From NCBI GenBank assembly GCA_018902385.1, contig JABSSW010000048.1, positions 310,001-374,000 of the forward strand: a stretch of 64,000 bases of DNA. The letters run 5' to 3'. Below, in pieces: positions 1-64,000 of this stretch (position 1 is its first letter; each line of letters opens with the position of its first letter). The stretch is from Physcia stellaris. Lineage: Eukaryota; Ascomycota; Lecanoromycetes; Caliciales; Physciaceae. The notes under the pieces are model-generated. The model saw only the letters and a program-made list of their open reading frames with translations. It had not been told where the DNA came from and did not search any database. Position numbers and translations under genes: made by a program.

Positions 1-2226
1 GACTTCGAGGCCGATTTTCGAAGCCTTGGTGGAGGTGTTGCGGGCGGGGTGAGCGGGCAATCGACTGATGCAGTCTCCGCGCGCTTTGATGCTGATTTTG
101 GTGTAGGTATCGGGAGACGTGAGCGTTTTGGTGATGTTGTTGGTGCAATAGGTGCAGGAGTGGCGGGCGGAGTAGGTGGATTTCTTGGCCGTTCTGGGGT
201 GTGACTGGCCTAGATATCGAAAATTTTGATGTTGTTGTTGGTGAGGTGGTTGGTGGAGTTGTTGGTGAGGTTGTTGGTGAGGTTTTATCTCCCTCTCTAT
301 TGCAGCTTCGTCCCGAAGCGACTTTATCTACCTCCTTCGCTGTATGGTGTTGGCGGAGGTGCTCGTGGAGTTTATTCTTTGACTCGAAGGCCCCCTCGCA
401 TTGCTTGCAGACGGCTTTTTGGCAGGTGGCTTCCTGAGTATGCTGCAATAGACGGGCCAATGACGAGTAGGACGCGGAGCAATTGAGGCACGAGTGATAT
501 TGAGGCGGGGGACGAGAAACAGGCGGATTCGGTGCAGGGGCTTCGGATTTTGAAAGAGGTTTCGCAGGAAATGCAGTGGCCAGGGCTTCTAGCCACTCGC
601 TTAGGCCCTTGGCGGTTTCGCTTTCGCTTTGTTCTTTATACCATGTCAAAGCAGGGCCACGTAAGCAGGTGTGGAGCACTTGGACTAGGTCGGCCTCGCG
701 GTAGTTGGCTCGGATACGCTGCAATTGCTGACAAAAGGTAATCGCCTCGTGATGTAAGCCGAACTCCTGGATATCGCACAGAAGAGTTGGATCGAAATAA
801 CCGATATCTGCAGCAACGGGGGTGGGTTTCGCGGCTTCGAGTTGTAAGACGAACGGGCATTCAGGTGAGTCCTGAAGATGTTTCTTCAACGGTTCAAAAT
901 CTCGGTTACCGGCTACTTTCAGCGAGCAATGCATACATCTTGCTCTGTATCCACCATTGGTGCACTTGAATCCAGCGGCGGCCATGAGTTCCTTAGTAGG
1001 ACCTGTCTTTGTCCAAATCCAATATTGAAAGCTAGCTAATCTCTCTTCGTATGTGCTCAGGGATTTGACGGGCGAAGCGGGAGCAGGAGGAGGTTCGATT
1101 TTCGGCTTTGCAATAACCTTTTCAACGATCTTCAACTCAGCTTCTTTCTGGAGTTGTATGGCGAGCGGACAATGCGGTGCGTTCTGAAGATGCTTCTTCA
1201 ACGGTTCGGGTGTGAAGTATCCACTGTATATTAACAACGAGCAGGTGGTGCATTGCATGACGTTGGCATCTGAATCGTTTCCACCTCCTGAAAAGCCTGC
1301 GGCGGCCATGACTGCTTTGGAATGACGAGGTGTTTCCAGAAACCTCCGGCAGGGTTTTAGGCTCGCTAATCGCTCTTCATATGTGGATAACGGCTTCAAA
1401 GGGGGGGGATTCGTAGCCCTACAACCAGAGGGGTGCAGAAATATAGAATTCATGGCGGGCGGATTGAGATCGAATTGAGGAGTCTCCTGAACGAAGGAGG
1501 AGAGGGCGCGTCTATTTGGCCTGCAAACGCGTATGTTTTCGTCAGGTATCTCGAGCTGTAATGGAGATATGCTCGAGCAAAATCTGGAGGAGCTTGCTGA
1601 GCAGGTAGGGTAAATGGGGTGCGGGCGGAGCAATCAAACAGCTGTTCCCGACGGGGGCAGAGAGGACACGTCTATTTGGCTTGTAAACGCGTGTATTTCA
1701 GGATCTTTCTCGGGCTGTAATGGGCAGGATACTCGTGCAATTGCTGGAGGAGTTGCCGAGCAGATAAGTAGGTAGGTGTTGGCTCGTGCAATTACCGAAG
1801 GGGTATGCCGAGCAGGTGGTAGGAAGGCGGCCAATGGGGTTGTACGGCCTGAATAAGGTCGTACTGGTGTAGCAGTTGATTCTGCTGTATGGTAGGCCAG
1901 ATTCTGGGCCTTGGTTGACTGATTCAATAGCACCGTTGCTTGGTGGTGCTACTCAGTCCTTGTTGCCTTCCTTCGGCCACTGGTGGTTAAGCAGACGCAT
2001 ACAAATACATGTATACGCCCCTCATTGAATAGGAGTGGAGTTTTAGAATAATGTTACAGCCGTGCGTGGTAGTCGGTATTCATTAAACGAGGATTCTAAA
2101 ACTAGGGAGGAAAGATGTACAGGTGGAGGCCGAAATGCCTGATGTAGGGCCTGCGAGGGCCAAGCCCTAGTCACGTGTTCCTCCCAGCCCTGCGGCAAGC
2201 AATGCCTCCGGGGCACGCTCGTAACA
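1..2226 (-). mobile_element. Young LTR retrotransposon, 5' part, gag-like region with BIR-like modules
   Basis: GC-balanced segment beside saturated AT-rich DNA, read on the minus strand. It begins with a probable LTR (2052-2226) and runs off the left edge, so any pol region and the second LTR lie outside the window. The minus-strand translation shows two repeated zinc-type modules, at about 1170-1380 and 845-1010. Each has an AAGF-like lead, C-x2-C, then 15 or 16 residues, H-x6-C, which is the BIR signature. A gag-like stretch follows (about 600-800), then C2H2-like fingers near 350-500 and a Ser/Thr/Pro-rich repeat tract (about 225-290). It carries none of the mutation seen next door and interrupts the integrase end of the older element at 2227, so it inserted later. 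It appears broken in a few places. Assignment to Ty3/Gypsy is inferred from LTR form and the shared finger. Confidence 0.6.
2052..2226 (-). repeat. Probable 5' LTR of the young element
   Basis: 175 bases. On the minus strand it starts TGTTAC and ends GTAACA, a six-base terminal inverted repeat like the TGTTA...TAACA ends of the LTRs at 6426 and 18299. The GC-balanced to AT-rich change falls exactly at 2226/2227, which fixes the outer end. The inner end is less certain: no clear primer-binding site follows, and an end near 1940 is possible. The partner LTR is outside the window. Confidence 0.5.
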
Positions 2227-5200
2227 AATGTAATAAAAAATTGTTATTTTATCGTAACAACGCGCAAAATTCGAATAATTGTCGTCGTGAACGACGACAA
2301 AAATGTCTTGAATAGTTGATTGAAATATGCAAAAACGATGAAATTCATAAACATGACTGTCAATGATGTAATCGTCAAATCGAAAAATTAATTCGTTTTT
2401 TCGATAGAAAAAAAGCTTGACGACGTTCACGTCGTTTTTATTCTGTTGATCAAATATCGAAAATATCTTTTTTCAATTTAAATCAATGTTGTAATTAGCA
2501 ATAAATTTCTGACGAAAATTTGTTTTCATCTTCACAAAAGCAATAATGAACAAAACATTCAATTCATTTTTTTCAAAAACTGTGTCAATATTAATGTTGA
2601 TTAAACGCGAAAAAACATCAAATACGATGTGCTGTTTGTCTGATTTGTGACGTAATTCAATTTCGAAACGCTGAATGTAATCGAAAACTTTAATGAAACG
2701 TAAATTAAATTTATCAATGAAAACAATAATCAAACTTGTTTGTTTAATTAAATTCAAAATTGCATCGTGATTTGTGAAAATGATTGTAAAACGTTGTTCG
2801 AAAAAATCGACTAAATGTTTTATTTTTTTGAGCATTCAAATTATGTCAATTAATTTCAATTCAATTGATCAATATTTGATTTCGACGTCGATTAAAAGTC
2901 GATTGAGAAACAAAATGAACTCGATAGATTTGCGAAATGAATATTTTTTGTCGTTTCAATTAACATTGTTCTTAACGTGATAAATCATGTCAGTTAATTC
3001 GAATTTCTTGTTAAAATCAAAATTCACGAATAGTTTTTTAACGAAATTCGAATGAACAAAATAAAAAAATTTGATCAATAATGATTGCAAAATCTGAAAA
3101 AAAATTATTTTCTCAAAAATAGAATTTTTGATTCTGATATTGCGAAAATAAATCTTTTTGACATTGTCAATTACAAATTCGTCGTGAAATAATTCAATTT
3201 TCAATTGTTGTAATGATTTGAATATTTCGACGTATCACGACACGTAATCACGTAATCAACTCGTAAATTTTAAATACGTTTCGAATAGTTGAAATGTGAT
3301 AAAAAAAGACAAACGCGAAATAATTTTGAACTTTTTCTCAATTGTGACTAGTTCAAATGAATCGACTTTTTGATCAAACAAATGAACAATGAAATAATCA
3401 ATGAAAATCTTTTCGAACTTGATCGATATGTTGTTAACTCGTAACATGTCGAATATTTTCGTGAAATGTGCGAAATGTTTTTGCAAAATGCTAAAATGAA
3501 TGACAATGTCGTTCACATAAATCTTAACGAAAATTCGATAAAATCGAAAAAGTCGATCGATTTGACGTTGCACATAAGTTGACGAATTCTTGTAATTCAT
3601 CACAATTACATTGAAACTTTTTTGATCGCGATGCGTGATTACGATTAACTTATGTCTATTTTTTGAATGAATTTTTCATTGATAAAAAAAAGTCGAGCAA
3701 TTCAACACGATGATGTATTGACAATCGATAACAACAAAAATAATGTTGAATTGTAAAAATAAAAAATAAACGTTTGATTGAATGATAACATTAAAATCGC
3801 GAATATTTACAATCGAACGATTTTTTTTTGATCATTAATTTCTTTTCATACGCAAAAAACAAAATAATTAAAAAAAATAAATTCGTTTGTTCAATTAAGT
3901 TTGTTTGATTCGTGCAATTTGTCGAAAATTTCATCGACGAACTTTTTATTCTTTTTATTTAATGAATATATTTTAATTTTGTCAAATATTTTTTGTTTTC
4001 AATTTGATTTAAGCGAAATTCTCATTCAATTTTTTTAAGAAAATTGAGCGAAATCGATGTTTGTTCACAAATCGAAATATTCGAAAATCAAAATTGTGAA
4101 AATTTTCACAATCTTTTTGTTAAATCGATAAATAATAACGTCGTTTTCAAAAATAATTTTTGTAATAAATTTCGCAAATTTCATATCAAACGATAAATTT
4201 GAAATTTTTGACGTATCGTTTGCGAAAATTAAAAATTGAAAATCGTTGTAACAAATTGACGAAAATTAAACATTTAATTGAGTGAAAACTTCACGTTGTG
4301 ATAATATGAAATTGTGAAAAATTTTCGAAATCGAAACAACAATAACAAACGTTGATTCAAAAATATTAATTATTATATTGATAACGACGTAAATTGCAAT
4401 TATGATTTTTTTAAATCAATTAATCTTATGTGTTCGAATTGAACGTCGAAAAATTAAATCGACGACGTCGCTAATTTCGTCGACGTGAATCTGAAAAACA
4501 TTGATGAAATCAATTTTAATCATATGATTGACACGACAATTTCGAAATATGTGCACAATTTGATTATTTTTATTGCGAACAACAATGTGTTTGAAAATAA
4601 AATTTACTAAATGAACGTAAAACGAAAAATTAAATTCGTTTGATTCAAACAGATAATTTCGATCAAATGAAACAATAGTGTAATGCATTGAAAAAATCAA
4701 CTCGTTATGCGAAAATATCATTGTGATTTTACGTGCGTGAATTGAAATTTGAATAATCACGCGTGACGTGCGAATTTCGAAATTAACAATGATTTCACAA
4801 TTATCAATGTAAATTGATTTATTCGATATGTTAACGTCGATTTTTTCTGAATCAATAACGTCATTGTTCAACAACATGTTAGTTTTGAAATTATCGACTA
4901 AATGCATTTTTTTAATGATTTTAATTTAATTGTGACGTCATTTTTTTGATCAAAAAAATACATAAATAAAATAACATATTCGATTGTTATATGCTTGTCG
5001 ACATTTAAATCACGTATTGAAATGAATGTAATCATGATTTTAATAAATACATTCGAAATTTGTTTTTTGAAAAATTGACGATCACAAAGAGTTATTTCAA
5101 CGTCGATGTTTAAACAAACAAATTCGACGTCAATTGTAAAAAATAAAATTACATGAATACGCGCGTAATTTCAATTTCGAAAATCATGATCAATGTCGAC

Positions 5201-6425
5201 GTTTTTGCTAAAATCGACATTTGAAACAACGATAGAAATCGATGTAAATTTGAATTTTCTCAGAAAAGTCGAAATGTTGATTGAAAAAATTTCGACGTAT
5301 TTGACAAAATAATAATAAATTCAAACGACGTGATAAATGAATTCGTAAATTCGTCAAACGTAATTGAAAATGAATTCGTAATCGCATCAAAATTGATTGA
5401 CGAAAATTTTCTAATTGAATTTCGCGTAATTACAATGAATTTAAAATTTTGAATAATCATAATGATAAAAAAAACTTGTTAAATACATTTGTGAAATAAA
5501 CAAAAATATCTTGACGCGAACAAATCGATCGAATGTAATCATGAAGTTTGTTGTTAAATGAAAAACTATTGTCACATTTTTTACAAATGACTAATTTGAT
5601 TGACTCAAATAAAAACACTTTTGACGTAATCAAATAAACAACATTGTCGTTTTCATTTTCGAATTCATTGTATGAAACAAATTGATAATAAAAAATGTTT
5701 TCTAAAACATGATAATCGTCAACGTATTGATCGTCAACATCGACGTCGTTTTGATTGAAAAAGTTTTTTTCAAATTCATTTTCAGTCTTTTCGTCAACAT
5801 TGTAAATTTTGATTTTGTCAAACTTTTCAAATTTTTTGACGTTTGACGATTTGTTGACTTTTTGATTCGAAACTGAAACGAATTTGCTTAAGAATTTTAA
5901 CAACAAAAACTGTTTTTCAGTCGACAAAACAACTGAAACGTCGAAAAACTTTTGTTGATAACTTTTTGAAAATTGACGAAATTGATAATTTGATTGAAAT
6001 TGATAAATTGAATTTCTATATTGATATGAATTGTAATTCGAAAACGATCACATATACGCTGAATAGAAAAAATTGACGTAAAATTGTTGATTAAAGTCGT
6101 TTTTATTTCGATTTTGTTTATTTGAACGATTGTTAAATCGATCAACATTATTGCTGAAATTTTGATCAGAATTGTTATTTTGTTCGCGATGACGAACAAT
6201 CATATTCATTCATACGTTTTTCTTCGCATCTAATTGACTTAAGAAAATAAACAAAATAATGTTTTTCGATAATTCAAATATTTGTGCACGAAAATTCAAT
6301 TCAAAATTATTTCATGTCGTAATACATTGATGAAAAACTGATGAAAAATTTGTTGCTTTAACATGTCGAAAAATGTTTTGCATGTAAAAACGTGATTTGC
6401 GATCACGACGAACGTCAACATAAAT
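2227..6425 (-). mobile_element. Old Ty3/Gypsy retrotransposon fossil A, minus strand, cut at both ends
   Basis: Very AT-rich. Minus-strand translations give the Gypsy order: gag C-terminal part with a C2H2-like finger (about 5450-6425), protease-side region (about 4400-5200), reverse transcriptase (about 3250-3660), RNase H (about 2470-3200) and integrase zinc-binding region (about 2240-2430). The integrase is cut at 2227 by the younger element and the gag N-terminal half is cut at 6425 by the LTR of element C. Many breaks; a dead fossil. Age cannot be taken from divergence because the changes look mutation-driven. Confidence 0.85.
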
Positions 6426-6619
6426 TGTTATAACACAAAATCAAATTAAATGATATGAATTTAAATCAAATATTTTGACATGATTTTTGACAAGAATTTT
6501 GTCGTCATTTTATATTAAATGAATGATAATCAAACAATTGATTCGCAATTACTGTACATAAATTGACATTTTGTCGTTCATAATTTTTAAATCAATCAAT
6601 TCACACATTACGTATAACA
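6426..6619 (+). repeat. Left LTR of element C
   Basis: 194 bases, begins TGTTA and ends TAACA. It aligns over its length with 13670-13863, sharing a well-kept central stretch. It is followed by TGATAACATCAT, nearly the same as the sequence after the left LTR of element E, so this is probably a primer-binding site. Confidence 0.8.
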
Positions 6620-9600
6620 ATTGATAACATCATTCAAGCGATAATCTGTACGTAAACAAAACGACATCATTTTTTGTTTTTTAACGTATCAATTTTCGAA
6701 CAGTTTTGCACTCTGTACGCAAGTCATTTGTTCATCAATATTTTTTCGTTGTCGTTGTCGAAAACTTTATTGTTCGCTCGATTCGACGTGTCGATCGAAA
6801 TCAATCATCAACAACAAACATCTAATTGAAAATGAAAATTTCAATCAAATTTTCTCAACTTTTTACAATTTTCAGCAAAAACGATTGATTTTTCATTCAA
6901 ATATTCAAAGCATTTCGATTTTTCGTGAAAATTCGCATTGTTATCGCTCAATGACGACGCATTTGAATATCAATTTATCATCGAATTTTTGTTTGATTCG
7001 AACAATTCAATTCAACGATTTTATTTGTTTTTTTATCAACAAATAATTTGTTCAACAAATTTTGAAAATTTCAATTCGTTTTTTTTTGTTTTGTTTATCA
7101 TCATTTTATTTCAAATTTCAATACGACACATTATTTTCATTTAAATCATTTTGATTGTTTTCATATCACAAATCATTCGCATTGCGTTTGAATTATTCGA
7201 TTACATCGATACAATTGATTCAATTTATTTTGTCAATACATTTCGACAAAAATTATTGTGAACAATATCGTAATTAATTGTTTTAAATCAATATCGTTGT
7301 CAATTATTAATCATTCAATTTCGACAAACATTGTTTATTCAACAAAATAAATCGTCGACAAAATTCGTTTTCGCAAAAATTTTAAAGTTTTCGTGATCGT
7401 CATCGAAACGTATCGAAACAATTAATCATTTTTCGATTGAATTAATGATCGAATTACGTCATTCATTTTTGATTTAAAATCGACGATTGCAAATATTTTT
7501 TTTGATATTTTTTACGTTCATTTTTCGAAAAATTTACGTCGTAAATTTCAAATCATTTCGTCGACGTCGTTTTTTCAACGACGAAACAACATCATAATTT
7601 CGCTGAACATCATTTTTCGAAACACAAAAAATATCGAATTTATTTTCGCATTCAATTCAAATATGACGAACGAAAATAACAATTGACAAAACATGAAATT
7701 TACGCAACAACAATGACAAATTTTTCAAACATTGATTACAGATGTTCGAAACGATGTTCAAACAAAATTTCAAAAATTCGTCGAATCATCAAATTCAATC
7801 GAATTTTTTGACAATGATGATGACGTCAAATGAAATGTTCAAAAAACGAATTTTTTTGATTCGTGATACGAAAAAAAAACGTCATTACAAACAATTCGAT
7901 CGAACATTCGAGCAAAAATACATATTTTCGAAATGTTCATTTTTACATTGAAAAAATCAAAAATATGACGTTGTTCAAAAATGTCGACGTGATTCGAACA
8001 AATTTTTATAATTGCATGCGTAATCACGCGTTACGTTAATACACAAAAATAATCAACGATGATCAAAAACGATTGATCAAATTCGAAAATGACGTAAAAA
8101 AATGAAAACGTTTGTTGTTAAAACGTTATAAAAAATCGTCGTCAACGACGTTGACGATCATCACGAAAAAAAAATACACGATAAAAAATATTCGTCGACA
8201 TCGCGAATCATTCGATTTCGTTGAAATTATAATCAAAAAAATTAAATCGACAATGATGTCAATTTATTCGCAATTGTATTTAATTTACAATAAATTGAAA
8301 TTGAAATTTCGACGAAACTTGATCAAATCGACAAAAAAAATTACAATGAATGAATTTTTTCAACAATTTGATGATAAAAAAAAATATAATGAAACATCGA
8401 AAATCGATATCGATTTTATTATTCGTTCGAAAACGAACGTCGTTTTCAATTCATTTATCGTTTTCAATTATCAATTTTGTCAACATCATTCGATTCGTAT
8501 AATATTTTTTTTGCTATTAATGAACGTGTAAATTACGAAAATTTCAATGAATTTTTTTCGCAATTTCGTCAAATTCAATATTCGACATCGTATCAATTTG
8601 AAAAACAAAATAACGTTTACATTTTTCAACAACGTTCATATCAATCAAATTATTCAAATCGACAACAATCGACACAAAATATGCAAAAACGTTCATACGA
8701 AAATCAACAATATCGATTTCAACAAACGCAACAAAACGAAATTCAAAAAAATCGAAACACGTTCGATTTGCGATTTCAATATTCGCAATTTTTACGTTTA
8801 AATAATTATTTTGTTGATTTTTCAATATTATTTTCGTTTTCGTTAAAACAAAATATTTATTTCAATCAAAATAAAACGTTTAATCAAAATGAAACATTAT
8901 ATCGACGAACGTATTTTGCGAAAAAAAAAACAAAAAACAATTATTCAAACGACGAAAAAAATTATCAAAATGATCACAACATGAATACTGAAAACGCGTC
9001 AAAAATATTTATGATAAATGATGAATATCATGACGAAAAACATTTCGAAACTCAAAAATTTAATGAAAATTATGTGATTCATGAATCATTCGAATATTTT
9101 GTGAATATTTCAATCAAACAAACAAAAATTTATTTATGCAAACGTTGTCAATCGAAATTTTATTTTAATAACAAATTTCATCGACATTTGCGTTCGTGTC
9201 AAACAATTTTGATTAAATTTGACACATCGTCGACGAAAAATGTTCATAATTATCAAACATTTATCATACAATCAAATGTCAAAACAAATACACGATTCAA
9301 TTTCGAATTTCGTTCGTAACGTTACGTTACGATGAAAACAAACATAAAACAATTTTTTATTGATATGTGCGTCGATATCGAATACGATGCATTTTTAATC
9401 GATCGTAAATTTTTGATGTAAAAAATATTTGATTACAAAACACATGCGCGACAAATCATGAAATTTTTCAAAATTCGCGATATCGAAAATGTCGTCGTCA
9501 TAACAATTGATTATATTTCATTAATTTTTCGTGTTTTTGAAATTTCGATTGATGACGAAAATGCGATTGTCACGTTCATTCGACAAATTTACATAATAAA

Positions 9601-12600
9601 AAAATTGAAAACAAAATTTTTTTTAAACAATGATATATTGAATTCAAAACAAATAAATATAAATGTAAACAAACAAATCGTCATTATAGAAAATTGCAAA
9701 AATATACGAATTAAATTAAATGTCATTAATCAAAATTCACAAATCAAACGCGTTGTTCGTGTTAACGAAATTATTAAAATTTCAATCAAATCAATTTTTA
9801 CAATTTTTTTCAAATTACGTGACAAAAATAATTTGTTTATTGAACGCGATTTTATGTTCACGTTTTCACGAATTGAACGATTAAATCAAAATGAAAACGT
9901 ATTTTTCATATCATTGATACATATACAGAAATGATTCAAATTCACAACATCAATTTTGAAAATGTTTACATTTTCAAAAATACGCGTCTTGAATTTCGTA
10001 CAAAAATACGAAAAAAAATTTATTTAATTAATTCGAAATACGTTCATTTAATTGTTAATGTTCATAAATTTATTTTTAAAAATTGATTCAAACAAATTAT
10101 GAAATTTGATGTTTCGATTTTGATCGTTGACGCGATTATCGCGATTAATTATGAAAATTTGCACGATGCGATCGCGATTAATTTCGTCGCAAATTTGATT
10201 AATTTTGCGTTTAATTTTGCACTCAATTTTAACGATTTTATTGTTGTAAATTTTAATATTAATGCGAAAAAAATTTTGTTTGTTGAAATTATTGTTTACG
10301 ATGACGTTAACGTTCGAATTAAGTTTGTAAACGTTGCGTTAAATTATTCAAAATTATGAAACGATAATGAATTTACGATGAAAATTTCGAAAAATGAATG
10401 AATGTCAATCGAATTGAAATTTGACGTCAAAATCGAAACAACAAAAATGTATTCGTTTGATTTCGCAAACAGAAAATTTGTAAACGAAATTTTTGACAAA
10501 TTACATGCACAAAATCGCATGAAATACATCAATCAATTTATTTCGCATGACTATTTTGTTTTCGCAATATGAAAAACAATATTTGAATCGAATGATTCAA
10601 AATGCAAAAAACGAATCGTCGTAAATATACGCGAATTAAACAAAATTATTTTTATCGATTTTTATTTTATGTTTTTTCAATCAAATATTATTGCAATCGT
10701 CGTCGAATGCAAATTCATTCTTGTTTTCGACGCAACGAATTTTTTTTATCAATGATTAATAAAGTTTGCAAACAAATATAAATTTATCGTCGTTTTTAAC
10801 AAAAAACAAAAACAATTTAACGTTGCGATGATGAATTTCAAAAATTCATTTTCGTACGTACAAAAACGAATCGATTTCATTTTTTGAAATTTTCGCAAAT
10901 TTGTTCGTGTTTACGTAAACGACATTGTCGTTTTATATTTTTGAAAAATATATGATTCATTTACATTCGATATTCGAACGATTAAATATTTATGAAATTA
11001 ATTTGTCGTCGAAAAAATCATTTTTCGATTATTTTACGATCGCATTTCTTGATCAAAAAATTGACGTTTTTGATTTCATTATCGCAATCGATAAATTGAA
11101 AACAATAATCAAATTGAATTTTTTTTATATTTTGAAAAATTTGAAAATTTATTTAAATTTAATAAAATGATTACGAAATTTTGTCGCGTTTTATGTTCAA
11201 AAAACGAACGCGTTACAACGTCGTAAAATTTTATTTTTACGTCAATTATCGTTCAACAAAAAAATCATTCGCAAAATTTATTCGCAAAAAATTGTAATGA
11301 ACAATTTTTCAATTGAAAAATCAAAATCATATCGATTATTGCAAAAAACTTTTAACAAAATTTCATTTTTGATACATTTCAATTTCGATCGAAAATTGTA
11401 CATCGACATCGACGCGTTTAAACGACGCGAATTCGACGCGATAATTTATCATTTCAAAACAAACAATAATTCAAACAAATTCAAACGTAACGATATCGAA
11501 TTCATTTTATTTTTAAATCGAATATTGAACGAAATCGAAATCGAATATTGATTTATCGAATTCGAAATGTGTGATTTAATATGAATTGTCAAAAAAATTC
11601 GACATATGATAAAAACAATCAAAAATATTATTGTTGTATTCACGAATCATGTCGTTAATATTTTTATCGTTAAACAAATCACGATGAATTCGAACAACAT
11701 CGATAAATTCAACTTTCGTTTTGTTTGTGTTTCAATTTATTTGTTACAATTTTAATTGAAAATAAAATATAAATTAATAAAAAATCATGTTGTTTCGAAT
11801 GCGTTATCAAAATTAACGTTTGAAAATAAACAAATGAACAAAAATTCAAAAAATAAATTTGATTTGAACACATATCATGACGAAATAATCGATTTTTCGA
11901 ATAATTTCGATTGTTACGTTTTTCAAAACATTTTTATTGTCATGTCGAAAAATTTAAAAAAAAAATCAAAAACGAATATAAAAAAAAACATAACGAAACA
12001 TAATCGAAATGTTAAAATCGTTGACGATTCGAATGCAAAAAAAAACAAAAATTGTCGATTCGAAATTTCCAAATTTCATCGTCGTTCGAAAACAACGTAA
12101 CGAAACGAAACGTCAATGAGCAAAAAAATGACGATACGAAATTTATATCAAAAAATTCAAAACAAAAATCAATTTCGCGTTGAATACGAATGACATTATA
12201 TATCATGTTAACATTGACACGCGTCGATTGTGTATATTTGTCGTTGTGAAACGCGAAATATTTCGTTTAATTCACGATCAAAATCATCATTCGAAAATTC
12301 ATCGATGTTATAACAAAATTTTCAATACGTTATACATATTTCGATTTTCGCGAAAAATCAAAAAATATATCGAGCATTGTTTTATTTGTCAATTAACACA
12401 AATTAAACGTCATCGATTTTACGAAAAAATTGATGTTTATCACATTCGTTTCGCGTTCGTTTCATATCATTGTCATTGATTTCATTTTAATTATGTTTGA
12501 CGAAATGAACATTGTTATGTTCGCAATTTGTAAACATTTTTGTCGAATTTCATTGATTTTCGACAAAAAAATTTATGAAACGAAAAAATGAATCAACGCG

Positions 12601-13669
12601 TTATTGAACAAATTGTTAATAATCGATTGAAAAATGTTTGAAATTATAATTTCAAATCGAAATTCAAAATTCATGTCGAATTTTTGATAAATGTTTTTCA
12701 TTAAATTAAACACGAAATTGTTAATTTCAATGACATATCATTCGCAAACGAACGATTCGTCAAAACGAATCAATCAAATTGTTGAAATTGTTATCAAATA
12801 TTTCGTCATCGAATTTTCGAACATCGATTACATTTTAATTTTTTTGCAATTCAAATTCAATTAAACAACACGTTTAACATCGTTACAAATTTATCATTCA
12901 ATAAAATCATATACGAATTCAAAATCAAAAACGCGATATCAAATTTAATCGAATTTAACACAACAAATGTATAAAATTTGTCAATTCAACGCATGAAATA
13001 TCAGCGAAAAATTGTCGATATCACAAATTTTACAATTGTCAAAATCAAAATATATCATGATTCACGTCATATTTTTATTCGATTAAAACAAAATGAAAAA
13101 ATCTATTTACAATTCAATAAAAATTACAAATTGTTTGACAAATCAAATTCGAAACTATTTCAACAATGTTGCGAATCATTTCGAATTTTTGAACGCATCG
13201 AACGTTTAACGTATCGATTGAAATTGTCATCAACATAACGAATTTATTTCGTTGTGTTTATTGCACAATTCGAATCAACATTTGTCGAAATTGATTTTTA
13301 CAATCGTTCGCGTTTTCATTATTTTGATTTCATTGAAATCGAAAACGATACGAATCAATACAAATTTTATGAAATTGAAAAACTAATCGAAAAGCAAACT
13401 AGAAAATACAACAAAATTCTCGTAATTCAATATTTAATCAGATGAATCGATTATGAGTCGAAATATAACGAATAACGATTTATTTTCGAATTACAAAATT
13501 TTCAAAATTTTATTGAATAATACGAATTCAATCATTCGCAAAATTCTGATGATCGCAACGACAAAAAAAACGAAAAAAAAATAAATTGATGCATAATATG
13601 ATTACGCATAATAATAAAACATGAAATTCAATGAAAACATTGATTTTTTTGTTTTTTTTATTAACAGAT

Positions 13670-13863
13670 TGTTATGACGCAAAACTAAATTAAATGATTT
13701 GAAATTAAATTTAATATTTTTGCAAAACATTTGACAAAAGTTTTATTATCATTTCATATTAAATGAATGATGATCAAACAATTGACTCGCAATTACTGTA
13801 CATAAATTGACATTTTGTCGTTCATAATTTCTAAATAAATCAATCGACATATCACGTTTAACA
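13670..13863 (+). repeat. Right LTR of element C
   Basis: 194 bases, the same length and ends as the left copy. The two differ by transversions as well as transitions, more than the LTR pair of element E. A T-rich tract precedes it. Confidence 0.8.
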
Positions 13864-16800
13864 CATGAATTCGTTTGATTTAACAATTTTGTCATTTACA
13901 TTTCGCACAAATATAAATGAAATTAATTTTTGCATCGATACATTAAATAATAATTGTGTGAAAAATTTGCGATCAATCATAATAACAAAACAGTCAATAT
14001 CGATGCATATTTTGATGTTTTCGATGTTACTATTTAATTTAACAATAATTTGATCGTATTGATATTCGCGAAAAACGTAATCAGAATTAATTTCGTCAAA
14101 ACGTACAATAAATTGAATAACGCGACGATTGATTGAAAAAAAAAAAAAAACGTGTAAAAATTCGTAAATTTTTTGCGAAAAATCTTAATGTTTGACGTAA
14201 ACGAAAATGATAATTTTATTATTGATACAACGTGATCAGCGTGCAATACAATGTGATCGTGCATTGTTGCGTGATTGACGTGTTCAAACGTGTCAAAAAA
14301 TCAACACGCATTGCGTAAATGTTTGAATAATTGATTTTTAAACGTAAAAATATTGTTACAATGAATACAATTGTGTGCATCAATGTTGATTTTTGTAACA
14401 AATGAAAAAAAATTGACATTTTGTGCAATTTCAACGTTTTGATTGTAATCATCGAATAAATCTGATTAATCATCGTAAACGAACACGCTGTCGTCAATAT
14501 TTTGATATTCAGATAATCAATGAACATCGCTAATATCATTTATGTAATTATTTTCATTCGTTTCATCAAACACGTTGATTTGATACGTTGTTTGAAAATG
14601 TTGTACGTATTCATCATAATCATTATAATCGTTTCGTTGAATATTGTTGAACGATTTAAAAGATTGTCGTGATAACATAAATTGTTGTTGATTCGAATTT
14701 GACGCGTTGACGTTTGTTGAATCGATTGTAATTTGTAATCGATTCGATGAAATAAACAACGTGCGAACGTTTGAATATTGATTTTTTTGATTGTTTGAAT
14801 AGTCGATTTGATAATCAATTGATTTGTAAATTTGATATTTTGTTTGCTGATAATTCTGACGAAATTGAATAAATTGATTTTGATAAACAATATTCGAATA
14901 ACGAGATTGAAAAAATTGTCGTTGAAACGATTGAAATTGAAATGATTGTCGTTGAAATTGCGATTGACGATTGTTATTATATTAATCGAATTGTGATGAA
15001 CGAACATTCTGTCTAAATAATTAATTACGATTATTTTGAGTATTGATATTGCTGCGTAATTTAGCAATTTTAATTTATCAATCGTGTTTGAATTCGTTTA
15101 TATCGTTAAACATTTCGTTGATAATAATATAACTTTTAAAACGACGTAACGTATCAATTCGTATATCAATGTCGATATCATTATAAATGAAATCGAGTTG
15201 ATTGAATACGTTAATCATGTCAATATTTTTGACTAATCGAATGATTTCTTGTGCGTATTCACGAAATTCACGTTGTACAACGACATTTCTTTGTGTGTAA
15301 CGTTGTTGCATTAAATTATTTATGACAACGTTAATAAATTGTTTGAATTTATTGTGCAACAAGTTAATTCATTCAAACAATTCTTTTTGTTTAATTATAA
15401 TTATTTTAATCATTCGACGCTCGACGTCAAACAATTCATTTGTTCATCATTTCAACGCAATATTCTTTAAATTAAATCATAAATTGTTTTTAAATAGTTG
15501 TTCGTTACGTGTAAAAATCATTTTTTTGCTCGTACAATGAATAAATATACGTTTCGAAAATATGTATCTTTATCAATGTTAACGATAAAATTTGTTTCGT
15601 TAACAAGCGATTTGTCATCGTATTAAAAATCGAAAAAATCGAAATTTGCAAAATTTCATTTGATATTGTTGTTAATATTATCATTTTGATTTGATGATTT
15701 TGAAAAATCAAATAAATCAAATGATTCAACGTTATTATCGTTATCATCACGTTCACGAAATATAATTTGAATAATTTCGCGTACAATGATTGCAATAATA
15801 CGTTGTTGTTTCACAATGAAATCGATCATATTGCGTGCTGATTGTGATTTAATGAATTCGTGATAAATAATTTCGTCAACAAACGTAACGTTTGTAACAC
15901 GTCGAAAAAACGAATTCATCACAGACGAATAATTTGATGTTTGTAACGAAACAAAGCGTAAATCGAAACGAATAAAAACGTTTTTCGTGTTGATCATTGA
16001 TTTGTTTCGACGTAATATTCGTGAAATTCTGACAAAAAAATTCTGTGATTTTTGTGACAGTTTTGATTTGAATAATATGTCATTGAACGAGTTATGCGAA
16101 AACGTCACAAAATTGTTAATCGTTGAACGTTGACGTTTTTTAATTAATTTTTGAAAATATTTCGAATTACAATAAATTGTAATAACGTTGCAAAAGTTTC
16201 GAACGATTTTAACAAATACACGAAATTGTTTTCAATTCGTAAATCAGTCAGAAAATTTTTTGAAATCGAATCTAAATCGAAAAAATTGAAATCGTAAATC
16301 AATTGATTTAATTGAATTGAATACAATGTTCAAAACAATAATTTTTGTTTCAAATGCTTCGAGTGATCACGATACGTTTGCAAAAATTTTGAAATCGTAC
16401 AGTTTGAACGTTCTGCTGACTATATTCGAATTTATTGAAAAAAATGTCAGTTTGGAAAATTGATAACAAAACAAACGAAATAAAAATCAGAAAAATGTAC
16501 GATAATCAGCGTGCGAATTGCAAAATACAAACGAACGTGCTAAAAATAAAATATAACAACAAACAAACTGAAACAAACGAATGTATTATAGCAAACGAAT
16601 TGAAACAAACGAATATAATACAACAAATAACGAATGATAAAATTGCGAATGAAATGAAAACAAAAAAAAGAAAAAAATAAAGAAAAAAAATCTTTTGAAC
16701 AATTCATTTTATTATCATCTGTGACAAATGCATGCAAATGCGAAATTTTCTGTTCAATGATCGAAAAATACGCACGTTTGAAATAACGAATTGTTGACGT

Positions 16801-17300
16801 ATTCGTTTCACAAAGCAAAAAAACAATTAATTGATAAATAATCATTCACTTTTGAGCAAAATTCGATGCTTGATGAAATAAATAAATCAGATTGTTAATA
16901 TTGTTGACGACGACGATTATATTGATTATCTGTAATCAATGTAAACAGCTCGTAAATCACGTGCAAATCAAATTGCAATACAAAATCAAATACAAAAAAA
17001 TTGCAACAAAACGAAAAAACGAGCGAACGAATTGATGTTTGATTGATCGAATGTGTCGAATCGTTTGATATTGATTTTGATGTTAATATGTTAACAAACA
17101 AATATTAAAAAAACATTTGATCAATTTGTTAGCAATCGAATGATGCAAAGCAAAATTTGATGATGTTATCATATGTTATGATACAGATGTTTGTAATGTA
17201 AAAAAAATGAATTGATTAATTAAAAGAAACTGCTAACTAAATATTACACGTGTTAAGATATTATGATTTCGAAACAATCATTTAATCATTTAATTAGCTA
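13864..17300 (-). mobile_element. Old Ty3/Gypsy fossil D, gag and start of protease, minus strand
   Basis: Minus-strand translations show a gag region (about 16100 to 14300) with a Gln/Asn-rich part (14520-14990), a C2H2-like finger (about 14340-14420) and the start of an aspartic protease domain (about 13870-13990). The protease stops where element C begins; no pol follows. It is a different copy from A, because A begins in gag rather than continuing this protease. The right edge is approximate and its LTR was not found with confidence. Many breaks. Confidence 0.65.
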
Positions 17301-18293
17301 TGTCAGTGTCATAACAGCGAATTAGAAAATTGAAAAAACGAATTTCGAAAATTTCGAAAATTTCGAGTTTTGCGAAAACAATATCGCGATCATACACTGT
17401 TGCAAAAATTTCGAATTCGAACGAATTGACTTTTTTGTAATAATCTCGATTTCATTGATCGAAAACGACAATGTATTTAGCATGCGAATTGATTTGATGA
17501 ATATATAATGAAATTTTGATGCGAAACGCACTCAAAAATGATTTTATTTTTATTTTTTTGATATTCGAAAGTTTTGCTTTCGTAATTCGAAAATTCTAAT
17601 TTCAGCAAAAGAATTGCACGCAATAGAAAAAAATGTGCAAATAGCGATTTTTCAAATATAAAATAAATAATACATTAAATGAAATTACATATCGTTAATT
17701 TCATTTCTTTTTTGATGTTCGATTTCTGAACGAGCGAAAAGATTTCGCAGAAATAATTCTTGAGAAATTGAATGATAATAATATGACTTTATCGAGCACT
17801 GTTTTAAAACAATGCAATAATTGCACGAACGCAAAGATCTTGATGATTGATCGAATTAGAAATAACATATTTAGATAGATAAAATAGTCAATTTATCTTA
17901 ACGAAATCATCTGAATTCTGACATTCGTAATGTTATCGTAATAGATTATTGTCACTGTTTACGAACGATTTGAACGTATTTACAATATAATTATCAAGAT
18001 ATCGTAATATTTACACAACGTAATTAAAATGTAATCGTTATTTTCAACATACAGTACAAATGTTGTAATTGCATATTGACGTAAATTTTTTAAACAACGT
18101 TCGATAATTGTCACGAAATTTTTAAATTGCGTTAGTTATTTTTCACGCAATGATATTTATACGTTTCGATAAATTAACATAACGACGTGTTCACGTTTTC
18201 AATGTTTTACTGTAACGATTTATGAACGTTTTTAGAAATTTAACGTAATCATTCAGTGTTAACAACGTGATCGTAATGTTACTGTTAAACGCG
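17301..18293. other. AT-rich spacer, no gene seen
   Basis: Nothing recognisable. It may be the outer part of element D or mutated flanking DNA. It holds more CpT and ApG than the interior of element C, so it is less saturated. Confidence 0.5.
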
Positions 18294-18298
18294 AAATT

Positions 18299-18459
18299 TG
18301 TTACGATAAATCTTCACATAAAGCTGAAATCAAAATATCTTGATCAAAATGAATTAACGTCTTGACAGTCTGATTCATATTTCGCATTCTGTTTTTTAGA
18401 TAGTAAGAATTCAATTATTTCAATCATCACATTATTGATTCATGCATTTTGTTTTAACA
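18299..18459 (+). repeat. Left LTR of element E
   Basis: 161 bases, TGTTAC start and TAACA end, preceded by AAATT. It is followed by TGATAACATCAT, the likely primer-binding site shared with element C. Confidence 0.85.
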
Positions 18460-21400
18460 AATGATAACATCATCATGTTAACGATTTCTTGATTTTTATC
18501 GTCAAGACGAATATATTTGTTTTGCAAAAGAGCAAAACTAATTTCGTTGCGAAATAACATATCGCAAAACATTTTCGCGAAGCAAATATCGCACAGCGAA
18601 GAAATATCGCATAACGAAAAATCATTTCGTACAACGACGAAGATATCGCATAATCAAAATCAACATTAAATAAAATCAACAATTTTGAAAGATTTGCAAC
18701 GTGCGAAATTCAAAACAATAACATCTCAAATCAATATTTCACTCATTCGATTTTTTTATTCGAATTTTTCAGAAACAGCATTTTCAAATTTGTATACGAT
18801 TCGAAATGATAGTCGATTCGATTTGCACGTATTAAAAGCATAAACGATCGAAAATTCGAATCGAATATTCAGTTTGACACGATCGACAATTTCGTGTTTA
18901 AATTTGATAGTTTTTCAATCAATCAACGTTCAAACATGATTTTTGTCGCTGTCAATTTGCGAACATTTGCAAGTATTCGTCATTTTTTTTTATCACGAAT
19001 CGAAGAAAACGATCAGAAATTTCATCATTTTTTACATTTCGAACGTTTTGAACGTTTTTTTTACATCAATGTTGTTTTCGAGTTTTTTCAATCTTTTCGT
19101 AAAATTTTTATTTTGAATCAATTCGAGCAAATTCGTTTTTTCAAAATTATATCGACAATTCAACAATTTATGAACGAACACATTGATCGATTGTACGATA
19201 ATCAAATCGAATTGCAATATCGTTTCGAATTTTTCGAAAACGTCGACAAATATCAAATGATCACGAAAAATGACATCATTGCAATGCGCGATGATTTCAT
19301 CGTGTTTCAATCTTTCGTGCAACGTAACATGAGCGAAATAATGATCAAAATGAATAGAATGAACAAAAACAATGCAAAATTCGAAAATTTTGTTTCATTT
19401 TTGATGATTTTCGAGAAATTAAAAAAATCATTAACAAAAGCAAAAGATTTGCATCAGAATAAATTTATTTTTTTATCTTTTTCAACGAAACTGATCATTA
19501 GCAAAAGCATTGAAATGATCAAAATCTCACTTTTTTTGAAATAACGAAAATAAATCATCAAAAAATGTCTGATTCACAGCGAAATCGATTATTTTTCCGA
19601 ATCAATCTCAAGTCATTGTTCGAAAATAATGAATTTTACAACGAAAAATATCATGATCGTTTCATGATTCGCAATCAATCACGACGTCGAAATCACGAAT
19701 TTCGCGTAATTTCGCAAACAATTCTGTTTATTCAGCACGAAAATCGTGTCGTTATTGTCAGATTCGATCAATTCAAAATTTCAAATCTCGACTTTTTTTA
19801 TTTCGAATATTTTAAGAATCAGAAATCGATCGATTATGTGATTGAAAAAAAGAAAATCATTTATATCGACGTTCACATGTTTGTTGAAACTGTACGTCGA
19901 TTTATTGCGAACAAAAATATTTTGAACATTTACATTTTTGTTTGAAAAATACAATTCAGATTTGATACATCGTTTTGAATTTTGTCAAACGCGACGATTT
20001 TATGTTTTCGATGAAAATTTTCTGTTTCATTTTTATTACTCGTTACGAAAATCATTCAACAAATTCGTATGTTAAGTTTCAAATTCAACAATACATCGTT
20101 CGTGACGCTCAAAAGCGACGTCAATTTGACGAATATGTGAGCATTTTAATGCGTCATGACGTTTTTTTTCATGCATTCGAATTAATCGTTTTCACGAAAA
20201 TTTGAATTTCGTTGAATAAGAAATTTCGCAAACACGTTCGAAAATTTGACAAAAACATCAAAACTGAAAAATTCATTAAAGATTTCGAAGATGTCGCGAA
20301 TTATTATGTTAACGATTTGAAGAAAAATGCGATCGAAATCGCATATCAACGTGAAATGAAATCGAAACAAATTCAAAATTTTGAGCGTTTTGATCGATAT
20401 TCAGAATCATATTTTGAAAGTTATTCAACAAATTATTTTTTCAAATTTCAAAATTTTCAATCGTTACGCAATTGACAAGCATTTTCACGAATTTTTTTTT
20501 TTCGCAATATGCATCATTTTCACAGCGAACATCGCAATATTCATCGCAAAATTAAACTTTTACGCAAAATTCATTTCAACAACGTATCTTTCAGTATTTT
20601 ACGCGTTCAATTCAATATTTTTTTTTTCAACAAGATCAGAAGTTGCTCACAAACAATGTTAATTACAATGCGTTTATATCGTTTTTTCACGAGCAGTACG
20701 ACGACAATTCAGACAACGAATATGAAAAAAAACAATTAGTCAATGAGAATATCAAATACGAAATTTTTGAAATGACAAATTTCGATGATATCATCATTTT
20801 TTTTCATGTTGAAACATTTGAACTCGAAATTTTCAACGATAAAATATACATTCGTCATGATATAACATCATTATTTTGCAATATTTGCAAAAAAAATTAT
20901 TTCAATAACGATGATCGTGTTCGTCTGAATAATCATATGTTTAATATTCATGATGTTGACATCAAGTCAAATCAAACAATGAATAAAAAACGATACATCA
21001 ATTAAATGAAACATGCAATTTTGCATGTAATCATTATTCGTGAATCGTCGTCAAAACGTGAATATGTCATTATTCAAACGCGATTGTATGATGAAAACAA
21101 CGAAAATATATTTGTTTGCATCGACATCGATTTCAGCGTCAATTTCATTGACGAATTTTTATTTTTTCAGAATATTAATTTGTGAAATCGTTTGCATAAT
21201 TGTCATTCAATTATTGTACGCGATATTGCAAATCAACGCATTGTTGACAAACAAATGAATATATCATTGTACATCACGATCATCGATGATTTTGTAAAGC
21301 GACTGAAAATCAAAACATACGTCAATAAAGATATTCAAGCGAACGTCATTTTCGATATGAACGAATTCGATAAAATCGAAAACGATATAGCAATTTGATT

Positions 21401-22025
21401 AGATCGCAAAAAAATGCAATTGAATAATTGTCATGTGATCATCAATTTCACATTAAAAAAAAATCAATCAGTGATTTTTTTCGCAAATGCAACATCACGA
21501 AGCGTTTATACAAATCGTCGATTATGCATTAAATCGTTCGATGACAAATGTTCGAAAAATCTGTACGTTTCGAAACGACAAAAATAATGATCAAAATTTC
21601 ATACAAATCGATTCGTTTTTCAAACAGCATTTCGCAAATCAAATCGATCAAATTCGAAAAATTTCAAGCAATGTATGATTCGAATATTGCGAAAATAAAT
21701 CGTCATGCAATTGCACGAAATTTCGTTTCGAATTTCGCAAATATTTTCATTTTTTCATTTCATCAACGAGTTGAATTTACGAGTTTCAATTGACGTGTTC
21801 GTTTTAATATTTCGAATTTTTTCAAACGTTTCACGACGACTTTTGTTCAGAAAAATCGTCGTCGCGATTTCGACGATTCGTGAAAAAAGTTGAGCAATTA
21901 ATGAAAAATCAAATTATTTTTTTATTTTTTTACTTGTATTATTAATAGATTTCTCGATGAACGAGTCGAATGTTTTCGTCACGCAACACAACGAGAACGT
22001 TGTGATTTTTTCGCTCGATGACATC

Positions 22026-22186
22026 TGTTACGATAAATTTTCACATAGAACTGAAATCAAAATATCTTGATCAGAATGAACTAGCGTTTTGACAGTCTAA
22101 CTCATATTTCGCATTTTGTTTACTAGATAGTAAAAATTCAACTATTTCAATCATCACATCATTGATTCATGCATTTTGCTTTAACA
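22026..22186 (+). repeat. Right LTR of element E
   Basis: 161 bases, followed by AAATT. It differs from the left copy at roughly 15-20 sites, nearly all C/T or G/A transitions, as expected if directed mutation rather than clock-like decay made the differences. Confidence 0.85.
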
Positions 22187-22191
22187 AAATT

Positions 22192-22670
22192 TATCGAATA
22201 AACACGATTTGATCAAAACAACTCAAATTTATCATATAGAAACTGTCAAGTCTTGTCAAGTTTTGTCAACGAAATTCTCGTCATGTTATGATTTTCAACA
22301 TCATGATATTTCTGATTTCGAATTCGTGCGATTCGATCAAAATTTACGCGAAGACGTTATGCGCGAATATTCGCGTGCATAATGATTGATGATTGATTGA
22401 TTGATTAATTGAATGCTTGAATCAAGATTCTGAAATTCAGAAAACGCACTAGTGTATTTTACGCGTAAAAAATTCTGATTAACAGTAATTTTACGATAAA
22501 CTTCGAATAACGATAAATTTCGAGTAACAATAAACGAAAATAAAACGTTTATACAAAACTACGATAACAAATTTAAACGTTACAACACTTTGACACGTTT
22601 CAAATGTATTACGATGAGAAATTAACACGTAATAAATTTTTAAACGTTAATCATTACAAAACGTATCATT
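22192..22670. other. AT-rich edge of the repeat block
   Basis: No gene or element seen. Composition returns to normal quite sharply near 22670. Confidence 0.5.
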
Positions 22671-23514
22671 ATGGGAATCGTCTACAGGCATGGCTGTTTA
22701 GAAATTACGTTAAATGGTATTTACGATAATGGCGCGGAACTATTACGGTAGTCAGGATGCATATAATTTCGTTAAGGAGTACTGGTACTTACTTACTAAA
22801 TAAGGTAATTTACCTGGCTCAACTGCAACGGTAACAAAAGATAGGGGTATCATCATACAACTTCAGCACCACTTCACGGTTGTACATGCTATCGTATTGG
22901 GTTTTGCGTGAATAGACCAATTGCATTGATATCGGTGTAGAGGGGGCTCGATTTTCTACCTAACAACAGGGCCTCGACCAATCAGATGAGGCCTGCACGG
23001 TCGCAATGATTATCCCCCTTGTTCGCCTGCTCCTTATCCTCCACATACCTTTCACCGTCTAGCCAGTCTTCGCCCGCTTGTTGATGTTTGCATTGGTGTT
23101 GATCTTCCGTTCGCGTCCGGTGGTGGTTCGCATTGAATTGATGACCATTTCCCCCCTCCAACGGCGGCGGAGGCATGGCATCGGGGGTCGTTTTCGACTC
23201 ATACTCGCTAACAGTGAAAGGCCCCGTGGCCGTATCAGGAGGAGCAGCCATATCAGGGGTCTGAATCGCGATGCAGGTGGGTAGGTAGGTAAAATCGAGC
23301 ATTGGGGACCGTATGCTGCAGGCCGGAGTTGCCGGATATAAAGGTCTTGGCAAGTCCAGATAGCGATCTCAAGTCCGGATAGGCGCTCCCCAAATTGAAC
23401 TTCAACCTCAAATACATGCATTCGTTATGATCGTTCAACACCGAGCCACACCTAACTGTTCTTAGTCAAGACCATCGATACCATATCCTTTGATTGTCTT
23501 GAAAAAGGACACGC
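22671..23514. other. Intergenic between the AT-rich block and SKI8
   Basis: Normal base composition. Short overlapping open frames exist on both strands (for example 22982-23421), but none shows a recognisable domain or convincing splice structure. It probably holds the SKI8 3' untranslated region. Confidence 0.5.
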
Positions 23515-24786
23515 TCAACCACCGGCTGCCTCCCTATAGAAAGCAATACTTCGGTTTGCTCCAGCCGTCGCAAATCTTTCACCTTTTCCGGCCTTTGGTA
23601 GCCACTTGACGCTCCACAATGTCTTATCGGTCTCTATGTGCGTCGCCACACATGCTCGTTGATCGATCGACCACACCTTGACTTTTCCATCAAATGCTCT
23701 AGGAAGGGTGAACCTTGCGATCTGTGCAAAGGAGGACTGAAAGTAACTTACCCGCTCAGTAGAAACTCTCCTGAATCGCTCCAGTCCAGAGAAAGTACCC
23801 ATGCTCCATGCCCCAAGAGATTCGCCACCTGTTCACCAGAGGAGACGTCATAGAGCGCAATTACCTTGGAATGTCCGGCAGCAGCAAGCAGCTTGCCACC
23901 AGGAGAGAAGGCAACTGAGCGTACAGGGTTGACGAGACCTATTCTTAGATAAATCGAGCTCAGAAAATCATAGCTTCTTGATCCTACCGGGTAAAGAATG
24001 AAGTAGACGACCAGTGTCATTGCTGAATATGTAGACGCTTCCGTTCTCATGCCCAGATGCCGTGAATCTTCCATCAACTGACTGTGGCGTAATAAGATGG
24101 TGATTTATATAAAAGTCTTGACTCCGTACTTACCAAGTCAATTGCCATCCCGAAGCTTCCTTTGGTCTCAAATTCTCGAATTTTGGCTCCACCTGCAACG
24201 GTGTCCCAGACATTGATTCGACCGTTGTGGGAAGTACTGGCAAGATACTGCCCGTCTTCAGAGAGAGCTATGGCCCAAGCCTCACCCGCTTTGCGACCGT
24301 CTGACTTCAGTTCAGAAACGGGTGACAAACCTGCTGGATTTGGTATTGGATTAAGGAAATCGCACCTACAATATCCCCCTTGGCAACCCACTGACCCTCA
24401 TTCAAGGTCCACGTTTTCAATTCACCGCCAAATCCTGCACTAGCAGCGGCAAGACCATTCTTGCTCGTTGCAATGTGATGACACCCAAGCCCATGGGCCT
24501 TTTCAAGTGTCTGGCCGAGTGAAAATCCGGCTTCCGTGATCGAGTGGACTTTTATCGAAGACGATCCAGATCCGGAAATCAGTTGACCGGATGCTACAGC
24601 CAGAGAAAAGATATCCGTAGCATGCGCTGGTAGCGTGAGTGAGGTAAACCGAAATAAGTAGGGGCTGCTCGAGAAATCCTACCTTCATCAATAGTGTGCG
24701 TGCTTAGGTATTGCTTTGACTACAACGGGTTGTATGAGTCACCAGTAGGGAATCGAGCTTATAAACTCTACTACAAGACTCACCAT
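23515..24786 (-). CDS. ski8: Ski8/Rec14-type WD40 repeat protein
   Basis: Seven exons on the minus strand: 24784-24786, 24683-24719, 24366-24626, 24134-24300, 23989-24081, 23752-23939, 23515-23698; 933 bases, 310 residues. All introns are GT-AG, 49-65 bases. The first coding exon is only the ATG; the second begins SKQYL. The chain is a run of WD40 repeats (GRINVWD, DGKVKVWS and similar), filling most of the protein, with the Ski8-like ending SIAFYREAAGG. Known role: Ski8 is a subunit of the Ski2-Ski3-Ski8 complex that feeds mRNA to the cytoplasmic exosome, and in several fungi it also helps Spo11/Rec12 make meiotic breaks. It is the first host gene beside the AT-rich block. The intron at 24301-24365 was chosen because it restores frame at normal size and gives the expected length. 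Confidence 0.9.
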
Positions 24787-25170
24787 CTCTTCGAGCAGTT
24801 CTTCTTCTTGTGTTGAGTTGAGTTTACTAAGTATGAAGAATTGGAACAGAAAATACAGGTCAATATGGGTCAAATGCAATGTTGGATAGAAGTAAAGGCA
24901 TGCCGAGTTTCTTCGCAAGATGACAATGCGCTCATATGTGACCTTTCACTAAACACCTTATTTAAGATCGCATAGATACATGTATGCATGTTGCTATTGT
25001 TGCAACGGACTGACTCTTCAGTATCGCAACCCTACTGTAACTTAAATTAGACGCCTCTGATACTTTGGCTCGTTGGGTTGCAAACTCGCCCACTCTTCTA
25101 CAACCCAGTGTAAGGTCATACTGTATGTTGAAAAACACGCTATTGTCCCATCCAGGCGTCCTCACATCGA
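24787..25170. other. Intergenic, SKI8 promoter side
   Basis: 384 bases between the SKI8 start and the L32 stop. No further feature seen. Confidence 0.5.
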
Positions 25171-25629
25171 TCAACTAACCCCGCTTTCAATTTCCTTGCC
25201 TTTCCACATACTTCGAATCTCTATAGAAGCATTAGACGTAAGCGCCGAGGTGGACGTTGGCGCTCTCTCACCTTTGATGCAGTATGGACATAACAGATGG
25301 GCCCTCTTGACGTTTCCGCATGCTGAGCACGTATTGAGATTGGTGACGTCCTTCAATGCCTTGCCAACCATGAAGCGTTGACGTTTCTTCCTGTGGGATG
25401 TCTTCTTTTTGGGAACGGCGCGCAGAATGGAGTCCCAAAGCTGAGCCCAAATTGATGACAGGCTTGGATGTATTGAATGGGGCGAGGCGGCGGCCGCTTC
25501 CATTGACTGAGACAGACATAAACTTTTCAAGGGGATGACTTGAGCGTTGAGCCGTAGAGGGCTCCAGACGGCAGAGAAAGAGAGGAGATGGGAAATCAAT
25601 CCTGACGGGGTAAGCTGTCGAAGGGCCAT
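25171..25629 (-). CDS. mrpl32: Mitochondrial ribosomal protein bL32m
   Basis: Two exons: 25272-25629 and 25171-25220; 408 bases, 135 residues. The intron (25221-25271, 51 bases) is in frame and stop-free, so an unspliced reading is also open; splicing gives the more usual end (IRSMWKGKE). The mature part starts at the family motif AVPKKKTSHRKKRQR and has a zinc ribbon C-x2-C-x9-C-x2-C (CSAC...CPYC). The first 60 or so residues fit a mitochondrial presequence; bL32m is known to be matured by the m-AAA protease in yeast. The start is the ATG at 25629 (MALRQL); the frame also runs slightly further upstream without an ATG. Head-to-head with the septin gene, 309 bases between starts. Confidence 0.93.
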   Translation of the reverse strand: MALRQLTPSGLISHLLSFSAVWSPLRLNAQVIPLKSLCLSQSMEAAAASPHSIHPSLSSIWAQLWDSILRAVPKKKTSHRKKRQRFMVGKALKDVTNLNTCSACGNVKRAHLLCPYCIKGERAPTSTSALTSNASIEIRSMWKGKEIESGVS

Positions 25630-25938
25630 ATCTGTCAAACAATCGAGCTGGAGGCGTCTTCTACGTATGGGAGAGGGTCCGGAGATGTTTTGTCAACATC
25701 TTCGGCATTATTGTCAAGTTGATGCCACGGAATTGATTGGTTGCCAAGCCCGAGAGTACATTAAGTTCGCGCTAGTACTGTACCGCGTACCGCTAGCCCC
25801 TTTTCCCAAGGTTCTGGCAATGAGGTGTGAAGCTCTCGCTCCGTTCTGTGCGACAAACAGTGAAATCGAACTTGACCGAAGCCCATTTCGCAACTTTGAC
25901 AAGTCACACAGCAGCTTCTTGACGATCCGTGCAACAAC
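25630..25938. promoter_or_regulatory. Divergent promoter between mrpl32 and septin
   Basis: 309 bases between two outward-facing start codons. No specific factor site is claimed. Confidence 0.5.
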
Positions 25939-27185
25939 ATGGCTGCTGCAAATATCATGTCGTCGCAATCCAATCCTGTCATGCCCAAGAGCCATGTCGG
26001 TTTCGATAGCATAACGAACCAGATAGAGCGCAAGCTCCTGAAACGGGGGTTCCAGTTCAATGTTATTTGCGTCGGTAGGTCATGACTCCTTGATAACAAC
26101 AAGCGACAGTGTTTAATCATGATGTCCGGAACAGGCCAGACTGGCTTGGGAAAATCGACACTCATCAATACTATCTTTGCTTCCCACCTCATCGATTCCA
26201 AAGGCCGTTTAACACCCTCGGATCCTGTACGCTCTACGACCGAAATCCAAACAGTGTCTCACGGTACGGCGATCGATTACTTGTAGCGAGCGTCAGGTCA
26301 AGCTAACTCGACAGTGATTGAGGAAAACGGTGTTCGCCTAAGGCTTAATATCGTCGACACACCGGGCTACGGCGACCAGGTCAATAATGAGCGATGGTAG
26401 ACACTCGCAGCCCGGCCCACAGCATATTCGCTAATGAGATTCAGCTGGGATCCTATCGTCAAATACATCAAGGATCAGCATTCAGCGTACCTCAGAAAGG
26501 AGCTTACGGCCCAGCGAGAGCGATACATTCAAGATACACGGGTACATTGCTGTTTGTTCTTCATCCAGCCCTCGGGACATGCGTAAGATTTTCCTTCACG
26601 TGCAAGTAGACTGCCACTAAGTCTGTTACGCATAGACTCAAACCCATTGATATTGTCGTCCTCAAGAAGCTTTCTGATGTCGTCAACGTGGTCCCTGTCA
26701 TCGCCAAGTCTGACTCACTCACCCTGGAAGAGCGTCAAGCCTTCAAAGAGCGCATTAAAGAAGAATTTGCCTTCCACAATCTCCGGATGTATCCCTACGA
26801 TAACGACGAGCAAGATGAGGAGGAGCGTACCATGAATTCGAACATCAAGGACTTGATTCCCTTTGCAGTCGTCGGATCCGAAAACTCCATCGTTGTGAAT
26901 GGCCGGTCAGTGCGAGGCCGCCAAAACCGGTGGGGAGTCATCAACGTTGAGGATGAGAATCATTGCGAGTTTGTTTCTCTGCGAAATTTCCTAACAAGAA
27001 CGCACCTGCAGGATCTGATTGAGACTACGAGCCAGATCCATTATGAGACCTTCCGAGCGAAACAATTGTTGGCCTTGAAGGAGAACAGCAGTGCGGGTGG
27101 ACACGCCGGCAGCCGGCCTATAAGCCCATCGGCCGAGAGAGAATTGAGCCGTCAATCGCAGAGGATGACCATGAACGGCTATTAG
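25939..27185 (+). CDS. cdc10: Septin, Cdc10/AspD type
   Basis: Five exons: 25939-26074, 26135-26263, 26315-26396, 26445-26582, 26636-27185; 1035 bases, 344 residues. Septins are GTP-binding proteins that form hetero-oligomeric filaments at septa, branch points and cell tips. Visible: polybasic KLLKRG before the G domain, P-loop GQTGLGKST, switch DTPG, G4 AKSD, and the septin unique element containing [13 protein letters not shown]. Placement with Cdc10 (AspD of Aspergillus) rests on the lead [12 protein letters not shown], the length, and the lack of a C-terminal coiled coil; the end is a short Ser-rich tail ([15 protein letters not shown]). Introns are GT-AG, 48-60 bases, and the joins restore conserved residues such as ERCWDPIVKY. 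Confidence 0.95.
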
Positions 27186-27446
27186 ATTCATGGTCCAGGG
27201 GATGTCGGACGGTGATTGAGGGAAGTGCTGTTAGCGGAAAAGTGTGCTTTCATTTCATGAGTGGATGCAATGGTGACACTACTAGTCCCTTAAGTCTTGT
27301 CATTGTAGCAATAAGCGCTCCTGTCTTCTGGCGGGCATCATAATGTTATTTCGCTGCTATGCTTGGAAATCTTTTGCTTTCCTCTATGCCTCTATATCCA
27401 GTCTGACTTCTAAATCACTAAGATATGCCGTTCAGAGCCTCCACTT

Positions 27447-28218
27447 TCAACTTCCGTACCGGCCTCCGTCAATGATCCAGTCCTCAACCTCTTTATAAGC
27501 TCTGTCCAAGTCATCATTGACTACGATCTTGTCATGAATGCCTTCCCCTTTCGCAAAGCTCATCTCTGCTTCGGCCTGTTTCAACCGCTTTTGCACTGCA
27601 TCCTCGCTGTCGGTCCCTCTACCTCGTAATCTCCGCTCTAGTATCTCGACAGATGGCGGCGACAGAAAGAGGAAACGAGCGTTTCGCTGTGTTTTCTTCA
27701 CCTGTTTGACACCCTGCCAATGGTGACTTAGATTTTGAAACGGTGAATCGGTGGAAAAGGTTCGTAAGGTGGACAAACCTCCATTTCAATATCCAGAACG
27801 CATATTCTGCCCTGTTCAGCAACGCTTTCGACTGCTTTGATGCTCGTCCCGTACAGATTGCCACCGAATTGCGCGTGCTCGATGAAACCTCCTTTGTCGA
27901 CCAGGTCCAAAAAACTCTCTTTCGTGGTAAAGTTGTATTCTCGACCATCTTGCTCACCCTGCCGTGGTGAGCGCGTTGTATCTGTAGCAGGCAGTTTAGC
28001 TGAGGAGCGAGTAAGTAAAGGCCGCATTGTTGCCAACGAACGAGAGACGGAGAAGCCAAAGGTGTCGGGGTGGTCCGCAAAGAGGCGTTTAAGGATGGTT
28101 GATTTTCCTGAGCCAGAAGGACCCGATATGACAATCGGACGATGATTTTGTGTTGCTTTGCTAAAGTCAGCGGATTGTGACAATTATCGAGTACAGAACC
28201 GGTACCGGAGGGAGCCAT
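27447..28218 (-). CDS. guk1: Guanylate kinase
   Basis: Four exons: 28206-28218, 28042-28155, 27779-27981, 27447-27713; 597 bases, 198 residues, the usual family length. The enzyme phosphorylates GMP to GDP with ATP in the cytosol. Seen: P-loop GPSGSGKS (residues 16-23), GMP-binding [11 protein letters not shown] and YNFTTKE, and a C-terminal helix ending [11 protein letters not shown]. Exon 1 is 13 bases (MAPS plus one base) and was picked because the downstream frame has no ATG of its own before the P-loop; the 50-base intron then gives [16 protein letters not shown]. The second intron (27982-28041, 60 bases) is in frame; removing it rebuilds the conserved SVSHTTR. Confidence 0.93.
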
Positions 28219-28795
28219 TGCGAAGCAGCGGGATTCGAGATGATAGCGCGGAGCCAAGAATGGAGATTGATGACGTAGAACAGAGCAGACGTAAGCAGTT
28301 GAACTGCGCAAATGCATGCAAATAATGAATCGGAAGTTATAAGGTCATCTTGAAGCTAGGAGGCTAGCTCTACTGTAGGTAGCAGGAACTCAGTAAGGTA
28401 CATGTAGGAGGACATCGAATGCAAAACCGGGCCGACGGGTAGTCCCGAGGGGGGACGTTTCAGGGTCTGTCCCACTTTCACGTGCTTTCCCGCGAGTGAC
28501 GTTTTAGCCCACACCCCCGCCTTCGTCAGGAAAGTCGGAAACCAATGGTCAATTTCGAAGCCAGGACGCAGACGTTTGGATCCTTATTGAGCTATAAGTT
28601 GCAGAGTCGCGGGCAGAGCGCCACATGAAGCATGGGCGGGGTGCGTGTATATTGCGACTTCTCTCGAGTCCCTCTTGCAACACTGATCTGAATATCATTG
28701 CACTACACATTGAAGCTCGGATGCTAGCTGAAGGTCACTTCCAAAGACACTCAATACTATATTCGCTTTGCAACTGTGCCACAGGAAGAGAAGCA
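28219..28795. other. Intergenic between guk1 and the golgin gene
   Basis: 577 bases holding the guk1 promoter and the golgin 3' end. The frame at 28625-28834 overlaps the golgin terminal exon on the other strand and is taken as a shadow. Confidence 0.5.
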
Positions 28796-30844
28796 TTACG
28801 GAGGCTTAGGGCCACTTGGGATATTGGGCGATGAGGGTGATCTAGTGCCTTGAGATATAGGCGATTGCACACCTTCTTGCGCCTCTTGTTCCAGGAAATT
28901 GGACCATAGATCGGCTAGCGATTCCTTCCGGCTGCTGCTTTCCGGAAAGAACCCCGTAGATAGCGACGGAGTGCTCGGTGTGCGATGCCAAGGTGACAGC
29001 GGTATCTTAAGACTCGAATTCGATGCGCCAGGCCTTGCGAGGCCCGCCTGCTCTCGTTGCTCTTCTCAAGTCAGTATCTCAAGGACTGCGGCAATTGAAG
29101 GAACCAAAACTAACCATCTGACCAGGCGAGTAACGCTGCTATAATTTGCAGTATCTGAAACTTTTTGGGATCTGCTCTGTCAAAAGCGAGGAAACGAAGT
29201 AAGTGATTGCTGATTAGCTGTCTTCTCGGCGTTAGTCTAAGAACACTTGGATCGATGTACACCAGCCTACTTATCGATGTTGTCTTCCGGCTTGCCCTTC
29301 TTTAGGTACCTAAGGGCTTTCGTCAAGTGGTCGTTCAAAATGACGGCTTCGTGGCGTAATTTGCCAATCAGTAGGTTCTTCTCTTTGACCTCTTTCTCAA
29401 ATGGCAACGCTCTCTCGAGCTCTTGTTTAGCAATCTCAAGCATGTTGGTAGCCTCAGAAGCCCGACCTTCGAACTCCTTTAATTGCTTCTGCAGACCCTC
29501 GACTTGAGACTGGGAATTCTCTACTAACTCGCGCAACTCCTGTCTCCGAGCTGTCATCAAGTCAGCAGATCTTAGAAGACCGATAAAAGCAGAGCCCTAC
29601 CATCCTGAATTTCCTGCAGGGCTCTTTGCAGCCCATCCACTGTTAAGGATTGGCTATCTCGCTCTGATGCAGCCTTATCGTATGCTTCTTGATGGTTCGA
29701 GACTTGATCTTCGAGATCTGCCACTCTCTCTGCAAGGCTTTCCCTCAAAGATCGTTCTTCAATCGCAAGAACTTCCCAGTCCTGCATAGCTTGCTTGGCT
29801 GCCTCAAACTCCTCTCTTGCATAAGCCTCTCTCCGTATGAAATCATCCCTCTCCTTTGACCAGTTTTGCTGGGAGAGCGTGGTGCGATTCCGTAGACTCG
29901 AAAGTTCTTTGGATCGTTGTTCCCCCTCCTCGGCCATGGCCGCCAACTCAGTAGTACGAGCGTCATTCTGCCCTTGCAAGACACCACACTGCTCTTCAAG
30001 CTCCTCAATCCTTCCTCTAGCTTGTGAAAGTTCTTCCTAATAAAAGTTTAGCATCAAGACTATACCAAAGACTGTCCTCAAAGCATACAGCATCAGCTTT
30101 AAGCCGCTCCCCTAGCTGCGATTTTATTGTATTCACCTTACCCAGAAGGTTCCGGTATTGCATCTCAGCATGGTCCTTTTCCCCCTGTGTATCTTGGAGC
30201 CGAGCCTTGGCCTCAATTAGTTCCTCTTCATGCTTTCCTCGGAGCTCCTCTAGTGATTTGCGCAATTGTGCTACTTCATCTCGAAGTGCTTCCCTCTCCT
30301 GGTTTAATGCTTCGAATCTAGCCTCGGTATCCTCAGGTACCGCACTAGCGTCCCCTTGAAGCTCATCCGAGACAATGAGCTCTTGCTCTGCAGGCGTCGA
30401 TGTATCTGATTGTCTGTGAGGAGAAAACTCGGCGTCGACAGCCTCGCCGGATGCCAAGTGTGTTGTACGCTTACTGGGAGCATTAGACGTTCCGTTCAGC
30501 GCCATGCCACCATTGGTGAACGGTGCGTCTGCGAGTGCAGGTTCTGGTATCTCAGAACGGGATTCCATTGAGGACAAAGGTGTGTCCGGTTCATCTTCTT
30601 GCTCATGGTTGTCATCGTGGACCTGCTTTTCAGGCTCATCCGCACTTGTTCCATTGCCTTCCCCGCTTTTTCCGTTCGGTCTATCCTTTCTTGCAGTTTT
30701 CTTTTTTTTGTGTTTTTGACTCTTCGAGACTACAATTGTAAGTCAGCTAATGTCTGTTTGCTGATCTGAAGGATCTCCTGGAAGCTCATGACACAGACCT
30801 GGAAGAGAGCTTTGCTGCATCTCCGTAGTAGCATTGGAAGACAT
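28796..30844 (-). CDS. rud3: Golgin, Rud3-like with GRIP-related C-terminal domain
   Basis: Six exons: 30799-30844, 30089-30729, 29601-30036, 29271-29550, 29115-29221, 28796-29061; 1776 bases, 591 residues. Basic Lys-rich N-terminus, an acidic low-complexity region, a long coiled coil from about residue 115 to 435, then a GRIP-related Arf-binding (GRAB) type region (KQLISNHLLRFLAF, then ADPKKFQILQIIAALLAW), and a Ser/Pro-rich tail ending GPKPP. Yeast Rud3 is a cis-Golgi matrix protein recruited by Arf1 through this domain. Introns are 49-69 bases. Two exon joins depend on closely spaced acceptor choices and were set by keeping the conserved NIDKQLISNH and EQREQAGLARPG. Confidence 0.88.
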
Positions 30845-31382
30845 TATGCGAAAATCGGTGCTGATTTCTGTGGTTCACATGTAAAAGCGACACTGTAGTC
30901 CTGAGCGCAAAATAGAAAGACGTCTCTGCCTATCTAATCTTATCTGTCCCACTAGCCAAAGTTAGTGGATGACTAAGCATGAGCTTATAAGGTAAGCCTG
31001 CACCTCCACCAATGATACTTAAGAGCTTAGAACCACACCCTGCAGTGCCTGCCTCATCTGCCCATGCCCAATACACGCTACTTGACCCTAAGGCCTCACA
31101 CCAAGGACTTGGGCTATGGCGATTGGGTCGATGACCGAACGCAGTGAATTCATGGTTGAGCTGCGAAAAACCCCACCAGCGGTGCCAGTACTGGTACTCG
31201 TAATCCATGTCATCACTTCTGACGAAGGAGCAATTGACACCGCCCACTCCCGTCCTCTCGTTTCTCTTCTCTTCGGCCAGCAGTGAAGCTGCCACCGGTA
31301 TCTACTCTCTTCTCATATCTCTGGAATTCCTTTCCTATCTATACCTTATTAGTCCAGGAAGTAAGCGTGCAACCTCTTCTCC
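30845..31382. promoter_or_regulatory. Divergent promoter between rud3 and a mitochondrial protein gene
   Basis: 538 bases between outward-facing starts. A short frame at 31207-31428 overlaps the next start and could be an upstream ORF; not supported further. Confidence 0.45.
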
Positions 31383-31982
31383 ATGGCAATTTCCCGAACA
31401 TTGTTCGTCCGGTCTGTGTCGCATCTGAGGGGACCATCTTCCCAATCCTGGCTCCGTCAAGCCTGTATCCTGCGCTTCAACAGCCAAGTACAAGCCCGCA
31501 GCTTCCAGCGCCTTGGGAATGACAGCCCGGGAATGAAGCTCTCAGCACACAGCTTCCATTCCACCGCGCCCACAAAGGCCGCCGAGGATACCCCCGCTAT
31601 TGACTATGTCCTCATGCCCCAGTATGAACTCGTTCCACAGTCTCCGCCTGAAGTCCTACGTATTCCGTTGCTTCCCACCACTTTCTCCCCCTCCCGCTCT
31701 GGCCGTGCTCATATGGAAACTGTCGAGTCCGTGATCCGCCCGGAGATTTCGACCGTCAGCGCCGACAGTACTCATATCGCGAGCCCCTCGGCGATGAGCG
31801 AAGTTACCGATAACCATGCCATTGAGCTTGACCCGTATGATTTGACCGCCAAGGTGACCGCTGCCGCCAAGAAGATGGGCGAGCTACCCGTCGAGAAGTT
31901 GAAGGAGGTGAGCGTGGTCAAGGAACTCTGGACGGGCTTGCTGGATGATTTGATGGGTGGCAGTAAGGCGAGAAGAGCGTAG
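31383..31982 (+). CDS. Small probable mitochondrial protein, function unknown
   Basis: Intronless, 199 residues. The N-terminus is rich in Arg, Ser and hydrophobic residues without acids for about 35 positions (MAISRTLFVRSVSHLRG), fitting a mitochondrial import presequence; a second typical segment is AHSFHSTAPTKAAE. A Pro-rich middle follows (YELVPQSPPEVLRIPLLP), then a short helical C-terminus (LTAKVTAAAKKMGELPVEKL, later WTGLLDDLMGG). I do not recognise the family; coding support comes from the clean frame, start context and composition. Confidence 0.7.
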   Translation: MAISRTLFVRSVSHLRGPSSQSWLRQACILRFNSQVQARSFQRLGNDSPGMKLSAHSFHSTAPTKAAEDTPAIDYVLMPQYELVPQSPPEVLRIPLLPTTFSPSRSGRAHMETVESVIRPEISTVSADSTHIASPSAMSEVTDNHAIELDPYDLTAKVTAAAKKMGELPVEKLKEVSVVKELWTGLLDDLMGGSKARRA

Positions 31983-32731
31983 GTACGTGTCTCGGGACTA
32001 GAACAAAGGTACAAATGTAGGCGATGTGCTAACGGAGTTTGCTCAAGATGAATCGACCAACGATCTTGCCTGGCTGGAAATTCGGGCGGCTGTCGGTAGG
32101 ACTGTTTCTGGTCTCACTTGCAGCCATTTACTTTCAGAATTTCTCTTGTTGAAAGCTTTGATTGTGGATACTGTGCAATTAATCTGAGCACGGTGGTGGC
32201 GCGATTTAAGTCGGCTTTACTGCCGTTCATGGCGTGGAGTTGTTTCCAGCGATGGATGGTCGGTAAAGGAGATTAACTGGGATCAGTCAAGATGAAATGA
32301 GTTGTAACGCAACAGGCAATGCAGCCAAAAACGCATCGGTGTTGTTAAAGCACAGACAATCATGATTATAAACGCAAACATCAATCAGGTATCTCTGATA
32401 AGCCAGAATAAAGAGGGAAGCCCTATCTGTGTTTGAGACATTTATGGGGCGATTACTTATTTGAGTCAGCCGTGATTTACGTCGATTTTCGATTTGAAAG
32501 AGATCTGAGCCTTGACAATTTGCTTATGGTAAGGGTATAAATTGGTTGTCAGCCTGCGGGACCAATCCACTAGCTGGTCGATTGTACCAAGACGGGAATG
32601 AAAGCAAAGTAGCTTATATACCCCGGGCATCTGAGAAAGGCGAGAACCCTAAAGAAACAGTCCATAATCGCTCAAAGAATATTACTCGTCCACCGCTATG
32701 CATCAAAAGGGGCTCTTGAGATGGCATTTTT
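31983..32731. other. Intergenic, convergent 3' ends
   Basis: 749 bases between the ends of two facing genes. Nothing recognised. Confidence 0.5.
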
Positions 32732-34614
32732 CTATAGCAGCAGTAGGATGGACAGAACCACGGTGAGCCCATGGCTCGAGGAAATCTCGTTCAAGCTTAA
32801 CGATGCCGCACCGGTAGAAATAGTCGAGGGTGTTACAGGATCCGTTGCGGTTGAAGTCCTTGCTGGGCCAGAAGTCGCTCCCTCGGGGATTGGGATGGTA
32901 AGGCTAGTCGATATCAGAGCTGTGGCTGTTGGGGAGACGGAATTCGAGGTCGCTATTATGCTTTTACTTTTGACTCCAAAGCCTACAATACTGTGTAAGT
33001 CTTTGTTTGGGTTTTCAAAGAGGATTGCTCTCGCACTATCTGGTGCTGAGCAATGCGTAGTCCCGATGGACGTGACACCATACGACCTCCGAATATGAGA
33101 CTCACCAATGCGATTCTTGTCAAAATCAAATACAGTGTACACATTTTTCAAAAAGACATCCCCTAAAAGCCATTGATCAGACCCAAAAGCCTGGCGACCT
33201 ATGATGTTGCTGGTACACAGGTCTCCCCCTCCACCGGATTCCCAATATAGTCTTCCGTGCTGATGTTGTACTCGACTCCAGAAATTATGATCTGGATGGG
33301 GATGCTGGTTAAACAAGGGATGTTGAAAGTCTCCCCATCACCTTCGGAGCGTGGTATTTGCGCGTGTAATTGTTGGGCATCATCCGGGGGTAACAGAACA
33401 TATGAAGTACCAGTGTCCAGGATGGCACTTTTCCCACTGAATCTGCAGAAATTGCCGTCGTAAGATGCATCATCCAGAGGTACTTCCCACATGACCCCGT
33501 CCGCGACCGTGTCAGTGTACGACAGTTCCCCGGTATACCTGGAGGTGTCAGGAGCGCCAAAATTAAGTTCACCGTCGGTGCTACCATCGCTAAACCGTTG
33601 CAAATGTATTCCAAATATATTTGACTGCAGGAGTCCAGTGTTTCGTATCGCCTCCATCGCAGTGGGATACTCCATCGCGTTGGAGGCTGATCTCCCCAAG
33701 CCAAGAATGCCGTCCATTGGATAAGCAAGGAAATCGTCAGAAGTGTCTGACGCTGCGCCGAACGAAAGAGGAACAGACATGCCCTAGACAACTGAAGGAT
33801 CAGTGACAGTATTTTACCCTGTTAAAATGAATATCTACAGAAATTTGTCTCAATAACTTCATTCCATAACGACTTTCGAAAATATTTTGAAAATGTCAAC
33901 AAAGATCTACTACCACGGAGTGAGCAACGAAAGCGTAGGTTCCTCACAGCTATCTCAACGGTGTCGTTCACGGTCACCCCTGAAATGGAACCGGTTCCAT
34001 ATGTGAGATTGAAAGTGCTGCCAGTGGCTTCCAGAGTCTTTGAATCTTGCTCGCCGAGGGTATTGTGCCTTTCACAGGCGTCACTAGTACAATTGGCTCC
34101 CATAACCCAGGTATTGGCAGCACCAGTATCGATAAGCATATACATCGTTTTGCCAGCTGAACCAAAACTTAGAGCGGAGAAGTAACTGAAGTCTGTCCCG
34201 TCCTCGTCTACGGCTATACTGTTGGCCTGCGAAGGCTGCGCAGCCGTGATAATGTCGTATTCATTGTCACGTTTGACAGGTGTAGACCCGGATGCAGTAT
34301 CATTTGGAGATTGACACGCCCTGGCCTTCTCTTTTGCGATGCTTCTTAAATAAGGATTGGGGTTTCGCTGATTTTAACTGATAAGCTCTAATAAGACGGT
34401 ACCAACAACATTCACTAACCAAAGGCGCTTCACGTTTGATAGGCAGCTTCGTAATGCTCGAAATTGTCCGACTAGGTAGTCCTGTACTCTGCCTCGCCGG
34501 TATAGCCAGAGTGTGTGGACTGTCTGCCTCATGTTCTGCAGGCTTATAAGGATAGAAAGCAAGTACAAGCCCATTGAGAAGAACTCCAAACATGAGCCAT
34601 AGCCATATGTACAT
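32732..34614 (-). CDS. Secreted GPI-type aspartic protease, apparent 2-base frameshift
   Basis: Four exons: 34420-34614, 33948-34367, 33106-33783, 32732-32982. Pepsin-family endopeptidase, yapsin-like. Seen: signal peptide ([20 protein letters not shown]), prosegment, first active site DTGAANTW, flap region near [11 protein letters not shown], second active site [10 protein letters not shown], then [10 protein letters not shown] and [11 protein letters not shown], a Ser/Thr-rich stretch and a hydrophobic end (VVLSILLLL) as for GPI anchoring. Introns are 52, 164 and 123 bases. Within exon 3 the frame changes by two bases at a doubled GT (33215-33219), between GNPVEGETC and TSNIIGRQ; without that doubling the gene reads through at about 513 residues. 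A 62-base GT-AG intron could also switch the frame but would remove the conserved segment before that Cys. A 4.2 kb transposon begins 75 bases upstream of the ATG. Confidence 0.8.
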
Positions 34615-34688
34615 ACTATGGCAGTCAGGTAAAGCGATTAAGAGAGCTCACTAGACAACAAACTTTAGCAGGGCGGCGAAGGTGAATA

Positions 34689-34789
34689 CAGTCGTTTTAA
34701 AAAAGGTTGGCGGTCGCGCGGGCCGAGGTTGGGAGTTTCCCCACCACACACCAAAATTGGGTGAGAGGTCTGGAAAATCTCATCGTCAT
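34689..34789 (+). repeat. Left terminal inverted repeat, nearly unmutated
   Basis: 101 bases, GC-balanced, pairing with 38774-38874. It differs from the right copy at 15 positions, all transitions; in 14 the left copy has the G or C. The AT-rich state begins just inside it. Confidence 0.9.
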
Positions 34790-37700
34790 GTAGAATAGTC
34801 ATTATATCGTAATAAAATTTTGTATAATTTTTTTTGATGTTGCATTTTTTCAGTTTGTGATTTTTTCTGTCGTCGTTATGATATTTTCATTGAACGACAC
34901 TGTTCGTGCGAACGTTCAGTATTATTTCGATATCGACAAAAATCATTGATACGTTTTGAATCACATCAACATTAATTTGCGTCAAACGAAGCGAATGTAT
35001 AGCAATTGAAAACAATGAAAAAAATAATTGATTTTTACACGAAATTTTTTGATCGTTTTGTCGTATTGCAACAAAAACATTTCGACGTTTTTTTGAAATA
35101 CGTTGCGATCAAATTTTCAATTTATTTGAACGAATTGATTTGATTTTTGTACGATAATTTCGATTTCGTTGTTTGTGAAATCACAATTTGAAACAATCTG
35201 AAACGTTTAGAATGAAACAAGAAGAAATTTTTCAAAATAATCGCAAAACGCAACGTCGCATTTCGTGCTGAATGAACGTTGAAATTTATTCGTTGAACGA
35301 TCAAATAATTAATTTTTATCGACGAGTTTGCTGTCAACGAGCGTACGAACGATAAAAAAACGAATTGATTTTTTGTTAAAACATCGTTTTATGTAATTCA
35401 TGAATTTCAACGAAACAAAAGATGAAATATTTTATCGATTTTCACAATTGATGATTACATAATTCATTTAATACATCATGACAGCATTATCGTCGTTATT
35501 TTCAACGATTTCATTCGATACAATGTTTTTTTTCAATGCTTCATCGACGAAATGAATTTTCGAAATGTGTTCATCATGAATAACGTCAAAATATATCGCA
35601 ATGACGAGTTGCGAACGATGTGCGTCGAAATCAACGTTCAATTTGAATATTTATTTTCGTATTTTTTCGATTACAATTTTATCGAGATTTTTTTCGTCAT
35701 TTTGAAAATTTGAATCAAAAGAAACATATATTTGACGAAGACATACACGATAAAATTTGAAAATTTCGATCAATTTCTGAACGATGCGATGCAGAAAATG
35801 CAACGAATGCAAACGATCAGCAAAAATAATAAAAAAATTTTTGACAATTTGTTTCGTTTTGCAAACATTGTTTATTCGTAACATGCAAATCATAACAATA
35901 AAATTCAAATCGTAATATGTTTGCAAAGCGATAAAAATCGTTTTTTCAACATGAAATATGTGTCATTATTGCGTGAAAATGAATAAATCAATTTTAAACA
36001 CGTGATTTTTCGACGCGTTGATTTAGAATTATGCGATATCGAAATCAAATTCGCGTCGATTTTGAAAATACATTGACGAAAAAAATTTAACGTGAAAAAT
36101 TCTGATATTGATCATGTTACGTTGCAAAAATTTCGAATTCGAACGTTTTTATTTAAGTGCTGATTATCAAAAAAAAATTGCTATTTGTATGATAAAACAT
36201 GCATTTTTTTTTGTCAAATCTCGTTTGTTAATTTTTCAAATCGTTTTTCACACGATTTTGAATGAAATAAAAATTTTCGTCAATATTTTTTTTTATTTTA
36301 ACATTTTGCGTTTCGTTTTTATCAATCGACGATTCAGACGATTTTGATACAAATTGTCGATTAACAAATTGTCGTGAAAATTTTTGCGATTGTTGTTTTC
36401 GACGTCAATTTTCGAAAATTTTGATTTTACGATTGAATTGCATTTTTATGAAAAATTTCGACATATCGACATTCATTCATGTTTTAATACGAGCGAATGC
36501 AAATTGAATTTTGCTGTACGCATGAAATTCATCGAAATTCATATCGAGCGTATGTTTTCAAAAATCAAAATTATCGACATAATTTTGTTGTTTCGACGAT
36601 TCACGAATAATCATTCAATTTACGTATTCGTTTAACGAAATTTCATTTTTCATCGAATTGTTTCGTATCGAATCTGAAATTTTCGAAACAAAAGTTTTTT
36701 TGAAAAAAAAAACATTTCGTTCGATTCGTTTTCGTCATTCGTGCTCAACAAATCAATCGATATTTTTCGATTGAAATGTTTTTTTTTGAATTTACGACGA
36801 TTTTTGACACGTTCATTGTGCAAAACACGAACATTTTTTTTTGTTGTTGTTTCAAAAAGTGAATTATCATGATCGACGTCATTTCAATTGCATTCGAAAC
36901 AGAAACAAAAAAATTTTTTTTTTTACGATTGCTTTGAATTTTTTATTTTCAATACGTTTCATTTTATCGTCACGTTTTTTTCATTGAAGCAACATTGATT
37001 TAAACGATTTGTTGATATTGACGTCGTTTGAATTTTCATCAATAATTCGTTGTTACGTTTTAAATTTCATTTCGATGACTGACATATAACGTTGAATATC
37101 GAAATCAATATAACAATATTTTGTTTTTGACGAGTTTTTGCAATTTCGAAATTTGCAAATATGCTTGTTTTGCAAAATCGTTATTTTGTTGTCAAATTCA
37201 ATTTTATCGAACGTTTTTTCGATCAATTGTTGAAACATTTGAGAAATTGTTGATTTTTTCGTTTCAGAAACAGACGCATTTGCTTTATTTTTAATTTTCG
37301 ATTTTTTTTTGTTGATTTCATTCGTCGCAACGACGATGACAATGACGATTTGTTGTTGAGTTTGAACGTCAGAAAAAACAATATCGTTCACATATTTCGA
37401 AAAGCGATAATTTAACAGCAAAACAAAATTTTTTTTTGAATCGTTTCGTGTGCAACGAGTTTTCAAACGAGTTTCTGTCTTTCAAAAAAAATTTTCGTTT
37501 GTGAAATTCGAAAATATTCGATCAGTAATTTTCAAACGATCAAATATAACGACGATGATTATGCTAATTATATGATAAATTAATTTTGTTTTATTTGTTT
37601 TTTTTTTGCGATATTTGTAATTCAATTTTTTTGAAACGTTCAGTTTAAATTCACGATCGAATCAGTGTTTTCAAATTTGATTATAAATGCATCATTAAAC

Positions 37701-38773
37701 ATTTTTTTATCGTCGAAGAAGATTTTCGATCGAAGTTCAAATTCGAAAAATTGATCGAGAATAAAACGAATTGATTGAATTGCAGCGAAAATGATTGATC
37801 GATTTGTAACAATTGATTTCGATTCGATTGCAAATTCGAAAAATAATTTTGAAAATAATTTTGAAAATGATTTTGAAAATGACGAAACGTGTAATTTTTC
37901 GAACGATTTCATGTCAAAAGATCGTTCAAATGCGTTTTTTTGACGTGTTTTTCGAACATTTTTGAGTTTTTTGAAAATTCGAATTCAAAAAAAATAAACG
38001 AAAAATCAAACGAAATATCGACGTTCAAATTACTTTGAGATTGATTTTCAATATTGACGAAAATGAAATATCGAGTTTTAAACTATTTTGAGTCAGAAAT
38101 TTCAATATTGACGAAAACGAAAATACATCGTTTTGTTTGTAATATTCAAGCAATTAAGTCATTTGCTGTTGAATCATTGATGAAAACGAAAAAAAATCGT
38201 TCGAAAATTTCAAATTCGTCTCATTTCGATTTAAATTTTTCGAAATATCGTTCATTGTATCGAACAATTTTTGAAATTGCACGTTTTCAAAATATCGATT
38301 TTGAGAATCAAAATTATCGTATTTCATGACACGAAAATCAGATTTAAAATACAGTTTCTTTTTGAGCGCTTTTTTGAAAATTTTCGATTTCAATAAAAAT
38401 TTCATTTCGTTCACGACGAGAAATTTGAACGATATCGACGTTTGCAAATCTCGTCGATTTGTTGATAAAACGTTTCGAGAAATTTTTTTTTTTTTTTTTT
38501 TCGCGAAATTCGCAGAAATCTTTTTCGATACGAAAGCAATGAATTTGAGTTTCGATTGTTTCAATATGAATTCATTCAATTGAATCGACAATTTTTTTTT
38601 GTGTAACGACGAAAAAATTTCATCAAACGTCGATTGGATCGAATTCGTGAACTTGATGAATTTGATTTTGAAAAACATATTGCGAATCACGATTCGAAAA
38701 CTCAACATCACGAAAATTATACAAAATGAAATTATTACGAATTATTTACATATTGTTATTGAAACGAAATCGA

Positions 38774-38874
38774 ATGACGATGAGACTTTTTAGATTTCTC
38801 ATTCAATTTTGATGTGTGGTGAAAAAACTCTCAATTTCGGCCCGCGCGATCGCCAACCTTTTTTAAAACGACTG
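38774..38874 (-). repeat. Right terminal inverted repeat, mutated
   Basis: 101 bases. Compared with the left copy, runs of C become T except the last C before A, and runs of G become A except the first G after T or C. Confidence 0.9.
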
Positions 38875-39081
38875 TACCCCAATTTAGGTATAGAACTAGC
38901 GTAATACAGTACTCCGTACAACCTTAATCTTCCAACTTAAGCTGAAGGAGTGACCACGAAAACCTACTTAGTAATCACTATTCAAACAGTTCACTCTCCT
39001 TACTGACCGTTTGACAGTCAACCGGACCTTGATTTGTTCCATCACGTTGCTGCGCTAACAACATGCTGATATACCAGGTGC

Positions 39082-41217
39082 ATGATGGCCAGCCGACTCA
39101 ATGGCGAAACCACGGAAGAAGCTGAGGCTCTCCTGTCTAATTCCTCGGCTAACGACCATGGTCCTACTTCTACTCCACAGCCTGCTAGATTCCCCCACCC
39201 CAACCGACGCCAATCTTCTTTCTCGAAGCCACCGCCTCTTGGCCAGCCCCGTACGCCTCGCACCAATAACCGTGTCCGCTTTGATATCGAGGAACGGGAT
39301 GGTGATGAGGAAGTTCCAAATGAACATCAACCGAGAAATTATGCTCAACACTCAGAGTGGCCGGAAGATGAAGAAGATTTGTCTACACAAACTCCTGCGT
39401 CTCGTAATAGCAGCAGCGGACAGAGAGCGCCTTTACTTACGGGAATTGAGGCCCCAAGCGTCACTGTTGCCAACACTGACTTGAGCTTCAACGTGGAAGA
39501 CTTGTTGGAGGATGCACGACCGAAGAGCGGGATGCGAAGTGCTTTCATGAACATGGCGAACAGCATAATGTAAGCTGTTCAAGCGCCTTCGAACCAGAGA
39601 GGCACTGACTGTATCGTAGAGGCGCTGGAATCATTGGTACTCTACCTATGCCACCACCTGTTGTCCCACTCGAAAGCTTACCTAGCATATTCAGGTCAAC
39701 CATACGCTTTTCGTCAGGCTGGCTTGACTGTGGGGATTGTACTGCTTGTTTCTTTGACCATCACGGTATGTCGATAACGCTCTGGCGAGCGACGATGTGT
39801 GATTGAAGACTTATCTAGGTTGACTGGACTATTCGTCTCATTGTTACCAATTCTAAGCTCAGTGGTGCGAATTCTTTCCAGGCAACTGTGCAGCATTGCT
39901 TCGGTAAATCAGGGTTGATTGCTATCTCTGTGAGTATACTCCGCTCTACGCAAGAAAACGGCTTACGCCCAACGCAGGTTGCGCAGTGGGTGTTGTAAGT
40001 ATGTTTTTTCCAAGGAAAGGTAGTCTACTGAACGGCTTTACTACAGTGCGTTCGGCGGAATGATTGCTTTCTGTATCATTGTTGGCGACACCATACCACA
40101 TGTAATGACTGCGATGTTTCCTTCCTTACAAGGCATGCATTTCCTTTGGCTTTTGACGGATAGAAGAGCGGTGATAATTATATTCGTACTTGGGGTTTCT
40201 TATCCTCTATCACTATACCGCGATATTGCGAAGGCAAGTCTCTAAATCAAATCCAATTGAGCGACTAACGTCTTCGTAGCTTGCGAAAGCATCTACACTG
40301 GCTTTAATCAGTATGCTTGTCATAGTTATTACAGTTATTACTCAGGGAGCGCGGGTGCCTGAGGAGCTACGAGGGAACTTGAAGGGATCTTTGTTCGTTC
40401 ATAACGGAATTTTCCAGGCGATTGGGGTTATATCGTTTGGTAAGCAGTCGCTTAAAACCATAAAGGTAGGTTTTTCGAGTTGTGACTGATTGTTAGCTAG
40501 CTTTTGTTTGCCGTAGGTGGTCACATCTGTGGCGTCATCAAGAAGCAATTTACAGGATGAACAGATCACAACAGCCTCTTGATATACGGCTCATTGAGAA
40601 AACCGACAATGGATCGCTTTGCTCGGGTTACGCATTACTCCACTTCTATCTCGATGCTAGCTTGCGTTGTGATGGCGCTAGCTGGCTTCGTCACCTTCGG
40701 TGACAAAACGGAGGGAAACGTCCTAAATAATTTCCCTATGGACAATATCTTGGTTAACGTCGCTAGACTGTGAGCATATTTAGTCTTCAAATCTACCTAC
40801 CGGTTTCTAATTCACCTCAGCTGCTTTGGACTGAATATGCTCATAACGTTACCGTTGGAAGCGTTCGTCTGCCGAGAAGTCATGACCAACTATTGGTTTC
40901 CTGATGAGCATTGGAATCCAAATCGTCACTTGATATTTACAACGGCACTGGTCATTACAGCGATGACGCTGTCGTTATTGACATGCGACCTTGGAGCCGT
41001 ATTTGAATTGATTGGTGCCACAAGCGCTTGTGCATTGGCATACATCCTCCCACCTTTATGCTATATCAGATTAAGTACTCGCAGTTGGAAAACCATTCCA
41101 GCATTCATGTGCGTAATTTTTGGATTCGGAGTCATGGGAATCAGCCTTGTGCTCGCAGTGGTGAAAATGGTTCATAGTACTTCTTCCTCACCTGCCTCTG
41201 TTATGCGAGTGAACTGA
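39082..41217 (+). CDS. Amino acid transporter, AVT/SLC38 family
   Basis: Ten exons: 39082-39569, 39620-39636, 39695-39765, 39819-39929, 39978-39994, 40047-40233, 40280-40439, 40501-40512, 40565-40769, 40821-41217; 1665 bases, 554 residues. A hydrophilic N-terminus of about 155 residues precedes roughly 11 membrane segments. The first carries the family signature GAGIIGQPYAFRQAG; later marks are FVCHHNSLLIYGSL, LAGFVTFGDKTEGNVLNNFP and TLPLEAFVCREV. AVT proteins move neutral or basic amino acids across the vacuolar or other internal membrane, coupled to protons; the exact substrate cannot be told. Three exons are 12-17 bases. The intron at 40234-40279 has a GC donor (gcaagt). Confidence 0.92.
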
Positions 41218-42801
41218 CATTGGCCCCCGACAGACGAAGGCGGAACACAGACGTGCCGCTAAATCATTGTCTACAACGTTATCTTCACCTCAATTACCTC
41301 CACATTCAAAAACATTGAATTGACAACGGAGGATATTCTCAATGGCTGAATCCACTGCAATCCTCCATGCCTTCACCTGAGCTACGGTTGAACTGGATGT
41401 GATGGTGAGGAAAACCCTGCGTTGGGAGTCAGGATACGAGTGCTGTATACATACCTCCGCAGTGGTGACGTGAGTCGACTTACTATATGAGCCCTAATCA
41501 TAATTCCTGGTGGATAAGCTCAGGAACTATTAGAATCATCACGGCAAACCAAGCGAGATGAAGCGACTTGACTCTCGTATTGACACCGCCCGGGTGTACG
41601 CAATCATTACTTGGGCATGGTCCTCTATTGTGAGCGTGTGAATTCCACGACGAAGGCTCAGTCAGACTACGCCGTCGCCATGTAGGAAAGAGTTGGCCCA
41701 ACATCTGCTTGGGTAGGCGGAGTGAACGACAATCCTATCTATCTCAGACATCCACAGTGCCAGTAGGAAGTATGTGCGGATTCCTTTCAAAAGGAGAGTC
41801 ACATTTTTGTTGTTCTCATCTCGTTGTGCTATCATCGATGAGCCAGTTGACCTCCATAGCCTGGCAGTCCTTTCATCTGTAAGCAAAGCACAAGCTCATG
41901 TGCCCGCAAGCTGTACATCCCGTAATCTCTCCATGGAAGACAGCAGGTACAGATCCGAAGATGCAAGAAGTGATATCTGGCCTCTGAACTGAGCTTGACA
42001 AGTCAAAGCCAAGGATCACTGTAACCTTTTGTCTGGCGTAGCGCTGTTCTGAACTGCTCGAGTCCATCACGCAAAAACCTGAATTGAATCAACGGGCTCT
42101 GGAAAGCGTGGGGATGAATGTTGAAGCTGCCTGCTGGACCACGCGTAAAGATGTTACCTCACTCAATCTCCATCGCGATTTGGGATGCCGTCGGATGAGA
42201 CGCGTCAAGATACATTAAAGAGCGGTCGGAACTTGAAGACAATGAATAAGTAAGTCAATTTGGTGAACCGACCCACCACCGTATGGTAATTGCCGCTGCA
42301 TGGTCGCGTCCAGACCCTGGCGCGTCTGTCTCCATAATGATTTCTTATTTTCAAGCCTCGGATATCACTTTCCCAACGGCATGACTGTGGCCGACAATAA
42401 AGACACATGCCTGGTAAGTTAGTACCTTACTTTCATGGTTGTCATGATCTGCTCACACAAAAGCTGACAAACCTGTCCGTCAGACCAGGTGCAACGCACC
42501 ATCGTTCCATCAAGACCTGCTTAACAGATAGATACGCTGTTGCCTTCACGTCTCTTATGGGATAGAGCTTTGCCCATCCCGGTTTACAAGGTTATTTGCA
42601 TGAACAATCTACTAAGTACAATTTACACGTTTAATCTGCTTGCACTCTCCTGTGGAAGAACCCCTACACTCGCTGGATTCGCTTCACCACTTTCTCCTCA
42701 TACGCCTGGGCAGTGTTGCTGTACTTCTAGTTCATTATCTAATCTGGACAGGGCGCACATCCACGGATACTTCAACTTCCGCTTGAGGCGAAGGTGCGAA
42801 C
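41218..42801. other. Long intergenic stretch, no gene seen
   Basis: 1584 bases of normal composition. Only short frames without domains occur (for example 41662-41886 and 42540-42848). No RNA gene recognised by eye. Confidence 0.45.
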
Positions 42802-45678
42802 ATGGCGCGCCTTCAGAATCCTACCTCTACGATCAAAGTTTCGGATGACGATGAGGTTCAAGCAAGATCTCTACGTGCTCTTCAAGATCAATTGGTAAAT
42901 CGTCACTGTCGACGGAGTCAGATCCGGGGCGCTAATGTTCAACCCAGGAAGCCTTAGGTGTCGGACGACGTGAAAGGCTGTCCGAAGATGACTTTCCAGA
43001 GAACAGGAGAGCTACTCTGCGAGCCGGTGCGCTTGAAGCAACCCGCCGTATTAACCTCGAGGGTACCACTGAGAGTCGAGTGTCGGACAACGTCAAGGGG
43101 CTGTTGTCCAGCTGGAGCAGTAAGCGAGCTGCCTGACTTTATCAGCTTGGTTCATCCTAACCAGTACACAGATGCTTGGACAGCTCTTGCAAACGACGAA
43201 GCAGCACGCGAAAACCTGACAGACATCAACGCTGGTCAAACTCATCGAGCCAGTCTTGCATTCAAAGTATCGGAACAACAATTCGACAAAAGTGCCGATG
43301 TCCATGATATCGGTTATGGTGATGCTCGACAACGTGGAAGCGATCGAGCGCGAGGAGGAGGCCGCGGAGGCCGTGGAGGAGGGCACGCCGGCAGCCGTAG
43401 AAGCCGCCACGGACCTACAAGGTAGAGCTTCTTTTGTTCTACAGTTGACTTATTATGCCTCTAATGATTTCTTTAGGGTTCCGGTCGGCCTCGAACCTAT
43501 AGACGAGGTTTCTGCCTCTAGAGTAACGAATGGTAACATGGCAACCTCAAGTGGACGTCGTAGAGTCTCGCCTTCAATCGACTCTCAGATAATGAACGAG
43601 CGATCCCTCCGTGGCCGAGCGATTGACGACTTGGTCAGAGCCGATGCACGTCGTGCAACATCGTCGGTGCCTACACGTCCTCGTCCAGATGTAGAATTGT
43701 GAGCTACATTCTCTTGAACTAAGATGCTCGGTTGTGCGACTAACATAACCTAACAGACATGTTACATCGACTGCGAAGGCCGAACATGAGCCTACCGTGT
43801 CTTCTGTTTCTCGCACCGTCAGACGAGTGCCCCTCAAGTAAGCTCAACAGTTTCTGTCTTAAAAGCTTCAACTAACAACCTCAGTGCTTTCCGCAGTCTT
43901 GCGGATCCAGACACTTTCATGGCCGTGGCCGGAAGGAAGGCTACGACTAAGACGCCGTCGAACAAAGCAACATCTGTGACGTCTTCCCACCATAACGCAG
44001 CAAAGACTGCAAAGTCTACCCAAGGAGCGTCATCAGGTTCTCAAGACCTTATCATGCTGGATCCTCTTGATACGAGTTTTCGTGCTCCAGAGAAAACAAC
44101 TCCTCCCAGAACCCGAAAGGCAATAGTGCCAGACTTATTGTCTACCGCAAACTCCCAAACAGGTATCGATGTAATGAATCCAGTAGACAGTGCCACAGCT
44201 CAACCACCGAAGAAGGTTAGTCCTCCACTTCAGGCTGCTGATGCTGTGGAAAATGCCAGTGTCGAGGCTCAGCAGGAAGTGGATCAAGACCGTGAGAACC
44301 TGCGACGCTTGAGGGAGTTCGTAGGGCAAGAAGGGGGTACATTCAAGGCCGATATGCTCTCCCTTATGGAATCTCTGGAAGCGAAAATAAGCTCTCGACT
44401 GAGGGCCGATTCGAAGCCTTCAAATACCGACGAGACGACGGCCCCAGCGAATGATACACTGTCGACTCAAGCTAAAGTAACGGCTACGCCATCGATCCGA
44501 ATCACTGCAGTAAAACATAAGACCGTGAAAATTGGCTCAATATTTGGGGAGAACATATATCGAAACCGATACGACACAAGATCTCGAGCTGACTCGGTCG
44601 CTTCCTCTGTTGCCAGTACGGCAGAAGACATCCGATCTGTAAGCGCCAGTTTTAGTCAGCTATCCCTTCAGCCACGGGACAGCCAACGGTCAACTCCACC
44701 AGTTCAACCTGCACCGGTCATTCCTTCTCTCACGGTTTCTGCGCCGAAATCCTCAGCGTCTGACCAATCCATTGTCAGTGCTAATCTTACCATGCGACAA
44801 TCTCCGAGACCAGTCGATAATGCCATCGCACGTCAGTACTCTTCGCAGACCCTTGAACCTCCACGAGCGACCAACATTCAACAACCTTCCATTAGCAATC
44901 TGGATCTAACTACTGTCATTTCGGCAAGAACCGCCAGTGAAACCGTGGGAGACGTCTCCAGCCTAGGGAAGAACGACATCTCCCGCCAATCTTTCGCTGG
45001 GGACGCTACTGGTCACGAGCCTAGATATGCGTCTTCAAATCCTTTCGCTGCAAAGCAGACTTCGAGCGAGAGCTTCCGCGGATCGAGCGGAGGACCATCT
45101 GAGCAGAGAGATTCGTCTCAACAGACCTCTCAATTTGCAAAACGGTTTAATAATGCCCCTTATCGTCGCGATGAAGGGTTTGCCTCTACGGATCGGCCCA
45201 AGCTTCCTGATTTTCTGAAAGAGCTGAGCTCTGATAGACAGGATACTGGGGCTGCAGCCCGGAGGCAGTATGGCGGCGCGTCTGACTATATATCTCAATC
45301 TGATATATTAACGCAGCGTGTCAGCCGTCAAGTTACTCCATCCCAAGCGACTTCACAAGGATCAGATTTCAGCAATATTCTTGTATCGATCACAGCGCCC
45401 AATCCTGGCATCCGTCTACCTCGGGGTGCTACCACTTCCGAGAACATACGATCAGAAACTAAGAAAGACTCGCTAGCTTTTACACGACATACTCCGTGGT
45501 AATCATTTTCGCTCACGGTACTCGATGTACCACAGCTATATTGAGACGAACGGGGCTAGAGAGCTGTAGCAATATGGAGCATATTGCTTTTATCACTTTC
45601 GCGATGGGTCTCTTAGTTTACGTGGTCTTTTCAATCCTCCGCAGTCTGGCTAATTATTTTTTTCGACCAACTTTCTAG
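42802..45678 (+). CDS. Unrecognised RGG-containing protein, possibly tail-anchored
   Basis: Exons: 42802-42894, 42948-43119, 43172-43421, 43477-43698, 43757-43837, 43885-45498, 45570-45678; 2541 bases, 846 residues. The protein starts MARLQNPTSTIKVSDDDEVQ and has a helical N-terminal 150 residues. Next comes an Arg/Gly tract (RARGGGRGGRGGGHAG) of the type that binds RNA, then a very long Ser/Thr/Pro/Gln-rich, probably disordered region with one coiled-coil-like stretch (QDRENLRRLREFVGQEGG). If the last intron (45499-45569) is used, the C-terminus is a membrane segment with a short basic tail (FAMGLLVYVVFSILRSLANY). If not, the protein ends at 45502 as HTPW, 811 residues. I do not know the family; no function is assigned. 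Confidence 0.7.
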
Positions 45679-46452
45679 CCTGCGAAGTCATATCCCTCGA
45701 ACAGCGGTTTGCAAACCTAATTCTCGCTCTCCTTAATGGGCGACCTGTGTTGGCCAGTGGAGGATTTTCTGCGGAAAGTCTATCTCACTATCTGGGAGTC
45801 TAGATGTCTTCCTCTGCATCAAATCAAATTTTTGCCACTGAATTTCGGCAAACTGGCTTGAGTAATCCTCTGATCTGCTAAGCTGTCAGGGTTCTTGACA
45901 CCCAGTCGCTTCCCTGCGCTACCGAGCGCGGTCAGTAACCAGCATTGATCTATGTTTGATCCTCAGTGGACAACACCGGACGTGTAGATGAAGCAAGATT
46001 TGGTTGATGTATACTTCAATACGATAGCTAGCTTCGCTACACACCCGTGCTAGAAATTTAGCATAATCGATTGATAGAGACCTGTGGCAAATTCACTTCA
46101 AGCGCCAACAAACCAGATAGTTTTACGTTTAGAAAAATGCCAGTTAGCTGCCTAATATTCTACCTGATAACAAAGGCTGTAGCTGGCAATGACATTGTCA
46201 CATCGTGATTCCTAGAGGTCGCCCATGGTAGTTTGCAGAAAACGTAGATGGTTGATATGCGGTGCGGCAACACTGATGGACTATTTGCCAGGCAAAGCCT
46301 TACGCTCAAAATCATATTTGTTCATTGCAGGGTTTGACTCGCTGCACGTCTCCAAGCACGCCTAAGGCAGCCAGTCTGCCCACCAAAGACAACGCCTAGC
46401 GCCTTCCAATGCTTGTTGGCCGATTCACTCCGTAATTGCTATTCGCCAGGAA
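45679..46452. other. Intergenic, convergent 3' ends
   Basis: 774 bases between facing genes; nothing recognised. Confidence 0.5.
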
Positions 46453-48290
46453 TCACGTTGTACCTATGCCCTGCTCTACCTCACTTGTCTTTTGGCGCTT
46501 AATGTCAGACGCTGAATCATTTTGCAGATTCACCGACGCGAAAGTCACATCGTTCAAGACGGGTCGTGGGACCCTGTAAAGAATTGGGTTAGTGCAAATG
46601 CATGATTCCAGATAATCGGGAGATACTCACGGAGCAATGACGGCCTCAGCGGGTCTCTTCATCTGTGGTGGCTTGTAGGAGCCCCTATTTTGTAGAGGAC
46701 TTGGCGCTCCCACAGGCATGCCTACCCTCCTGGTCTTGTCTGTTTGAGGATTGACGAAGCTACTTCGAGGAGGTATTGCCGCTGCTGTAACGCCAACACT
46801 CTCGGTTCTCACCGGCTTTGTCTTTGTGTGGTCGACTCCGGCCGTCTTACGGATGGAGGGGCTTTCTAGATGTGGATTGAAGACAGGAACGTTAGAGGGC
46901 AACGCGGACCCTTTTTGAAGAGTTTCGGCTGCTCTAGCGGTGAAAAACCCCACAGGTGGATTGTGTTCTGCTGTACTTGAGGAATCTAATGCTGGCGGTG
47001 TGCCGCCAAAAGCGTTCGTGCTTGTTTTAAGGTTGGGTTTCTCCGGTCCAGTCACGTCGACCGGTCGAAACTGTGGTAGTGGTACCTGTGGTACTGAAGG
47101 CCCTTGCGCTCGATTTGGGGGTGCAGCCAGGTGTTGCTGCTGTTGGGCTGGCAGTTGCTGCACCCTTTGAGTTGCTATTCCGGGATTGACGGGTTCGGTC
47201 TTTACAGGCTGTGGGGCACTGTTTATAGTAGCTGCTGATGGAGTTTGAGGACCTGGAATGTCTCTGGCATCAGGTGGCCCTTTTCTGGCTGCTTGTGGTT
47301 CTCGTTTTGTCGGTGCACTGACCTTATGTCGGAGATGGGCAGATTGCATACCATTGCTGAGGGATACACCGTCTGGATGTTCATCATTTGTAACAGCCAG
47401 ATCAGCTTCGTCAAATTCGTCGCCTGCAAAGGTCAGAAACTAGCTGCAGTCTGAACAAAAAATCCACTCACTTCCGAACTCATCCTCGATGGCCGCGAAC
47501 GAGTTTTCCATATCCATGGCAAACTCTCTTTTCGGCAAAGCGAACCCTGACGTTATTCGCGAATGCTCACTAACGGGCTCTTTCTTTATAGGTGCAAAGT
47601 CAGGATGCCGGTGGAGGTTGTCCGGATCCCATCTCGACTAACACTCATTCAGTCTTGAGAAAATCGGCTCAAAAGAAGGGATTCTCCTACGGGTGCGACT
47701 TTAAGCTTCGTGACTTTGGACACATACTCCTTATCATAGACACAATTCCCTAGCAGATTGCCAAAATTTCGCAGAGCTCTCTTCAGTCCATCCGTCGTCC
47801 CTTCTTTCTTGGCTTTTTCAAAAGCTGCCGCCTTATCTTTGACATTTTTGACCTGTCCGTACCCTACATCTTCATGAAATGTGCCATCTCGCAGCGCCAC
47901 TCGGACAATGACCGAAAGGCCGAGGCTGATGTTCCCGTTGTTAGGATTCTCATCAACAAAATCGATTTGTATGTTCTGTATTGAGCTGGACCATCCATTG
48001 AAGCCGAAGACTTCATTGGCTAAATTGATGCACTTGTCCGCTGCGAGATAATGGACCTTTTGGCCGGAGGGCCCAGGCCTTGAAGAAATGTATTCTGGTC
48101 CTAGCTGTTTCTCCAACCTACTAGATAGTGTTGCGATCTCTTGTGCTGTATATTCGCTAACGTGTGGTTTGATCTCCTCGAATGGATTGATCGACGTATT
48201 AGCACCCTTGTGCTGTTCGCCGATGCTAGGAGAAGTCAGCATTTTGCAACGTTTAGAGTCCTTGGACGGACGTGGCGCCTACCCAGGCAT
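46453..48290 (-). CDS. rad52: DNA repair and recombination protein Rad52
   Basis: Five exons: 48283-48290, 47691-48225, 47472-47637, 46631-47423, 46453-46573; 1623 bases, 540 residues. Rad52 anneals single strands and loads Rad51 on RPA-coated DNA in homologous recombination. The conserved N-terminal annealing domain fills residues 20-185 (EKQLGPEYISSRPG, KVHYLAADKCINLANEVFGF, GWSSSIQNIQIDFVDE, KKEGTTDGLKRALRNFG). The C-terminal half is Pro/Gln/Ser-rich, as usual, and would hold the Rad51 and RPA contacts. The first exon is 8 bases (MPG plus join), chosen because it yields MPGIGEQHKGA. A later in-frame ATG at 48242 is an alternative start. Confidence 0.95.
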
Positions 48291-48851
48291 TATGAGGAGC
48301 TGCTAACAATATATCATATGAGAATCGCGAAAACGGGTCAATAATGACTCTCACAGTCGATCTTACCCAAAGACACCTAGAGTTATACCTAATATTATAA
48401 AATGCTCACGCTACGACTCAAACACGCAGTGTTCCGAAGACGCGTGTCCACGTGACTGATTTGTCAGCCATGGACATAGCAGTTTATGTAGAGCTACAGT
48501 ACCTCTTCCCTAAATTTTTCTATAGCGGGTTTGAAATCGGCTAAGACTAAATTAAAAAAGAAGTGATGGGTCGTGCCGTGCCGTTGGCTTTGCTCAATTG
48601 GTATTTACGCATATATAAAGCTTCATTACTTCACTCATGTATCTGTGATAATATTTTGATTGTCTATGTGGATTCATCCTCTCCATTAACTCCAAATAAC
48701 TCCTCTCAGCAACTCCTCCATGGTATCTCCAAACCAAGGCATATCTGTGAAGGTGTTCGATTTTCTAGTGCGCCGTGTGCTATGCAGAAATGACTCAGCG
48801 GACAGGCTCTGATCGCCTAGGACTAGAGGGATTTGGCTAGGATCCATCAAT
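48291..48851. other. Intergenic, rad52 promoter and UBX gene 3' end
   Basis: 561 bases; the short frame at 48563-48793 has no supporting features. Confidence 0.5.
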
Positions 48852-49969
48852 TCATCGGACAATGAGCGACGCGCTGGGAACTAGTCCAAGTTCTTTCAAG
48901 CTTGCACCGAAGTCCACACTGTCGAAAACTTTCTTGGGGAAATTTTGGACAAAGCTTTGCACTTCGATCCCGGTATCTTGGCTGATCGTAGAAGCGACTT
49001 CAAACAGTGTGGTTTCCACCGGAAAGGTTTTCTGTATGTTGCCAGACGAGGTTTGAAAGCGCAGCCGTGCTGCGGTGTATGCAGACGCTGGCTTAGAAGC
49101 AATTGGACCTGACGTCGTTGGAAGTGCTGAGGCGGTGGGTTGCGATGGAGCTGGCCGACCCTCTCGTTCGGCCTTGTCTTTAGCGGCTTTCAGACGTCTC
49201 TCCTCTTTATCAAGCTCTATCTTAGCTTTGATCCGCTGCTTGGCTGCAATCTCCTCCTGCTTCTCTCGCTTCTTCGCAGCGGCTTCCTTCAGCTGTTCCT
49301 TCTTTTTCAAGTCTTCCTTGATGTCTTGTGTCTCTTTAGTACTTTTGCGACGGATTTCCTGTACCTTTGTAAGCCCTGTACGCGTACCCCAGTCTTTACT
49401 GGTAGCTTCTTGAAATTCCCACTGGCTTCGCAACTACCTTAATCGGAATTACTGACCTCGTTCCGCTTCTGCTCAAGCTTGTCCTGGGCCGATGTCCCCG
49501 CTCGACGCTCTGCCGCTTTACGTTTCAATTCTTCTAGTTTCGCTTTCTTCTCCTCTTCGGTTAGTGGTGCTATTTCCTCGGTGGACTCGGCGAAGTTGAC
49601 GTGCTCTGTTTTCGAGGCGTGAAACTCAGCTTGCGCTTGACTCCGAAATTTCTTCCCGCAATCGTTGCAGACTAGACTTTGAGCTACTTCACCAGGTTTG
49701 AGAGCAGCTGGTTCAACGTTTGGATTGGTCTCATCATCGTCGGCTTGGGCCGTCTCGGCAGCAGTAATCTCATCAACAGATCTGTCTGCGTTCTTATCAA
49801 GCCATTCTATAGCCTGATCAACTGTATCCTATTTAGCGCTCGCAAAACATCGACGCTTAGAGCGGTAGCTTAAGGTAGGCCTACGATTGCCTGACTTCTT
49901 CAAAGCAAGCTCCGCTTTGGCCTTTTCAAAGCCCATATCGAGAAGGTTTTCTAAGTCGGTAGGGGCCAT
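48852..49969 (-). CDS. UBA-zinc finger-UBX protein (SAKS1/UBXN1-like)
   Basis: Three exons: 49885-49969, 49457-49821, 48852-49358; 957 bases, 318 residues. N-terminal UBA domain (LENLLDMGFEKAKAELALKK, then AIEWLDK), a C2H2-type finger (CNDCGKKF...H...H), a highly charged Lys/Glu coiled coil and a C-terminal UBX domain (ARLRFQTSSGN, SFVQNFPKKVF, ELGLVPSASLIV). UBX domains dock on the Cdc48/p97 ATPase and UBA binds ubiquitin, so the likely role is linking ubiquitinated proteins to Cdc48. The 98-base intron at 49359-49456 was set by the conserved join KRNEEIRRKSTKE. Head-to-head with the VAP gene, 423 bases between starts. Confidence 0.9.
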
Positions 49970-50392
49970 AGCTGACAGGAAGGACGCTCGTAGGAGCTAA
50001 AGCAGGTTTGAGATCACAAGGGAAACGAGATAGACTAGATACTTGTAGATGTGTAAATATTGATTTCAGTTCGCGGAAGTGACGTACAAGTGTGAATGGA
50101 ACTGGGGGGTGGCGGTGGGGGGTAAGCGTCATACGCTAGTACATCCGAGCCGGAACTAAATTCTGGTGTTGGGGTCAGTCGTATGGCTTCATTCAGAGCA
50201 TTGGACAAACACCAACCTCCTTGTATCTCTTGACACAACTACCATCCACCATTGGTGCCGAACCATCACTGGCCTTGAAAGTTCGAATCTCTATCTTATC
50301 TCTAGCAGTCCGCCCGCCTTGTTCCCATAATCGTCCTAGAAAGACAACAACCGCACACGCGATAACGGTGGAGCTTGGTAATCTTCAGAATC
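49970..50392. promoter_or_regulatory. Divergent promoter between UBX and VAP genes
   Basis: 423 bases between outward-facing start codons; no specific site claimed. Confidence 0.45.
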
Positions 50393-51615
50393 ATGTCCAT
50401 CCAACTCGATCCACCGGAGCTTGGCTTCCGGCGTATGCATCCACACTATCGTTGGTCTGCTCGCACTTGGCTAAGATCATAATTCAAGGTCCCTTCACCA
50501 ATGAGGTTACCCAACTCTTGCGGCTGGGAAATCCAAGCAATGACCCCATGGCCTTCAAGGTGTGTATTAGATCCATGGTAACCTTGTTCTCAAAACAAAA
50601 CTGACCCGTAACGTGTCAAGGTCAAAACTACAGCCCCCAAACAGTATGATTGGATATTGGCAACAATGCAGGAATTGGACACTGAAAAAGAGGCAGGTAT
50701 TGTGTCCGCCCAAACTCTGGTCGCATTGAGCCCGGAGGTGAGGTCGAAGTCCAAGGTAGGCCTCCAGCATGATCATTGAAAGTATGCAGTGTTCTGAACC
50801 GCACTCCTTAGTACTTCTCCAGGCAATGAAAGAAGACCCTCCACTAGATGCTCGATGCCGTGATAAGTTCCTAGTCCAGTCTGTTAGTATTACGCCGAAT
50901 AGGGAGTCCTCAAACATCGCAGCCATTGTCAGTACGGTCGTTCGCGGTGTTGAGACATGCTGAGTGTGCTGCAGTGGCAAAGCGTCGAGCAGACTTCCAA
51001 AGCGGAGATTCAAGAACGAAAGATACGTGTTGTGTTCTTACCTGCTTCGGGTGCCCCGACCTCGACACCCAATCACAACAACATTAATGGAGCAGTGAGT
51101 AGATGCATATTGCTTTGGTGTTCGAATGACGCGCTGACGTGAAGATCAAGCACCATGGTGAGGAAGCACCACCGGCATACGGATCCCCCTCTCCTTATGG
51201 CTCACCAGCACCTAACGCTGCCACTCCTGCTACCACCTCCAACAATGCTAGGAATGGTGCAGCTCCTATGGACAGCAGTTCTGTGAAAGAGGCATCCAAC
51301 AATGCCGCATCCACCGCCCAATCCTCTCTTGGAAACGCTGCGTCAGCCATCACAAACGCTGTGCCGACATCAGGTGAAGATGTGCGTCAACAGCTCGCTG
51401 ATGCAAAGGCGACAATCGCGCGCCTCACAGATCAAGCGCAAGAGTCAGTCCTTCGACAACGCAAGAGTGATGCTGTAACCCAGGATTCGAGAGAGCGTAT
51501 CACCACTGGCACTACAGGTATGGGCGTACAGCAACAACCAGCGGATGGAGTACCGGTACAGATCGTTGCTGCGCTTTGTCTGCTGAGTTTTCTTCTGGCT
51601 TACTTCTTCTTTTGA
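50393..51615 (+). CDS. scs2: VAP-type ER contact-site protein (Scs2)
   Basis: Seven exons: 50393-50432, 50489-50559, 50621-50643, 50697-50755, 50812-50927, 50975-51094, 51145-51615; 900 bases, 299 residues. N-terminal MSP domain (residues 1-125) with the hallmark VKTTAPKQYCVRPNSG, which binds FFAT peptides and phosphoinositides. An Ala/Ser/Pro-rich linker, a short coiled coil (RQQLADAKATIARLTDQAQE) and a C-terminal membrane anchor (IVAALCLLSFLLAYFFF) follow. Scs2/VAP tethers the ER to the plasma membrane and recruits lipid-transfer proteins. Introns are 47-61 bases. Confidence 0.95.
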
Positions 51616-52086
51616 CCGAACCACTTTCCCTAGGCTCTACTGTGTATTTGCGGATTACTGGATGTAAATGGAGCGACAATGATGATATCGCGGGTAAGGG
51701 TGAGGTCATTGTAAAGTGATACGGATACCAATCACACACAAGACGCTTCATGTCAGCAGAATGCTCCTGTTCTCGCCAATAGTGGGAGGAGACGTTATCA
51801 TGCGGTCAAAGCACAACAGGAGATGGTTCTGCAAGCGTGGAAGTGCAATTTACAATAGATACCTCCGAGTGTCACCTTTGAAGACGTCTCTCGCTTTCCA
51901 TAAGCAGGCTGCACAACGAATTTACTCCTATGACCCTCTACCCTGTTGAACACCTCAAAGTCGATTCAATAATAATTTCTTTAATTGCGAAAGTTGACTC
52001 TCATGATTCATCCGCATGAAAACAGAACTAGACAGTTTACACGGCTGGTTTGCAACGTAAAGCATAATATACAATTGTCTTCATTG
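51616..52086. other. Intergenic, convergent 3' ends
   Basis: 471 bases, nothing recognised. Confidence 0.5.
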
Positions 52087-53326
52087 TTATTTTACCCCGG
52101 TGATCGCTGCCCCAACTCGTTCATTGGCACCTATCTCATCCTCTCTCCAACCTTCAACCTTTCTACCACCCTCCTTCCTCTTCACACGACACCACATGCC
52201 TACCTCCCGATCCCAAATAAATTGCCAGATTACCCACGTCCAACTCTTATGATGGGGCAATTCGGCGTAGAATTCTCTCGCTGTCTGGTGCAGCATAGGG
52301 AGCCGTGTCCAAGGGACAGCTGGAAAGTCGTGATGCTCATTGTGCAGACCCACATTGTAGGTCAATAGGTTTAACGGACCGTAGTACGAGAAAGTTTCTG
52401 GTACTGGCACTGAGTTCAATGGGTCTTTGACGATCTTGCTGGGATTTTCAAACACGTAATGCTCGGCTATAAAATGACCCGCGCAAGGATGAAGGGAGCC
52501 CGCAAGGAACGAGCTCATTATCAAATATGCCAGAGATCCGGTCCCGGCATATCGTACTAAGATTAAATCGAATGTGACTTGTGTGATGATGTTAAGAAGG
52601 TGAATTCGGGTCAATGGGAGCTGATAGACCATCATGGGACGTATGGCGTAGAATAGTATTTGAAAGGTGCAGAAAAACGCCTTGCCAAGTAAGGAGTCAA
52701 GAAAGAAAGCCTCGAGAGCCGTAGGGAGATCAGTGTCGAGCCCGTCGACACCAAGAGACTTGTGATGAGTCAGATGATACGGCTGTAGACGTGTCAGTCA
52801 GGTGTGCCTCGATCATGATAACTCAAGCTTTGGAACTTACACGGAATGCAGCGCTATAGGGGATGCCAATTGGCAAATTCGCAAGGATAGCAAAAAGACG
52901 ATTGGCGAGTGGCGCCCTAAATGCAAGATTGTGGGATATCTCATGGATAGCGAGGAAAAGGTTCTGATTCGCAGTGGCCCCAACGACGTAAGCTGTGAAA
53001 AGGAATGGCAATGACAGTACTGGCGTATTCTGCAACAGCACAGCGCACATCAATTGCAAGGCAACGACAGCAAGGACGACATATTTCGTCAGAGGTTCAG
53101 GTCCGCAAAGCTTCGTGACCTAAGACACTGGTCAGCTAAGCGCCCGGTACCCCGTGGCTCTCTGTACGACCTCTGGGTGAGCCTTGATGATAGCCTGTCT
53201 CCTCGTTCTATGGGGTTCCTCGGTGTAAGCCCAGAAGAATGCACCTGCGTCTGAACTTGTGGCCGATCGCTGTGGCTTGGTGTTCTCACAAGGCTGGACT
53301 GTATTGGTAACGACCGAGGATAGCAT
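52087..53326 (-). CDS. des1: Sphingolipid delta-4 desaturase
   Basis: Three exons: 53171-53326, 52841-53119, 52087-52782; 1131 bases, 376 residues. An ER membrane di-iron enzyme that puts the 4,5-trans double bond into dihydroceramide, feeding the glucosylceramide branch. Lipid_DES-type N-terminus (FFWAYTEEPHRTRRQAIIKA), VTKLCGPEP, several membrane segments and all three His boxes: HEISH, HLTHH and HNEHH. The tail is basic (WCRVKRKEGGRKVEGW). The ATG at 53326 matches the usual short N-terminus; an in-frame ATG lies further upstream. Head-to-head with MetAP2. Confidence 0.94.
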
Positions 53327-53647
53327 TATCAACGAGTGAGAAAGTTTAAGCAGGACAAAGCCAATTGGACTTATAAGGCATCCCATTTCTTCTATTCTTC
53401 CCAAACTGAGGATCTGCAGGGTCCAGTCCCTGGGCCGGATTATAGTTCATCCGCCCGAGGGAGCCCCACCCTTTTCTGACCCCGCTAGATCCGCGTTTTG
53501 CCAAATATTATGGTGTCGTATGTTGACACTGGCGGACCGCATGTGTAGATTCAATCCTGAGAGCCTGCTACACTGACAGCGAGTCACTCACCTTTACGCT
53601 TATGCTCAACTTTTGTACGCAAAGGTACCCTATCACCTTGAGTTGCC
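53327..53647. promoter_or_regulatory. Divergent promoter between desaturase and MetAP2
   Basis: 321 bases between outward-facing starts. Confidence 0.45.
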
Positions 53648-55257
<1,610 letters not shown>

Positions 55258-55843
55258 AATATCGATAAGAAACAACGCATCGTAACCACGAGAAAGGCCG
55301 CGGATATGATCGTTCCTTTGCTCTCTGGACACCCATTTCTTTTAGTGCAGGCCAACGGAGAGTGGATTTAGATTTCCCCAGGGCATATCTTGACATACAA
55401 AATATCTGAGTTTGCGGCCTTACAAGCAATTTGAATTGGACGATGATTTGTGCAGGTGGTTGTTTATTGTATGGTATCTGCTGGCGCTAAAGAGGATATC
55501 ATGAGAATACCATGCGATGGACGAGGTACTCGGCTCAGCTGAAGCACCGGTGGGCTAGACTCCAAGCCGCTTATTATTACTGCCCGTTTGACGGATAACC
55601 ATCTTTAGAGACATGGGTATGAGTGTATCCCGGAGGCCCGGAGGGCTACCAGCTCAATAATGTTTATACCCCATTTTCGATGTAATGGAGTCAATAATAC
55701 CCCACCACGGTATTGAAACGGCAGCTAGAATAGGTACTTCGTAATTGAGGGACGTCATCACTCACTTGTACATTTCGGCAAGTTCTTTTTCTCCTGTCCA
55801 TTCCGCAACACAGGGTGATGCATCGAGGGTTCCGACATGAGGT
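55258..55843. other. Intergenic
   Basis: 586 bases; MetAP2 3' end and the J-protein promoter. Nothing else recognised. Confidence 0.5.
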
Positions 55844-56635
55844 ATGCCCCTAAGGCTTCACCCTCTCTCCTTTTCCAACCTCTGCCACACCTACAAGCCC
55901 AGCATATCGCCGGTGCATCATTTCCATACAGCATCCACATGGAGGAGCGAGAGCATTGACCATTACGCTGCGCTGGGCCTGGCGCCTAATGCCTCCCAAG
56001 CAGCGATCAAGAAGCAGTTTTACACCCTTTCCAGAACTCATCATCCCGATCACAATCCCAATGATCCGACAGCCTCCGAGCGCTTTGTGAAGATATCCGA
56101 AGCCTACGCCGTCTTAGGACAGCCTGAAAAGCGCTCAATATACGACCTTGAGACCAGAAATACTGCAACCGCTACCCAATCGACCTCTCGTAAAGGGTCG
56201 CACTCAAGCTCAGCTTTCGGCTCACGACCGGCAAGTGGACTGAGTAAGCGGCGGACACATTTCCGAGGACCGCCACCCAGCTTCTACAAAAGCGGCGGAT
56301 GGGGAGCACATGGCGCGAAAAGGCAGAGTCAGGCAGAAGGCCCAGCTGCGGCGGCAAGCAGCGGGGCCAGGGTAGGAGGATTTGGGCCCGGGCAAGGCCA
56401 GGCGGGTTGGGACAACGATGTGCCTCATTTCGATCAGTATGGTCACCGAAGGACGCAGGAACAGCAAGAGAGGAGATGGATGCTCAGAAGAAGGACAGCG
56501 GAGGAAGAGGAAAGATATGGTGGGGCTAGTATGTTGATACAATTCATACTTGTTGGAGGCATTGTTGTCACCGCCTTCTCGCTCCCTACTTGGCTCGAGC
56601 GCAGTCATAGGCCCAAACGCGGGTCCCAGACTTGA
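55844..56635 (+). CDS. J-domain protein, probably mitochondrial and membrane-anchored
   Basis: Intronless, 263 residues. The basic, acid-poor N-terminus (MPLRLHPLSFSNLCHTYKP) suits mitochondrial import. A complete J domain follows (residues 38-103) with DHYAALGL, the HPD motif in HHPDHNPNDP and the helix IV region YAVLGQPEKRSIYDLE. The middle is Gly/Ser/Gln-rich, then a charged helix (RRTQEQQERRWMLRRRTAEE) and one membrane segment near the end (ILVGGIVVTAFSLPTW). J proteins stimulate Hsp70 ATPase; this one probably serves a mitochondrial Hsp70, but the specific subfamily is not clear. Confidence 0.85.
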   Translation: MPLRLHPLSFSNLCHTYKPSISPVHHFHTASTWRSESIDHYAALGLAPNASQAAIKKQFYTLSRTHHPDHNPNDPTASERFVKISEAYAVLGQPEKRSIYDLETRNTATATQSTSRKGSHSSSAFGSRPASGLSKRRTHFRGPPPSFYKSGGWGAHGAKRQSQAEGPAAAASSGARVGGFGPGQGQAGWDNDVPHFDQYGHRRTQEQQERRWMLRRRTAEEEERYGGASMLIQFILVGGIVVTAFSLPTWLERSHRPKRGSQT

Positions 56636-56896
56636 CTACGCAAGTACAATTACTGTTTAGGATTACAGCAAGTCATGACTACGGGACCTAATTTCATTCT
56701 TGACGAAAATAAACTCTAAGGTGAACAAAGAAAACTTATCACTAATGGACACTGTTCTACAATGAATTACAACATCAAGTTGCCGCTAAGTGCAGCAAAA
56801 AATGGAGAAATACATGAACCCCTCAAGACCTTACTGAAACCCTTCTAAACTACCTTCGGAGCAAGTGTAGTTCCACGTCGAATCAACTTTGAGCAT

Positions 56897-58093
56897 CTAG
56901 CCTTCGAATTCGAAGCTTGCTCCGATCTATGGACGATGAGTACAGATGCAGTATCAGTATGATGCATGCTTACCTTATGACTGGCCTCCTTCAGATGCTG
57001 TGTGTCGAACGACATGCCCAGTCCTACCTTAACGCCAGGTCGAAGGAGAACGTTATAAGCAAGTGCGGCAATACCCCGGTCATTCACCTTGGCCTGCAAG
57101 TAACACAAGCCATTAACAATTCAAGCACGGTATATTTAGTCATAATAGGGATTGGAGGGTTTCTTACCTTGGCGAAAGAAGTAGGGTCTAACCGATATTT
57201 ACCTGCGACCTCTAAGCCTACGGTATTGCCAGCTTTCGAGTCCCATGAAGCCTTGGCACCGGCCTCCACTTCCGAGTTGACTTTATGGTAGTACGAGGCC
57301 GAGAAGATGCTCAGATTGTTCGTAGCCGTGATAGCTGCGCTGTAGCTCGGCATTGAATAGCCAACTGCTGCAGCATAACGTGTAATGGCTGCCTTGCTCA
57401 CGTCATAGCCTGCCTCAGCTCCAACCACCAGTCCCTCATGACCAAAAACAGCATCGATATTGGCCGTAGGCCCGTTCAAAGCGTCGACAAAGGCGCGTCC
57501 GTGGAAATTGGGTTGCTTGAAGTGTAGGTTTAGCTTTGCGCCAACGTTTTGTGAAGAAGGTACGAATTGCCCAAGGATCTCAGTCTTCAGCCCCTTGGCT
57601 ATTTTCTCATTCAATTCGATTTTGGTGTCAAGGACATTGGCGGTAGTCCAAGCTTGAGTGACCGTCAAGCCTTTCCGCAAACGAAGAGTCAGCATTGCTC
57701 CAGCCCCTTGTCGTAACAGGATGGAAGTACCAGATAGCGGATCGGCATATTTTGCTTCAATCTATATTGTAAATGCTTTAATAGGCGATTGAGTGAGGGC
57801 GGGTCGAGAGAGAGCTTACACCCCCAGCATTTTTCCCTTCATGTGAGGCCTTGCCCTTGACATTGAAGGTCACGCCATTTGGAGCCTTGGATTTGATGTC
57901 AAGATTGGCTGGATTGGTTGTTAGATGACATTTAATGCGGTGTTGTTAATAGGAGCGATTTACCAGCAGAGACGTGGTAGAAGTCTTTATTGAGGATCTC
58001 AGATAGACATTAGTATGCAGACGTTGCAGGATATAGAATTCAACAAACATCATTGGAGGCCTTAGCGATGTCGGAGAAGGCTGGAACAGACAT
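56897..58093 (-). CDS. por1: Mitochondrial outer membrane porin (VDAC)
   Basis: Seven exons: 58049-58093, 57964-57997, 57820-57908, 57731-57761, 57168-57670, 56974-57093, 56897-56926; 852 bases, 283 residues, the normal VDAC length. A 19-strand beta barrel passing metabolites and ATP/ADP across the outer membrane. Seen: N-terminal helix (MSVPAFSDIAKASNDIL), NKDFYHVSA, GLTVTQAWTTAN, GAKLNLHFKQP, VFGHEGLVVGAE, YRLDPTSFAKAKVNDRG and the last strand IGASFEFEG. The intron at 57671-57730 (60 bases) is in frame and stop-free; splicing it rebuilds the family sequence. The 30-base terminal exon was found by matching the last strand. Confidence 0.95.
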
Positions 58094-58538
58094 GGCGTAG
58101 AGGTGTTCGCAAGTGGGGTATGATCAATGGGGTCAGGAGTGAGTCAATGGGTTTGTATGGTATTGGGCTGGATCAAAGGTTCGGTGTGATAAATGTCTTT
58201 GATTAATTGATTAAGAGAAAATCTAGGAAACTTTCGGATCAAATCGGGCCGCTGACTTGTTACTCTATGCCAAGCAGGTTCCAATTTAAAGTCCGAGTGG
58301 GTGGGTACATACTTTATACGTACTAGTAGTACTTAAACACACCCCCCGTTTTGGGAAGTAAACATGTCCCATTGATTGTCTAGATGATCCTCAAGTCTAG
58401 CCTAATAAGCAATGAGCATTAATAAACTACGCTGGTTGTGGATTTGTCTTATTGGTCTCGCATTGATTCTGCCAATATTCCTGTCACGGAAGACTCTAAA
58501 TAAACACGTTTTCGGACTACGCTAGCTTCGGACAATAT
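58094..58538. other. Intergenic, porin promoter and asparagine synthetase 3' end
   Basis: 445 bases; nothing else recognised. Confidence 0.5.
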
Positions 58539-60718
58539 TCATCTTTCAGGCTCATCGTACTTAGCTTGATGTGTGGCAATTGCTCTGACAACTGTATCAG
58601 CAACCTTTCAAAGACATATTGTTAGAAAACTCACCGTCCGCTAGGGTCGGTCTGTTTTGACCACGTTGGCGTCCAACGCATCACAGTCGATGCGCAGTAT
58701 GGCGGGAAATGCTCATCGAACATAGTGCGATACCAATACGCTTCCTTCGTATCTGGTATATCGTCACTCCACTCCGGTTTGGGGGTTTTCAGCATATCGT
58801 TGGTCACATGTTTTTCAGCATTATCTTTCAAAGCATCAATCCAACCGTAGCCGACACCATCACTGAATTGCTCCTTTTGTCTCCAAAGAATCTTGTCTGG
58901 TAAATATGGCTTCATGTTGGGTTCGTCCGTAGTATCAAAAGCTTTCCGTAGGATATACTTCTCGATGCGGTCTTTCGTAATCATCTTCTCTTTGGGATCA
59001 ATGTTCATGGCAGCCTCAAGGAACTGTTCTTGTCAGCAAAACATAAAAAGCCACGACGGCGATAACTGACATCTTTGTCGAGGAAAGGTACACGGGCCTC
59101 CACTCCCCAGGCAGCGGTTGATTTGTTGGCTCGCAAGCAGTCGGAAAGGTGAAGGTTTTTGATACGGCGTAATGTTTCTTCATGGAAAGCTTTCTTATCA
59201 GGCGCAGCATGAAAATAAAGATACCCTCCGAATATCTCGTCGCTGCCCTCCCCGCTCAGTACCATCTTGACTCCCATGGCTTTAATCTTTCGGCTCAAGA
59301 GAAACATCGGCGTCGACGCTCGAATTGTCGTGACATCATATGTCTCAAGATGGAAGACCACATCGGATAGAGCATCAAGACCCTCTTCGATCGTGAAGCT
59401 AAAATCATGGTGCTTCGTCCCAAGAAATTTGGCGACCTCTAAGGCCGCTTTTGTATCAGGTGCATTTGGCAGACCGATGGAGAAGGAATGAAGTTGGGGT
59501 AGCCAAGTCACCGTAGAAAGCTCATTTTGATCATCAATACCCACAAGCTCCTCGCCAGACGCCTTTTCATGATCACCATGACCATTGGCCTGGCCTGCTT
59601 GTGAAGCACGCAATCGCAGTGTCTCTCGCTGAGCAATAGAAGCGACAAGGCTTGAGTCCAAGCCACCAGAGAGAAGCACACCGTAAGGGACTTCCGCCAT
59701 GAGCCTCTTGCGGACGGATCGCTCTAGGGAAGTTCGGATCGAGCTGTAGTCTATTGGCGTGGATGGAACTTCAGCAGGATCCCACCAAGAAGGTTGGAAG
59801 TATCGTTTAGTGGTGTTGGTCTTCGAATCGTAGACATGGCCCGGAGGAAACGTTATGATCTTATCGCATACAGGATATAGGCATTTTAATTCCGATGCAA
59901 AGTATACCGCGCCAGGTGTCTTGCTTGACCACCCTTGATAGAAACTCGTGATTCCTATGGGGTCGCGCGCAGCGATGGTACGATCTTGGTCCCTGTCATA
60001 CAGAACCCAGGAGAACATGCCGTCGAGGAGCTTAGGCGCGTCAATTCCATGCTCGATGTACTAGTGCTAGTCAGGATAGGTACAGACACAAATCTATCCA
60101 GATTTCCCTCAACATACCAAAGGTAAGATGACTTCGCAGTCCGATTGTGTTCTGAAGCTGTACGGCGCTTTTAATTGTTTTCGCAGAACCTTGTGATTGT
60201 AAATCTCTCCATTGACTGCCAAGGACAAGGAACCATCTTCGTTCAGCAACGGCTGAGCTCCACTACCTGACCATCGTCAACATAGTCATCTCTAAATCCC
60301 CACATCTCTCATACCAACACCAACGATACTCAATCTTTCGTGCGCAAGGACTTTATCGATGGTCAGCTAGCGTTTAGGAGATTTCGGACAGAGATCTGCA
60401 CTTGTATTTTTCGCTATGTAGTTTCCACCTTATCTCGTTAGATGTCTAACATACGAGCTGTAATTACTTAAGTAATTTTCTTACTCCAATCAGGACCGCG
60501 ATGTCGCGCGCTGTTTCGATTTAGTCAGGGGCGCCGCGATTGACGAGATTTTCAAACCAGCTTACGCTTTAGCCATCCGCAGAGCGGTTGGCTTGAATTT
60601 CTGAACATCTGGATGACTGGGTGAAGGTCAGCTAGAGAGTCATACGGTTCAACTTGAGGCCGGTAGGACTTGGAACGAAGAAGTGGACAAACCAATGGCA
60701 AGCGAAAATTCCACACAT
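58539..60718 (-). CDS. asn2: Asparagine synthetase (glutamine-hydrolysing)
   Basis: Nine exons: 60693-60718, 60566-60616, 60485-60510, 60402-60428, 60315-60350, 60118-60266, 60060 down to 59071, 58635-59023, 58539-58584; 1740 bases, 579 residues. Makes asparagine from aspartate, ATP and glutamine. The catalytic Cys2 is in [12 protein letters not shown]; the glutaminase domain continues with [30 protein letters not shown] and SDCEVI. The synthetase domain has the ATP loop [20 protein letters not shown], and ends [19 protein letters not shown]. Three consecutive exons are only 26-51 bases; they were placed because each join rebuilds conserved sequence. Confidence 0.95.
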
Positions 60719-61359
60719 TTTAATAATGTTCAACTCGGCGCTTTCTACAAACGCCCCTGTCAATCTCAAAGCACAATTTTCTCGGAGAAATGCTACAATT
60801 CAGACCAAAGATCACTTCACGAGTTCGAAGGTTTGGTATTTTTTTGCGTCTGACTCATGCACGTTCCCGGTGTTGATTCAGCCTGATAAGCTTACTGTGG
60901 TACTTACGTTAGGTAAGTATGAAGGCAAGCTCGGCTAGGCTAAGATAAGGATAAGAGCAAATGGCACGTGAAATTCGATGATCCAACTCCGATCACCCTT
61001 AACGCTTGGTTAAACGGGTAATCGAGGCTCTCAATGCCCTGCACATGTTTCGATAAGGGTAAGAGGTTGAAGTAGCTGACAAGCGCAAACGGAGAATGTC
61101 CTGCTTTGATTGTTCCTCTGGCACGCTACGTTGATAGTGGTATGTGTGAGATGTGTAAAGTGCCGCATGCTCCTCGTGAAATTATTGTCCCAAGCCTCAA
61201 GCTTCAGGCTTCAGGAAACTCCGGCGATCGAGAACGCCCCCATCCAACGAACCCGGTGCCTCAATCATATACCATGATGCATTTCAATCGTTTCGCCAAG
61301 GTGTTGACAACTCGGCATAGCTTCCAGCGATGACTTCTATCCTTGTGTCTGCAACGCTT
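60719..61359. other. Intergenic, asparagine synthetase promoter and UBC9 3' end
   Basis: 641 bases; short frames (60654-60938, 61106-61333) have no supporting features. Confidence 0.5.
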
Positions 61360-61999
61360 CTAAGGCGCTGGGTTATCTTTGACGATGTGCTTGATTTTCT
61401 TGTTGTATGCTTCACGGTCCTTCTTAAACAGATTGTATGCTTCGGCTTGCGCCGGCGACTCTGGGTTTGGGTCGTTAAGCAGATCCTGGATCCCCAGAAG
61501 AATTTGCTTGATTGTAATGGCCGGTTTCCAACCTTCTTCCTCGTTCAAGATGGAAAGACAGACGGTTCCAGAGGGATAGACATTAGGATGGAAGAGAGGC
61601 GGCACGAACTTGCCTGTCAGGTATCAGCAGAAGACAGAGGAATTGTTCGACATCTTTCGTACATTTTGGCGGCTTCGTTGGGTATTCTGAATGAGGCGTT
61701 AGCTCGAGCATACAACGGCGCATGCTTGTCTTAACTCACCATCAGGGAATAATACATCAAGCTTGAATAAGCCGCCTTCCCACAGAGTCTTATCTTTGCC
61801 AGGCACGCCGCATTCCCACTTCTTTAAGTCCAAGATACCGGCAGGGGTACGAGCAGGCTTTGCGTAAAAGCCAAAAGGATGATCCCGGCGCCATTGCTTG
61901 CTAAGCATCCAGAAGAAGACGTTTCAGACTCACTCGTATAATTGCCAGGAAGGGCTGTACTCACCGTTCCTCCTGGAGACGATTTTGGCATAGCGACAT
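61360..61999 (-). CDS. ubc9: SUMO-conjugating enzyme E2 Ubc9
   Basis: Four exons: 61965-61999, 61740-61900, 61663-61686, 61360-61613; 474 bases, 157 residues, the exact family length. Carries SUMO as a thioester on the Cys in SGTVCLSIL and passes it to lysines in nuclear targets. Also seen: N-terminal helix ([20 protein letters not shown]), the [21 protein letters not shown] core and C-terminal [17 protein letters not shown]. Exon 3 is 24 bases. Introns are 49-64 bases. Head-to-head with LTO1. Confidence 0.95.
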
Positions 62000-62516
62000 C
62001 TCCAGAGGGCAAGCTTAAGCTATGTATGAAGCAAATGGATAGAGATAGTTGGCGGAAGTGCGATTGTAGGGTGGGAGAGTACAGTACTTATAGCTGACCA
62101 AGGTCAAGATTGATGTGAAGGTTGTGAAGGTTGTAAAGAGGCCTCAGTGAATACTGAGGTGAAAGGTGCTGGGCCTCCAGTTTGATGAAGCTCGCGTGCC
62201 AAGCACTGCCCGATTCGGCTAGCTTACTTGTGCCTTAGGCAAGTAAGGTATCTCTTAGGTACTATGTACATACGTCGAGGTAAACAGAGTAAGGTACTCG
62301 TACGGAGTACTACTCGAATAACGAGAATTCCAGAATTCTGGGTGAAAGTAAAGTCAAGTGCAGTATAGTTCTACGCGGAGTAGAAGTAGAGTACGTACTA
62401 GTCGGGTACTGTATGTAGAGACTGCCATGATTGGCTTGGTCTCATTTAGCTGCATAATGTACCTCATCAATCCATTAAACCTCCAAGCCATTTCAATTCA
62501 TTCTGCTATCCACAAC
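62000..62516. promoter_or_regulatory. Divergent promoter between ubc9 and lto1, with TACGGAGTA-type motif
   Basis: 517 bases. Around 62300-62312 lies a near-palindromic GTACGGAGTAC followed by further GTAC/TACT repeats to about 62410. A related GTACTCCGTAC-like site occurs near 38911-38921. Significance unknown. Confidence 0.4.
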
Positions 62517-63136
62517 ATGGAAGACGATCTTTTGACAGCATCTTGCGCCTTGAAGACCAGTACTACAGAGAAGGCTACGATCTTGGTGTCAAGGATGGCA
62601 CCCGGGTTGGGCTAATGGAAGGTCGGCTCTTTGGTTTGGAGAAAGGTTTCGACAAATACGCCGCTATGGGCACGTTGCATGGTCGGTCTGTTGTTTGGGC
62701 TGGCAGGCTGCCACACGCTGGGGCAGATTCACGTGGCCATGAGGTGTCTCAACTATCGACCGTGGAGCATGCTGACCCGCGGCTACAGCCCAATGAGCTG
62801 CCTAGCCATGAATGCAGGAAACCATCAATCTCTGGTGCACTACCCTTAGTACAGGACAATGGGCGCCTGGCCAAGCATATTCGGACTCTGTACGCATTGA
62901 CTGAACCTAGCAGCATCTCAACTGAGAACAACGAGGAGTCCGTGTCTGACTTTGATGATCGTCTAAAGAGAGCTTACGGCAAGATCAAGATCATTGAGCA
63001 TTCATCAATGAGTCAAAATTCTTCTGAATATCCTACGACAAAGTCAAAAAGCAGCTATAACTTCGGAATTAGCAACGACCAAGCTTCGACGTCGAGAGTT
63101 GACGACGGTGGTATTGAAGATGCGACTACTCTATAA
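62517..63136 (+). CDS. lto1: Lto1/ORAOV1-family protein, apparent frameshift near the start
   Basis: The main frame carries the Lto1 repeat: FDSILRLEDQYYREGYDLG, then VKDGTRVGLMEGRLFGLEKG and GTLHGRSVVW. Later conserved pieces are KHIRTLYALTEP and SDFDDRLKRAYGKIKIIE. Lto1 with Yae1 adapts the cytosolic iron-sulfur machinery to the ribosome-recycling ATPase Rli1/ABCE1. The start MEDDL (62517) is one base out of frame with the rest; the shift falls at a run of four T (62530-62533), where a fifth T would make MEDDLFDSILRLED continuous. It is either a single-base deletion, an assembly error in a homopolymer, or an unseen upstream exon. The middle (about 62700-62860) is longer than I expect and may contain an in-frame intron. 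Confidence 0.75.
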
Positions 63137-63708
63137 GCCAGACACTGAATGCTCTGGGTTGGCTCGCTGCTGCCGACACGAGTCAAGGCTATTCTGGATG
63201 GATGGGGTACCACCATGAAGCGAGAATGATGATGACCACCTGATCTGATATGGATGCTCCTTACACAGTGGCCGAGAATGAGAGCGCCGAGATGAAGATG
63301 GAAGTATGCTGCAAATTGATCTCGTCCCCGTGTCTGCATTCCGTTGAAACTGTCCTATCGTAAGCATCGTTAGGGATGCTCCAGCCTTGGTTCAAAGACA
63401 ACAATCCTGGGTATACGACATGATTGTGGTCGTACCTTCCTCACTGGAAACACTAACGAACATGTTGTGTGCCAACGTCTACCACGCAGGATCGCCGTAT
63501 TTTTTGTTTCTTCTATCAAAGCCAACTCCAAGGCCCAGAGCGGGTTCTGCTGTACCTTCTTCAGGACGATGAAGTAAGGTAAGTACCCATTTGACTACTA
63601 CCAGTCTATCACGGCAATTGCTCTTGAAGTTTGTGGGAAATCATATTGGCGTCTGCACGGTAGCTCTGCGCCCCCGCACGCCAGCCATTCCCCACTCTCC
63701 GACGGAGC
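63137..63708. other. Intergenic
   Basis: 572 bases; nothing recognised. Short frames such as 63387-63572 lack features. Confidence 0.45.
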
Positions 63709-64000
63709 ATGTACACAAACCGTTGTACCCCACTGCCACACTGTTTACTTCGTCCGTCAGTCAGCATTGTCGTTGCTGCTCTTCTCACGCTACTGAATAT
63801 GCGGTCGTACTTCATGGCGGGCACTTTCTGGTCCAGCATCGTTGTTGCTCAGACTGGGCCTACTCCTCCTCTAGCGTCCATTTGCAACGGCTCTCTACCA
63901 AAGGTTGTATGCATCCAGAAATATGCATCCGTCATACCTTACCCGTTCTTCCGCGCGGTTTCCAACGGTACCAGCAACCCGGACTTCAAGTCAACATCAG
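63709..64000 (+). CDS. Partial secreted protein, possibly lactonohydrolase-like
   Basis: Open from ATG 63709 to the window edge (97 residues seen), with later in-frame ATGs at 63799 and 63814. The start MYTNRCTPLPHC is followed by a hydrophobic run (VSIVVAALLTLL) and, after a second start, by another (MAGTFWSSIVVAQ), either of which could serve as a signal peptide. The segment KYASVIPYPFFRAVSNGTSN resembles the N-terminus of fungal SMP-30/lactonohydrolase proteins. The call is tentative because the catalytic part lies outside the window. Confidence 0.4.
   Translation, partial: MYTNRCTPLPHCLLRPSVSIVVAALLTLLNMRSYFMAGTFWSSIVVAQTGPTPPLASICNGSLPKVVCIQKYASVIPYPFFRAVSNGTSNPDFKSTS

Follow-up and report, generated by a model that had tools for sequence, protein, structure and literature searches.

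Features of the two tracts

The window, meaning the whole stretch of 64,000 nucleotides analysed here, contains two hypermutated tracts bearing transposon remains, and its remaining parts are referred to as host DNA (Table 1). Tract 1, a block of 20,444 bp, holds fragments of retroelements together with the LTR pair of element C and the LTR-like pair of element B, for which no target-site duplication was seen. Tract 2 lies within a TIR DNA transposon.

Table 1. Positions of the tracts and of the transposon features recognized in the window.
Feature	Position	Strand	Remarks
Hypermutated tract 1	2227..22670	.	CpC/GpG nearly gone, CpT/ApG lowered, CpA/CpG at host density
Reverse transcriptase fragment, Ty3-type element	3259..3675	-	RVT_1, E 6.1e-5, under cut-off; aligns to Ty3 RT 4ol8, 7q5b
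Left LTR-like repeat, element B	6426..6619	+	TGTTAT...ATAACA
Possible RNase H fragment	11171..11548	+	RT_RNaseH_2, E 0.033, weak
Integrase zinc-binding domain fragment, element B	12132..12476	+	Integrase_H2C2, E 3.8e-9, above cut-off
Right LTR-like repeat, element B	13670..13863	+	Partner of 6426..6619
Left LTR, element C	18299..18459	+	5-bp duplication AAATT at 18294-18298
Right LTR, element C	22026..22186	+	AAATT at 22187-22191
TIR DNA transposon, 4,186 bp	34689..38874	+	Inverted arms; TA at 34687-34688 and 38875-38876; DDE_3 domain
Left TIR arm (with TA)	34687..34789	+	Essentially free of mutation; shows within the window how the arm read beforehand
Hypermutated tract 2	34790..38773	.	Interior of TIR transposon
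Transposase fragment	35426..35710	+	DDE_3, E 2.8e-4, under Pfam curated cut-off
Right TIR arm (with TA)	38774..38876	-	Mutated from arm position 27 inwards

The tracts are sharply bounded, as 200-bp windows with a CC plus GG count of 3 or fewer are restricted to 2251-22650 and 34801-38800, and the longest run free of CC and GG spans 9,857 bp, compared with 86 bp outside both tracts. Upstream of tract 1 the final preceding CC or GG is at 2212, and at the edge of tract 2 normal host dinucleotides restart adjoining the transposon. The host DNA alongside the tracts has a normal dinucleotide composition.

The reading frames of the tracts are devoid of Pro, Gly and Trp, with none in 3,637 amino acids from tract 1 (25 ORFs of at least 100 amino acids) or in 554 from tract 2 (four ORFs), compared with 6.5, 5.9 and 1.1%, respectively, in host ORFs. 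Loss of C before a pyrimidine (CpY) would erase the codons for Pro (CCN), Gly (GGN) and Trp (TGG), with fresh stops expected to be chiefly TGA, from TGG. The codons CAA and CGA survive, and the dead frames therefore remain fairly long. A Pfam scan of 20 tract ORFs gave plausible transposon domains in four (RVT_1, a weak RT_RNaseH_2, Integrase_H2C2 and DDE_3), one of which (H2C2) clears Pfam's own cut-off; low scores are to be expected of proteins that lack Pro, Gly and Trp. Matches to efb-c (inside the reverse transcriptase ORF), Teneurin_ABD and bCoV_NS6, with E values of 0.01-0.05, were taken as chance.

Rfam returned no matches for the window, and the integrase fragment had none in PDB at E up to 1. 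A search for relatives in viral_contigs gave 7 pattern stretches for the reverse transcriptase fragment, 7 for the integrase fragment and 14 for MetAP2, none of them confirmed, and no match to the exact 22-base TIR pattern; in genome_contigs there were 93 for the reverse transcriptase fragment, again none confirmed, and none for the TIR pattern. These collections are viral and prokaryotic, and the misses therefore say little about fungi. No RID or DIM-2 gene was found among the 10 host ORFs scanned in the window.

Sequence context of the cytosine loss

The preliminary description of this DNA held that C is kept before A or G and lost before C or T, and dinucleotide counts of both tracts against host bear this out. 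Tract 1 contains 2 CC, 1 GG, 225 CT and 226 AG, but 1358 CA, 1234 TG and 1167 CG, with observed/expected ratios of 0.01, 0.00, 0.23, 0.22, 1.29, 1.33 and 3.30, respectively; in the host parts of the window the same ratios are 0.94, 0.94, 1.08, 1.06, 1.09, 1.11 and 0.88. CpA is thus not depleted in the way of CpC and CpT (1.29 vs. 0.01 and 0.23). Tract 2 has no CC, 1 GG, 31 CT and 64 AG. The three CpC plus GpG of tract 1 compare with a mean of 710 and a minimum of 633 in 200 shuffles, and in the interval 8581-8880, which had been described as free of CC, CT, GG and AG with abundant CA, all four are indeed at 0 and CA at 30.

On both strands of tract 1, 91.6% of Cs stand before A or G, vs. 49.8% in host. 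CpG density is 57.1/kb (host 53.3/kb), CpA density equals that of the host, and TpC is kept (66.6 vs. 70.9/kb). As TpC is kept and CpT is lost, it is the 3' base that decides; the 5' neighbour merely modulates C survival, surviving Cs being preceded by A, G and T in proportions of 0.36, 0.22 and 0.42. The two strands are hit equally (CC 2 and GG 1; CT 225 and AG 226). An accompanying suggestion that CTG/CAG is partly spared did not hold, as G follows 0.29 of surviving CpT compared with 0.26 in host, and CTG is therefore not special.

A rule removing all CpC and 85% of CpT on both strands, and nothing else, gives a GC content of 0.264 when applied to host DNA, the observed value being 0.263. 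The dinucleotide RMSD from tract 1 is 8.9/kb under this CpY rule, compared with 27.4 if C is lost uniformly, 56.9 under CpA RIP and 52.1 if host DNA is left unchanged, a fit that also led to rejection of CpA RIP followed by long decay. Per-segment fits, with CpC loss fixed at 1, give losses of 0-0.05 for CpG, 0-0.2 for CpA and 0.6-0.85 for CpT; three of the six segments are best fitted with 10-20% CpA loss, a short 484-bp segment likewise with 20%, and TpA in tract 1 exceeds the pure CpY model by 17/kb. Damage to dipyrimidines by UV was rejected because TpC is kept.

Five in-window repeat pairs were aligned, of which the TIR arms and the element C LTRs are informative and element B more weakly so. 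One TIR arm escaped while its partner was mutated, and the context is therefore seen directly. Within its 103 bp the left arm is rich in CpC, 18 such sites having been scored, and compared with it the right arm is changed at 11/18 CpC, 2/8 CpT, 1/13 CpA and 0/14 CpG sites (pooled, 13/26 CpY vs. 1/27 CpR; p=1.3e-4). Over 101 scored positions there are 14 C-to-T or G-to-A changes, one of them at CpA, vs. 1 in the opposite direction. The element C LTRs differ at 14/20 CpT, 2/26 CpA and 0/6 CpG sites (p=1.9e-6), and the element B pair shows a weaker CpT bias that is not clean (CpT 4/5, CpA 7/31, CpG 1/7, with 11 transversions; p=0.017). In the older, diverged repeat pairs 2822/11494 and 7826/15518, with 14 and 17 transversions, transitions are mostly at CpA and CpG, which is as expected of age and does not discriminate. 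As two in-window paired comparisons give both direction and context, the case does not rest on composition alone.

The tracts have therefore undergone C-to-T change on both strands in a manner dependent on the 3' base, which is complete at CpC, about 70-90% at CpT and little or none at CpA and CpG. This agrees with the earlier proposal of C-to-T loss at CpC and CpT, on both strands and in the transposon tracts only, with CpA and CpG spared, which is supported by the model fit, the TIR arms and the LTR pair. The best reading of the target order is CpC >> CpT >>> CpA, CpG.

Relation to known repeat mutation

RIP in Neurospora and most Pezizomycotina is RID-dependent and directed at CpA; as defined in Neurospora it requires RID, DIM-2 or both and a duplication longer than a threshold length, and it takes place after fertilisation and before meiosis. 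The tracts resemble its products, in that C has changed to T on both strands, the dead transposons are AT-rich, the edges fall at repeats and host genes are intact. By the Neurospora definition, C:G to T:A transitions are present on both strands (TIR arms; tract 1 counts) and are confined, within the window, to repeats and transposons with host DNA spared. There is, however, no preference for CpA (1/13 sites in the TIR arms, 2/26 in the element C LTRs, host density, negative indices); CpA is spared here and CpC is lost to completion. When windows with TpA/ApT >= 0.89 and (CpA+TpG)/(ApC+GpT) <= 1.03 are scored as RIP-positive, tract 1 has 0/39 at 1000 bp, as had been anticipated, and 3/203 at 200 bp, tract 2 has 0/6 and 0/38, and the host control 1/48 at 1000 bp. 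The standard indices are thus nearly blind to the CpY signature.

The available portions of the literature on RIP state a CpA bias or preference, and CpC is not a leading target there. In those same portions, CpT to TpT is listed as the predominant RIP change in Magnaporthe oryzae and Botrytis cinerea T4, a CpT component is reported for Magnaporthe oryzae, Botrytis cinerea, Sclerotinia and Anisogramma, and alignments of Neurospora Tad1 and van Wyk's RIP-capable controls likewise show a strong CpT signal. The description of the context as inverted is fitting for CpA and CpC, but CpT has already been recognized as a target of RIP in other fungi. As far as those sources go, CpT there accompanies CpA, whereas in the present tracts CpA is left almost intact and CpC is ahead of CpT. 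Monilinia RIP regions, in the text available, include CpC to TpT double changes, but with classical CpA to TpA change and CpG loss.

Repeat mutation of the CpG type, described in the accessible text for Microbotryum, Tuber and the A. nidulans MATE element (MIP-like methylation and decay), is likewise a repeat-directed C-to-T change under a non-CpA rule. Its target is, however, the opposite one, as CpG is kept here (57/kb vs. 53/kb in host) and the CpG loss of a Masc2/MIP-like system was not found (observed/expected 3.30; TIR arms 0/14; element C LTRs 0/6). The wide doublet survey of Clutterbuck (2011), cited in the papers searched, could contain a case of CpC-led, CpA-sparing RIP; none was found in the available parts of those papers (PMC12543289, PMC2621366, PMC4352252, PMC5602860, PMC10998396, PMC7882544, PMC5555474, PMC6300479, PMC3897900, PMC8959702, PMC7296669, PMC8545091, PMC7862722, PMC4522978, PMC4133081).

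A probable CpY-directed mutator and its implications

Both tracts are probably transposon copies mutated by a repeat-directed, RIP-type C-to-T mutator, putatively a relative of RID or DIM-2 that reads a 3' pyrimidine. As in RIP, duplicated sequence would be what is targeted, in a host that is probably a filamentous ascomycete, and the enzyme may be a cytosine-5 methyltransferase of this kind whose target pocket reads the 3' base. Methyltransferases reading CpN depend on the 3' neighbour, and in the known deaminase families it is mostly the 5' neighbour that is read. Editing of cDNA by an APOBEC-like enzyme, which acts on one strand under a 5' neighbour rule, was rejected because both strands are hit alike; TpC, moreover, is kept and CpT lost. 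A dedicated DNA cytosine deaminase outside the RID/DIM-2 relatives, if it read CpY on either strand where DNA is duplicated or heterochromatic, would equally produce C-to-T change under a strict dinucleotide rule with the strands hit equally. The dominance of the 3' neighbour, seen in the 91.6% of remaining Cs before A or G with the 5' base merely modulating, speaks against it, we know of no deaminase acting as a fungal repeat mutator, and this explanation is considered unlikely.

The same end pattern, with CpG and CpA at host density, could be left by an ordinary RIP enzyme attacking all Cs if a bound protein or earlier methylation, for example, shielded those at CpA and CpG. After long methylation, however, CpG and CpA would be expected to decay to TpG and TpA, yet CpG is at 57.1/kb vs. 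53.3 in host with a fitted loss of 0-0.05, and the partly mutated TIR arm, of short exposure, already spares CpR (1/27), making protection improbable. That the elements were always poor in CpC and CpT, or drifted so by slow, untargeted bias, gains something from the existence of AT-rich elements and from there being no unmutated full copy in the window; it is contradicted by the CpC-rich left TIR arm, whose partner has lost 11/18, and by the normal host DNA alongside, and appears very improbable. Conversion of C to T is also the hallmark of chemically converted libraries, and such reads could in principle have been built into the contig. An assembly or library artefact of this sort would, however, also strike unmethylated CpA, and the change is limited to transposon tracts, with edges within the TIR pair, on both strands and with two of four contexts spared, so that this origin is hardly credible.

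With the RIP-type mutator reading a 3' pyrimidine as the preferred explanation, it seems on balance that there exists in fungi a RIP-type defence under a swapped rule, in which C is hit when a pyrimidine rather than A follows. A cytosine enzyme whose specificity is changed or independent would serve this defence, which would strip Pro, Gly and Trp codons from transposons and evade survey indices. The logic of inactivation would be altered accordingly, with loss of these residues and TGA stops instead of TAA and TAG from Gln codons. A 2025 survey of more than 1000 fungal genomes (PMC12543289), in the text available, finds a preference for CpA to be common to RIP-like defences; the tract would be an exception to this, unflagged by CpA-based indices. 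A natural system that keeps CpA and CpG and clears CpC and CpT would offer a second, opposite specificity to set against RID and DIM-2, bearing on how RIP enzymes pick their cytosine. If this is true, CpY-type defences may be commoner than surveys report, since the indices used in them miss a defence with the swapped rule.

Dinucleotide composition of the tracts

Dinucleotide counts across the window revealed an extreme make-up in both the big block (tract 1) and the interior of the TIR element (tract 2), against normal dinucleotides and a GC content of ~49% in the rest (host DNA). Tract 1 contains 3 CpC+GpG in 20,444 bp, where 200 shuffles of the same bases gave a mean of 710 and a minimum of 633, and tract 2 holds no CC and one GG. 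Observed/expected ratios in tract 1 are 0.23 for CpT and 0.22 for ApG, and CpA, TpG and CpG exceed expectation only because C and G are now rare; per kb, CpA stands at 66.3 (host 66.7), CpG at 57.1 (53.3) and TpG at 60.6 (71.1). These counts agree with the preliminary description, in which CpC and CpT were nearly lost and CpA spared. The three CC/GG survivors of tract 1 (12069, 16454 and 19597) all lie within a TTTCC(A/G)AA motif, which at one of them is on the opposite strand, and may be later T-to-C changes.

Features of the window (positions within it)
Feature	Position	Strand	Details
Imperfect direct repeat, host DNA	1500-1607 / 1660-1766		within 1500-1766; 76% identical
Tract 1	2227-22670		hypermutated
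Frame resembling integrase zinc domain (by eye)	2227-2472	minus	cut at left edge of tract
RVT_1	3259-3675	minus	Pfam
Element B	6426-13863		LTR-like ends TGTTAT...ATAACA/TTAACA
CpT-saturated stretch	7227-13226		inside element B
Integrase_H2C2	12132-12476	plus	Pfam
Element C	18299-22186		LTR-bounded
DNA transposon (TIR element) enclosing tract 2	34689-38874		4,186 bp; TA both sides; 103-bp inverted arms
Tract 2	34790-38773		interior of TIR element
DDE_3 transposase fragment	35426-35710	plus	Pfam E 2.8e-4, below cut-off

A one-line rule that converts C to T at all CpC and at 85% of CpT, on both strands, and leaves all other sites alone, accounts for this composition. Applied to the host DNA of the window, it lowers GC from 0.491 to 0.264, the tract itself having 0.263, and its 16-dinucleotide RMSD from tract 1 (here 2227-22100) is 8.9/kb. 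Uniform C loss leaves an RMSD of 27.4/kb, a CpA rule one of 56.9/kb, and host DNA left unaltered one of 52.1/kb. With CpC loss set to 1 and the other losses left free, segment fits gave CpG losses of 0-0.05 and CpT losses of 0.6-0.85; fitted CpA loss was 0-0.05 in element C and the TIR element, 0.1 in element B and in A, another block segment, and 0.2 in 13864-18298 and a 484-bp end piece. These fits presuppose a host-like ancestor, so the 10-20% CpA loss is open to several readings, and may represent ancestral composition, age or real minor activity. TpA in the big block, at 64.8/kb, is 17/kb above the 47.4/kb of the pure model, and is not raised in the TIR element (47.7/kb).

The CpT-saturated stretch has 1-4 CpT+ApG per 500 bp vs. 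6-28 in the rest of the block, and still retains 47-68 CpA+TpG, which indicates an order of CpC, then CpT, with CpA/CpG far behind, in more and less affected elements. Its saturation is read as more mutation rounds or greater age.

Direction, context and edges

The arms of the TIR element are direct evidence of the direction and context of mutation, the left being unmutated and the right mutated inwards from its 27th base. Among 101 scored positions, the right arm is changed relative to the left at 11/18 CpC, 2/8 CpT, 1/13 CpA and 0/14 CpG sites, which is 13/26 for CpY (CpC+CpT) vs. 1/27 for CpR (CpA+CpG; Fisher p=1.3e-4), with one additional difference in the opposite direction. The LTR pair of element C, flanked by a 5-bp duplication (AAATT), is likewise direct evidence, with differences at CpT 14/20, CpA 2/26 and CpG 0/6 and two transversions (p=1.9e-6); CpC is invariant because both LTRs already lack it. 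The LTR pair of element B is older, with 11 transversions (CpT 4/5, CpA 7/31, CpG 1/7; p=0.017). The 5-mers flanking element B (TAAAT, CATGA) are unlike each other, in contrast to element C. In two further diverged repeat pairs (14 and 17 transversions) transitions are mostly at CpA/CpG, and context is non-discriminating.

The CC/GG nearest to tract 1 lie at 2212 and 22673, and in the TIR element the change starts inside the element at both sides, its flanks untouched. Within this window, the TIR-element edges are as repeat-directed mutation would predict; a regional bias would not halt there. Nine of the 10 host flanking ORFs scanned carry domains (septin, guanylate kinase, aspartyl protease, Rad52, UBX, fatty acid desaturase, M24 peptidase, porin and asparagine synthase) and are eukaryotic housekeeping genes. 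The top PDB match of the host methionine aminopeptidase 2 is 8onz. The general appearance of the genes, together with the type of mutation, suggests that the host is a filamentous ascomycete.

Coding remains

Transposon domains were found by Pfam in four of 20 tract ORFs scanned, the match in one of the four being a weak one to RNase H. The reverse transcriptase fragment aligns to Ty3 reverse transcriptase in the PDB (4ol8, E 3.8e-4; 7q5b, E 1.7e-3), with YVND where solved relatives have YVDD or YLDD. The longest tract frame (308 aa) exceeds the maximum of 190 in 50 second-order Markov simulations, which argues that the tract frames are old coding frames. Pro, Gly and Trp are absent from tract ORFs of at least 100 aa (3,637 aa in the block, 554 aa in tract 2) but make up 6.5, 5.9 and 1.1% of residues in host ORFs. 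The CpY rule interrupts old frames mainly through TGA; TAG is rare (0-8 per frame). Primer-binding sites usually start TGG, and the sequence following the left LTRs of elements B and C, TGATAACATCAT, would represent the TGG-to-TGA change that the rule predicts.

Mechanism and relation to known RIP

Both strands are mutated, and the deciding base is that 3' of C, the 5' base having a weak effect. This fits cytosine methyltransferases recognizing CpN, the enzyme class of RIP (RID, DIM-2), so that RIP with changed specificity is the best reading of the tracts. The catalyst would be a cytosine methyltransferase of the RID/DIM-2 class, its timing and duplication dependence presumably as in RIP. Less likely alternatives are that a separate deaminase does the mutating, or that CpA and CpG are protected from mutation. 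Decay by methylation is disfavored because CpG is not depleted, and CpG at host density in the dead transposons of tract 1 leaves no trace of such decay.

As far as the consulted portions of these papers extend, CpA is the preferred RIP target in most fungi (PMC2621366; PMC6300479), and RIP-like defences are concluded, from k-mers of 1,239 species, to share this preference (PMC12543289). In M. oryzae and B. cinerea, CpT (hit in the tracts here too) is targeted in addition or even predominantly, and it is strong in Neurospora Tad1 alignments (PMC4352252, PMC2621366, PMC7882544, PMC10998396). CpG is targeted in Microbotryum, Tuber and A. nidulans (PMC2621366, PMC4352252), CpC is depleted alongside CpA in S. 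nodorum (PMC2621366), and CpC to TpT is mentioned for Monilinia. No CpC-led, CpA-sparing case was found in the portions of the published RIP literature searched (Clutterbuck 2011 not among them), and the pattern would therefore be a new form of a known kind of phenomenon.

RIP index thresholds of 0.89/1.03 were those in the consulted part of PMC3897900. At these, 0/39 1000-bp windows in tract 1 and 0/6 in tract 2 are RIP-positive, as anticipated from sequence alone in the earlier claim that standard indices miss this DNA. The alternative thresholds of 1.1/0.75 gave the same result. An index-based survey would thus class these tracts as untouched.
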